Below, piece by piece: positions 1-64,000 of a stretch of 64,000 nt of DNA. This stretch comes from Bryopsis sp. KO-2023 (lineage: Eukaryota > Chlorophyta > Ulvophyceae > Bryopsidales > Bryopsidaceae): NCBI GenBank assembly GCA_030272585.1, contig BSYQ01000003.1, positions 4,898,001 through 4,962,000 of the forward strand. Direction: 5' to 3'. The notes below the pieces were generated by a model. It did not search any database and was not told where the DNA came from. It saw only the letters and a program-made list of their open reading frames with translations. How positions within the stretch are numbered: position 1 is the stretch's first letter; each line of letters starts with the position of its first letter. Position numbers and translations under genes: made by a program.

Positions 1-1296
1 CTCGCAATTACGGCAGCGCAACTCAGTCAGACGGAAATTTAGGGGTTTTTGGAGACGCAGCCTCGATTTTTTTCCACAATCGTGTTTAATTTGATTGCAC
101 TTGATCGATCGCATTTGATTTCTCCTAGGCACAAAAGACATGTGCAAGTTTGTTCTTGCTCTTTTTTGGCTGTCGTTTATCCATTGCTTTACTTTTTTTT
201 TATAACAATACTGTGATTTATGGAATCATCAAACGTGGCGGTTTTTGAAATGGGAGCTTCCCATGAAGGAGTTTGGAGCAAGTCTGTTCATTTCTGGAAA
301 TCGAATTAGAAATCTTGGCAATCTCTTTGTTGCGTTTGTGTATTGATTTTCTCATTGCCTTATTTTCCTATCAAGTTGTTGCTCGTGATGTTTGTTTGTT
401 TGTTGCTCATAACTTTTTTCCCTTTGAATTTTTTTAAAGCCATTGAAAATTTAATTTTCGTGCACAGGGCTCCAAAGGAGAGATGCGGAGGTGATGGGTT
501 TTTTTATTGGGCCATGGACTGTGAAATGGAATTGGGAATGGGTCAGAGATTTGTTAGAAAACATTAAATGTTGTCTGTTTGATGAGCATGGAAACCACGT
601 AATAGGTTTCTTATTATTATATCAGAAACACTGCCAGCCAGAAACCACCACCTCAGAAAAAGCGGAGTAAAAAATTGGGCTTGGCACTTGATTTCCTCAA
701 AGATCCATCCCAAAGAAGGTTATGAATCATCCCCATTTTGTCTGGTGGATATTGGTTTTCTCTTTTATCCTGGAATAATTTCCACAGCAATCGAGCGACA
801 TACACTCCCCGCATTCATAATAGCTTTTCGAGAATCGGGCAAATATAGGTGTTGCCTTGTTAAATTTGCACCCAAGATAAATCTCATGTCATACTGATGT
901 TATGGACGATCTCTACTGCTGGGTTTGATTGTAGTGCTAGTTTGGCTGATGGTCACTTGGTGATTCAGTCGGAACTTCTTGTGTGGGAATCCTATTTGTT
1001 TGTTGTGATGCTTGTAAGAAACGACTCTTGGTTTGGGTGGACTGGTGGTCAATACTGCTTCATATTACACCCCAAAACTCTAGGGAATCTGACTACATGT
1101 TTACATATTACACATTACACTAAATCTCGAGTTGATCCAAAGAAATTTGACCACCAAAACGGGTGAAAAACCTGTTCCCTGAATGATGAACACTGCGTAT
1201 CTGAGGTAGGAACAATCCCTATTTTGTGAGTCATAATGGAGTGAAAGCAATGTTGCAACAAATTTGGTTCTCGAAGGACTCTCCCAGAGCAAAACA
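1..1296. other. Left-edge stretch without a supported gene
   Basis: This stretch lies downstream of the minus-strand LRRCC1-like gene and runs to the window edge. It is AT-rich, and its open frames are short and resemble no family I know. One short peptide near 512-530 contains M-D-C-E-M, as DEDD exonucleases do, but nothing else of that fold is visible beside it. It probably holds the LRRCC1 3' untranslated region plus spacer. Confidence 0.5.
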
Positions 1297-3002
1297 TCAT
1301 TTGTAGGGGTCTTTCATGTCGTGAAGAAGTCTGGCCATTTGCTCTATGGCTGACGCAGATTTTTGCTTCTCTTTGTTGATGCCCACCAAGAGCGCCCGCA
1401 TCTCATTCTCCACCTCCTGCACTTTCGACGAGAGTTTTGCATTCTCGTATTGGAGGTCTGTAGCCGATTCGGTCGCAGATTGAGCTCTGGCACGGTCAGC
1501 CTTGGGCAATCAACCACCAATTCAAGCCAATATGAAAGAAGAAAATCTTAATTATTAAGAAAGAAAAATGCGGTCATTAAAAACCAGCAAGAAACGCTTG
1601 TGAACAGGGAGTTTTCTCTTACTGATCTACCAGAAACAATTCCTAAATTGAGAAATATAGCAACGTCTTCCGAAGGCATCCCTGTGTCACTCACCTTGGC
1701 TTGTGCATCGAGTTCCCTTATTTCATCCCTAGCTTTGTTTAGCTTTGCCAGCGTTTTCTCATTTGAAGCTTCAGCCGCCAGGGCCTGATGCTGAAAAGAA
1801 TCTCTCTCTTCCACCAATGCTGTTTGTCGCTCCTCATACATTTCCTGCGATAAATCGGATTCAAATCATAACACCAAGTCTCGAAAAATCTCCCGAGGGT
1901 GGCACCAACCCTTTCATCAAAAAGTGATGGATTTCTTTCTCAACCCAGCAAAGTTTTTTTTTTTTCATTTCGTCTGCAACGACTTACCTTGCAGCGATTT
2001 ATTTCTTCTTCAGCATAAGCTATCAAGCCAGAGTTTTCCGACAGCTCCTTCTCTGCTTTGCGTGCCCTGTCTTCCCATTTCGACATCCCCTCCTTGGTTT
2101 CGCTCAAATTTGTCTCGAGACCCTCGACAGCTTTTTCTTGGGATTGGATTTCAGCCCTGCATTTTGGCACAAACACATCATTAGCTTGAGGGGAAGAAAA
2201 ATCAACTGGGAATTTAAGAAAAAAAAAAACGATTCAGAATTTAAGAAAAAAAAATTGATCGATAATTTAAGAAGAAGAAAATGATCGGGAATTTAAGCAA
2301 ACAAAAAAATTGATTGGGAAATTTAAGAAGAAAATTCGGTCGGGAATTTAAGAAAAAACGGGAAAGTGATGAGTTCTGACCTTAGTCTGTCAAGCTGGGT
2401 GGCAGCCTCTTCTTCCCTACGGCCCACGGCGTTTTCTTTTTCCTCGCAAACTTGTCGGATTTCTTCCATCTCTTCGTGGACTTCCCTCAGTTCGGCTTTC
2501 AATTCCGAAATCGTTTCATTTGCACTGTCCAGCATCGTCGTTTTGACCTGGTGGAAAGAAACCAAGGTTGCTCACACAAAAAAAAATGCCTTTCAATTTG
2601 CTTCTCAGCCACTCCTCATGTTCCAGCTCCCTCCCCCAAAACATAGCCTTTGCAATACACAAAATTGAGACAGCCAATTGCAGTCCCCTCTCTTTTTTGA
2701 AAAAAAAGAAGCAAATGGAGATTTTACCTGAACACCATGTTGTGCATCCTCCAGTGTTTGTTTGTCTTCTTCCGATTGGCATCGTTTTGCCTCCATTTCT
2801 TTCTGCAAATCTTTGATGGTTGCTTCCAGTTTGGCCACCTCACACCCTCTTTCTTGTTCGAGTCCCCTCAACGTTTTCTTTGCCCCATCCAGCTGATTTT
2901 CGGCGTCTAAGCGGAGCTCTTGCACCCTTGCCAGCTGCTCCCTCAGAAATTCAGCTTCAATGGAATCTTTGCGAAGAGTCCCAACCTTGAAAGATGGAAA
3001 AA

Positions 3003-3044
<42 letters not shown>

Positions 3045-6000
3045 GGTAGGTAAAACCTGTGCGGTGGAAGAAGGAAATACGAACAAACCATGGGCTATGC
3101 CTCTGCATGTCGGCCTCAGCATATCAACAAAATTCCATAAAATACTCTCAACATGAACTCGAAAGGGTGGTGGTGCAGCAAAATCTCAAGCGAAGCAAAT
3201 ACGGAGTCCATCATCCAGAAATTTAACTCCACTTAACGTACACTACCCAACCCCCCCTTTTTAATTCTTGCAAATCACCTCTCTTTCCAGCTCCTCCACT
3301 TTCTTGACGCTGCAGTGACTGACCTTGTTCAACAGCCCTTGGCGCTCATGCACCAGTCCCTTGGGAGGCATGTAAAAATTGCCATCAGTTTTGGGCGATC
3401 AGATACAGAATTATCGGACGAAGTAAAAATGACTGACAGGAGATCGTCGACAGGGTGGACCTGTTTTCGAGCGCAATGCACCTGGATTCTTGTTTTCTGT
3501 TGCTCCACTACGCTGGCAAGTTCCTTCATTACAGCTTCCTGCTTCCGGTACCTGTCCATGGTGGCTTCCAGAGCGTTTCTTAGCTCCAAATTCACAGCCA
3601 CAGACGACTCGATTTTGTTTTTCAGCAGCTCGCACTCCTTTCCACTCTCCTGCAAAACATCATCCATCAAAAATGTCGATTTCAGAATCTGTCGAACCCC
3701 CCACCCCACCCCAGCCCCCCTTTTCTGAAAGATACAAGAAAAAATCCACAATAAAGTCTGCGGGAAATTTTTTATCCTCTTTTTTTTTTTCCATGGCAAT
3801 TGGATCACCTGTAATTTTGATTTCAGCTCTGCCTCCAACGCGGTTGTTAACTTCTGCAGAGCATCTTTTTCTTGTTTGGCTTCTGCAAGTGCTGCTGACA
3901 TACCCTGGGCCTCCCCTTCAGCCCTCGACTTCCTGGTCTCAATCCTCAGTCGATTTTCGTGGATTTCATCCACCTGTCTCAGGCTCTGGAAAAAATACAA
4001 GCCCAAAAAAGGTTCGCCAAAAAAAAAAATCCACAAACATTTTCTTGATAAAGATAACAATACAATTTCTTGAGAAAATAGAACACCTCACCTTGGCATG
4101 ATCTTCTCTGGATGCTTCGAGTGCCGATTTTAGCTTCAAGACCTCTTGCTTGAGGTCCTCCTCCCTGTGCCGAGATTCCTGGAGCTGGTGAGCCAGCTTC
4201 CCCACTTCCTGCTGCAGAACCTCCATCTGCTCAACGAAAAAAGGCAAACCGTTTCTGTCTTGCTGCTCGACTGAAAAGGGTACAGTCACGGGCGCTGTGC
4301 TTTTCTACAGACACTCCAAAGTGGGTTTGATCTAAGAAAATGGAGTGAAATGCACCTGGTTGCTTGTGGCTGACAATGCTGCCATTGCTTGAGCCTGAAT
4401 GCCAACCACCGCTGCCCTGGTGGATTGGAGCTCTTCCTCCAAAGCACAATAGTCCTTCCCTTGAGCTTCCAGTGCAGCCTACACAGAAAAAACAACACCA
4501 CCATATCGACAGCATTCTCTACTTTGTTTATTCTTGTAAATCGATGCTACGCGCAAACTCAAATGCAAAATCTCCATCAAGCTCACTCACCTTCCAGTCC
4601 CAAACTGCTCTTGTTTTGACAATCAAAAAAAAAAAATCTGCACTCTGTTTATCCAACAGTATTGCCAAGAGCAAGCTGGCAGCGACCTCATCAAATCAAA
4701 GGAACCCACAGTATGTGCGCATAATTCAGCTACAGCCGTTACCTGTGTAATAACGAACTGATCTCTTGCTTTGCACAAATCCAGCTGCAAGGTGGATTCG
4801 GAGGCTTTCGACTCAGCCTCCATTGCATTCAGCCGTTTACACCACGTCTCTTGTAGGTTTTCTGAACTAACTCGCAAACTCGCGTTTTCCTCTTCCAACC
4901 TATGAATATCCGGAAGTACAGTACACAGAGAAATAAAAAAAAAATGCAGAAAATATCCTAGGAATTAACGTAAATGGACGGTGAGTATTGACTAGATTCA
5001 TCTTGCTCGAACCTGCCCACTCGGTGAATTACCTCTTGATCAAGCTATCCCTTGTCTTAATGATTTCTTGAGTTTCAGTCAGATGATTTGCCAGCCCCTT
5101 TGCCCTTTCCTCCAGTTGATTCGCATGCTCCCGGGCTGCTTCAGTCTGTCCCCTGGAAAAGCCAAAACCAAAAAATCAGCCTCGACCCCTGGACAAGGAG
5201 GGGGATTTCCCTTGAAAATGCGGCCAACTTGTCTAATGCAGCAGCGTTCGACCAGCACAAATCAATGGGAGGAGAAGGGGGAAGATCACCTTGCCTTGGA
5301 CACATCTCGCTCCGCCAAATTCCGGACTCTGGCAATTTCAGCTTCAGATGTTTGCTCTGCTATCTTCACTGCCTCCAATGCTTCCTGTTGCAGCTCAGAT
5401 TCCGCAACCCTGCGCTCTTCCAGCTCACCTTCAGTTGCAAATTCCAATGGTTCAGATAGAACCACCACATGAAGCACTCCAGCCAGAATTACTCACACAA
5501 TCTGACCCCCTTTCCCAACCAAATCCATCAAGCAACACACTAGCAAGCAGAGCTACTCACACACGCTTATAAGGCACCCAACCCGGACTTTTCCTAAATG
5601 AATCATTCGCTCACCAGCCAGCATATCGACCTCCTCCTTCAGCCGCCTGTTTTCATTCCCCATCCGCTCAACTTCCTCGCTGAAAGAATCTGCTTGCACA
5701 GCCACTGAAGCTACCACCACTTCCTTCACTTCTGCCCCTTCCAAGTACATTACCCCACTGCTTCTCTCCCCAAAATTTTGATAAGCTTGAGCATCGTTAC
5801 GTCTGACCTCAGGCAAAACAGGAATCTGCCCAGGGGATGCCATGACACGAAACGGCACTCTGTTCTGCTCCAGCACAGCTGGATTGGTACCATGGTGCTC
5901 ATTCTGTCGCTTGTGAAATCCTTGGAGCAAGACCTCAGTTCTTGGGAATCTTTTGGGTGGTGGTGGCATCAACAGGGGGGGCTGTGCAGACGATCCGACC

Positions 6001-7007
6001 TCGTTTTGTGAATCACAGTAAGGCGGGTAAGGTCCAAAACCAGGTCGACCTTGCACATCCTGACGTTTGACCAGGGGGGGTGGTTCCTGAGCATCGAAGG
6101 CTTGCAGATGCATTGCTGCCATCTGTTTTCCGAAATTTTCTCTGGTGTGGTGAAGTCCAGGTCGGAAATCTCGGCCGTCGATGGTTTCCACTTGGGGTAA
6201 CACTAGCGATAAGGCTGCCACACAATCGGCTTTCCGGCAGACTGGGTTTCCTGAGCCTGTGCATTGATCCGAAAGCTTGAGGTGTTTGAGATGGGGGAAA
6301 TTGGCGAGAACAGCAAATTCCATCAAGCTGGTGACTCCATTGTTGCGGATGTCCAGAGCTGAGAGGCTGCACTCCTCCCCCTGGCACACCACCCGTTGAT
6401 TTCAGCACAGATTGGGCTTCTGAATATGAATTGTCCTGGGTGTTTGTGTGATTGCTTGATTCTTTCAGCTGGAGATGTGCATTACAATTTCGCTACAGAT
6501 AAATGATGCAGGAAATCAGGGCAGCCACATGGGATCCTTCCAATTTTGGCAAAAGGGATTCATTCTCTTTGGTTTATGTTTCAACTGCATTTCTTCCCCA
6601 TGACCAACTAAGATTCATTGCTCTTGTGCATACACTTACACAACCTGAAGGGCGTCGATCCCCGACAGAGTCGTCAGGTAGTTGTGAGCCAGGTTAAGTT
6701 TTTCGAGTTTGACAAGCTTCTGCAGCCCGTCCAGGTTTCTGATGCGGTTGCTTGCCAAGTTCAAGACTCGCAGGTTTGGAAGGACGGGTAGGCCGCTGAG
6801 ACTCGTCACACAATTGGAAGACAGGTTCAGCTCCCGCAGGGCGATGAGCGAGTCCAGACCATCGATCCGACTGATGTTATTGGCGTGGAGGTTGATGGAC
6901 GTCAAGCGGACGCTGAAAACGAGGTCGCCAGTGACTCTGGAGAGGGATGATAGACCTTCCCCGACGCGGGAGAGCCGCTGGACGGCGGAGGTCTCGGCGT
7001 CCGGCAT
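1297..7007 (-). CDS. LRRCC1: LRRCC1-like centriolar leucine-rich repeat and coiled-coil protein
   Basis: Fifteen exons on the minus strand: 7007-6645, 6380-5615, 5428-5290, 5152-5033, 4899-4743, 4478-4356, 4226-4092, 3985-3809, 3649-3482, 3359-3279, 2985-2728, 2547-2381, 2156-1988, 1844-1695, 1500-1297. They sum to 3177 nt, giving 1058 residues; human LRRCC1 is of similar length. Residues from about 30 to 160 are leucine-rich repeats of the SDS22 type (for example LNLSSNCVTSL and LRVLNLASNRI). A proline-rich linker follows, then an almost unbroken coiled coil of Glu/Lys/Gln heptads from about residue 350 to the end. In the known family the protein sits at centrioles and basal bodies and helps build the distal centriole and spindle poles. 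The start MPDAETSAV is the ATG just before the first repeat. Assignment rests on architecture and length; another LRR/coiled-coil ciliary protein is possible. It is head-to-head with G6PD. Confidence 0.85.
2206..2360. repeat. Six-copy minisatellite in an LRRCC1 intron
   Basis: The intron between the exons at 2547-2381 and 2156-1988 holds about six imperfect tandem copies of a unit near 27 bp. Each has a core resembling GGGAATTTAAG followed by an A-rich run and GATCGG or a variant. Copies differ in the length of the A-run and in the GAT/CGG bases. Confidence 0.85.
3006..3043. repeat. (CA)n microsatellite, about 19 units
   Basis: A perfect CA dinucleotide run lies in the LRRCC1 intron between exons 10 and 11. 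On the transcribed strand it reads as GT, just upstream of the acceptor at 2986. Confidence 0.95.
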
Positions 7008-8934
7008 TCGATTAGTTTTGGTGGCTGGTCTACCACCAAGGAAGGATAAGAATAGGGAGTCGTGTTTCTGCGCTGTTGGTGGACGTCTGCGGACTTCGCT
7101 AGCGCAATGCCAGAATGACTGCGAAAATCGAATAGATTCCCGGAGTGTACGACTGCAGCGTTGTGTTTTAAGGATTTCCTGCTCCGTTGGAAAATCGCAG
7201 TTCTGGAAAAAATGGGATTTTTGACAGAATATTTCCGCGACGTAATCCGGAGGGGGATGGAGGACCCTGCCGAAAGGCTGCAGAAACGAAAAGATCATAT
7301 CAAGTTCGCGGAGCGAATCGCGAACGAGCGGTGGGGTTGAAGTGGCAGCAGCACTCCGTTCTGTAAAATATCTGCCAAGCTATCAGTGGTTAAATTTTCC
7401 TGCACCAAATAATAATAAATCTGGATTGTTTGCATGCTTGGAGCTGATACCCCCTCAACCGAATGCAACTGCACAAAATTAATCATTTCTTAGAGCCCAA
7501 GAAGCCCAACATCGCTCTGCCTTTTCTTATTCAGAAATAGCGCTGAACTGTTTGTGCTTCCGGAATGAATGGAATGGACATTTGCCCCAAGAGAGTGCAG
7601 GCCTTTTTTTTTAAATAATTTTCTGGATGTGTTTACCCAGATTGGCACTCTGGTCCCAACCCACAAGGACGTTTGGATACTGGCGATCACCAGAGGCAAA
7701 CGCAGTGGTAAGGCCAAACCATTCGACCGGAAAATCAAAACCAATTAGACCCCTTCTTTTGAAGGTCTAGCTTGTTCCTTCTTCTGGATGAAAGTAACTG
7801 GGTGTCAAGCTTAAAGTACAAAAAAGAAAGAGTTGTTTATCTGACCATGGATGATGAGTTTCTGGTGTTGGACAGTATGCGATGCATGTGGATCCTGGTC
7901 ACAACAAGCTCCCTGGGAGAGCGAAAGCGGTCAACTATTGAGAAAGTCTTCAAGGAGGGGGGTTCGACCGTTGATTTGCTCGAATTGTGCTGATTTTTAT
8001 TGTAACAAATATCATCATGCATGGGCTGGGCTGGGAAGAGCATTGCGACCTATGCTCCTTGAATGTAATTTTCGGTGTGGACAGGTGAATATTGCTGTGG
8101 TGCACTGAATAAGTAACTTTGGACAGTTCTCTGAGCAGTGATCCTGATGCATGCTGACTGGGGGAAAACAGCCCTTCCCTCAACCACTACCTCCATACCC
8201 CAAGAAAGTGTGGAGCATTTTTCAAACAGAATGGGCAGGTATTGGGTGTGGGTACTGAAAAAAAACAAAGTAAAATTTGATGGGCACAGATCATTGTGCA
8301 CCACAGTAGACGTCCTAGTATTTCAAGCAAACCATACTGGGGAGCTGAAGCCAAAAGATCCGCCTTTGAAGCAAAATGCAAAGAGCACACAGTGTTGGAT
8401 TCCCAGCATTCTACCCTTTCCATGAAAGACACAAATGTGGATCCATCTTAGCCCTGGGCCGACAACCCTGCAATGAAGTCATTGCATCGATGTTGGATGT
8501 CACAACGGGGAGTGTAGGAGACAAAATGTACACTTGATCGGTTCTGTCTCAATTTAAAAAAAGTTTAGGGAAGAAGAAAAATAAATTTTTGATTGCAATC
8601 CGCGTTGGTAACGCTCGTCCTAACATGGGTTTTTTTTCCCTTCCCCAAACGCAAACTCCACGAAGCCAACGAGCCAAGGGCCACCAGTTCAGTTTCTTGT
8701 AACCAGACTCTTTGGCTGGAATCGTTCACAGTTCAAAGTTTTGGGACGGTTTTGCACATCAGGCGTTTTACGCACAAACAGTGTGTGATTGCGTGATTCC
8801 CACTCTTCCCACTCTGTTCACTCCTCAACGTTTCAAAATACACAAACACTCCCCACTCCCTCTCCTCATCCACTTCTGACGTTTCCGTAAAAAGGCCCCA
8901 CCTTTCCGTTTTCCCTCGTGGTGGTCGGTTCAAG
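7008..8934. promoter_or_regulatory. Divergent spacer between LRRCC1 and G6PD
   Basis: This 1.9 kb spacer lies between the two start codons and must carry both promoters. The open frames in it are short and unrelated to known proteins. I could not single out a TATA box or other specific element. Confidence 0.5.
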
Positions 8935-11049
8935 ATGTCTATGGCAGCGTTCGTTACGGGGCAGAGCGTCACCCCCAACGAAACCAAGAAAGTGGAATGC
9001 CCCTGCGTGCCCGTTCGGGAAAGCTTCGATTTGAATCCGCACGAGTCGCTGTGCTTGACGGTGGTGGTGCTCGGTGCCAGTGGAGACCTCGCGAAAAAAA
9101 AAACTTATCCTGCCCTCTACGCTCTATTTTCGAAAGGGTGAGAGTCGAAAAAGAAGGAAAAACACGGTGCAGTAGTCTGACCGGCTTTTCTTGTTGTTTT
9201 GCTTCCAGCGGATAACGGTCATATTGTTCGTGTTTTTTTCGTTGGGAACAAATGCGGGCGTTTTGATAAGCTTCGTTGTGAGAAAGAGTCAGAACTACGC
9301 TGCTTTTATTCGAAATATCTCCACATATCAGGTTTCTCATTTTTCTTTTCTTTTGGATTGGATGTCCAGAGGAACGCTGCCTGCAAGGGCATGCCATAAT
9401 GCATCAATTGAATGCCACTTTCAATCAACAATTGATCACTCTTTTGCATCCAAAAAGGAGTAATTCCCATCATCACAGAGCTCTCTCCAATAATATTGCA
9501 CCCCAATCCCCATTTTCCCCTCCGACTGATTTAGCCAGAATTCCCCAGCAAAAGAAAAAAAGAATGCACCAGGAGCAAAAATGCATCGTTATGATGTCTT
9601 GATATCTTTCTGTTCATTTTTGTTCTGGCAGCTTCCTTCCAGACAACATCCAGATTCTGGGGTATGCCCGATCGAACCTGAAAGACGAGGAACTGAGGGA
9701 TAGATTGAAAGGCTACTTGAAGGGGGAGGAATCGAAAATCAACGAATTCCTGAGCTTGTGTACGTACAAGCAAGGGCAGGTGGGTCATGTAGCAGCACCA
9801 CCCATCAAAAAATGCACCAGCAAAGGCTTGGCCTGGGATATGTTCATCAAACTGTTCAAAAAAATCATAATTTTAGAACTGAACGTCTTTATGATGATGG
9901 TCAATTGAAGAATATATTATGAGGAATCGTATTTTGTGGAATTTTTCCTCAGTATGATGGAAGTGCTGGCTACAAGGGGCTCCAGACTGCCCTCGCTGAG
10001 CGAGAGAGCAAGTATTGTTCCTCCCCAGCGGGTCGACTGTTCTATTTGGCACTGCCTCCATCCGTTTATCCACAGGTAGAGAAAGCACTGTCTTTCCAAT
10101 GAACGATTTCCCAAGAAGCATCAACCCACCCACTTCAAGAAGAAAAAAAACAAACAGAAAAGTGTTCAATTTCCATGTACTCATAAGTCAGCACTTTTTG
10201 TTTATTTTCATGACTTCTCCTCGGTGGTTCGTCTGTTTTTCCCTCTGGAAAACAGCAGGCATCTGCTGTCATCATAGAGGGCAATTTAGCAACAACTCCA
10301 AGAGAGGTTGCTTACCATCCCTTTTTCCCCTCTTCCCTGTCCAGGTGTGCACAGGGTTGAAAAGAAATTGCGATAAGCTAACGAACAAAAGCAATCCCAA
10401 GAGCTTCCTGCGACTAATTGTGGAGAAGCCCTTCGGCAAGGATTTGGAAAGCTCTGAACAGCTGGCCTCAGAATTAGGGGCACTTTACCCAGAGGAACAG
10501 CTGTACAGAATCGATCATTACCTGGGCAAAGAACTCACTCAGGTTTGGCAAGAAAGAGATTGCGTTCATCGCACGCCTGGAAATTGATGTTCGATCCATT
10601 GTGGGGGGAGACAATGTTTTCTGGAAAAAAAATGCTCGAAAAATGTGAAGGGAAAGAGGGGGGTTGGGGGAGTGATTTTTCCCTGCTGATTGCTTTCTTT
10701 TCAAAAATATTGGTGTGTTTGTTGAGCTCAACATCTGACGCATTGCATGTGTCCCTTTCAGAATTTGATTGTGATGCGATTTGCAAACAACTTTCTGGAC
10801 AGCTGGTGGAATCGACAATACATTTCCAACGTTCAAATCACCTTCAAGGAAAACTTCGGCACCCAGGGTCGTGGGGGGTACTTCGATCAATTTGGAATCA
10901 TCAGGGATATCATCCAGAATCATCTGCTCCAGGTACTAAAGTTGAAACACCCGCTCAAATGCACCGGAGGATTTGATCGGTGTGTTGCTCTATCTTGGTT
11001 CTCGAAAAACATACGCAGCTTTGGGCTGTTTCTTTGGCCCCTTTTTGCC

Positions 11050-11080
<31 letters not shown>

Positions 11081-12841
11081 ACATAGAATCAGTTGTTCAG
11101 GTGCTTAGTTTCTGCATGGAGCCGACAGTTTGTATCGAAGCATTCCAGTTTTCATTGAGGGGATCTTCTACAAGCCCTGGATATAATCTGACCACCGATT
11201 GGTCGTTTCATGGCTCTTTTTTAATGTTATTTTTTATTTTTCCCCCGAAGGTCATGGCCTTGCTGGCGATGGAGAAACCCGTCAGCCTGCATCCCGATGA
11301 TATCCGTGACGAAAAACTCAGAGTGTTGCGATCCATACCCCCGATCGTTCCGGAGGAAACGGTTCTTGGGCAATACGTGTCTGCACTGGATGAGCCTGGG
11401 TATCTGGACGACGAAACCGTACCAAAGGGATCCAAGACCCCGACCTACGCTTCATGCGTTATGTACGTGAAAAACGATAGATGGGATGGAGTTCCATTCA
11501 TCTTGAAAGCTGGAAAAGCTTTGAACGAAAGAAAAGCGGAGGTGGGTCTGTTGAATGTAACTTTGTTCAGCTCCATTTTGAACCCCCCCCCTCCCACACA
11601 CACACACACACACACAAACTCATTTTTTTTTCCTACTTTGTGGAAGTATTGTACAGTTCTCCTTTCTACTTAATGGGCATCACAGCATTTGCCCTTACCT
11701 TTTTTCCCTCATTTTCTTTAAGGATTGGTTTACTCAATTTACATTTACATGTATGTTTAATTTACATTAGGCAAACTTGCCCAATGAAGGCCGCCCACAA
11801 CAAGGTGATTTAGCCCTATATATATATATGGGTGAGGGTTGTGTCTGTTGGATCCCAGGTTCGAATCCAGTTGAAGCCCTCCCCTGCTCCTCTGTATGCA
11901 TCCGAAGGCATGAGAAATGAATTTGTCATGAGGCTCCAACCAGGAGAGGCAATTTACATGAAGATGGTGGTCAAGAAACCAGGCATGGTTCCAATACATA
12001 AATAAATTATTATTATTATGGAAACAAGCCAAAAACAGTGAATTGGGTTTTGTCAATCAAGCTTTCGACCACCCATCTTCTCAAAAAAATACCACAGAAC
12101 TTGATCAAAAATTTTAGATCAGGGCAAAAACCACAATGTTGAATATATGAAGGTGGTTTTTTTAATGATTAATCGGTTGGTTGAATGATTGAAAAAACAG
12201 GTTTGGAAATGGCGACGGAAATGAGCGAGCTGGATCTGTCATACACCGAGAGGTACAAGGGCATTGACATCCCGGATGCATACGAGCGTCTTATTTTGGA
12301 CGCCATTCGAGGCGATCAACAGCATTTTGTGCGAAGGGATGAGCTCCGGGCAGCGTGGTCCATTTTCACGCCGCTGTTGCATCAGATCGACGAAGGAAAA
12401 GTGGATCCTGTTGAATATCTGTTCGGTGAGTTTTTTCTGGAAAACACACGCATTTGCGCCTGGTCATGAGTCGAAATGAAATTCCTTTTTCTTTCCTTTT
12501 TTCCTTTTTTTTTGTTGAAAAAAGAGGGGAGGGGGAGGGGGTAATATTTCCGATGGTGGTTATTCCATCAGGGACGTACCTTTTTTCTGCCTCTTTTCGT
12601 TGTTGTTGTCTTTTTGGGGATTTTTTTTTTTGGATCAGTTTTCAATCCAGTTTGTTTATACCCGAAAACATTCCCATCCAACATAGAGGTTTTTCAAGAG
12701 TTATGTTTTTTTTACTCGAGGTCTGTTTTTTTTTCTTTTAAAGGTTCGAGAGGTCCAGTGGAAGCTGATGAGCTTCTGCAACGAGTCGGCTTCGAGAAAG
12801 GATCCAAGTATGAATGGGGAACCTCGAGGTCTCATCTGTGA
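8935..12841 (+). CDS. G6PD: Glucose-6-phosphate 1-dehydrogenase
   Basis: Nine exons: 8935-9137, 9632-9779, 9953-10075, 10345-10542, 10762-10932, 11251-11541, 11859-11982, 12201-12425, 12744-12841. They sum to 1581 nt, giving 526 residues, normal for the family. The enzyme oxidises glucose-6-phosphate with NADP+ in the first step of the oxidative pentose phosphate pathway. The Rossmann motif GASGDLA is at residues 47-53, EKPFG near 185, and the substrate-binding signature RIDHYLGKE at 213-221. The C-terminal [12 protein letters not shown] is conserved. No transit peptide is obvious and the C-terminal part resembles plant cytosolic forms ([12 protein letters not shown]), so a cytosolic location is likely. 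Joining exon 7 to exon 8 in frame needs a GC donor at 11983 instead of GT. The start is the first in-frame ATG, and a second Met lies two codons later. Introns 5 and 6 hold poly-C/CA tracts. Confidence 0.96.
11048..11083. repeat. Poly-C run followed by (CA)n in G6PD intron 5
   Basis: A run of about 19 C bases passes directly into a CA dinucleotide repeat. A similar but shorter C-run plus CA repeat occurs in the next intron (about 11583-11617), so the same composite simple repeat is present twice within one gene. Confidence 0.9.
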
Positions 12842-14412
12842 TTGATGTATCAAAGAAACGCAAAAACAGCAATCTTCGAACAAATGTGATTGACGGAACG
12901 AAGCAAAAAAGAGGGGGGGGGTTGGGCGAGTATTGATTGAGTTAGGAAAATGTGATGAGATGTGATCAAATGCTGAGGCAATGTAGCCACGAACCTGGGA
13001 ATTCAAACCATGATGGCAAAATTATGTCTGGAATGAATTCAAGGAGGCTAGTGCTGATGCATTTTAGTTGTGCATAAAGGGGGGGAGGGGTTTTGGTTTT
13101 TCTCTTGTACAAAAAGAATTGTGTTATTTGAACTTCTGTAGTCAAGAATTGAAAAATGTGCAGTGTGGCATCAAAGCTGCATTTTGTCATTTCAAAGTAA
13201 CAAGAAAGTGAAAGGGTTTCTCGTGAATACTCATGTGATTATTTTGTTGGTTCCATGTTTTGGACATTGTGTGTGTGTGAGGAGAGGGGGGGGGGGGGGG
13301 GGGCACAATGCATCACTCTCAAGAGTTTTGCCAAAGAGTTTTTTCGAAGCAACGGTCCTCTTTTAAAGAAACTCTTCAAAACCTGATCGGAATTTTAGGC
13401 TCCCCCTCCCCCTCTTGCCGTCTGTGAATTTTCCGACTCTGGATCAAAGCACATCATTCCACAGCACCGACACCCCTTTTCCCCAAAAAATATGAATAGC
13501 ATTAGCATTGCTGTCTTTCAACAGCTGGCTCAAGATGCTGGGATAGTTTTTCGTTGTGTTGATTGACGTGGTGATGGAGCTGGATCCATTCGTGGATGGA
13601 TACTGAGATGGAGAACGCAACGTTTCAGTGCCGTTTGTTTGTTTTTCTTTATTTCTGTTGGGATGATTGTGCTGGTTAGCTGATCAGGGGGTGGTTCGTT
13701 TTAGGTACGTGTACCAGGCGAAGGGTGGAGCCTAGTTTCCAGAAGACTCTCTGGAACAAAACGAACGAAGCATTTAACGGATTGACGATGGTCTTTTTTT
13801 CTATTTCTTAGTTTTTTGTGTCGCCAGGCTGCAAGGAAATGTTTTGAAATTTTAGTCACGTTGAATGAAAGTTTCCTCGAAATTGATTGCACAATATAGC
13901 CAATTCTTTTTTCCAGGCGATATTTTTGGAACGGGTTCCTTTTGGAGACGGGTGGAAAGGATGAAAAAAATACGAAAAAAACAATGCAGCTGCAGGATTT
14001 TTAGACAACCAGTGGCTCCTGTGGTGGTGCTTTTGATATAATTTCAGGGAAAAATGTACATTTTGCTACTTTTTGACATTTTATGCTGTCCACAGTAACA
14101 CTGTCCATCGTTTTTCTCTTCTTTTTTCCTATGTCCCCCCCAGCTGGAAAAAAGTACCCCCCCCCCCCCCCCTCGTAAAAATCATTGTTAACAAACGATG
14201 CATTCCATGAAAAAAAAACCCGATAATTTTCTTTCCATTGTGCTGTATTTTGTTTTGCATTTCCACCCTTCTTTTTTCGCTATTCTCGTTCGTGTGTTAG
14301 AAAAAAACCTGAGAACTTTTACGCATTCCATCAAAGTGCCTGATTAAAAAAACATGACCATGGTCTGACACACAGCCCCCCTCCCCTCCCCTCTTTTTGC
14401 AGAGCAAACCAA
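12842..14412. other. Convergent spacer between G6PD and GPC1
   Basis: The 1.6 kb lies between two stop codons facing each other and must hold both 3' untranslated regions. It contains an 18-G run at 13286-13303 and a 16-C run at 14157-14172. I see no coding or structured RNA signal. Confidence 0.5.
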
Positions 14413-17233
14413 TTAATTCTTGGCGGTGCTGGAAAGGGCTGCGAAATAGCGCTTGGCAAAAACTTCGAAATAGTAGTTGGCACCGTTCCAGACTGAAATC
14501 AGGATGACGGTGGTCATGAACAGTGTGTGTAGTTCGAAGCTTTTCCACCATATCACCCCCAGAATCATCGTCACACAAACCAATAATGCATGGGTGCTCA
14601 TGTAAACCAAAGGCTGCCATTTCTTAGGGTACCTGCAGCGACATTACCCAACAAAAAAAGCAACACCTCATTCGGCAATTATCGGATCTTGTTATTCAAC
14701 CATTGGCCACCTAACATGAGGTGAAAAAGCTTGAAAAAAAAAATAAAAAAAATAAGGCTTCTTATTTCAGTTCCAAGACCTTCATTTGGTGGTTTAGAAA
14801 AAAACAAGGTCATGTGACCACCCAGTCTGGAGCATGCGACCTGTATCGAGCAACCTATGCTATTTTCAGAAACACCCCCTTTCACAACTTTTTCAATCTT
14901 GCTGTTTACGTTGCGGGAAAATATCCTGGTAAAAAATTTGACAAAGATATATTTGATTTATCAAACAAAAAATATCAAAAAAATTCCTTCCGCACCCGAG
15001 GACAAATCTGCTGAAGGCGCTTTTTTTGTTGGACATCATGTATCCATACAAGGTATCGTAACCTCGGTCCTGAATTCTCTTGGAGGAAATCACGAAAATT
15101 TTCAAATAGTACAAGACGGCCCACAGCATGTACACCCCAAAAGGAATCACCACCAGTTGCAGCACGAGGTCAAAGGCACCCTCCACATTGCTCCAAGAAG
15201 AAAAAACATACACCACAAAATCATTTCCATGCCACAAAAAAAAAGCATCCACACATACTTGTCTGCATTACAAAAAACCCAGCAGGGACATCGACTGAAG
15301 ATTTTTAACAGTTCTGTGACATATCTTTTCCCCTTGTTAGTAACATTATTAGTATTAGTATTAGTATTAGTATTAGTATTAGTCATTGCCAATCACCTGT
15401 CAGGCCCCGAAGTGGCAGGCACCAGATCCGCATCTGGATGCCACCTTAATGTCCAAGAAACGAGCATCGGATAATAATGCAAAAACAAGGAAGTCACCTG
15501 TAATCAAAAGATAGGCATACACGCGGGTAGATTTGCTTAAAATTTGGTGGCAAGATTTTCGATCCAATGAACTTGCAGGGGAAAAATAATTGCAAGCACC
15601 AATTTTCACCTGTCCTATCTCCAATTCGGCAATGTTCAAGGACAGATTTTCTTAAAACCAGTGTCAAGAGACCCCTATCAGCAGCAATTTCAGGGAGGAA
15701 AAAAAGTAAGACTGACATGCAGCGGGATTGGTTCTTGTTTCAAGTTTTTGAGTTTTTCAGCCAGATTCTTGAAAACATGCAGCTATACCTTGTCCAAGCT
15801 GTGATAGACGAGGGAATTTCGAAAGGCAACGATTGACCATGCGAGAGGGCCGGAGTTAAATGCAAAGCAAATCTACGAGGAGAAGAAAGCGACATATTCT
15901 TTTCTGGGGGAAAGCAGGGGTAAAACAAAGTATTGATACTTTAGCTTGTTTCTACAACAAGTTGGGCGTCCGAAAATGGATGATCACTGATCTGACTATT
16001 TATTCATCGAGATTTAAATTCATCACGCTACAAAAGAAAAACCTCGAAAATTTTCCTCTCGGTCCAAGAATGGAGCCTTACTTAATCAACATATTTGTTT
16101 GATTAACCCTCAGAAGTAAATGGCAAAAAAAAATGGGAAGAAAAAGAGATGCAGAGAGAAAAAAATATCAGGAATTGGGGGGGGTTGACACCTTCAGCAG
16201 CATTGTGGAGCTTGGAAAGACGGCGAGGGAAATGAGCAGGAGAACGTTTGCGAAATAGCAAAAGTCGAAAAGGTAGTAGTGCATTTTCTGACGTTTCCAA
16301 AGAAACCATCTCAGGGAGAACAGAATTATCGCTTTCACACAGAACAATCGATGCAACCTTTCTGGGAAACGACCCAGCCAATACGCGCTCGACCTGAATA
16401 CCACCCACCAGACTTCATTCACTCATGCACAAAAACATGATTAAAAAATTTTCCCCCCAAAAAAAATTCCCAGCTCTCTTTCCATTTGCTGATTCACGAA
16501 TGGCCCTCATCCAGTATTTTTTGACGATGACAATGGCAACTCACCAGATGTGCACAAACCCCAGCACGAATGCCAGCTTGTCTCTGAGGATCGGCCTCCT
16601 TTTCATTACATACTGACGAATGAAATGAAAATTCACTTCGCCGATATGCAACTGCATTTACACCCCCACAGAACCCCACTTTTTTTTAGAGCTAACAATA
16701 GTTCATCAGAAACGGATCATCCATTCCAGCCACAAGAAAAAACAAAAAGAGAAAAGGAAAAAAACATGAAGAAACAAACAGAAAAACACAAAAAAAATGG
16801 TTGGAGGAGGGAGGGGGGGGGGGGGGGCAGGGTACCAACACAAACAATCGATTCCAATCTCCCAGGAAAATCAAAACAACAGAGAAGCCACCAAAAGAAA
16901 AAAGTTAAAGTGCACATTTTCATGAAGAAAATATCCAGACGTCATTTCGTTTTCCTTCCTCCCGCACACCTTCTCGTATTCATCGAGTTGAACTTCTTCC
17001 TGTTCCCTCTCGTCCCCGAAAACGGTTTGAAACCCAGAAAAGTAATCCGCCGCGCTGTCGAACGAATCGCTCCCACTCGAAGCAGCGCTGGTCTCAAACC
17101 GCCCACCCCCCGTGACGCTCTCATCCGAATCGCATCGATGTAATGGCGGACCCGCGGGAGCTGTGGACGATTCCAAACAATTCTCCGCCTCTTCGCTGAT
17201 CACCGCACGCTTTCCATCTTCCCCCTGCGACAT
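14413..17233 (-). CDS. GPC1: Glycerophosphocholine acyltransferase, GPC1/DUF2838 family
   Basis: Seven exons on the minus strand: 17233-16970, 16612-16545, 16393-16192, 15872-15789, 15497-15397, 15190-14996, 14632-14413. They sum to 1134 nt, giving 377 residues, close to plant homologues. Family members transfer an acyl group from acyl-CoA to glycerophosphocholine, making lysophosphatidylcholine in the endoplasmic reticulum as a route for recycling phosphatidylcholine. The first about 85 residues are soluble and acidic. The rest is a polytopic membrane protein with family hallmarks: MHYYLFDFCYFANVLLL, then NSGPLAWSIVAFRNSLVYHS, then a region around RWHPD, and YPKKWQPLVYM near the end. Start and stop are clean. 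It faces the pheophytinase gene head-to-head over 559 bp and converges on G6PD. Family identity is recalled from motifs; the acyltransferase activity is by homology only. Confidence 0.85.
15346..15383. repeat. (TATTAG)n hexamer repeat in a GPC1 intron
   Basis: About six perfect TATTAG units lie in the intron between the exons at 15497-15397 and 15190-14996, close to the donor side. On the gene's own strand the unit reads CTAATA, which resembles a branch-point consensus. Confidence 0.9.
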
Positions 17234-17792
17234 GGGTATTGTACGTTTGCCGATGTCTGGTGACGCACACAGAGAATCTAGCTCCGGGTTGGGATTACCC
17301 CTGTCGGTTCTCCAATTCTCGAGCTGAAATTGGTGTCGGGGGATGAATGGACGATTTCCAGACGGTCACACGGGGGTAGGCGTTAGTTACGTTTCGGCTC
17401 GGAAATGGACAGGTTCGTACGTTGCCAGCCGTCTCCATTCGCTTTCAAAACAGGCTTTTGGGGGAATGCATGCGGGTTCCAAAGGCATCGCGGCGGTTGA
17501 CGGCGCGTTTCCATCGACTCGTTCAGCATAGGGCGATTTCGGTAATCGAGTGGCCATGCTCTGCAGATTTCAGAGGAACTGTGGAGTGTTGGGGGTTGTT
17601 GGAAAGAGAAAACTCATTTTCGCCCACAATGAGAAAGCCATTGATTATCTCGAATCACATGAGGACGCCCTCTTGGCGGAGACATAATTTTGCTCCAAAA
17701 CAGCAGGATTGACCAGATGTTTTCGGCTGTTGTCATTGCATTGCAGGGATTCGAAAAATGAATGGAAGCCAATGAATGAATGGCTGGTCTAA
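17234..17792. promoter_or_regulatory. Bidirectional promoter region of GPC1 and pheophytinase
   Basis: These 559 bp separate the two start codons of divergently transcribed genes. The part next to GPC1 is GC-richer than the surroundings. No single element could be recognised with confidence. Confidence 0.5.
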
Positions 17793-20195
17793 ATGCAGAG
17801 CATCAGGTTAACGAGTGCCACAGTTTTATCACACCATCGCAGAGAAGGACCCCTCGCTCCAAAATCCAACAGTGTTCGAAGGGGGGGTGTTGAACGTATC
17901 GGTCGAATTGAAAATGGATGGGCCCGATGTTGCAACAATGCGGTAACGGAGCCCATCACGTTGCAATCTAGAGATGGGGAGGACATGCAGGGGGAGTTTT
18001 TGGACTGGAAATTCGGGTCGAGGATTCATTATGTCGCTGCAGGCGAGCAAGGTGAATGCGATGTTGAGGGCATGTTTGCATCTGTCTGGATTTCCCACTG
18101 GCTGAGAGGAAGGATGTTCTCTTTAAAAGGTCAGGAGGGCACAGATTATTGGGAAAATCGTCTGAAAGGGTTGTGATGCTAACTGTAGGACCTCCGATTT
18201 TGATGGTCCATGGTTTTGGCGCCGGAAGCTTCCACTTTACTGAGAACATTGCGGAGCTTTCGAAAGACCATCAAGTGTGGGCGCTGGACCTCTTGGGACA
18301 AGGTGAAAACCACCTTTTTTTCCTCACCTTTCTTATTCCATGCACATATCTAAAACACAGCAACTCAATCGTCAAGTTGCTTCCATCTCGAAGGACGTAG
18401 TTTTCAGAATCACCAGTCTTGTGAAGCCCAGGTCCTACTTCGTGATATTTAGACAACTCGATTGAAGCATTGCCTTGAGAAATGTAGGTCGCAGTTGGCC
18501 AGGGCGAGATGAGGACTATCCAGAGGAGCTCTGTCTTTCGATCGATACATGGACAGAGCAGTTGTATGATTTTGTACAAGAGCTGATCAAGGAGCCAGTC
18601 ATTTTGATGGGCAATTCACTAGGGGGCTATCTGGCCGTGTCATTCGCATCAAAACATCCGACCTTGTGTCGGTGAGTCGCTTGTCGATGAATCAGCCACA
18701 TGGACATTATTTTTTTCTGTTTTTCAAGTTTGGCATTTCATTGGGGCTCTCATTGAGGTTAATCCAACAAACCCTTTGTTTTGAAAGGGTTCTCTCAACC
18801 TGCCTACCGATGGATGTGAAAAAGCACTAGATCAGGGGTAGCTCATGTATTTGGCTCCAGGTGGTTGATATTCAATCCACGGAACATCCTAGCGAAAAGC
18901 GATGGGTATTTTTATTTCGTTTGACTTTGGTTGAGTGATTAGGGTGTGTCCACAGCGGTTTGGTGCTTCTGAATGCAACCCCATTTTGGGGATTTGGGCC
19001 TAGACCCGATGTCGACAAGGTTTGGTCCTCCATCTGGCCATACAAGGGAACGGTACCTGCGCCCAAGGTACAAGCTAGACACATGGATTAACAGTCAGGC
19101 TCTGAACACCAATTGTTGCAGCAAAAAAATGTGCACCGCCTGCTCCGGTCAGTCCTTGGTTTCAGTTCAGGGTAGCGTGAAAACACGTGCGATGGAGGGC
19201 TGATTTCCCAAGATTCAACTAAGGCGTCCCTTCTTTTCATATGTGACAGTACTGCCAGTGTTTTTGCCAGTATATGGCTTTGGGTTTTTGCTCCATGTTT
19301 GGTTCATAAAGACCGGCGCTGATATAGGGATTTGTGCTCATCAGGGATTGAAAAAGTGGATCGAGGGGATGTGGTGGAGGAGGCTCAGAAATCCTGGCAA
19401 CATCCGGGCTCTGCTGAACCTCGTGTACAGCAGTCCAGTGAAAGATCAAGTTTTGATCGATCAAATCGTGGAGGCCACTCTGCACCCGACGGCTCTGGAT
19501 GCATTCGCGTCCATCGTGTTTGCTCCCCGAGCTGAATTCGGATTCAATGAAATGCTGAGAAAAATCCAATGCTCTGTTTGCATGATATACGGTGAGAATT
19601 TCGATTTCTCAAACTCAATAAATTCAATACAACTTTGACTCAGTGAACCTAAAATTGCATGATGTCTACGTTTACTTGGGTTTCGTAGTAGAAAATTTAT
19701 TAAGAAAAAAAAAATTATTTATTTATTCTGGAATATGGACCAAATCATCAAGTGTCTTGCACATACTGCCTTCACTTCTCGTTGTCCACCTCCCCCCAAA
19801 AAAAACAAAAAAAACGAAACAGAATAATCCTTTGTTGCTTTTTTTCTCAGTGGTTGGTTTCGAAATGCACAGGCAGAGATGACCCTTGGGTGCTCCCTTT
19901 GTGGGGCCAGCGGCTGAAACGAATCGTCCCAGATGCAATGTACTACGAAGTCACCCCCGCCGGACATTGCCCCCATCACGAACGCCCTGGCAGTGTCAAC
20001 AGCATCGCATCTCAGTGGATCACTGCCATCGAATCCGGCACATTTCCACCTCACGAAATTGGAGACAATTGGGAAGATGTGTCTGAGGATGGCACCGTGG
20101 TGACCACCACGTTGGTGGATGGAAAGCCAAGAACTTGTGTCGAGCGTTTCGATGTGTTGGTGGAGAGGTTGTGGAAGTGGTTCTCTAGGCTTTAG
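17793..20195 (+). CDS. PPH: Pheophytinase (alpha/beta hydrolase)
   Basis: Six exons: 17793-18051, 18189-18302, 18488-18671, 18956-19067, 19345-19591, 19873-20195. They sum to 1239 nt, giving 412 residues. The enzyme removes phytol from Mg-free chlorophyll (pheophytin a) in the plastid stroma during chlorophyll breakdown. The fold is alpha/beta hydrolase: HGFGAGSFHF oxyanion region, nucleophile elbow GNSLGG with Ser167, acidic residue in GRDDPWV near 308-309, and catalytic His337 in AGHCPHHE. The stretches LNATPFWGF, FASIVFAP and AGHCPH are what I remember as typical of pheophytinase rather than of other plastid hydrolases. An in-frame stop sits immediately upstream of the ATG. The first about 60 residues are rich in Arg and Ser and poor in acids, consistent with a transit peptide. 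A related plastid esterase is the main alternative. Confidence 0.9.
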
Positions 20196-20434
20196 TATAT
20201 TTCGGCATCTTGCACCATCAGTTTTGCTAGCTGTTTTTTATTCATCTATTGTTTTTCTATTCGAAAATTTCGAATTAGGGGTGGGTTGGAGGTCATTGTA
20301 ACAGATTTTGACAATTTGGGTATCAATTTTGTGTGCTCAAGAAGAGCATTACATCACTTGATCATGTACAAGTTGCCTGCGTTGCGGATATATATCCCTG
20401 GATGGTGCACTCCATCGATTGAACTCCGCTCCAG

Positions 20435-23400
20435 ATGGATGCCCACCCTGTCTCAGAAAACAAATCTTGCTTGTCCCCAAACACGCCGCGCACCGAGTTT
20501 TTGAGGGAATGCGGTGACGTCTATGGGTGCCAAGGCGCCGTCGAATTGGCAAGATCTCGCGACCTGTCCCGATTGAGGGAAAGCACGTATTTAGACTTCG
20601 CTGGAGCGGTGCCCTACACCGACAGTCAGCTTGAAGAAACGCTGAAAAATCTATCCAGCAGGATTCACTTCAACCCACACAGGTGTGGATCACCTGAAAC
20701 CAGCCATAAGAATGGAAATCGCTGATGCGAATTGGAGGTGTTAATGGACCCTTCAATTAAACAAAAGGAATAGTGAATTGCACAGCAGCACCCCAACTGA
20801 TTTGGGTCCCTTTTGCTGAACTGCTGCTTTGTGCTTCTCAGTGCAATTGATGGGAGCAACCGTGAAGAGGATGCCGCCAGACAGGCAACATTGGAAATGT
20901 GTGGGGTTTCTTCGAAAACATATGATGTGATTTTCACCTCAGGGGCAACAGAAGCCCTACGAATGGTAAAAAAAACACCACCTTGCAAAATACCCCACCA
21001 GGCATGCCTAAGAAAACTGAACTGAGACGTTTCGGGTAATTCAGCCTGTTTTTGGAACCCGTGATAATTGAAATATCAATGTTTTGCCATTTGTCGCTTG
21101 TCCATGGTAGACATGAAAATGGTTTTTCTTGTAAGAATTGTTTGTTTCTGGTGCTTCAGGTCGGGGATTCTTTCCCTTGGTTGAAATCCAGTGTGTTTGC
21201 ATACACACAAGACAATCACAACAGTGTGGTGGGCATTCGTGAGCTGGCTTTGGATCGTGGGGCTGCTGCGATGTCCGGAGTCGTGAGAATTAATAGAGAA
21301 GGTATTGTTTCATCCCCCCAAAAAACTTTCTAGTTGAAATCACAGAGCTGGAGAGCAGGGGGGGGGGGCGGGGGGGGGGGACCTTTTTGCTACCCCTCTA
21401 CTGCAGCTGTGGCAAATGTAAATCATTGGTTGTTTTTCCAGCTATGGAATTTTGCCCTCGTTACTATTTATGGGGTTGGTGTTGGTGATGAAGGCTGTGT
21501 TGCTCCCAGGGGCACCAGAATTCACTCAAACATCAGAGGTTCTGAGGAGATCTCCTGCATCAGAGCCATCCACTGACGGACCTCATCTGTTCGCATTCCC
21601 CCTGGAGTCCAACTTCAACGGAGCCCGATACAATCCAGAGCTGGTCAACGCTGTTTCTTCTAACGGCATGCGCATGATCCCCCCCACTTGCACACCACCA
21701 TCCATTAGCTCTGATAACACAACAACCAATCAACAGGAGGGAACAAATGGAGCCCATTTTTCCAAAAACTGGCTGGTGGTTTTGGATGCTGCAAAAGCTT
21801 GTGGGACGCGTCCCCCCGACCTGCGCAAACACCCAGCTCACTTCGTGGCAATATCTTTCTACAAGATTTTCGGGTACCCCACAGGGCTGGGTGCATTGCT
21901 GGTGAGGAGGGATGTCTTGGGCATGTTACGGAATGCATACTTTGGAGGGGGCACCCTGGAGATGGTGGTGCCGAATCAAGACATCGTCAAAAGGTCTGGC
22001 TGGGGTATGTTGTGCTCAAAGGGGGACCCCGTCCACATTTTCCTCAACTAAGAAATCGAGTTTTTGTTGTCATTTAGAAAAGAGGGGCACAAGGGATGGG
22101 AACATGGGACGTCAAATTTTCTGGCCATTGCAGCTCTACGTACAGGTTTTGATCGGTAAGATCTGGATTCGAACAGCAGACCTCCTGTACACATGTAGGT
22201 TCGACACAGGTCATGTCAAATTCCGGCAAGAAACATTTATCCATTGCCCATAAGAGAATGTTCGAAAAAGTGAAGCACAAGACTGACGTGTTGTGGTTTC
22301 AGGTTTTCCGTAGGTTACAGCAGCTGGGTGGATTTGGCTCGATCGACCGACATGCTTGTGCATTGGCGAAATGGCTGTCTAAGCAGATGATCAAACTCAA
22401 ACACTCGAATGGGTCGAGTGCATGCGATCTTTACCATCCTGGGGCAATCAATTTTGCCCACATCGATACTGGAGATCATCCAGATCAATTTGATGGGGGC
22501 GGTGCTATTGTTGGTCAAGGCCCCGTCGTATCGTTCAATCTATTGGCCAGTGATGGTTCGTGGGTGGGGTACAGCGAGGTCATGAGGCTTGCTGAATTGC
22601 ATAGCATCTATCTCAGGGCTGGTCGATTCTGCAATCCAGGTGGGCGCACAGCCTACCTGTAGCATCGGCTCTTCATTTTCCTCAAACTTGAAACGAACAT
22701 CACATCTGATCTGGTTTCTAAATAGGCCTCTTGTGTGAGTGTTCATATGCTTTGCTTGCATGTCCAGGTGCGTGTGCGTTGTGGATGGGCTTGCAGGCAG
22801 ATGATTTCGTTTCCCACCACCGAACAGGCCATGTGTGCGGGGATTCCATCGATTTGATCGATGGCAAGCCGACGGGGGCCATCAGAGCCTCCCTGGGTTG
22901 GTGCTCCACTTTTGATGATGTCCAGAAGCTCCTATGGTTTCTCGAGAATTACTTTGTCGAATCAGCTCAAGAGAACGAATGCTGGGATGCCCTGCATTTG
23001 GTGGAAGGTGGTCAACAGGAAGCTAGCCATAATGGACAAGCCAGAAAGATGGTACCCAATCCCCGTCTTCTGAGCACACCCAATCAATCGCAAGAGGAAA
23101 CCAGGGCTACCATTACAGAAAACAACCCCAACGCACGATTCACCCCAAGTCTGAACATGCTTGAGGGAGGAAGGGCAATTAGCTTGATCGAAAGAACGAC
23201 TGGCAAAATAGGCCACTCAGCTTCAGTGGGTGAAACCTGTGCAATATCAGATGAAGGCCAATCCGCTCATCGACCAAATCCCTGGGGTGGGGTTGATACT
23301 GGGAACTGGAGAAAGGCAGGGCATCTCAAGACGTTGGTCATTTTCCCTATTAAGTCTTGCGGTGCTCAAGCAGTGGACAGTTGGTCGATAGATTCGGGCG

Positions 23401-24355
23401 GATTGTTGTACGATCGACATTGGGCCCTTCTGGATGTACAGGGTGAGATCTTGACAATCGGGAAACACCCAGAAATGGCTTGCATAAAGCCAAGGTAAAA
23501 AGCGAAAAAAAATGCACGGATTTGGAACATTCCCTTTGGCTCGGTTATTCTCACTTTGTACATATCAACAATCATAAAGTTAAAAGAATCGTTTTTCTAG
23601 GCTTGATAATTTCTCTTACACATCCTTTTACTAATCCAGGGCAATTCCCAGCAACCAGAGGGTGCATTTATATGTGTGTGTGTGTGAGCAGGTTGGATCT
23701 GAAAACTCGTACTTTGACGATTTCCCATGTAAATCGACCCAACAGCATCACCGTATCGATTGACCAAGAGGTTGAGCCCTGTAGTTGTCCTACAAAGGGG
23801 TCCAGCAAAGACAGCGCCCGACAGTGGTGTTCAGAAGCCATCTCATCCTGGCTGGAATCAGTTCTGTCAAAGAAATGCACCCTGTCAGTGTTTTCTGGAT
23901 CCAACAGAAACCAACCGAAGTGTGGTGTGAAGGATGGTTCAATCCAGGGTTTCTCGAACAAAGGTGGCGTGTCGTTAATTTCCACTGGGAGCGTGCTGGG
24001 GTTGGAAGAGAAATTGAGTTTGAAAAGTCGGACAAAACCATCCGAGGATTTAGATATGATGCGATTCAGAATGAACATGGTGGTTGATGTGGGGGTGAAT
24101 TCCCATACAGAAGATCGATGGGGGGTGTTTGGAGTGGGGGATTGCAGGTTCAGGAAATCGGAAGGGTGTGCCCGGTGTGATGTGGTGGTGGTGAATAGCG
24201 ATTTGGGGGTGAAGGATGGAAAGGAGGTTTTGCTGACATTGGCTGAGTATCGGCGCGATGGGGGCAGAGTGAAATTTGGAACGATTTGCGTTAGAGAGAG
24301 TGGATTTAGAGTAGCAGTGGGGGATCCTGTTTGGATTCAGGGGTCGAGCTGGTGA
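20435..24355 (+). CDS. MOCOS: Molybdenum cofactor sulfurase
   Basis: Eight exons: 20435-20682, 20842-20965, 21160-21301, 21510-21993, 22078-22155, 22314-22639, 22768-23494, 23692-24355. They sum to 2793 nt, giving 930 residues; animal MOCOS and plant ABA3 are slightly shorter. The enzyme takes sulfur from cysteine and adds it to the molybdenum cofactor of xanthine dehydrogenase and aldehyde oxidase in the cytosol. The N-terminal class V aminotransferase domain carries FTSGATEAL and the PLP lysine K290 in SFYKIFGYPTG. The persulfide cysteine is in FCNPGAC, with FGGGT and NFLAIAALR nearby. Then come the MOSC N-domain (beginning LKTLVIFPIKSCGA) and MOSC domain, ending after CARCDVVVVN. Exon 4 begins at an AG inside a longer open frame, chosen because it alone keeps the frame. 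It lies 239 bp downstream of the pheophytinase stop. A linker of about 100 low-complexity residues separates sulfurase and MOSC parts. Confidence 0.95.
21358..21380. repeat. Interrupted poly-G tract in MOCOS intron 3
   Basis: Eleven G, one C and eleven G in a row lie on the coding strand within the intron before exon 4. Such a run can form G-quadruplexes in DNA or pre-mRNA. Confidence 0.9.
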
Positions 24356-25533
24356 TGCTATGTATGGTTGTAAGATGTTTCCTATGCAAACCGAGGGCTG
24401 CAATCTATGTGTTGTGTTGTGTTGTGTTGATTGAGGGGGAAGAGAGTCTTATACAATCCATTGATTGTCTTCCACCAAACAGGGAGAAAAAAAAAGCACA
24501 AATGCCATTGCAAAAAAGTGAACAGTAAGGGGAGCTGAATAGGAAAAAATGAATAATGAAATGATGTGCAATGCTGACCTGTCCCCAAGGAAAAGAAAAA
24601 AAATTGCATCTCATCTTGTGTTTGAGATGCAATTAACATTATCACCAGATGCTCATATCATTGTATCTCTCTGAAGAAAAATTGTCCCAAGTGAAAAATT
24701 TTGTAGTATCCAAGGGAAAGCATATACAAATATGATTACATAATCCATTCAGAACCCTCTCTTCTGTCCGCTAACACAATAACCATAACCAATCTTTGGC
24801 TCGATTGGAATTTCTCTACCAAATTTCTTCCCCTCTCTCTGCTGCTCTTCAAGCCACCTAATCTGATTTTCTTTTTCAAACTCCACCCTACCGCAGGTTT
24901 AATCGAGATACCTGAAAAAGATACATTGAAATATCTACCGACATTTCTTAAAGAAAATTCGACACTATTTTAGTTCGACACTTTTTTTTTTTAAAGAAAA
25001 TTCGACACTATTTTAGTTTGACACTTTTTTTTCGACATTTTTCAGACACTTTTTGTAATGTTATTTTTTTGTTTAACACTTTTTTTTTGACACTTTTTTT
25101 TTTAATGCCTTTTCTAATGCTTTTTTTTAATCATACACTTTTTTTCTAGATTTTTTTTTTTTTTGAACTCTCTTCCTAATTTGACACTTTCTTAATTCGA
25201 CACTTTTCGTGTGCTCCCCCACACTAAGATTTTAAAAACACCCCTTTATCTTTTTTTTTTTTTTGTTCATCTTGTTCCTTCCACTCATCCAGCCAAACAG
25301 TCCAAGCTCCATGTCCGCCCCTCCCTCCCTCTCTCTAGGAATCCACTCCGTCAAGCATCATTTCACCCCTTTCCTTCCATTTATATATTTTTTTTTCTTT
25401 CCTTTCTTTCCCTTTCATTTATATCGTTGGTGGTATTCCCCCATACAGCAATAAAACAAGAGACAAAAAAGGAAAAAGCAAAAGAACTTCACCCCTTTGT
25501 CTTCACTGGCTCACGATATTTTGGAGTTGTCCG
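24356..25533. other. AT-rich convergent spacer with low-complexity repeat
   Basis: The 1.2 kb spacer between the MOCOS stop and the stop of the minus-strand gene holds no supported gene. It includes a GTGTT pentamer run near 24412-24429 and the degenerate TTCGACACT repeat described separately. Confidence 0.5.
24955..25210. repeat. Degenerate TTCGACACT-T(n) repeat
   Basis: At least eight imperfect copies of a unit with TTCGACACT or TTTGACACT followed by a long T-run occur in about 250 bp, some with the longer form ending TATTTTAG. Unit length varies because of the T-runs. I do not recognise it as a named satellite or transposon end. Confidence 0.75.
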
Positions 25534-26901
25534 CTAAGGAACATGATTTTCCCTGAGATTCCTGAGGTTAAAATCGCCAATGATTGGGATTCCTTGCACC
25601 TCGATGGGCTGGCCGGCATCTCTGGCCAGTTTCAGAAAATACTCGCCCGATTTGTAAGCATCTCTGGCCAACAACCATCTGATAATGGTTTCCACCATGT
25701 TGGTCATCCCAAAGTGCCTGCCGGTCTGTATGGAATCCATTGCTGCTTCTATGACATACCCCATGCTTTGAACCTGAAAAAACACACCCCTCAATTAAAA
25801 CATACAACGATTGGACATTTGATCAGACGAGAGCTCAACAGTGGAACCATCCATCCATCCATCCATCTATCTTATTCTGTTTTTTCTAGGTTGTTTCTAT
25901 TGTTTGGTTGTTTTTTCTTGATTTATTTTGTTCCATGTCCATGTGGTGATGGAAAGCAGGGCTGAGCACCATTTCATGATACAGATTCTGGAACGCTCGA
26001 ATTTCTGGGTGGAAATTGCCCTCGGCATTTGCAGCATGCGCCTCTCTACAAACGAACTGGAGTGAGCTGAGATAGCAAGTCGTCATCTGTAATCAAATAA
26101 AAGAATCGATCAGCAACCCCCCCCCCAAAAAAAAAACAAAACATTAACATGAACATTAGACCAGGGAGGGCTCATCTTTATCCAGGGTGAAAACAAACCA
26201 TCCCACCAGATCAATAAAGATACGGGCTCTTGAATGAGCCGTCATGCGATTTTATTTCAAACTCACAACATCCAAATCCAAATGGAAGCGGAAAGAAATC
26301 AAGATCAGGGTCGGAAAAAAAATTAAAAAACGTCGCATCCACCTCTCAACACAAGAGACATAAGAGAGATGCACCAAAATAGGAGAAAAAAAACCAATAA
26401 CAATAATAATAGTTATTATAGTATAATAACTGTACTTGTATAGTGAACCATACAAGTGAAACACAATTGGTTTGTATGATGATTATTATTGCTGGTTATT
26501 GATGATGATATCATCATGTATAGTTATCATGGGCGATGTGACAACCTCTTCAGCAACTTCTTGAGGAACCACCAGCACATTGGATCCTCTCGACAGGCAA
26601 ATGCCGGTCCCGGTTTCCATCCGCAATTTGATCAATCCTGGCGTGCTGCTCTGCAGCTGCAGTCTACAACAAAAGAAGAATGAAACTCTAGTTCTGTTGA
26701 GGGTCTACACAACCCTAACATGTTGTGTCCCTGCATAAATTCGATTTAAAAAATATAACTGCAAGAATTGCTCTGGTAAGCAAGGCAACCAACAACATGC
26801 AAATTTTGAGTTTTCTTTTGTGTTCATTGTAACAAAATTTCCTGACCTTTCTGAGACATAACATTCTCAGAAGACGGTGCACTCTTATCCATCCGAAACA
26901 T
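25534..26901 (-). CDS. Unrecognised small protein, 5' exons uncertain
   Basis: The last two exons are well supported: 26086-25970 and 25773-25534, joined in frame at a TTTTTTCAG acceptor and ending in a clean stop. They encode 118 residues, starting MTTCYLSSLQF and ending NLRENHVP, with amphipathic helical character and no membrane segment. A probable upstream exon at 26656-26546 reads LQLQSSTPGLIKLRM and ends VPQEVAEE, joining in phase. A possible first exon begins at the ATG at 26901 (MFRMDKSAPSSEN) but its donor is not settled: the strong donor at 26846 gives the wrong phase, and a weaker one just after the SSEN codons fits. I know no family with these sequences. The good codon structure and matching phases argue for a real gene of about 170 residues. 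Confidence 0.5.
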
Positions 26902-29373
26902 AAAAAAAAAGTTGCGTCTATTTTCTCCCATCTTCAGTATCGAGGCCAGGACACAACGAACGATCGACGATTTATCGATTGATTGGTGCCCTCGCCTTTC
27001 AACTTTAATCAATAATCGAGATTCGACATTTGCTGGTCACTGCTGTTTGAAATTCTTCCCGCCACGAGAAGAAAATGTTTCGCGTATGTCACAAGCGGAC
27101 AATATGGGTGGGTGCGACTCTGGGTGCCGCGCGTGTTCCTCACATGGTTACGCCGCAGCCATCCGTTAAAGGCTGGGTTGGGCAGATTTCGTGGTTTCCT
27201 TGCTCAGCAGACAGGCGGCGCGGAATCCCGATCCCCGCGCTGCCATGGGTAACGACCACTGGTGTTCGATAAGACGATATGGGAATCACCGCGGGAATAA
27301 CAGAAGCGATATCTGCGGAGCCACACTCTGCTGGATCTGGGGAAAGAAACCACAGCGCACACTCAAGGCACCTCAAAAGCAATCAGTCCCTCCTCGGACA
27401 TCAATCAAAAGACCACCCAGAGAAAAAATACATTCCACTGAAACACGCTGCGTTCGAGCTCGATCGGCCTGTAGCTTGCAAGCCCGTCAAGGCATTCTAG
27501 CGTCCCCCCCCGCGAACGCGTGCGTTTCTGAACGGTAGGAACTTTTGGGGCATCCCCGTGGTTTTCCCGCACATGACAAAGCTCTGGCGTTATCCTTGCC
27601 TTCCAAAGTCATGATCAATCCCAAGGAGGTCGAGAGAGAGGAGGGAAAACACAAGATCACATGGGGGGCTGCTGGCGTATTTTGCGGTTTTATGGTGGTG
27701 CTGCAAAACGAAGATTCTTGGGCGGTTCCTTGTTGGTGTTTCAACATCGTTTCATCTGGCGTTGGAAATTTTTGATCTGGATCAAGGGTATTGTTATCTG
27801 GACGTGAGCGCGACAACGGGTTGAAAAGTATTTTAAGATTAGTCAAGGCGAGAGAGTTGTGCAATTGGTGTTGAAGAATATGTAACTGGTGTTGTTGTTG
27901 TTGGAGAAATTTGAAAGGCCTGAATTGAAATGGTAAGGGAACTTGAGGCCATGACACGCGAGGGGTGGGGTAAATCAAACCAAACCAAAAATTACATGCG
28001 CAGAAGCCCATGGGGTAAAGGCCTCTTTTTGCTGTAATTGATTGATTGATTGATTGATTAATGGCTTCAATACGTTCAGCAGGTTTACAATCCTAAGGTT
28101 TTTGTTTTGTTTTTGTTTTTTTTGGTTTTCTCTTTCTTTTCTTTCCTTTATGTCTTTGTTCCAGCATCATAGAGGGTGATGGCTCTCTTTTGCTGTGGGT
28201 TGTAATTGTAATTATGATTATGATTATGATTGATTGATTGTTGGGGTAAAGGTCGACAGGACGGTAAATTGTGTGGGGGGAGATTTCCAAAGGGAGATGG
28301 CTTACGGATCTTTTTTCATTTTGTGACTGTTGCTACTTATAGGAGTCATCAAGACGGGCAGAGTCGCTCCTCGCAGCAGCGCGATCATTGATTGGTTCAT
28401 ATGGATCGTGCCAAAACCTTGTCAAAATGGACACTCCGAAAAGTACCGTTTGGCACAATCCACATAAATCTGACAGTCGCCTTTTTTTTGCTTTTTTCCT
28501 TGTAATATTGTTGTATTGATCCACTAGGATGAGTCTCCTTGTCTCTCTGACATTTGAAAAGTGTGTTGTCCATCCCGAAGTCATTAAGATAGAGTATGCT
28601 GGCAAAAACTCCCAGCCTTGTGCGAATCATAAAACCCAAACACACTAGTGTAATATGGAATACAAAGTTTGTATTATAAACCATAAAAATAAACAAGGCG
28701 AAAAAGAAGTGCTCCAGGCGTCTCCACATTGGCACAGCAAAAGCAGAAATAAAACTATTTGCAACAGGTCTGCTTCCACTTCCTCATATCTCCAAAAATC
28801 CTCAAGCACGTTATTCGACCATTTCTTAATGCAAATGGCATTCTTCCCCCACTCCACTCCGTTCTAGGACACCTGGGCTGGTTTATTTTGCAGGAACAGT
28901 AAATGTGCTGGAAATTCGGCCGCCACTTGCAAGTGGTGGAGTTAAAATTCGTGCAGTTTGGTGGAAGGCTGGACCTCCCTTACTCCTTTGTAAAACAATC
29001 CTAAGATTTCTAAGATTTAAGAGGAGGGTGCCCTCCTTGGTGCCCCAGGTGTACAGCCATAGCGGCCTACTCAAGTGTTAACTGATTCCTGATTTTTGAT
29101 TCCTTGGTGCACGAAAATAAAACATGCGACTTCCAACGCCCCCCCCCCCCAAAAAAAACCTGCTGGACTTGCTTTGCTGATGTGGGTTTGAAAAGCGGAA
29201 GTGACCTTGCCTCAGATAGATAATGGAAATAATGGGACACTCGCATTGAGTCCCAGTCTTCCCCCAAGCAAGCGTCAAGAATCGGAGTCTCGATCCTTTG
29301 CGAGCTCGTCTGGGCTGGGCTATCTCGTGTAACGCGGTGTTTGTATTCCTGTTGTTCGGGGATATTGTGGCGT
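26902..29373. other. Spacer with no supported gene
   Basis: About 2.5 kb between a minus-strand gene start and the UBTD start. The part 27060-27540 is GC-richer and has several short open frames on both strands, including an ATG at 27087 followed by a 27-codon frame with four cysteines. A 174-codon minus frame (28011-27487) is Gln/His/Pro-rich and has no recognisable domain or exon partners. Short TTGAT and TATGAT runs occur near 28038-28060 and 28215-28245. I cannot support a gene here. Confidence 0.4.
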
Positions 29374-30312
29374 ATGGGTTGTATACCATCCAAGTCGTCC
29401 AAAGGGCTCAGGCAAAAACCCAAAAAATGGGCGTCTGAAAAACCATTGTCACGGGAGGAACTGCAGGCGCAGCGGGAAGAGTTTTGGGACACGCAGCCAC
29501 ACTATGGGGGGGATAGAGGTGAGCATTTCCCACTTTCCCAGGGGGAAAAACACAAAAGGGGGTGAGGAGTTTTGACAGGAGACTGCCATAGAAGAGCTGG
29601 CTTTTTCCACAGTCGGACCTGCGGTGCCTGACGTTTTGGACAGTGCTATTTCCAGGGACTTTTTTCGAAAATTTGATTTTTTTAAGAGTCCCAGTTGCAA
29701 CTTACTGTTGCAACCAGACCTTGCTTCACACGATATATATATTTCAGGAAACGAGAAAATCGTATCGACAGCAGTTGTGTCTTTACAGTGATTTGGGATG
29801 CATTGCGAGCTGCTTTCACTGGGGATCCAAACATGAGACATATTATTATTGAGAGTGCAGGGATTATTGTCGAGGCAGAGGATTACAGCGTTTGCTATGA
29901 TGAAAAAGGTAGGATGCGTTTTCACAAGAATTGAATCAGAAAAGTCATTTCGCAAGATGTCTGCTTGCAAACTCTGCAAAGGAGGGAGAAAAATAAATTT
30001 AAAATGGAAATTGCAACCATACTTCCAACAGAGAATGAAAAAAAGTAAAAAGAAACAAAAAACAAGTGGATGGGCGAGTAGATCTTTTTTAAGTGATGCA
30101 TGGAACGCTGCAGTCAATGTCAATCGATTTTTGTTTTGTTATTTTTCTTTCGATTTGTTTTTCCCCAACTTTTTTTTTCATTCTCTTTTCCAATTTTTTT
30201 TTCAGGTGCCAAGTATGAGCTGCCTAAGTTCATTTTGAGCGACCCTACGAATTTGATAGAAGAAAAACGGACTGCGGATTCAGCTCAAGTGCAGCTATCG
30301 GTCCAAAGTTAG
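29374..30312 (+). CDS. Plant-type UBTD N-domain protein without ubiquitin-like domain
   Basis: Three exons: 29374-29518, 29789-29908, 30206-30312. They sum to 372 nt, giving 123 residues. The protein matches the N-terminal domain of ubiquitin domain-containing proteins UBTD1/UBTD2: REEFWDTQPHYGG, then IWDALRAAF, then SVCYDEKGAKYELPKFILS and PTNLIEE. Animal members carry a C-terminal ubiquitin-like domain; this one stops 13 residues after LIEE, like the short Arabidopsis proteins I remember. The start MGCIPSKSSK fits an N-myristoylation and palmitoylation signal, so membrane attachment is likely. The family binds components of the ubiquitin system; the role of the short plant forms is not established. 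Residues GDPNMRHII form a small insertion relative to the plant sequences. Confidence 0.88.
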
Positions 30313-31548
30313 TGTGTATAACAAGGTTGAAAACTGTGTTGCTTGGACAAGGTCTTGTCTTTTCGAAAATTGGACGTAGCATTTGTATTTCACGCAGCAG
30401 ATTTTTTTTTTGAGTCGGTGGGGGGATGCGAGGAAGGGGGGTCGGAAAATGTTGGGGATGGGGTTTCAGGTTGGGGAGTCGGGGTTTTAAGAAAACTACA
30501 TGGTTTCTGTTTTTTTAATTTTTGTGGGGGTAGGGGGGAAAGGAGGACTGTGGAAAAAACAAGAAAAAACAAGATATGTGGGTGCAATATATTCGTAGCA
30601 AGATGAAAAAGACAGACCGAAAAAAAAAATGAACTGGAAAAAAGAAAGAGGGGGTTGCAAGCAGGCATATTCGTTTTCTTTTTTTTTTTTTGGGAAAGAA
30701 GAATATGTGAATAATGGGCTGTACTATGAACTCGACGTGGGTCAATGTAACTATCATGTGCAAATAGGAGCTTTAGCCTTCTCCGGCGATCGCCGGCTCG
30801 GAAGTAGAACGGTCATTGTTTTTGATATTTCAGCTGAATCTGAAATTCTCGTGGTGGCGGTGGTGGTGGGCGGGAGCTGGAAAAGTCTCCAATCTTGATT
30901 CTTGGTGTGGAATGTGCTGCCAATCTGTAATGTGTCGGTTCGCATGGACTGACAGAATCAAAGGAATGGATAAAAAGGAGGGCAAGGGTTGTTAATCTCA
31001 AAAAGGCTTGTAAAGCTTCCCTTCGAAGGTAAAATGATGATGGGACTGTTTCTTTAAAGACGTCAATCTCGACGCTTTTAGCCCCTATAGACCCAGAAAG
31101 TTGGAAAACCTCAGCGATGTGGGCGCCGGTAGAGGGAAAAAATTTGTAATGATTGTGTGTGAAAAAATGGCAAGATTGCAATACTCTCCGTTCTGAACTC
31201 GCTAAAATCGATCAATGCAAAACAGAAATTCCTGCATTTCTGAGGTCCTCGACTATTCTCTACACTTTGCTCAGTTTGGTGAGGGGGGGGGAATTTATTT
31301 CACACCCAGCTTCATTCGAGGGGAAAAGGCTCCCCAGCCCCCCCCCAAAAAACCAGGAACTGTGGCGCAACCACCAATTTCTGTTTCTCTTGCCAACCCC
31401 CGTGGGGGTCCGTCTTGCGAGATCCGCGTGGGCTTGAGGGTGCGGCCCCCATGTCTCACTCGGATCTTTCAGTTGATTCGGCCTTTGCTATGGAGTGCCC
31501 TTCTCACCTGCCCTCTGAGTTCGACATTTCTCGTCTTATTGCCCAAGC
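30313..31548. other. Spacer with no supported gene
   Basis: About 1.2 kb between two plus-strand genes. It contains T-rich and G-rich runs (for example 30401-30475) and short frames on both strands with no family resemblance. The right end, from 31440, is GC-rich and is probably the 5' leader of the next gene. Confidence 0.45.
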
Positions 31549-32960
31549 ATGTCGCTCTCCAACCATTTCCAATGTCAACGAACGGCGGCCGCTGGTCGGC
31601 TCGATGTCTCGATCGGGCGTCGCTGCTCCCAGAACCGTTTCGAGCGACCCCGAGCGGCCAACGGCTCGCTGCGTCGCAAGCACATGGTCGTCACGTCCGC
31701 TTCGGGCGACGGCGGTAGGATGAGCTTTGACGAAACCCAGAAGGCGATAGATATTCAACTCAGGCAGTCCTCGCTGGTGAAAAAAGATGAGGCTGAAGGG
31801 TGAGCGAGCGCGCGTGTGTTTTCGCTGTTTTTGCTGCTTTTCGCTGCTGCACGTTTGATAAACGTAGGGGTTGAGTTCTTTCCTCACTCGGTGATGCAGG
31901 AACGCCAGCAGTCCAGACTCCGTCGCGCAGGTAGATTTCTAAATGAGTGAATCAAAAAAGCTGATGGCCTGGAGTGGGGGAAGTGGGGGGGAAAAGGTTT
32001 TCTCATGGCCTTCATAATTTCCACTGAATGCGGGTTCCCTCAAACAAACCCACCAGACGAAAATTTCCCACTGCCTTGACTAGCAAGGATCTATCCTCCC
32101 CCGATCGATTCGGAACGAACTAAAATCTCTCCCCCATCCCTTGAGGCTTTCTTTTTTTGCTCCAATGCCCAACGTAGTCATTGAAGACTGAGATGGAAAT
32201 CATGCAGGAGGCTGTTTCCAGAACGGCGTCTCAGAAGACCGAGGCTGAAAACGTGCAGAGGGATGTCATCTTGAGAACGGGGTCCATGGACGATGATCAG
32301 ATATCAAATGCCATCCAGAGGCAAGTCGGCGCGACCCGAGCCGACTGGTCTGGCGACGAAGAGGAGGATGAATCGATGGCTGATGTGAGCAGCAAACACT
32401 CTTTCGTTTCGATTATTTTACACCCCCTAGACCCCTTTCCTCTGCCATTGTCGAAAGAAGAAACAAATGAGGGCGTGAACTCTTTTGATGTATTAATTTT
32501 TCAGTTAAAGAAATATTTTCTGTGAGCGGTGGAGAATATCGTCGTCATAACTGTCCACCTATCAGAAAAAACGGTCAATAATGGGGAAAACAAGATAAGG
32601 GAGAGGATCTAGATATGGTTTTAACATATTTTTTTTCGAGTATTCGTTTCTGGTATTTTAAAATTGGGCGGGAGGGGGGGGGGAGGGAAAGATGGACTGT
32701 CCTGATTTGCGATGCATTTTTCTCTGGAGGATCGGTGGTCAGTTTTCATTTTGCCACACCAGATCGTCATCGTGGATGAGAGTGCATCTGCTGAGAAACC
32801 CCAAGAGGAGGCCCCTGAGAGCCCCCCAGCTGCCGAGAAACCCCAAGAGGATGCTGCCGAGAGCGCCCCAGCTGTCAAAGAAGAGGATGGCACTCTCGTG
32901 TTTTCTGCTGAAGCCCTCCAAGCGGTCCCCTACGATGACATTGAATTGCCCGAAGCCTGA
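31549..32960 (+). CDS. Unrecognised acidic protein, possibly plastid-targeted
   Basis: Four exons in matching phase: 31549-31799, 31900-31930, 32178-32384, 32763-32960, total 687 nt, giving 228 residues. The first about 50 residues are rich in Arg, Ser and Ala with almost no acids (ending KHMVVTSA), which looks like a transit peptide. The rest is hydrophilic and very acidic, with likely helices around FDETQKAIDIQLRQ and LKTEMEIMQEAVSR. It contains a tandem duplicated motif, EKPQEEAPESPPAA then EKPQEDAAESAPA. The C-terminus is DDIELPEA. I do not recognise the family. The start is uncertain, because another ATG at 31451 opens a different frame that could splice in. No membrane segment is seen. 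Confidence 0.6.
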
Positions 32961-33668
32961 ACCCACATTTTGCATATGCGTGCACATTCCATTGCTTCGT
33001 TTTTGATTAGATGTGTCGGCACGAGACATCGCAATGGCAGACGCCATTGTTTTGAGAGGATTTTTGATTTTTGTGATTTGGGGGTCTTCTCGGGGCCCGA
33101 TAGCCCAGGGTGATGATGGGGATGGGGTTAGTTTTAGGAGCAACCCTCTGTGGGTAGAATTGGGAAATTTCGCTTCCGTTTTGTTTTCGTCAGCAGTTGC
33201 TTGACCCTTCGGTGTGGGTTGAGGCCACCGAAACCATGCAGGTGTAATTTATTTTTTGAGGATTGCAAGGAGAGTTTAAGCAAGGACGCAATATATATCT
33301 GTATGGGAAGGGGGGGAATTTGAAGAAAGGGGAAGCAACTGTTTCGTTGTGGAGTTGATCGATCTCGGCAAAGTTGTTGATGTGGTCTGGACTTGCTTTC
33401 CAAAACCCGCGTTTCTCTTTTCCACAAGAGGAATTTTAGCCAGCAGAGAAATTGTGAGGTGGGTTTTTTTTCAGCCCTTCTCCGCGCAACGTCATCATTT
33501 CCATCACTGCTGATCAATGGAAACAGACCAAGCTTTTTGGCAGGACCATGTCACGTTCTTCGTCCGGCCAGGCACGAAACGCCCACGAAAGATTTCTGTT
33601 CTATTCGAAACCTGAACGAAACCTGGTTTCTTGAACTCAGAAGCCACCCTGCCAGAACCTCTTCACCG
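32961..33668. other. Spacer with no supported gene
   Basis: About 700 bp between two plus-strand genes. It is open in the frame of the next gene from about 33393, but without an ATG until 33669, so the right part is probably a 5' leader. Nothing else is recognisable. Confidence 0.45.
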
Positions 33669-36250
33669 ATGAGATCGGCGATTTTCCGCGATAGTGAGCG
33701 ATTTCTGTCTTCCCCCTGCTTTGATCGACCACTTCTGCAAAGAGCTTTCCGCCAACCTTGGGCTACGAATCGTTGCTACCGCCGCCATCGTAGCTTGTAC
33801 GCCCCATCGTCTTCTCTGACTGGTACAGCTCCTCCGCACATCGCTCCACAAGCCACGATGGGCTTGGAAGGGGTGACAGAGCTGGATGACGATCTAGCAG
33901 GTGTAATTGTAAGTTGGAATCTCACATCCATCAGGAAGAAAACGAAAACAGAGGAGCACATCTGATTACCTCTCATGGCCTGCAGATAATCAACAAAGAA
34001 AAACAGTGATACACATTTTACTTGATTTTTTTTTCCTCTTCTTTCGCTTCTCTTGTTCAAGTTGTTTCATCTCAGATCAGGGATTGAACTCCATGCCCAC
34101 AGTGAGGAAAAACAGCAGCAAAAGACACAGGAAAAACAAAACTCCACGCAAACGAACCCATGTTCATGTCCATGGCTTTTCAAATTGAATTTAAAACCAT
34201 ATGGGCTGCTTTGGAATCTTAAACCACATGGGCTTCTTTGTTTGTTTGGTTTTTTCCTTTGTTTTGCCAGGGTGATGATGGGTTGATGACAGTAGCTGGG
34301 TTTGGCTCTCTGCTCTCAGGTCAGCCCCCATGGAAACGTGAAATACTTTCAGATTCGATGATGAAATGCATCTGCTGAAATTCAAACCAGCCAGTGGGGT
34401 CTTTCCATGACGATGCGTTGTTTTCGTCGCTTCTTCCGCAGAGCGGAGCTCTAGATACACTTTTCCAGACCTTCTCAACTTCAGAGTAGCGAAGGCAAGA
34501 GGAAAACGAAAACCCCTGGGATCCTTTTTATTTATCTTTAAATTGTTTTTACCTTTGAAGTGTAGATGAGTAATGTTGATGTTGGAATAACACGGAGAGC
34601 TCGTGAATTTTTTTAGATAAAAATTATCATATATAATATATAGCGTTTTTATGGAGAAGGGTTTGTTTTGTGCCTAGCCAATGATAACTGTTATTTTTTT
34701 TGCATTCTACCAAGCTTAGCAATACTTGTAACGCTTTTTATCGTGCAATTCACCTGCACGCAGGTGCCTGATTTCAGACGAGTGTTTGCTCATGCAGCAC
34801 CTATTTTCTTTCAGAGAGGAATAGCCCGGGTGGAAACGGTAAGGTGGTCCCTCCCCATCAGTCCAATCTACAAAATCGGGCCAGATAGAATTGAAGAATG
34901 GGAAGCGATGCTTAGTTTTACTTTCTGTGTGTGTGTTTTGAACGGAACTGCACTACCTTGCCATGATAAGACTCCAGTTTGGAGCTGCATCTTGGAGTCC
35001 AGTCAGTTTTTATGCAACAGATATGGAATCCCTGTTTTTAGTCTTTTGTTTCGAATTCCTGAAATGTTGGTTCATGCGTTGGTCTCTTTTCCTCCTCCTT
35101 CTTCTGGTGAAAAAAAAAAAGGAAAAAAAAATTGTGTGGAGGTGTGTTATGGTAACTTTTGAATATTAACGTGGATGTGAACTTGTGTCAATGCAATAAT
35201 TGATTTAACATGTACTGGCGTTTGAAAAAATACCTGAAGGGGGAGACCTCGAGTTTGGGGGTGGAGCCTTGCAAAGGTGCCGAACTCTGGGTTGCTTGTT
35301 TTGAGGTGCCAGCCACCAAGGAAGCTATCGAGGTGAATTAAAACAAAAAAAGAACACACAAGAAAAGAAAAAATTGTAAGATGAGCAATTTTGGACTTAC
35401 ATTCTGGTTTTCAAAAAAGAAAAGAATACATTATCCTCAAATGATTTTGTAGCTTTTGATGTTCAAAATTTTGAACGATTTACAAAACTCTGATATATAT
35501 TCCTGTTTATAGATGTCTTTTCTGATAGCTTAAAATCCATTCATAGGAGCGTTATCTTTCCTTTCCTTTCTTTTGTTTTCATTTATTTATTTATTATTTC
35601 ATTATTTCATTTTATTTTTATTTTTATTTTTTTGGGGGGGGGGTGTTTTGATTGCATAGGCATTTATCGAGAGGGAGCACGAATTCCGTTTCGTGAAAGT
35701 CTTCCCTGAGGACTTGGCCGAAAATGGATTTTCCACAGGGGCTAAAAGCAGGCCAGCAGTTTTGTGCTGCCGAAACACAGATGAAGAATATAAGGCCAAG
35801 AGATGCCCTCCGGAGGAATTCAACCGGCGATATGGACAATACGGCATACACAAAGTTTTCAGGTGAACCAGCCCATTCCTGGACAATAATAATTCAGTCC
35901 ATGAATTCGTACCAAGACATAGGAAAGACCATCAATTGGATTGATGCATCTATTGAAGGGAAAGGATGCTGCATCGTGACAGAAAGATCAGCTTGGTTTT
36001 TTTGGGTGTTTTTCTGATTGTGTTTTTTTCCTCCACGATGATATACAGAGATGATATCTTCCCTTGTCGCGTGTATCTTCGACATTGCACGTTGGCTGCC
36101 AAGAACCTGCATCCCCTAGTTTTTGACAATTTTATGGATCGCTCCTATCTTGGCGACAGGAAAACTACTGTCAGGGAATACCTGGCAAAGAACCCTTCAA
36201 TCATGGAAGAGTTGCCACCTCCAGAACTGGAGGAACGATACTGTGGCTGA
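33669..36250 (+). CDS. Conserved protein of unknown function, possibly plastid
   Basis: Five exons in matching phase: 33669-33908, 34764-34838, 35240-35332, 35660-35862, 36049-36250, total 813 nt, giving 270 residues. The first about 60 residues are Arg/Ser/Pro-rich and nearly free of acids, consistent with a transit peptide. The core runs from VPDFRRVFAHAAPIFF through ELWVACFEVP, EREHEFRFVKVFPEDL and EEFNRRYGQYGI to DDIFPCRVYLRHC and DRKTTVREYL near the C-terminus. I recall this last part as a highly conserved block in algal and plant proteins, but cannot attach a function; the middle is faintly reminiscent of gamma-glutamylcyclotransferase-like folds, which is weak inference. Exon 3 has an unusual A-rich acceptor context (ACCTGAAG), and residues just before it (YWRLKKYLK) also look protein-like, so its 5' border is uncertain. 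Confidence 0.65.
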
Positions 36251-36589
36251 TGTATTCAATGTCTGGTTTGTGGAAAGGGCTAATTCAGTTGGGTAGTTGC
36301 TGTGCAGTTTGTATAGTTAGGACCCTGGGTTGTGGTATTTCAAGGGATGGAACGGGGGGTCGTATTTTTTACTGTAAAAATGTGAATTCAACAGGTGGTT
36401 TTCTTTCTCAGTGCTTGTGTATGCCGAGTTCCTGCCTGCCTGCCCATCCATAATCGCTCAACTGTCAGAAGCCTTGCATCACCAACCCAATGAAATCGTA
36501 CCAGTGATCCCCCAACAACACACAAAACTGTGCAAGAGATTTGTGCACGGTGATACATCGTGCACTACACTGGTCCAAATGATGTACAT

Positions 36590-39074
36590 ATTCATGCTGT
36601 TTTATAATTTCTCCCCCTCTCCCCGTCCGCTCACGCCACCAAAGTAAGCAAGCGAAATATCCATAACGGCCACACCTGTGCTGGAATTCTGTAGTGGGTT
36701 TCTGACGCACGAGCTTGTGTGATGTCGAATCGCAGGCAAGGAAAAGCCCGCGCGCGTGGAACCCGACGAAAACGCCTGCATTTCCTTGCAGAAACATGGC
36801 GGCTCCGTCTGTAGTGACTCTGTCGACGTGCGTTTTTGTGGGGTTCTTGGTGGTGTGTGGCTTTTCTGTGGCGAACGGAGAGCGAATGCAAGGTAAGGGG
36901 GGAAGAGTCTCTGGTCGCTGTGGTACTGCCAGTTTCAATCGCTCAGCGTGGGTTTACTCTTTTTGGAAAAGCCACGCAGCGACTTTCAATCAGTTTATGG
37001 CCAATCCCGACTGGATGCCTCCGTTGGCGATTTCAAAGATTCAATGGTCGTCTCTCCTGTATTGTGGATTGAAAGTTTGACGAATGTTATGACGGAAAAC
37101 CAGGTGGAGGTGGAATGGCCCAAAGTGTTGATTTCACTGGAGACATGGCAGGGCAGGTAGCAAGACTTTTCAGAATTTCAAGTCAGTCTCAGATTTCCAT
37201 TTTCATTCAGTTTTCACATTTCCAAGGTGCTCAAGTGTGCGCGGCAAAAGCATATAGATTGTCCCTGCAACAAAGCCTTCTTTCTTTTTAAATTTTTTTT
37301 TCAATCCTAACTGATAGCTGAGTGTGGCACATGCTGCACACACATCACAATCGAGATGAAAATGATTTAAGGTGTGCATCTTTCCTTTGAACAGGGTTTT
37401 GCGGCGCCATCCAGAAAGATGCTGGCAAAACCAAGGCAATCTCGCTGGCTTCTTAGTGATGTCAATGCACGGAGTGGAGTCCCTGCCTATACGGGACCGT
37501 GTGCTCTTTGCGAACCACTCAGTGAGTGTGTCGGAGTGGCCTGGTGGTGTTGAATTTCCTGCAAGGGAATTAGCATCTCCAACCTTTTCATTCGGGAACA
37601 GGGGGAAAGGGAAGTGGGGCTGAAAGCTGAAACCCAATCCTCAATGTGGGTTTCGCAATAATAATAAGAAAAAGAAAAGTCATGCTGGAAGAGATTAGCA
37701 AGAACAGGTTATTTCAATTAAGGGGTTGATATGGTAGACAGTGTTTACATCTCTTTGATTTGCACAAGGGGAAAATCTTTCATTAAGTTAACGAAATCAA
37801 AAACTATTTACCTACCAGTGTTTCTGTTTAAAAAATCATGAGGGAATCTGATGTTAAAGAATTTAGTACTGACCAGAAAAAATTCTTTCTGCACTGTCTG
37901 TTTTTTGGCGGCTCCTTTTTCTTCCCTTTTTGTATCCACTTTTATCTACCTCATCATCCACTACCGATTTTTGCTTGTCTTTTTTTTTAAAGAATCCAAA
38001 AACAAGGATCGACCGAAAAAAAAAGACAGAAAATTCTTTTATAAAAACTGTAATGTAGATTTTGATGCTTGCTAAGCTTGAATGATCTGTAGTGGAGGGA
38101 AAAAAAAAACCTTTAAGGAAAGTGGGTAAGATGAATGAAATAAACCAACTCATGCATATATTTGGAGTTGTTTTGGGGAAAAGGTGAAGGATATATAAAA
38201 ACTGTTATTGTTCTAAAGGATTCGGTTTGGTAATAATCGAAGAAAGGACTGGGTTTTCTGCTTGCTGGTAGTATTGCATTAACTGGGATACATAGTACTA
38301 TGAGACAATTCGGGTTGTGTCCAAAATAAGGGAAATTTTTTAGACAAACAGTCGAACAGTGAGCTGGGCGACAGGGTTTGTGCTGACGAAGTTGTGTTGG
38401 ATTTCTATGAGTAATGGTCTTGAATCTTCTTTCTCATGCCACATTGTTGCAACCGCTTCATATGCCGTCGATCGATCGCTGGAAAATTTGGTATGTGTGT
38501 GAATGTGGAATTATGCTCCAAGGAAACCCACTCATTTCTTGTGCATTTTCCTCACGAAAGGCATAAATGTCTCTGTGAGATGCCTGTAGATTGAACGAAA
38601 AAGAAAAGTGTTCAACTTGCACTATTCTTTCAGGCAGCTTGTTTTTGTGGGGTGATCTTGTACAGAGCTTGTGATGGTTCAGAGAACATCGAGAACGTGT
38701 TCTGGCTTTTTGTTTCTCTGTTCCTTTTTGTACCGAGTTCCTCCGTGCCCATGCACACTTGCACAACAGCCGTCTTTACTGAAATCGTGCGATTCAACGG
38801 TACTCTTCCATCTAGCACCCCTGGACAACCTCCTTTCGCAAGGCGTCGCAATCCCACCGTTGCACAAGCTTTTGTGCAAGAAAATAGAAGCAATTCCGGA
38901 ACGTTTTCTTAGACACCGCACACTGTTCATGTCGATGCCCACTCTCCACACAAACAGTATGCAGTCGTGAAAATGCACCCGTCACGCATTCAGGCTGCTG
39001 GCGTGTGGGTTGAAGGGCGTTCACCAGAAAATACGATTGGAAGTAGTGCCGATCGAGCGGTACCTTCCATGTGA
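36590..39074 (+). repeat. Tandem gene-array unit 1
   Basis: First of three tandem units of about 2.5-2.8 kb. Homology to the later units starts in the spacer upstream of the gene (TAAGCAAGCGAAAT and neighbours), covers exons, introns and a long 3' segment (for example AGCAAGAACAGGTTATTTCA at 37700), and continues into downstream spacer with a shared CAAGCTTTTGTGCAAG at 38867. Borders are read by eye and are accurate to perhaps 50 bp. Confidence 0.8.
36796..37553 (+). CDS. Small secreted cysteine-rich protein, array copy 1
   Basis: Three exons: 36796-36892, 37104-37156, 37395-37553, total 309 nt, giving 102 residues. The first exon encodes a classic signal peptide: MAAPSVVTLSTC followed by a hydrophobic core VFVGFLVVCGF and a likely cleavage site after SVANG. 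The second exon gives a Gly-rich stretch and SVDFTGDMAGQ. The third begins GFAAPSRKMLA, runs through a variable basic segment, and ends GPCALC, then SECVGVAWWC, giving four cysteines spaced C-x2-C-x5-C-x6-C with Cys as the last residue. There is no membrane anchor, so the product should be secreted or luminal. Intron phases (1, then 0) match both neighbours. I know no family with this pattern; a defensin-like, toxin-like or signalling peptide is an inference. Other open frames across exon 3 are shadows. Confidence 0.8.
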
Positions 39075-41921
39075 TATATTCTTGCTGTTTTCTGATTTGT
39101 CGCCGCTCTCCTTATCCACCCAAGCCACGCAGTAAGCAACCAAATCTCCACAAACGCTCGGGTCTGTGTTTTTTCCTGCAGAGGGTGAAACACAGCATAC
39201 CGCGCGCGGTCCTGCTTTCAAATTCTGCAACCGGTGTCTAAATGACGCACGAGGTTGAAAGCTTGTGTGGTGTCGAATTATAGGCAAGGCAAGCCTGCGT
39301 CCGCGCCCGCGCCATTTCCTTGCTGAAACATGGCGGCTCCCTCTATCATGACTTTGTCGACTTGCGTTTTTCTGGGGTTTCTGGTGGTATGTAGCTTTTC
39401 TGTGGCGAACGGAGAGGGACTGCAAGGTAAGAGCGGAGTCGCAAGTCGACGTGGTACTGCTGGTTTCGTCCGGTTAGCGTGGGTTCACTCTTTTTGGAAA
39501 GCTTCGCAGCGTGCGACTTTCAAAAATAATTTCACGGCCAATCCTGACTGTCTGCCTCCATTTGCAATTTCAAAGATTCAGTTGTTATCTCCTGTGTTAT
39601 GGATTGAAAGTTTGACAACTGTTTTGACGAAAACCAGGTGAAGGTGGAGCCCCAAGAAGTGTTGATTTCACTGGAGAGATGACAGGGCAGGTGAGCAAGA
39701 CTTCCCAGATTTTTAATCCAGTCTCAGATTTGCATTTTCATTCAGTTCACATTCTCGCTGCTCAAGTGCGTGTGGCAAAAGCAAATGGATTGTCCCTGCA
39801 ACAAGGCCACCTTTTTTTTTCTCTCTCTGATTTTTCTTTTACCATCCCTCCTTTGTCTTATATCTGAGTGCATGATGGCCTATGCTGCACACACACATCA
39901 CAATCGAGGTGAGGGTGATTTTCGTGTGCATCTTTTTTTTTAACAGGGTTTTGCGGCGCCATCCAGAAAGATGCTGGCAACACCAAGTGTAACACCTTAC
40001 GGTATTGGTGTAGCCCCCGCACTTACTGTTGGCGTCCCTGCGCATGTGGGGCCGTGTGCTCTTTGCCACCCACACAGTGAGTGTGTCGGACAGGTTTGGT
40101 GGTGTTGAATTTCCAATAAGGAAATTAACAACCCCAGCCTATTCATTCGGGGACAGGGGAAAAGGGAAGTGATGCTGAAAGCTGAAATTGAAACCTGCGG
40201 GTTTCTTAATAACAATAAGAAAAAGAAAATTCATGTTGAAAAAAGGTTAGCAAGAACAGGTTATTTCAATTAAGGGGTTGATATGGTAGACAGTGTTTAC
40301 ATCTCTTTGATTTGCACAAGGGGGTCTTTATCTTTCATTAAGTTAACATAACCAAAACTACCCGCCAGGAGTTTTATTTTCCAGTGTTTCTGTTAAAAGC
40401 ATGAGGGAATCTGATGTTGGGGGATTTAGTACTGATTCGTGATCAAAGTTTTTTCTTTCTGCACTTTTTTTTTTGCCACTTCTTTTTCTTCCCTGTTTAA
40501 TCAGTTTTGTTTGTCTCACTATCCACTATTGAGGTTTATTTGTCGTTTTTTTTTTCCTTTTATTGATCCAGAAACAAGGATCGACAAAAAAATAAATAAA
40601 GTATTTTCGAAAAGACTGTACTGTAGATTTTAATGGATCACACTCGTTAATATCGACTACTGGTTTGGAGTCGAGGGAAGAAAAAAGGGTATTAGGGAAA
40701 GTGGGGAAAAAAATTAAATTAAAAAACTCAGGGAAATATTCAGGGTTGTCTTGGGGTAAAGGTAAAAGTTATACAAAAAAGGTTCTTATTGTTTTAAAGG
40801 ATTCGGTTTAGGAATAATGAAGGAAACGACTGGATTCGGAGTGCCAGTTTTTTTGAGTACAAGGGAAACTGGCACACTGCATTAATTGGGATACATAGTA
40901 CCGCGACACAATTCGGGCTGTTTCAAAAATAAGGGTGAATTTTTTGGACGAACAGGGAGCTGGGGAACAGGGGTTGCTGTAGTGGATTGTTATGGAGTGT
41001 ATCAGATTCGTATCTTCTTTTCCATGACCACATTCCATATTTTGTTCATTCGATTCTGGAGGAATCGGTAAATGTGAAATCATGTTCCACACTCGACAAC
41101 AGACAGTGGTTTCTTTTATTGTTATTGTTTGTTTTCGTGCTTAAATGTAGAAGGCCCAGACCTTCTGGGCCAGAAGGGTAAAGTACAGCTATCCGCCTGT
41201 TGTTTCGCTTTTCCAGCCCACCATCGAAACTGTTTTACTTTTGCTAGTGTTTGTGGTGGGCCGAATTCCGCCTTTCGTTGCCGACTGGTTCCATTGGAAG
41301 TACATCGTTTTGAATCTGTTTTCCACTTGCACGTCCCGTGACTTGGCCTTAGAAAATGCGAATTGCAAGCGCCGACAGTGTCCTCGAGAAGTTGGTGTTC
41401 CTGTTCCAGCAGTATCTTTGATCGAGAATTCCCTTAGGAGAATACCCCTTTGCGAGACGGCTGCAATTCACAAGCTTTTGTGCAAGGGAAACAGTCGGCG
41501 ACGTTTTCGTGTCATATTTGCTTGCTGATCCGGTGTTCATGCGATAAACAGACTGCTATTACATGTCAATGCCCACTCTCCCCCCAAAACCGAAAAGAGT
41601 GATGGGGAAAAAACGCACGTCACTAGGACTTGCGCGCGCGAAACATAAAGTGCGTGTGCGCACGACGTCTCACGCAGAAATATTTTTTTTTGCTATTTCG
41701 TAGAAATATTTCATGTCGCGCGCGCGTCACACGACCCTGCGCAGCACTGTTATAGCTATTCAACCTCCAAACCAAAGACATAAGCAAGTTGCCACTCAGG
41801 GAATGACAATGTTCCCTGGGCTGGGCGCAGATTTCTTACAGCGCGCGTCGCTCGCTTTCGGCCTGATGGCATTTGGACTGAAGGGTGGATGTAGTGCTGG
41901 TCCAGCAGTACCTTCCGTGTG
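39075..41921 (+). repeat. Tandem gene-array unit 2
   Basis: Second unit of the array, about 2.85 kb. Its gene, introns and the segment 40230-40330 (AGGGGTTGATATGGTAGACA and neighbours) are nearly the same as in unit 1. The downstream spacer carries the same CAAGCTTTTGTGCAAG at about 41470 plus extra CG-rich sequence. Confidence 0.8.
39330..40108 (+). CDS. Small secreted cysteine-rich protein, array copy 2
   Basis: Three exons: 39330-39426, 39638-39690, 39947-40108, total 312 nt, giving 103 residues. The signal-peptide exon is identical in protein to copy 3 except for its last residue. Exon 2 encodes EGGAPRSVDFTGEMTGQ. Exon 3 starts with the same GFAAPSRKMLA as copy 1, then has a quite different, Val/Pro-rich middle (TPSVTPYGIGVAPALT), and ends GPCALC, SECVGQVWWC with the same four-cysteine spacing as copy 1. 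All splice sites are canonical GT-AG and the frame is intact. Expression is likely, since the frame is kept although the middle of exon 3 has diverged strongly. Function unknown; an extracellular role is inferred from the signal peptide. Confidence 0.8.
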
Positions 41922-42023
41922 ACATATTGATATATTCTTATTCTTTTCTAATTTGTCGCGGCTCTCTCCGTCCACCCACGCCAACCAGTAAGCAAGCAAA
42001 CCTCCATGAACGCGCGCGCGCGC
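41632..42023. repeat. Alternating CG tracts upstream of array copy 3
   Basis: Three CG dinucleotide runs lie at about 41632-41640, 41715-41726 and 42011-42023 within 400 bp upstream of the third gene. A shorter one lies upstream of copy 1 (36749-36757). Alternating CG favours Z-DNA and gives dense CpG methylation targets. No other part of the window has such a cluster. Confidence 0.8.
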
Positions 42024-43860
42024 CTGTGTTATCATCTCCTGTCAGCGAGGCCGAGGTCTCAAATTCTGCAGCAGGTTTCTGACGCCCGAGCTTGTGTGAT
42101 GTCGCACCGCAGGCAAGGAAAAGCCCCCGCACGTGGAACCTGGCGAAAAGGTCTGCATTTCCTTGCTGAAACATGGCGGCTCCCTCCATCATGACTTTGT
42201 CGACTTGCGTTTTTCTGGGGTTCCTGGTGGTGTGTAGCTTTTCTGTGGCGAACGGAGAGGGACTGAAAGGTAGGGGGAAGAGTCTCAAGTCGACGTGGTA
42301 CTGCTGGTTTCGTTCGCTAATCATGGATCACCCTCTGGGAAAACTCCCTGTAGTGGCGATTTCATAGATTCAATGGTATTCTGTATTCTGAAGACTGTTG
42401 TGATGGAAACCAGGCGGAGGTGGAATGGACGACAATGTTGATTTCACTGGAGAGGTAACAGGGCAGGTGAGCAAGACTTCCCAGATTTTCAATCCAGTCT
42501 CAGATCTGTCTGTATCCAGTCTCTATCTAGTTCAGTATCTTTTCAAATCTCTATTGGGGGGGGGGGGGGCAAAAGCAAATGGTGCAACAAGGCCTTCTTT
42601 AACTTTGATATTTCTTTTTCCATCCCTCCTTTGTCTTATATCTGAGTGCATGATGGCCTGTGTTGCACACATATTGCAATTGAGGTCAGGGTGATTTTTG
42701 TGTGCATCTTTCCTTTGAACAGGATGTTGCGGCGTCATCCAGAAAGATGCTGGCAATACCACGTCCCATGAATATCCTAGCAGTTCGCAACGGAGTCCCC
42801 ATTTTTTCAACTCATTGTTTCAATTGCAGACCATATAGTGTGTGTCGCAATGCGGCCTGGTGTTGAATTTCCTGCGAGGAAGTCAGCGCGCAGCATTTTT
42901 GGAAACAGGGGAAAAGGGAAATGGAGGTCAAAGCTGAAACCCAATCCTCAATGCGGGTTTCTCAATAATAATAAAAAAAGAAAATTCATGTTGCAAGGAG
43001 GTTAGCAAGAACAGGTTAATTCAATTATGGGGTTAATATACTAGACAGTGTTTACATCTCTTTGATGTCCAAGGAGGAATCTTTCATTAAGTTGACGGTC
43101 CGCTACAATGGACCAGAAAAAGTATTTACACACCAACATTTATATTTTCCAGTGTTTCTGTTAAAAGCGTGCGGGGATCTAATGTTCAAGTATCTGGTAC
43201 TGATTCATCTCCAGGGTTATTTTTCTCCCCTTTTTTTTTGGTTACTTCTTTTTCTTCACTTTCTTTTTTTACACACACTTTTGTCTGCTACTTTATCCAC
43301 TATTGAGTTTTAATTGTCTTTTTTTTTTTTCCCTTGTTAACGATCCAAAAACAAGGATCGGCTTTAAAAAAAGTACAACACTTTGTTCTGTAGATTTTGG
43401 TAGACCTCACTTGATAGGCCTATTGATACAGAGTGGAGAAAAAAAGAAGAACAAAAAAAACTTTAAGGAAAGTGGGCAAGACGAATGAAATAAGCCAACT
43501 CATGTACATATTTGGAGTTGTTTTTTTTTGGGGGGGGGGGAAGGTGAAGGTTACACAAGACTTGTTATCGTTTTTAAGGATTCAGTTTAGCAATAATGAA
43601 GGAAAAGTGCTAGATTCTGCTTGCCAGTTTTCGAAGTACAAGGGAAGTTGGCAAGCACCGCATTATTTTGGGGGGCTGTTTCGATAATAAGGGTGAATTC
43701 TAGACAAGCAGCCTAACAGGGAGCTGGGTAACAGAGATTACTGTAACGAAGTTGTGGATTGTTAAAAAGTTATGACCTGGAATCTTCTTTCTCATGGCCT
43801 GGTTGCAATGGCTGGTTGATGCATTCCTGGGAAATGTAGTATCTGTTCGTGAATGTGAAA
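41922..43860 (+). repeat. Tandem gene-array unit 3
   Basis: Third unit of the array. Homology to units 1 and 2 runs from the upstream spacer through the gene and the 3' segment (AGACAGTGTTTACATCTCTT at about 43043) to about 43860, where it fades near the equivalent of 38490 in unit 1. The first intron is shortened relative to the other units. Confidence 0.75.
42173..42866 (+). CDS. Small secreted cysteine-rich protein, array copy 3
   Basis: Three exons: 42173-42269, 42414-42466, 42723-42866, total 294 nt, giving 97 residues. Exon 1 gives the shared signal peptide (MAAPSIMTLSTC to SVANGEGLK). Exon 2 reads GGGMDDNVDFTGEVTGQ. Exon 3 is the most diverged: DVAASSRKMLA, then a short variable part (IPRPMNILAVRNGVP), and a C-terminus HCFNCRPYSVCRNAAWC with spacing C-x2-C-x5-C-x5-C. 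One of the two tryptophans before the last cysteine is lost, yet all four cysteines and the terminal position of the last are kept. The intron before exon 3 contains a 14-G run at 42556-42569. The frame is intact, so this is a functional-looking paralogue and not a pseudogene. Confidence 0.78.
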
Positions 43861-45312
43861 ATTTTGCTTCTCATGATGGGCGATCAAATCTTAAGTATAT
43901 TGATCGAAATCCATGCATCCGTTGTTCAATGGGCTCCTCCATTTCTATATAAAAATACAGTGTGTGCTGGAATTTCTGCAACTTCCTCGAGTGCACCCCC
44001 CCCAATTCCCTGACAGGGTTCATTTCCACTTTTTCTATTACATATTGCCTGAATCAGGAAAGCCAACCGAAGTTGTGGAACCCTAAGCAGGAGTGTAATC
44101 ACAAGGCCATACAGCTTTTTGACCAGAATAGGGGGGGGGGGGGTCGATGTTTCCTTTCAGAAATACGGAAGGAATGAAGTATTTTGGCCCGAGAGTGAAA
44201 AAACCTAAGTCCTGAAGCATTTTGACCTGATGTTTAGATTTATGACTTCAATCAATTGTCTGATGAGGAATCCTCTCAGCCTGAGCATCAGTTTTGATTT
44301 TTTTTTTTTCCTTGACAAATGTTACAGAATTAATCCACAAAAAGATGAGAAAAAAAAAACATGAATCCAAACTGCAGATGCAGGCAGCCTTTTTGTTCAC
44401 ACTCAACCCTCTTTTTTTTTCCTCCAGCAAAACTTTTCTGCCACACCCCCACCCCCCAGTTTTACTTCTTCCTCTTGAGCCTTGTTGAACCCTGCACCCC
44501 AAATTTTCTAATCAAAACAAAAAAAAGATAGAAAGAAAAAACAAAAATCTAGACCTAAAAAATACCAAACTCGTGCAACCCCAATTTTTTCACCACTTCA
44601 TTTCCAGACCTTTTTACCCCACCCTCTCCATTTTTTTTTTCCTCCTTCCCATTTTTTTGCTCATTTTCCTAGCCAATATATCCACACCAAAAAAAATAAA
44701 ATATACAAACCTACAGCGAAGCCGAATTAAAACTCGGCCCGCATCAGTTCAAATCCTCTTCGAGCAAAAACATCATGACAATTCAAAATTATTCAAAACT
44801 CTATATATGTTTCTGTCTTTTCCTGTTTCTTACATCCCTTCGACCTAAAGTATATATTGCAAACAGAGTTATTTTTTTTTTCTTTTTTCCCCCTCTGCTT
44901 GATGCACCACCAGCAACTGCCCCAGCCCCCACCTCTTTCAATCTGAAAATCAATCATAAGAAATATCACACGATTCCAAACTACATATTATTCTGAAATT
45001 TTTCATACAAAACATTCGAACCCCCCCCCAAAAAAGGGGTCTATCTATTTAAAGAAAGAAAAAGAAAGATTACGACAGCAAAGGGTACCCAGACCAGAAA
45101 AAGACGCTTTCAGCATATTTTTTGCCCCACAATTTATTCAATTCTTTATCGCTCGCTTCTTAGTGTGTTTTTTTTTCCCTCGTTTCTCCACTTCCTTCTC
45201 CGCCGCCTCCACTTTTTCTTTCTCTTTTTCATTAAAAAAAAAACACCCACACACATACAGAGAGGAAAAAACCCTCCTCCCCGCCCCCTCTCCCCCCAAC
45301 ATGCATTTCTTC
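43861..45312. other. AT-rich spacer with no supported gene
   Basis: About 1.45 kb between the last array unit and the stop of the RING gene. It holds a 13-G run at 44131-44143, many A/T homopolymers and only short frames. A hairpin-like GCCGA/TCGGC near 44720-44740 followed by GTTCAAATCC resembles part of a tRNA but lacks the other arms. Confidence 0.45.
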
Positions 45313-47484
45313 TCATTGTCCAATTTGCACACACAAAATGGAGCTGACGTACTGCCGACAGAGGGGGCATTCTCTTTCAGCTTTGCCTTCCCAATGCTTC
45401 TCCAGGCATTGCTGGCAGTAGTTGTAGTGGGAGCAGGGCAGGGCCAACACGTTTTTCTTCCTCTCGCAACAAATTTGACACAAAACCTCGCACTCATACA
45501 TGCGCAGATATTTGTCCCTCTCGGAGAGCAACCTGAAAACACATTTTCAATCTTAGATTCCTTTTTTTTTTTTTAATATCAACTGGATGATATTTCCAAT
45601 ATCCCCCTTTACCTCCCACACACCCAAACAAAAAGAAAAGGGCAGGAATGGAAAGTGATTTACACATTCAATGGCACATGGATTCTCCACAATCGAACGA
45701 AAAGTGAACTACTGCGTTGTTTTTTTTTACTGGATGCAGCATTTTTCTGACCAAGAAATTCACCTTTCGTCATTAGGGGGTGTGTGCAGCATATTGTATG
45801 GCAACCTCACCTTTCATTCTCCAGCTCCAAATCGTGCATTCGATTTGAAAGCCCAGTCACTCCCGACTCCACCTCTTGCCCTTCATCCGCCCTCCCTGCT
45901 AAATCCTCCGACACCGGCATCGACTCCTCCGCAATCTCCTCCGCCCCAGCGTCGTTTCCTCCACCACCACCCCTCCTCCCCTGCAACTCCCCGTTACAGT
46001 TGTGGTTCTGCAAAGACTCTTGATTGGACAGCATCACCGTGTCTTCTGGCACAGCCACCAAATTGTTCAGCCCCTGTCTGCCTCCCCCGCTTCCCAGTCT
46101 GTCTGAATCTGATATGTGGTGGTTGCGGTTGTGGTTACTCCTCCCAACGAGTGAAGGGGACACAAGCTGCTGCTGCTGTTGTTGTTGCTGCTCAGGGGAG
46201 GTGCCGGGTTGAGGCGACGGATCCCTGGACACACTCCTCACCATTTCGTTCATATTCCCAGCTCCTCCCCCTGCAGTTCTCTGACCGGGCTCCGGTGTCC
46301 CTGAACCCCCATTGCTACCACCAGTATTCCCAGCAGCAGCACCACCCACATTTGAGCCACCGCCGGCCCCTCCCCCCTCCCCCACCCCGTTTCCACCTTG
46401 CTGGGCACCTGCTCGAGTCTGACCGAAACGGCTGAAACTCATTGGTGGTCTGGCTAAGGGAATAGAGTGCAATCCGGGTGGAAAAGATTGCCGCCGTGGT
46501 GGAGCAAAAAGGAAGGTGGTTGCTGCTCTACCGGTGTTAGTGTCCCTGGTGCCTGGCTCTGATCCAACACCAGCCCATGACCTCCTCACAGAAGCAGGGA
46601 GCCCGGAACGCTGCGATCTGGGGAAATGGGAGGCCGAGTAGCCCCCCACCTGATTTCCCAGCCGAGTCCTTCTGATGTTGCCCGTCGGGGGAAACCTGAC
46701 TCGTCGTCGGCTGATCGGGTTTTGATACAGCAACAATTCGATGTCTGTCCCCTCCGGAGAGCCACCCGTTTGTTGAGGTGATCTCCATCGCTGAGCACCA
46801 AACCGGGCTGACGATTGAATCGACAGGGTATCGAAGAGTCGACGAGCGGTTTGAGGAGGAGTAGAAGTGGGGGTTTGTTGAGGGGGCTGAATGTCTCCAG
46901 GTGGGAGAGGGGGAGCGGAGGGGGGGTCGACGCCGCCCCGCTGTATTGGCTGCAAATCGTTGAAGGGGCCTGGGAGATTTTCTGACTCGGTGGGTTCCCC
47001 CATATCTTCGGTCCGATTCGAAGGGTCTGGAGGTAGTGCCTCTGGTTGTATTGGTGAGGTCACTGAATCGAAAAAGCAAGGAAAGCCATTTGAACTGAAT
47101 AACCGTTCGCTCATTTTCCAACAGATCGACACAACCATCCATTTCTCTCGACGGAAAAATCCTTGAAAAGAATCGTGGGAGAATTTTCTCCAGCAGGTGC
47201 CTTACTTCTTCCTAAAATCCTCCGAGTTTTTTTGTGTTTTTGTTCTGCTCAATAGAATGATGTTTTTTGATCGGCTCACCTTCACCGTCCTCCTGTTCCA
47301 CCCCACGATCGTTGTTTTCCTCGATCCTGCCGGTGCTTCGTCTGTGCAAGAGCCCCACCGGCTGATTGATGGTGTCGCCAGATTCCACTTTTGAGTCCGT
47401 TTTCATGGACGTTTCGCAATTGTCCTCATCGTCGCTGTCAGCAGCTCTCAGGGACCATGGGGTCTGCTGGCGCTGCACCCACAT
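45313..47484 (-). CDS. RING-finger protein with long disordered N-terminal region
   Basis: Three exons on the minus strand: 47484-47280, 47062-45811, 45532-45313, total 1677 nt, giving 558 residues. The C-terminus carries a C3HC4 RING: CQICCERKKNVLALPC, then CSHYNYCQQC and ECPLCRQ, with the protein ending SSILCVQIGQ. This predicts an E3 ubiquitin ligase. A short helical segment (NRMHDLELENERLLSERDKY) precedes the RING. Everything before that is low complexity: acidic at the start, then Pro/Arg-rich, Gly/Ala-rich (GEGGGAGGG), an eight-glutamine run, and Asn/His-rich. No substrate-binding domain is visible, so the target is unknown. The start ATG at 47484 is the first in frame; a weakly supported upstream exon near 47840 could extend the protein by splicing. 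Head-to-head with the LAS1 gene. Confidence 0.75.
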
Positions 47485-48800
47485 TCACATGCACACAATA
47501 GATCAAAAGTCCCAGCAAATTTACCAGCCAGAACTGAAATGCAGTGTGAACCCATCCAAGTGGCAGCCCTTTTTGGGGGGGGAGAAAGCGACAATCGGAA
47601 AAACAAGGTTTCAAGAATGTTGTGGTTTTCTCAGTGTTTTTCTGCCAGAGCAAGAAGCTCCCCAGAGCCAGAAATAGTAACTTTCCAAAATTTTCAAGTG
47701 ACCCCAGGGTTGAAAGCTAGCTGCGATTCTAATTATCGTCAACCCCCTCCCCCTCTTGGAACCGATTTCGCCTCGGATTCTTGCTGGAAAGTTGCTTTTG
47801 GTTCAACACGCTTTGTGGCTCCTAAGCGGGGACTAACCTGAACGCGCACAACCCGTCTGGTCCTAGCCGTTCTCGGTCTCGACACGCTGGGCCTGCCTCC
47901 GACCAACCCATAAACCCTGTCAATAATCCTCCGCGGTTGCAAGCAAACGGGAAGAAGAGAAGGACCGCCTGAACACGAAAATCACTGAATCTCCCACTAT
48001 GGACCGCCACAAGCTCTGAGCTAGCGTTCCCCCTTCGAAAAGCGACAAGTTTCTGGCAAGAATCCGAACGGTGGGCAAGGAACCCCCGGCGACGACAAAA
48101 GGCGTAACTGGCTCTCGGGGAGAATTTGAACGGTGGGAAGCATGTGGGAGGAGCACTTCGCGAAATGTCGAACAGCTCGTTTCCAAGCTGCATTCGGAAA
48201 CCGGTTGGAAGCGAGCGACGAACACCACGGCCAGCCCCGTGCGGCACGCGACATTCACGCGAAGGTCTCACCGTCACCCAGACAACGTACATGCTTCCCC
48301 AAACAAACGCAACAATCGAAAATATTGACAAACGACGACTATAGAATGGTGTTCGCGCGATTCCCCACCTGGCCCAGTTTCCCCGTCCGACTCTGTGTAT
48401 GGCAGGCGTTGTAAACCGCTTCTCTCCAGTCCTTCTTCCGCCATGATTTCGAGTTTCTTTCCCAAAACGAACACACGTTTTGTTTATCGCCTCTGTTCGC
48501 CCTCCCTGGTAACAGCTGAAGAAAGACTCCCCCCAGCAAGCACGAAACACGGTGACATGGCGCTGACGTCCCTCCATAGAATGATCTCAAAGATCCCAAC
48601 TCTGATTCACCACCTTGAAAAAATAAACGTACCAGCAACCGTGAAACGAAAAACGAAAAAAGCCGCCTGTACTTTCTGAAATAAAACTGCATTCAGCGGC
48701 ACTGCATGTACATCACTAATGACGTTCCCCCAATAAAACCCAACCCCCTTTGCTTGACATCCACTTCCCTCAACCCCCCTGTGTGGTGCTTCTGTCTGAA
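47485..48800. promoter_or_regulatory. Divergent spacer between RING and LAS1 genes
   Basis: This 1.3 kb spacer is GC- and CpG-richer than its surroundings between about 47820 and 48570, as expected of a shared promoter region. It contains an ATG-started 251-codon minus frame (48577-47822) that has no recognisable domain and does not splice in frame to the RING gene. I treat it as a by-product of base composition. Confidence 0.5.
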
Positions 48801-51800
48801 ATGGCAAGGACTTGTGACGATATGGCTCATGAAGTCAAAATCGACCCGACGGCGCTCTGGTCGGAGGTTCCTTGGTCGACACCGGTGGAGTTCAAAGAAC
48901 TCCGGGACTGCCTGCTGTCCAAGCGATGGCAGAAAGTCAAGCGGGGACTGGAACAGGTTGGTAGGCGTGCCATCAGGTGCATCTTTCGTTTTCAAAATTA
49001 CAAGCAGGCTCCCAGGGAAGTATTTTGCTTCCTTTTCTGCAGTGCCAAATCTTGGGGACTGCAGCAGCACTGAGGGACAAAATGATGCATGATGAGCGGC
49101 ATCATTTTGAGCAAATTTCAGTTGCATGGAGAATTTGTTCAGGTTTTTTTTTTCTATGGTTGATGGTCTGACAGGTTGAGGCGTGGAAGAAGGCGGACAA
49201 AGAGGTCCCCTTAAAGGTGGAGGCAACTTGCTTCCTGTTGCAAGCTTTTCTCAGGGACCCCGGCAACACCCCCTGCTCCGAGTCGATCGATGCGCTGGGG
49301 GGTCCCTTCACCTCTGGGGAGCTCGGGAGCGCTTACGCCTTGGCCATCGTCAGGTAATTTCCAGGTTTTCTTCATGGTCATTTAACTGTTCACAGTTGCA
49401 ACTCTTTCCAATCAGTTTTCTTCGTTTCTTTAACTTGTTGCTGAAATGTGAAGTGATATGCAGAAAGATTTTAAAGGAAAAATACGGTGGGTTGGGCAGG
49501 GTTGTGAGCAGCATCGTGGACCCAATCCGACGTCAGGTGCCGGTCAACATGGATGTGATTGCGGAGAGCGAGGGGTTTCCCATGGCTTGCTTGGAGGTTC
49601 GCCATGGTATCGTGCACAACAAGATGCCCTCCCTTGAGGAGCTGCAACGTGGTGCCAAGGATTGCTTGACATACCTTACCAAGCACTTTTGGTATGTGGA
49701 GAAAAAAAGCCATGCATGCTTCTGCATGTCTATCTTGACACACATGTTTGTGATCCGGTGAAGGATTTAGATTTACCCTGTGTTGGTCGTTTCCGAGGTT
49801 TCATGTTGAGCTGTGAAGAGGAATTTGGCTCCCTGGAATCGTAATTTGCTTTGGAACTTTTTTGCAGGGATGCCATGTGCGATTGGTACCTGCCTTCGAG
49901 GGACAAGGTGGAAAAGGTGCGAGAATAAATATCGAATGCCAAAACTTTTTTTCTGCAACAAACTTTCCGCTGATTCTGGCTGATCCAGTGAGGGGTGCCG
50001 GATTCATGCTGTCCAGCAGAGAATGCTTTCATAAAGTCAATCAATGTGCCCATCAGAGTTGGAGGCAATGTGAAAGCTGGGATGGAATGCATGCATGTAC
50101 ATGATGGATCATGTTTCGGCATCCAAATTTATTTGCATGTGTTTTTTTTTTGTGTCCGTGAAGGAGTTGAGGGAGTTCTTCAACTTCCACGAGCGATTGA
50201 ACCGGAGGAGAACCAGGAAATCTGGTTCACGCGTTTGGGGGAAGAGGCTCCGGGATTCGAGCTCCGAAGGGGAGGAAAACGTTGAAGATGGAAATGGAAA
50301 TCCACGGAGCCGAGAAGGTATGGATGTGTGCGTGTGTGTGTTTCACCCGTACAAGTCTTGACTATCGTGACTGTTGGTTTGGTACTTACTTCTGTTTGTT
50401 TGTTTGTTTGTTTGTTTGTTTGTTTGTTTTACTTTGGAGGGTGTTTTTCAACCCCCTCCTCCTCTCCCTTTCCACTGTTTTGCAAGTGCATGGAAGTCAA
50501 TTTCGGGGGGCGAGGGATGACTGTATCCAGCATGAATATGTGTCAAAAGTAAAGCCCCGTCAGTGTTTGTTCAAATATTGATCTCCATTGGAAAAAAAAA
50601 CGATTTTGGGATTTGAATGCATGTTTGTGTGTTTCGCTGCAACAGAGATGAGTTCCTTGAAGGGGTTGGAGGTCCAGAAGCAAGTGATGCGCTCTTCGGC
50701 CTCCATTCAGGCTTTGACGAATGCATCGATGACCTCCGTAACAAATATCCTGCTGGAAAAGTTTTCGCCGCAGGACCATTTGGAAGGTACATATGACAAA
50801 AAAACAGCCGACCCAACCACACATTCCATTCCTGTGCTGACACATATTTTTGTAGGGTTTTGCCTTGCCCATCAAATTGCATCCTTTTTCGAGTGGTGGT
50901 TTCTTGTTTTTTTCCCCCGCTTTTTCACTTAATGGGATGAAAATTCGATGCTCTTTTCAGGACTGGGGAAAATCATCGAGTTGTGTCCAAAGGCGTACTC
51001 GGCGCTTTTGGAGCAATTCGTGGCAAGGTCGGTGAGAGGGAAGCAGTCGCAGGGGCATTGGTTCGGTTGGCTCACAGCCGGCGAAAGGTGTGTGTGTGTG
51101 GAATTTCCCCAGCAATGCTATTTTTTTTCATTCCATTTCATCAATCCATGCTGTGTCTGTGGGTCTGTCAAAACTCCTGAGACTTCTTCTTCCATGAATC
51201 GCCTTTGCAGCCGTTCCTCACTCTTGTCGAAAGCCGACCACAAGCATCATATGATGCATTTGGTTCGCTCCTGCCATCCCGCCACCCCGACCCACGTCAT
51301 TTCCGAAGGAGGGGCCGGCACTATCAAAGCGCTCCTGGGCTGGATTTTGGATTCGGGATGTCAAAGAGGGTACTTGGTAGAAACGAATGCCGAGGAAATC
51401 AGAGCGTTGGCAAACGACATCCTGGAAGGAGCCGGAAAGGTGGACCCAGATGTGAAGCGAAAGAGGATAGATCCTGGGTTCATACCATTAATAGCTTCTA
51501 AGGAGGATTCCGATGGAGGTGAGTGGGCGGCTGGTCGTGTGCAGATGAGAATCTGTTTGATTGTTTTTTTTGGTCCCGGTTGTGGGTTGGGTTTTTTTGA
51601 ACAGTTTGTGTAATTGCTGGGTGAGATTTTGACGTTTGTTGCAGGAGGAATTGGGCTAGAGGAAGTGGAAGCTTCTGAGGAGAGGGAACGAAAATTGAGC
51701 AAATTTTTTGAGGGAGGGGAATGTGAGGAAAAGAAAGAAGTCGAGAAAAAGGATGTTTCGAAAAAAATCGCAGGTAGGCATTAGGCATGCGGGCTGATCT

Positions 51801-54141
51801 GAAAAGGAAAGAAAAAAAAAGAAAAAAAGAGAGATTGTCAGATAGGCAGAGAGAGACAGACAGACAGAAAAAAATATTTGAGATATGTAAATCCTGTTAT
51901 GTTGCAAAGGATTGTTTTTGTAGTTGGGTTATTCAAGGAAGTAGAGCATCGTTGTTCCGGGCTATTTTTGCTTGGTCTGTGTAATGAGAAAAAAGTTATA
52001 AAAAAAAGAAGAAAAAAAAAGAGTGGCTTAATTTCACAGGGGGTAGAGACGTCCTCGTTAGACGAATTCCGAGTTCGTTCGAGAAGAATTCAGCAGACAT
52101 TCCCTTGGCTCCGGTGACTCCCAAATCATCGACAGCACCACCTAGTGGCAAAGTTTTGAAATTTCGTGGAAATATGATGTACACCCTTTTGGATGTGGTG
52201 GGGGATGCCTATTGCCGAGGGATCCCTCCGGAATGCAAAACCATCGGTTTCGACATCGAGTGGCGACCCCAATACGAAAAGGGAAAGCCACAGAGGAAGA
52301 CGGCCCTCGTGCAATTGTGCTATTCGATGGGAAAGGAGGTGATTAAAAAAAAAAACCTGTGAACGGATGAAAGTAACCATCAGTGTGTTGCTGATGAAAA
52401 GAGGGGGGGGGGGGGGGGTATTTTTTTGGGGGAAAAAAGGCTCCTTCGTTTTAGCAAACTTTTACTGGTCCCATCATTTTCGAAACATGCTGTGCTTTAG
52501 AACCACTGTTTTTTTGCTCGAAATTGACGTCAAGCGTCCCTTTCGATTTTTTTTCCTTTTTGTTTCTACTGATCAGAGAAATTCGCAAAAACAAGGAAAA
52601 AAGAAAGACGCTGTTGAAAAGCAAGCTGGTTGTTCCTTTTCTGTCAGGGTGAATCGAAATACCACTGCGTACTCGTGCATGTTTTCCATTGTGGAGTGCC
52701 GGAGGGTCTGAAAATTTTGCTTGCAAACCCCGACATAAAGAAGGTCGGAGTGAATGTGTTTGGGGATGCTCGAAAATTGGAGCACGATTATGGCTTAGAG
52801 GTGGAGGGCTGCGTGGATATTTCGACAGAAGCCATGAGCAGGGTGCTCCCGGGAGAAGGCGGCTCCACAGAATCATTCTATAAGTTAAAGAGTTTGAAAG
52901 GTAGAATAAAATACAGAAGAAAAATAATAATCATCTCCAAGAATCAATGTAAAAAGTGCCTGCTTTTGCGAAACGAGGTTTAAATTTTGGTGGAGCCCCT
53001 TTGATAAGAATGTACATGTACAGGTCTGTGCGAAGTGCTGCTGGGAGAGGAGCTTGCAAAAGACAAAAAGATTCGCTGTGGAAATTGGGAAAGCCTTCCT
53101 CTGAGCGAAACGCAGATGAGGTATGGCGCCACAGACGCTTACGCATCCCTCAAGTGCTACCAAGCCCTCCTTTCCCTGCCCAAGGCAGAAATCCCTCCAA
53201 TCACCGTCCAATCACAAAAGCCGCCAGATATCGATATCGGTGAGGTGGTTTTTTTGGCCTATGTCGATCGTTTTCTTCAATTTTAATTTTTTCCGCATGG
53301 GGTTCACAGGAAATCGATCATGCGTTTCGAAAAGACATATCTCCACTCCCCTTGCTCACCTGCTTGATTTCTTCTTACTGGAAAAGTACTTAAGTATTTC
53401 TTTATTTGTATTTGTTTAGGTCTTCGGACAGGTGGAGCGGAGGATGCTGGATACGTCCCAGAACTTGCGTCTGTTCAATATTTACCCCTATCGAAAGACC
53501 GGGTGTACAAAATGTTCATGGGCACCGATGCCATCCGAAAGCACAGCCTCACAGAAATTTTCCAGGCCCAGAGAATCAAACCAGCCACGATGCTCACCTA
53601 CATTTCATCAGCGATATTGTCAGGAAGGGGCTACGATTGGAAACGACTGGGTATTAAGGAGGAACTGGTTTTGAGTGTGGGCCGAGTTTTCCTGGAGAAG
53701 CTTTTCCCTGAAGATCCGGTACAGGAGAAAACAGCAGTCGCTTCTCAGCAATGGTCTAGCCCTCCTGGTGGGGACGCAACCACCCGAGCGAAGAAACGGA
53801 AAACCGAACTCGAAATTGCAGAGGAAAAAGCGAAGGAAAATGGAGCATCGGTGAAAGAGGGGGGTGTCGAAGAGAAAGTCACGGGGTCTGGTGATGAGAT
53901 TCTGGAAGAAGTGGTTGATCGAATTCGAGGGAAATTGAGGGATGATTTGCAACCTGATCACTTGGTGGATTTCCGTGCCTTCTTGAAGAAACGGAATGTG
54001 CGACTGTTGCATTTCAAGGAGAGTTTGGATGTTGAAGCAGAATTTGCCGAAATTCTAGTGGCGCTGGCCCACTTGGCTAGACTTGTTGGGTTATCTCACC
54101 AAGAAGAAAACGAGGCCATGGATATGGACTTGGATGAATAG
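48801..54141 (+). CDS. LAS1: LAS1 ITS2 endonuclease fused to WRN-like DEDDy 3'-5' exonuclease
   Basis: Fourteen exons: 48801-48956, 49175-49353, 49464-49691, 49868-49916, 50164-50317, 50487-50548, 50648-50786, 50961-51087, 51211-51518, 51645-51773, 52040-52338, 52648-52900, 53024-53239, 53420-54141. The total is 3021 nt, giving 1006 residues in one frame. Residues 1-510 are LAS1, the HEPN nuclease that cuts ITS2 in pre-rRNA; its catalytic RHGIVH (RHxxxH) is at 158-163. Residues from about 550 to 760 are a DnaQ-type exonuclease closest to the Werner exonuclease: FDIEW (D582, E584), VFGDARKLEHDYG, and YGATDAY, the DEDDy signature. Beyond it, KHSLTEIFQAQRIKP to GYDWKRLGI resembles the RecQ C-terminal helix-turn-helix. 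The exonuclease part has no ATG upstream of its conserved start, which supports the fusion. Two separate genes with an unseen first exon near 51.8-52.0 kb remain possible. Confidence 0.8.
50393..50429. repeat. (GTTT)n microsatellite in an LAS1 intron
   Basis: About nine tandem GTTT units lie in the intron between the exons at 50164-50317 and 50487-50548. Confidence 0.9.
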
Positions 54142-54904
54142 GGGGAAGAATAGGGGGGGGGGCCAGTTTGTTTTCTTGTGCCCCCGAGGCAGGATGAAAT
54201 TTGAAAAAAACCTGAACGTTTCGGTTTTAGCCTTTTTTTTTTTCAAAGGAAACGTTATGTGTTGAGTGATGTGTATAATATACGGAAATGGACTCTAGGA
54301 TTCGATTTAGTGATTTTTAAAGTTGGTGGTTGGAACAATGGATGCTTGATACAAAACAGAGTGCATGGAACGAGGTCCTTTTCACGGGTTGAAAGCTTTG
54401 TCATTACAATGCAAATGGGAAAATCGAATCACCGAACAGAATTCGTTCGAATGCCAAAGGAATGGCCGCCTCCGCCTTCAGCAACGGGAAAATCAATCAA
54501 TCAATCAATCGCTGCGACGAGGAAAAAATTCTCGTAAAAAAAGTGGAAATCATCAGAGAACGAGGTGTGGAATTGGTGGAGTGGCCACGTGGTTCGGAGG
54601 AACGAGGATATATCCGTGGGCCTGGTGATTGATTGGTGATCAATTGTAGTAACTCTTCGAAGGATATGAGGTGTTGGGATGTCTTTTGTTAGACTGGCGG
54701 TGTGTGTTGTGCACTTTCACATCCACACATCGCATCAACAGGACTGTGTTTATTCTTGGACTGATTCTCCACCAACCCCTCTTCAGTCCAAGGAGAATGA
54801 CCTTGCTGGAGCGATTGCGATAGGTCTGTCTGTGATGCCCGCTCCGACCTCACCAGGCGGCCGATTCAAAATCTGTGAAGGGCCTGCCGGACGCTGTATA
54901 CTCC
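54142..54904. other. Spacer before the sulfotransferase gene
   Basis: About 760 bp holding the 3' end of the exonuclease transcript and the sulfotransferase promoter. It includes a short (ATCA)n run near 54490-54510. Open frames here are short and unrelated to known proteins. Confidence 0.45.
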
Positions 54905-57311
54905 ATGGCGCCGCCAAACATCGCGGCCCTGTTGATTCTGGGGATCGTGTCGAGCGGCGGCGTAGGAACGGTCGCAGGGCAGAGCCAATTCTCGTTTCGA
55001 TACGATGACGGCCTGTGCCGCGAAATCACGTCTGAGAATGCTGCGAGTTGCTGCGTGGACGACCCTTTGCCTCCAGCGGGCCCTTTTCCTGGGAAACTGG
55101 TGATCGGAATCGGGCCACGGAAAACCGGAACGACGTATCTGTACAGTTTGCTGCAGGATCACCCTGACATCAAGGTGCCTGGGCGGGAGTTGAAGGAATT
55201 GCATTTCTTTTCCACTCGGAGGAGTCGGTTAGATCGTGACAGCAAAAATGGGACGCTCGAGGAATACATGAGTTATTGGGATTTGAAGGACACCAGCGAA
55301 TCGACGGTGTTCATGGAGGTTTCTGCCGATTATTTCAGAGTGAGCCTTTTTCTAATTTTGCTTCCCGATCGGGTGAATCAATCGGAACAAAAAAAAACTA
55401 CAAAACAAGAAATCGATTCGCTTTTTTGATCATTTACACTTTCTCTTGAGCATTTTCATAATCCCCACTTGCTGATGCGAAAAGGAAAGCCTTAAAACTT
55501 TTACAAGAGAATTTGTACAAGCACAGAAACAGCACTCATATCCTCCCATCTCACTCTTTTCCTCTCCAAATTTAACTGACATTACTCTTCCATTCCCTTC
55601 TTTGTTTTCACACTGACATTCTTGTCAAATCATTTCACCAGGGTTTTGAGTGTTTGCAGTTTTTGTTCAGGATCCGGCTGCTCCTTGTAGATTGAAGCGA
55701 ATGGCCCCCCACGCAAAAATTTTGGTCAATTTCAGGGACCCGGCGGCTCGAGCTCTGTCTTTGACACAAATGCTCAGAATGCAATGTGTGCAGGACAAGG
55801 CAAAAAACACATTCAGAATAAACGAGCTGTACCCGAAAGTGTGCTGCACCGTTGCCAAACCTTTCCATTGCCTGTTCGAAGAAGCCAAAGAGGAAATTAG
55901 ACAAACCCCAGGATGTGATTTCCAGTCAGGTGAGCAGTCTCCCCCCCCCAAAAAAAAAAATTTTAACAATAATAATAAAAGTAATAAAATAAAGTAAAAT
56001 TGATTATTGAATGTGCGAAATGCAGGTAACACATTCGGAATGTGTTATTTGTATTTCCGCAATCATCGATACGGAGACAAAAAAATGCTTTAAATATGAA
56101 AGAAAGAAAAACAAAAAAACCCGTTGATAGACCTACCCACAATTCACCTCCTGTTGAACCTTTTTCCCAATTCAGGAAAGAAACGCTATTGTTTTCTTTT
56201 CGCCTCCTTTTTCGACAGCGAAACTCATTTGGCTTCTTGTTTTCCCCCCTTTTTCTTTTTTGGGTTGTGCAAATAAAAACCTAATCTGCTGTTTTCTTGC
56301 CAGGTGTTGCAAGGAAGAATTGGATGGAGTGCGCCCACAGGGAATATGTTCACGATCCGATACATTCGGGACATTATGCAGCGATCACCGCTTGGTGGTT
56401 CGAGTTTTTTCCCCCTGAGAATTTTCTTTTCATGAGACTGGAAGAAGATCTTATGGCGGTACGTACGTTCTTCGTTTCAAAAACTTGCTATCGACATTTT
56501 TTTTTATTTTATATACATGTATATATTTTTTTTAATTTTTTACTTTTTTTACTATTTTTTATAATGTATATATATATATTTTATTTTATTTTAAACTGGT
56601 GGATATCATCCCCCTCCTGTCACGCTCGTACCAAGTCTGGTTTGCATGTGCAAATATAAAAATACAAAGATTTCCTAACATGCATTTATTTTCCCTGTCT
56701 CATGGCTTCAGGACCCCCTGAAACAAGCGAACAGAGTGTTGGATTTCATTGGCATTACCACCCCATTGGAGAAGATCCCCGAAACGAACGCGAACAGCGG
56801 TCAATACACCTGGGTCGAACCGTTTCTGAAACCCACCCTTCGCCAGATGCAGGTCTACTTTTCCAGACCCAACACGGAGCTCATAATGTTTCTGCAAAGT
56901 CAGGGTCACGACCTGGGTCTGATGAATCTGGAAACCCCCAGAGAGAGCGCAGGTTCAATTCCTTTGCCGGTGGATTGCCCATACAAAGGCGATCTGGGTG
57001 AATTCGACCATCATGATATGCCCCAACATAACTCGCTGGATTTCTTGAAGGAAACTGTCGAACTGAAGGTGCAAAACTGTGAGGTTTCGGATTTCCCTTG
57101 CTGCGATGACCTGAAGGAGAGTTTTTATAGACTGACTGAGCTGTACAAACGGCGCCATGGATGGGGGCTGTTGAAATATTACCAGAAGCTGTGCGTAGTT
57201 GCGGTTGCTGGGGTATATTTCATCTATGTGTACAGGAGCCAACCTCGACTGGTCAAATTTTGGTTTGATGCTGTAAGAAGCCGTTTAATGAGGTTCCGTC
57301 GCCCCATTTGA
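54905..57311 (+). CDS. Carbohydrate sulfotransferase, GalNAc4S-6ST-like
   Basis: Four exons: 54905-55339, 55671-55929, 56304-56458, 56712-57311, total 1449 nt, giving 482 residues. Sulfotransferases of this family move sulfate from PAPS to hydroxyls of polysaccharides in the Golgi lumen. The 5'-phosphosulfate loop reads GIGPRKTGTTYL and the 3'-phosphate motif reads NFRDPAARALSL; ITAWWFEFFPPENFLFMRLEED is the family's next conserved block. Residues 1-25 (APPNIAALLILGIVSSGG) look like a cleavable signal peptide. A second hydrophobic segment lies at about 441-457 (LCVVAVAGVYFIYVY), followed by a basic tail, so the topology may be type I rather than the usual N-terminal anchor. Several cysteine pairs (ASCCVDD, KVCCTVA, FPCCDD) suggest luminal disulfides. 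The acceptor sugar cannot be read from sequence; sulfated wall, scale or matrix polysaccharide is likely in an alga. Confidence 0.88.
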
Positions 57312-58084
57312 TAAGAGGGGATTTTTATATTTTTTTTTGCAGTATTTTGACACCATCCACAAACTTATCGTGAAAAAAAAAGGGGGGGGGGAGGGGAAGG
57401 GGTTCAACAAACCATTTTACAATACAGATGTGAAACCCTCTTGTGTTGTATAATAAAATAAAAATTTGAAAAAGAAAACATGGAAAAGAAACCGATATCT
57501 GAGATGGTGCTGTTTGAGAAGTCTTTCGTTTTTATATTTTTGAGGTTTGCTTTTGTTTTTTCAACATTTTCGTGAATGCTCCTTTTTTAATGGAGCAACT
57601 CGATGATCCGCAGGACAATTTCCGTTTCTTTTTCTTTTCTTTTTCTTTTGCATGAGTTTCATGATCACAGTCGATAGAAAATTCAGAAGTTTCAAATGGT
57701 GGTGGTGGTGATCAGTCGAGGGTTATAAGAATTGGGGGCTTTGGGGATATTTTTTGAATCGGTTGAGGAAATGGCTGTCTAAGGAAAGTTTGTAGTTTTA
57801 ACTGTGATTATCAACAATTTTTTTCCATTCTCAATACAACGACATGTTTCGAAGGAGCGGAGAATAAAACAACTCTGTGAAGTGCTGCGAATTGATCAGT
57901 CCAAGGGGAGGGGGCAAATACGCCCCCCCCCCCCCAACCAGAGAATTTACAAACCCTTCTTTTATACATGTATGTACGAACCCCTCACACCTTTACCGAC
58001 TGCTGTAGATATCGACAGTACTTCCCCCGATTTCTAGGATTGACGGGTTGGAGAGCAGTTCGTATCGAGCGCCAATGATGGTAA
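57312..58084. other. Convergent spacer with likely polyadenylation signals
   Basis: About 770 bp between the stops of the sulfotransferase and LYR genes. AATAAAATAAAAA at about 57452-57464, some 145 bases after the sulfotransferase stop, is a reasonable polyadenylation signal. A 12-C run lies at 57923-57934. Confidence 0.5.
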
Positions 58085-59636
58085 CTACCGGGTTCTTCTG
58101 AACTCAGTTTCGGGGTCAGACTCCTCATGCTCTTCGTCATCCGCTTGAATGTAGATACTGTCTGATCGATCGGGCTCACCGGGTTCTGAATGTTCGAATG
58201 TTCCCCTCCAATCAAGCTTATCCAAGATGATCCGCCTCGAATCCGTTTCCTGACATCCCAAAGAGAAGCAAAATGAACTAAAACAAAAATAGAACAATGA
58301 GAATGGATGGTTTTGCAGTTAGGTGGGTCCACATCACCCACCACAGGATTTTTCTGCAGCTTGATGTTTGGAATAGACAGCTAAGAAAGGGTTAGGAACT
58401 TTATCGGGCTCAATGTTCGAAGTAAACGGCTGAGAAAGTGTTGCGTGTCGGTGGGTAACACCATGCACACACGCATATATATATATATTTTAAGCAGTTT
58501 GAATTGGGAAGGAACTCACATCCAGAAGGTGTTGATTCTGGTGAACAAACAAGGTGTACTGCCTTATCGCACTGCAAGAAAACCACATGCCACACACACT
58601 TTCAGAAGGAATGTTAAGAGCTTTGTTCAAAACGAAAGAGACATCCATCCACTGTCGCATGTAGGTTATTGCGGGTTTTTTATGTCAGACATCCAGCCAT
58701 GCACAGGAGTATGATTACTCACTCTCTTCGCATTGACCGAAACTGGACAAAACACACACACACATCAAAGACAGCAGTCAGCCATCATACCAATGCATGA
58801 ATAAGCAGAAAAGAACGGCACTTCCAGATATATACACACAGATCACACTGCGTCAAGAATCCACCCCACAACGATGTAAAAACACATAAGCATAAGGGAG
58901 GGCTCTTTTCTTGACGAGAATCGCTAATCAAGAAAAAGCAAAACGCAGAGTAAATTTTATGCTCTGAGAATGTATCCCACCCACCACGCTCCGGTCATCA
59001 GCCTCTATTTCTCGAAAAAACATCTGTTTGCATTGCTTGGTCAACCAGTTTCTGCATCCTGTCTGATGAACACAAAAGAACCAATCTTGAAAACTTGTCA
59101 AAAGCGGTTGTATTAGTAATAGGAGCAAAGTATGTTGGCAGGCATCCTAGATATGCGAGTGGAAGCATCCCATCCGCCCAATATCAACCAATCCCACAAC
59201 AGAGAGCTTGATTTTGATTTGATTTGGTTGGGAATCCACAACAAAACAATGAAATTGAACCATCCGAAAACAAAAACTGTCTAAATAATGGATCCTATAT
59301 CCAGAAGCTAGGCTTTGCCTTTTGCCTTTGCATTGCAGCTGGACTATCCTTTCAAAAAACACACTCAAAACAGAGCATCCAACTTCCCCTCATCTCAATT
59401 TCTATAAAGAGCGTCATAAGATGACGATCATGGCATCAATTTGATTCAATACCTGGATTTCAGGAGCCCCCCCCCCCCAATATCTAAAAATGTCCAAAGA
59501 AACGGAGACCTCCACATCCCAAAGTTACCTTTTGCCCCAGTTCTCCTGCTATTCTCAGGCAAACTCGATACAAGTCCACCACCCTTTCCCTGGCAGGAAT
59601 TCCACCTGTTGGATGCACTCTAAATCCAAAAGGCAT
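58085..59636 (-). CDS. LYR-motif (Complex1_LYR) protein with acidic tail
   Basis: Five exons on the minus strand: 59636-59529, 59062-58988, 58742-58723, 58571-58520, 58249-58085, total 420 nt, giving 139 residues. The LYR tripeptide is at residues 22-24 in VVDLYRVCLRIAGEL, followed by the expected helical, basic region (MFFREIEADDRS, RRDAIRQYTLFVHQ). LYR proteins are small mitochondrial factors that bind acyl-carrier protein and assist respiratory-complex or iron-sulfur assembly. This one ends in an unusual extension of about 40 residues full of Asp, Glu and Ser (QADDEEHEESDPE). The third exon is only 20 nt and was needed to restore the frame between its neighbours. The ATG used is the first in frame. 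Which LYR subfamily it belongs to is not clear. Start-to-start distance to the methyltransferase gene is 228 bp. Confidence 0.65.
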
Positions 59637-59864
59637 GGGGATTTTTCTTCCTTTTTTTCCTGTTCGGGCTGTGCTTCGGAGAACGGATCCAGCGCGACAT
59701 GTTGCATGATGTGTTACGTTATATAATCCCTGAGAGGGTTTCTTGAGGGGACCGCTTGTTCAAAAAAAAATGTTCTGTTTTGCGAGATCGAAAAAAAGGA
59801 GCTGTTGTGAAATTGTGGCCTTATTGGTGGTTTTCGAGAGCGAGAAAATCCACGACGACTTCAA
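59637..59864. promoter_or_regulatory. Compact bidirectional promoter of LYR and methyltransferase genes
   Basis: Only 228 bp separate the two divergent start codons, so both promoters must overlap here. No specific element is recognisable. Confidence 0.55.
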
Positions 59865-62654
59865 ATGGCGGCGGAAATCAACATTTCGCCCCCAGAAGTG
59901 TGCTTGACGGGAAGATTGGTGTTCAGACGGCCTCTCAGCAAAAAATTGGTAAGAATGGGGGATGCAGAACGAATTGAGTTTCAAAATCGAAAGAAATGGT
60001 GCAATCGATTCTCATGGTCAGCTTAGTTTGGGGATCTTGCAGGATCTATTGAACCCTACATTGCCTGGCTACATAGGTGGTTTAATTGCTACTGCTGATT
60101 TCAGGTCTTCTATGATATGGTCATTGATGAGGGCAGTGCTGGTGTGGAGCTGATTCTGAAAGCAGTGAGTTTGGGGGCAAGCTGCGGATCGATTTCAAAA
60201 AAAAAAAAAAGCTGATCTTCATTTGACTTGGGTGTCGAAAGAAAACATTACAAAAAATAAAATAGCGATCGAAACATGCTTGGCTGGACATGTGCAATCC
60301 TTCTTTCCATAAAAGTGAAGAGGCAAAAACAAGCAAAAGTGGAATGGCAATGTCAGATCCTTGGGCCTGTTTTTGAGCTCGAATGAATGGCGAAAATTGT
60401 GCACTGGAAAAAGAACACTTTATATTATTTTTTTAAGTTTGAAATAATTTTAATGATGCAGCGTTATTGCAGAGAAGGAAGGAAACTATTTAAAAAAACA
60501 CTCAACACCGATTGTCGTGTTCGTGGCAGGGCGATGCACTGTCGGTGGAACAAATAAAGGATTACAGGGACCATGTCAAGTGAGTCCATAAATGGGCATA
60601 AAAAATGCCCCCCTTCACATGTCTGACTTTGTAGAAATCATGCTGTATCTTTTCAGCTTAAAATGGCTGCTTCCTTTTCTCTTTGTTGCCGGTCGCTTTG
60701 ATTCGAAAGGACAATGGGATGTAAGGTCTCCTCTCTTGTTTTCTGTCTGAATCGAATGTGTAAGGCTAGGTGATCGGGTTGTCGCACAGGGCAGAATGGA
60801 GTCAAACGGCCACACTTTTCGAACCTCAAGCCTCACCGTCGAAACTGCATGGAAAGACACTAATCCAGATCAACCTTTCACCCCCACACCTCTAAATCAC
60901 GCACACCAGGAGAAGTCTGGGATTTTGTCGACAGAACCCGTGAATTTGGAAGCCAAAAATGACACTGCAAGTTCCACGAGGCAAGAGGAAAACGATGCCC
61001 AGGAAGAGCCGGGTTCGTTGTGCAAATTTTGGGTGAACACGGGGCGGTGTCCGAAAGGCGGTGCTTGTCGATATTCGCATAACATCATGGAAGGAATCGG
61101 ACCGGTAGGTTTCAATCAAGTTACAAAATCGATGGTGCAATGATGGCTTTGCAAAGTTTTTTTCTTTTTTTTTTTGATTTGGAAAGTTTTGGTTATGTTG
61201 TCTGTCGAGTTCAGATGGAACGGAACATTAGAAAATACAAAAACTTTGACGAAACAAAGGCCAGAAAAAAATGGAGTTTTGGAATTGGTTCATCGAATGA
61301 TTGCAATGTAAAAATCACCGCTTAATAAACCCCGATCACCATTGTTCGACAAGAAACCAGGGTGAAGTCCTTGCTTTGAAGTAGAGGTGAAGAAGATTCC
61401 TAAGATTCCCAACCAGAGGCATGCTGATGTGGAAAGTTTTTCTGTGTAGGTGAGAACGGGATGGGTCGAAAATCGCCGAAGTCGGCGACGCCAAGCAGGT
61501 GTCGATCCTTCCGATCCACATATGAATGATGCACTCAGAAAAAGCAACAGGTGAAACCATGTGTTTGAATACCATCAATTCCTTTTTTCCCACAATGGCT
61601 CGACCCACATTCTGCCTGATACATCATCTCTGTTTGAATGTGTGTGTTGGTTGCGTTCAGGGCAGCCGTCTTTTGCCGTTGGCTTGTGGACACTTTCGGG
61701 AAAGAAAATCTTTGTGCTGGAAATGGAGTGCTGGATGTTGCTGGGGGTCGAGGAGCTGTTTCTTTCGAATTGTACACTGTCCATGGCATTCGCTCCACCC
61801 TGGTGGATCCCCGACCGCAAAAACTTTCCAGATCCCAGCATCGGGTAAAATGCCAGCAAATGCACAAAAATATCTGTTCACAGGTCCATATCACTCATTT
61901 GCACATTTAAGAAAATAGATATATATGTATGAGGCGACACAGTCGATCTTTTTCGTGTAACGATTCAGATTGTGGAGCAGCTGGGGGCTCTGTACAAACC
62001 ACAAGGGCAGATTCAGGCGGAATTTTTTCCTGAGCTCTGGCAAGGCGAAGGAAATTTAGGGGAGCGATTAAGGGGATGTTCCTTGGTGGTGGGAATGCAT
62101 CCGGATCAAGCCACAGATTCGATCGTCGATTTTGCGATGGAATTCGGGAAGGATTTTGCGGTCGTCCCTTGCTGTGTTTTCCCGAGGTAGGAAACAGTGA
62201 CACTTGTTGATGGAGGATTTGGGTGTGGAAAGACAGTCGGGAAAGTAGTAATAAAAAGACATATGCACCTTTTTTTGAGGTTTAAAAGAAAACCCCTGCA
62301 GTTTCAAACTGGTCAGATAATATTTATTGGATTTTTGTTTCTTTGGGGAGGGGACACAATTCATCCAGAGCAAGAAAGAAGTTATGATCCATTCCCTTTA
62401 AGCAACTTATTATAAGTTGCTTATAATAACACGTTTGTGACTTCTCACTTATTTCCACTTTCTTTTTCTTTTTTTTTGGAAGATTGTTCCCAGGAAGAAG
62501 GGTCAGAAACGAAAATGGGGCACTCGATCCTGTGAAGACACATCCCCAACTGGTGCAGCATCTCAAACAAAAGGCAGGGGCAGAATCAGAGTTTCTAGGA
62601 TTCGAGGGTATGAACCAAGTTGTGTTCAAGAAAACGCAGCAATCCGTTGTGTAG
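59865..62654 (+). CDS. OB-fold, CCCH zinc-finger and methyltransferase protein
   Basis: Eight exons: 59865-59948, 60105-60164, 60530-60579, 60765-61104, 61450-61550, 61661-61844, 61969-62186, 62483-62654, total 1209 nt, giving 402 residues. Residues 1-95 look like an OB-type nucleic-acid binding fold ([20 protein letters not shown] to [10 protein letters not shown]). A classical CCCH finger (C151-x8-C160-x5-C166-x3-H170) follows. After a basic stretch ([11 protein letters not shown]) comes a Rossmann methyltransferase with SAM motif VLDVAGGRG at 235-243, TLVDPRP as the acidic loop, and [11 protein letters not shown]. The C-terminus RLFPGRRV to QHLKQKAG completes the family. I recall this architecture from uncharacterised proteins of fungi, oomycetes and algae; RNA, perhaps tRNA, is the likely substrate, but this is inference. 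A possible extra exon at 61214-61312 would also keep the frame but lacks family resemblance. Confidence 0.78.
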
Positions 62655-63217
62655 ATCACGATATCGTTCCTTTTCAATTTGTCATGCTTCAATGGGGAAA
62701 ATATTGCAGCTTCCTTTTCCAAAGCATTTGTCCAAATATTCACAGCAACAGAGGCAACCAATCAGTTTTTCAAAAATATGTTTACATCGACAATCAAAGC
62801 CGATCCACCGACTGTGGAGACAAATGATATGCGTCCCAATACTAAAACCATGATCGACTTATACGCTATACTCACCAAAATTCTATCTTGAAAAACTGAC
62901 CACCTATGTTTGGGAAACAGTACATATTTCGAAAAAAATAGTTGAAATTTTCCAACTGATTAAAAAACAAAATGTGTAAAAATTAACCGGGTCGATTTGA
63001 TTTGATTAATAAGCACTTCGACTCGCATATTTCATTTTTTGTATTAGTTGATCACAACACAGAGAGCCAGCTCCCGTCCCATTTTCCTTTTCCCTTAAAA
63101 AAAATCACGAATTTAATAACTAATACTCCAAGAATGGATATTTCACATGTTATATAAGATTTTTACTACAACTGCATAATGTCACCATTCACTGCCCCAT
63201 CTCCCTCAGACAGGATT
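62655..63217. other. Convergent spacer, AT-rich
   Basis: About 560 bp between the stops of the methyltransferase and kleisin genes. An open frame at 62679-62891 crosses it but has no family resemblance. It holds both 3' untranslated regions. Confidence 0.5.
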
Positions 63218-63969
63218 TCATAGTTTGTCTCCAGGCCACAATGTCAGATCGCCATAGGGCTCCAATTGTTCAATCCTTATGAACTCGTTTGCATGACAGA
63301 CTGCACAAAACGATCAAAACAAATGGTTGAAACAAAAATGAAACAGATTTATGGAGTTCTTGAATCTTCTTACTTTTCTTAGCATTGCTTATGTGGAAAC
63401 CGTTGTATTTTTATGGATCAGATGCATTTACAAATATTATTTCTCTAATTTTCAATATGCACAACTCACCAAGGAGCTGATAAAAGAATCGGGCACGCTC
63501 GACTCTGTTCAAATTTCTGCAGAGCCCCTCGAAGGACAAATTCGGATTACCGCCTCCCTCTGATTTTTCTTCAGCAAATTTCTCACGCAGAACTCTGGCC
63601 AAAACACACAGTTTTTTTGCAAAAGCATATTGCTTGAAAACCTCAACCTCTCCAAAATCATATGATTCAGCATTTTTCAAGCAAATACTACATTCACAAA
63701 TAAATCGACTCACCGGAGAACCCGAACGGTGTTTTGATTGATTGCATCTTGAGCCCCACCATGATCCGACTTCCCCGTTTCTTCAAGCAAACTCCTGCAA
63801 GCCTTTTCCTCATCTTGTTCTGGCTGGTCGCTTGCTTCTTGAACTGTTGGCAGCTGGCCAGGCAGCCTCGGGCCCAGATTAGTAATCCTTTGGCTGCCCT
63901 CCGACCTCGTCTTGCTGCTGCCCAGCATGGAGGAATGCCAAGAAACCCCGGCGCTTCCAGGATTTGATC
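63218..63969 (-). CDS. Cohesin alpha-kleisin C-terminus (RAD21/REC8), partial
   Basis: Three in-phase exons on the minus strand: 63969-63714, 63594-63470 and 63300-63218. The gene continues beyond the right edge of the window, since the first of these starts at an acceptor (TTACCCAG). The last two exons give the winged-helix domain by which kleisins bind the SMC1 head: VLREKFAEE, LSFEGLCRN, RARFFYQLLVCHANEFIRIE, then PYGDL and the C-terminus WPGDKL. Cohesin kleisins close the SMC1/SMC3 ring and hold sister chromatids together. The upstream exon is hydrophilic and low in conservation, as in the kleisin linker. RAD21 and REC8 types cannot be told apart from this piece. Confidence 0.78.
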
Positions 63970-64000
63970 CTGGGTAAGAAATGCACAATACAACAATGAT

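Follow-up and report, generated by a model that had tools for sequence, protein, structure and literature searches.

What do the three small genes of a tandem array in the green alga Bryopsis sp. KO-2023 encode, and how did their protein ends become so different? The array lies in a window (the whole stretch of DNA that was analysed) of 64,000 nucleotides.

Structure of the array

Three spliced genes follow each other on the + strand, and exons, splice sites, intron phases and cysteine pattern were all found where the initial annotation, which claimed three intact three-exon genes, had put them. The introns are GT..AG in 6/6 cases, of phase 1 (intron 1) and phase 0 (intron 2) in every copy. 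Proteins of 102 (copy 1), 103 (copy 2) and 97 (copy 3) residues result, in keeping with the proposed range of 97-103. They end in C-x2-C-x5-C-x6-C (copies 1 and 2) or C-x2-C-x5-C-x5-C (copy 3), so that each protein closes with a cysteine. The ATG-to-ATG spacing of 2534 and 2843 nt agrees with the earlier unit size of about 2.5-2.85 kb. Tandem duplication, also proposed, is borne out by about 1.9 kb of homology in each of three units, the remainder being poorly aligning spacers. Duplication by the assembly was discounted, since the exons are 60-96% identical.

36570..38517 (approximate limits), + strand: repeat unit 1, homologous part (three-way unit alignment, repeats, DNA search)
39060..41029 (approximate limits), + strand: repeat unit 2, homologous part (repeats, three-way unit alignment, DNA search)
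41900..43868 (approximate limits), + strand: repeat unit 3, homologous part (repeats, three-way unit alignment)
36796..36892, + strand: copy 1 exon 1 (start codon, presumed signal peptide MAAPS..SVANG, first propeptide residues)
37104..37156, + strand: copy 1 exon 2 (propeptide)
37395..37553, + strand: copy 1 exon 3 (propeptide end, RKML site, variable region, stop)
39330..39426, + strand: copy 2 exon 1
39638..39690, + strand: copy 2 exon 2
39947..40108, + strand: copy 2 exon 3
42173..42269, + strand: copy 3 exon 1
42414..42466, + strand: copy 3 exon 2
42723..42866, + strand: copy 3 exon 3

All three copies are almost certainly coding genes. Spliced copy 1 is identical in 102/102 residues to BSKO_03842 (nr, hypothetical protein). 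Under a drift null (substitutions only, no indels, 20,000 runs each, copy 1 as ancestor, per-exon differences), start, open frame, stop and four cysteines were all kept in 0.27% of the runs for copy 2 and in 0.025% for copy 3. That the open frames are incidental, within a repeat conserved for a non-coding transcript or for regulation, is very improbable. The flanks would suit such a view: the 3' flank at 37663-37761 is strongly conserved (42/50 and 44/50 columns identical in the three copies), and the 100 nt 5' of the ATG are 86, 89 and 80% identical, about as conserved as exon 1. However, frame and cysteines are preserved, the copy 1 protein stands in public annotation, no Rfam model matched positions 34000-46000 at gathering score, and in the conserved 3' element 0/32 predicted pairs change on both sides (three sequences only).

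Probable precursor anatomy and candidate processing site

Each protein has a hydrophobic N-terminal stretch (best 14-residue hydropathy 2.56-2.61, residues 12-25) and a VANG|E end to it, which by hydropathy alone fits the signal peptide named in the initial annotation. The proteins are very probably secreted. Further along the chain, SRKMLA and the four C-terminal cysteines are invariant in 3/3 copies, SRKML-A lying directly before the variable part.

37413..37424, + strand: copy 1 RKML, candidate site-1-protease site (invariant in 3/3 copies; motif from PMC13082318)
39965..39976, + strand: copy 2 RKML, candidate site (invariant in 3/3 copies)
42741..42752, + strand: copy 3 RKML, candidate site (invariant in 3/3 copies)

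The consensus of site-1 protease is given as RxxL/RxLx in PMC13082318, which also describes cleavage of land-plant RALF23 by AtS1P at RRIL-ATRRY and the use of RxxL/RxLx-type motifs by other subtilases. In PMC5258720 the di-basic site before the RALF product is RRxL; RKML is likewise di-basic and in all three copies fits RxxL, not the strict RRxL. A site-1-protease-like gene is present in the assembly: matches to MBTPS1_3rd (E 3.7e-24) and MBTP1_N (2e-8) lie at most 3.3 kb apart on one strand, and the best PDB match of the exon between them is site-1 protease (8uwc, 5.6e-36). Cleavage at RKML is slightly more likely than not, although its motif is not specific to site-1 protease among subtilases. 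The proteins look like prepropeptides, and their product would probably be a C-terminal piece of 37-43 residues, not the full-length chain.

37425..37550, + strand: copy 1 predicted mature peptide (42 aa, 4 Cys; cleavage putative)
39977..40105, + strand: copy 2 predicted mature peptide (43 aa, 4 Cys; cleavage putative)
42753..42863, + strand: copy 3 predicted mature peptide (37 aa, 4 Cys; cleavage putative)

The freed peptides would probably be disulfide-bonded. Net charges at pH 7 of +0.8, -1.0 and +3.8 (copies 1 to 3) make copy 3 the only clearly cationic one. An AlphaFold2 model of copy 1, to which the translated third exons of the other two copies were added, is unusable (mean pLDDT 45.4, pTM 0.23, residues 28-102 below pLDDT 50, a helix at 5-28 in this low-confidence model).

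We consider it improbable that the cysteines instead serve in metal binding or in the cross-linking of a wall protein, which would make the C-terminus a structural or metal-binding tail and not a freed effector. Metal sites often show C-x2-C spacing, and two histidines stand between the cysteines of copy 2. Yet copies 1 and 3 have no such histidines, the residues between the cysteines vary, and secreted cysteine-rich tails are usually oxidised.

Divergence between the copies

All comparisons below rest on three copies, a small number. In the three pairs, dN/dS is 0.25, 0.36 and 0.10 for exon 1 and about 1.07, 0.80 and 0.82 for exon 3 (dN 0.28, 0.49, 0.58; dS 0.26, 0.62, 0.71). As none of the exon-3 ratios clearly exceeds 1, they do not demonstrate classic positive selection; synonymous change is raised in exon 3 as well, which could equally stem from a hotspot of mutation or recombination at this place.

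The 33 nt directly 5' of the variable part are 100, 91 and 91% identical (pairs 1-2, 1-3, 2-3). Beyond RKMLA, a normalised alignment score as low as that observed occurs in 0/101 overlapping non-coding windows for pair 1-3 and again in 0/101 for pair 2-3, for which 13/101 windows are as low by identity alone; for pair 1-2, 14/110 windows are as low by score and 0/110 by identity. Fisher tests of this part against introns give p = 0.0065, 0.014 and 2e-5 for the three pairs. The C-terminal part is hence more diverged than introns and flanks, less markedly for 1-2 by score and for 2-3 by identity, and we regard its acceleration as highly likely. Exon 2 is near intron level (identity in the three pairs 92, 83 and 82% in one comparison and 81, 83 and 74% in another), and exon 1 exceeds the introns significantly in similarity for one pair of three only (p 0.44, 0.061, 0.0005).

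These data bear on the possibility that copy 1 alone is functional and that copies 2 and 3 decay, their C-terminal divergence reflecting relaxed constraint. That neither was found as an annotated protein and that exon-3 dN/dS is near 1 would agree with it. Relaxed sequence, however, should equal intron divergence and not exceed it; frame, stop, splice sites and four cysteines are intact, an outcome rare in the drift null; and copies 2 and 3 have 93/97 bases of exon 1 in common, above intron identity (p 0.0005). We find such decay rather improbable.

The copies look mosaic, as the non-coding parts alone are uneven (0/2000 permutations reach the observed value). Much of this signal comes from one stretch, since 72/2000 permutations reach the value once the 5' flank is removed.

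Relatives and comparable systems

The initial annotation knew of no family with this signature, and the searches agree: Pfam gave 0 families at E <= 10 for 3/3 copies, no PDB chain matched the three proteins, and NCBIfam gave two chance-level matches only, each for one of the three copies (best E 0.14). Protein searches, which reach similar-length proteins with common 5-residue words only, returned BSKO_03842 as the sole match (50 and 3 candidates examined); copies 2 and 3 had no match as annotated proteins in a set of 5.8 billion. The finding is not entirely new: copy 1 is already public as 'hypothetical protein' BSKO_03842. The proposed search for further copies revealed no fourth one in the 91-Mb assembly. 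For the neighbouring gene, a low-complexity query, nothing was found among public proteins at E <= 1e-5 (7992 candidates). A literature search, with most subscription journals outside it, found no published description of this peptide system. Newly seen here are the C-terminal divergence, the invariant SRKML-A, the site-1-protease-like gene and the mosaic copies.

Two land-plant systems differ from the Bryopsis proteins in their cysteines, which RALFs space differently and SCOOP peptides are not known to have. RALFs (PF05498) have a signal peptide, a propeptide and a four-cysteine C-terminal peptide, and in some of them, such as RALF23, an S1P site directly before an N-terminal Ala of the product (PMC13082318, PMC5258720); the predicted Bryopsis precursors have candidate counterparts of all these. 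In contrast, the Bryopsis proteins have no PF05498 match and a hypervariable product, and the YISY receptor motif described in PMC5258720 is absent by eye from 3/3 copies; the survey in that paper lists 0 RALFs in 5/5 chlorophytes. PROSCOOPs of Brassicaceae are likewise lineage-specific secreted propeptides (PMC6382344), many with RxLx/RxxL sites (PMC13082318), but SCOOP peptides are described as serine-rich (PMC6382344). Plant alpha-hairpinin antimicrobial peptides, whose motifs are predicted in green-algal transcriptomes as well, are also short with four cysteines, spaced C-x3-C-xn-C-x3-C (PMC11591084) in contrast to C-x2-C-x5-C-x5/6-C in 3/3 Bryopsis copies. Conotoxin precursors offer primarily three exons, a variable C-terminal peptide and accelerated substitution (PMC10561478); these are animal venom genes with no sequence relation found, so the likeness is in working only. 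The Bryopsis lectins bryohealin and BPL3 are wound- or defence-linked in the same genus (PMC3252328). A relation to BPL3 is not favoured, going by the description in PMC5793061, where it is H-type-lectin-like with two intramolecularly connected cysteines.

Possible function

We tentatively propose, at somewhat less than even confidence for the whole, a Bryopsis-lineage family of secreted prepropeptides that releases defence peptides of 37-43 residues. A signal peptide of about 28 residues, with its cleavage point behind ANG, would direct the chain into the secretory pathway and be followed by a short Gly-rich propeptide. A site-1-protease-type subtilase would then cut behind the invariant RKML, and two disulfides would hold the freed C-terminal peptide. 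This peptide may be diversified by selection, or by some local process that selection retains, while leader, processing site and cysteines are kept, and gene conversion may mix the copies.

The initial annotation had listed defence, toxin, mating and recognition roles unranked, and C-terminal divergence and RKML-A were absent from it. A conserved leader with a fast-changing tail resembles defence or recognition peptides. Between these, we consider defence more likely than signalling, and extracellular antimicrobial activity is a possible, still doubtful, role: the cytoplasm of this giant-celled alga would meet seawater bacteria at every wound. According to PMC3252328, protoplasts of Bryopsis can live in seawater without a membrane for 10-20 minutes, and bryohealin reportedly contains an antibiotic domain.

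Less probable, in our view, are recognition ligands (for protoplasm self/non-self, wound signalling or gametes and mating), whose diversity would mean specificity and not a microbial arms race. The anatomy is like that of land-plant precursors with subtilase RxxL/RxLx sites (RALF23, CLEL6, many PROSCOOPs; PMC13082318), and PMC3252328 describes an incompatibility barrier to alien components in Bryopsis protoplast formation. Further, the three peptides differ in charge, so a common membrane-attacking mode is not obvious. On the other hand, fit to a fixed receptor should preclude divergence above introns. Neither the RALF domain (PF05498) nor the malectin-like receptor domain (PF12819) was matched in the assembly, a weak point, as 0/14 control genomes matched either.

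To our knowledge, peptide precursors cut by site-1 protease have been described mainly from land plants. A fast-changing, apparently secreted chlorophyte family with the same processing would hint at a route that is either old or arose twice. More speculatively, hypervariable cysteine peptides released by site-1 protease might let Bryopsis select bacterial partners, or sort own from foreign protoplasm when torn, with the same protease and independently of RALF-type peptides. The proposed family would also supply candidates for the question how Bryopsis keeps stable, specific inner bacteria despite repeated membrane-free phases (PMC3252328). At 37-43 residues, the peptides are accessible to direct synthesis and testing.

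Gene structure and copy number

The initial annotation had proposed three intact genes for small secreted four-cysteine proteins, and their positions were confirmed on the window sequence. The window lies at 4,898,001-4,962,000 of contig C3 (assembly 91.09 Mb, 28 contigs) of Bryopsis sp. KO-2023, a green alga in the order Bryopsidales (Ulvophyceae).

36796-37553 (+): copy 1, 102 residues
39330-40108 (+): copy 2, 103 residues
42173-42866 (+): copy 3, 97 residues

Every copy has exons of 97, 53 and 144-162 nt, and all introns are GT-AG, in phases 1 and 0. The homologous part covers ~1.9 kb of each unit (the repeat carrying one copy); the spacers between align poorly or not at all. One gene is already known: spliced copy 1 is identical over 102 residues to BSKO_03842, a hypothetical protein from the same alga, annotated publicly without function. 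It was the only match to the copies found in a set of 5.8 billion proteins; copies 2 and 3 are thus missing from that set or modelled at very different length. None of the three copies matched a Pfam family, and no PDB chain was matched.

Further copies elsewhere, which the initial annotation had proposed to look for, did not emerge: genome searches returned only exons or pieces of the three known units. Protein searches of the 91.09-Mb assembly gave no fourth copy (copy 1 at E <= 0.001; copy 2, its exon 3 and copy 3 at E <= 10). No further unit came up when 36590-40400 and 40400-44000 were searched as DNA. Because the genome was searched exon by exon, these counts are lower bounds and strongly diverged copies may escape.

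Drift was simulated from copy 1 by substitutions only, at the observed differences per exon. This null is simple in that all change falls on one branch and indels are omitted. With 20,000 runs per copy, an intact reading frame from start to stop that also kept the four cysteines persisted in 0.27% of runs for copy 2 and 0.025% for copy 3. In exon 1, dN/dS is 0.25, 0.36 and 0.10 (pairs 1-2, 1-3, 2-3).

Proposed processing of the precursor

Residues 12-25 are strongly hydrophobic, and a plausible candidate signal-peptidase site lies at the end of this stretch, between VANG and E. Next comes a propeptide rich in Gly that contains an invariant VDFTG. All three copies then share SRKMLA unchanged, immediately before the variable part of exon 3. 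We hypothesize that the precursor enters the secretory pathway via a presumed signal peptide and is cleaved after RKML by an enzyme of site-1-protease type. This would free peptides of 42, 43 and 37 residues (copies 1, 2, 3; 4.2-4.6 kDa) with four cysteines, presumably in two disulfides. According to PMC13082318, site-1 protease recognises the motif RxxL/RxLx, as do certain other subtilases of plants, and AtS1P cuts RALF23 at INRRIL-ATRRY. Release of the Bryopsis peptides may resemble that of RALF.

By its sequence, the assembly holds a site-1-protease-like (MBTPS1-type subtilase) gene at C6:2,805,258-2,808,525, on the minus strand and spread across several open frames. It was located by two profile matches:

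C6:2,805,258-2,805,680 (minus): MBTPS1_3rd
C6:2,808,367-2,808,525 (minus): MBTP1_N

Searches with these profiles gave no match in any of 14 control genomes. An exon between the two matches has as best PDB match 8uwc, membrane-bound transcription factor site-1 protease (5.6e-36), and the subtilase Asp, His, Asn and Ser motifs are discernible by eye in the open frames.

Variation among the copies

Identity (%) between copies, pairs 1-2, 1-3, 2-3
100 nt before ATG: 86, 89, 80
Exon 1: 87, 87, 96
Intron 1: 83, 80, 79
Exon 2: 92, 83, 82
Intron 2: 83, 76, 84
Exon 3, first 33 nt (to RKMLA): 100, 91, 91
Exon 3, remainder: 71, 65, 62
3' flank 1-150: 82, 85, 82

Exon 1 exceeds the introns significantly in one pair of three (p 0.44, 0.061, 0.0005; 1-2, 1-3, 2-3), and the exon 3 remainder falls below them in every pair (p 0.0065, 0.014, 2e-5). 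Since the same aligner gives shuffled copy-1/copy-3 tails a mean identity of 60% (maximum 77%, 200 shuffles), the remainder's identities lie at the floor and are sensitive to gap settings; pair 2-3 reaches 74% over fewer columns in the window comparison, against 62%. That comparison used 101-110 non-coding 120-nt windows from the same units, which overlap and hence are not independent: alignment scores as low as the variable part's occurred in 14/110 (1-2), 0/101 (1-3) and 0/101 (2-3), identities as low in 0/110, 0/101 and 13/101.

If constraint were simply relaxed, coding DNA should fall to intron level and no further. We consider it highly probable from these comparisons that the C-terminus is accelerated, with some reserve because the outcome varies with alignment settings. 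Exon 3 dN/dS is ~1.07, 0.80 and 0.82 (1-2, 1-3, 2-3) with dS raised too, which points to selection plus recombination together, or to a local process raising all change. Conotoxins likewise have a fast-changing mature part with accelerated substitution, for which mutators and selection are both proposed (PMC10561478); diversification of the Bryopsis peptides may resemble theirs.

Probable exchange between copies

The odd-one-out copy shifts along the unit (nine regions, chi-square 71.8, 16 d.f.; 0/2000 permutations as high).

Odd-one-out counts, copies 1/2/3
5' flank: 3/19/4
Exon 1: 11/2/2
Intron 2: 28/11/26
Exon 3 variable part: 5/12/29

Counts are uneven in the non-coding regions alone (five regions, chi-square 36.6, 0/2000 permutations), and the unevenness weakens when the 5' flank is left out (chi-square 13.9, p 0.031, 72/2000). 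Exchange between copies is the simplest account of this mosaic; region-specific rates may contribute.

Possible function

The family appears to be of a known type: secreted, processed, diversifying cysteine peptides. RALF identity was rejected (no Pfam match, YISY absent), as was alpha-hairpinin identity (cysteine spacing differs). Searches of open-licence literature found no account of this family, of how it varies or of the logic behind its processing.

Defence genes usually combine restriction to one lineage with duplication, exchange and a secreted product that changes fast. Because these features are joined here by the exposure of membrane-free protoplasm in Bryopsis, defence is our first choice for the putative peptides. 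Such protoplasm repeatedly meets seawater, yet the inner flora is stable, and an antibiotic domain is reported for the Bryopsis lectin bryohealin (both from PMC3252328). Inferred peptide charges are +0.8, -1.0 and +3.8 (copies 1, 2, 3); that only copy 3 appears clearly cationic counts against defence, and recognition or signalling by the putative peptides is a close rival.

Neighbourhood of the array

In the 3' flank, a stretch of ~100 nt stands out as better conserved than the sequence around it:

37663-37761, ~40215-40313, ~42970-43068: conserved stretch of copies 1, 2, 3

Within this stretch, 42/50 and 44/50 columns are identical in all three copies, and at 37712-37761 copies 1 and 2 agree in 50/50. 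It is perhaps a 3'UTR element; Rfam gave no match at the gathering score in 34000-46000, and among the three copies no predicted pair had changed on both sides.

35660-36247 (+): what looks like the end of a spliced gene, just upstream of the array, with two open frames; neither has a Pfam match, and the second closes with LEERYCG-stop
45313-47201 (-): probable convergent gene downstream; frame 45313-45546 is RING-finger-like by eye (CQICCERKKN..CSHYNYCQQC..CPLC), and the long low-complexity frame 45810-47201 has no Pfam match

Pfam matches of other open frames
10726-11673: G6PD_C
6636-7379 (-): LRR families
21422-22051: Aminotran_5
22722-23498: MOSC_N
49180-49758: Las1
54836-55426: Sulfotransfer_3 (below cut-off)

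The order Aminotran_5 then MOSC_N is that of molybdenum-cofactor sulfurase.
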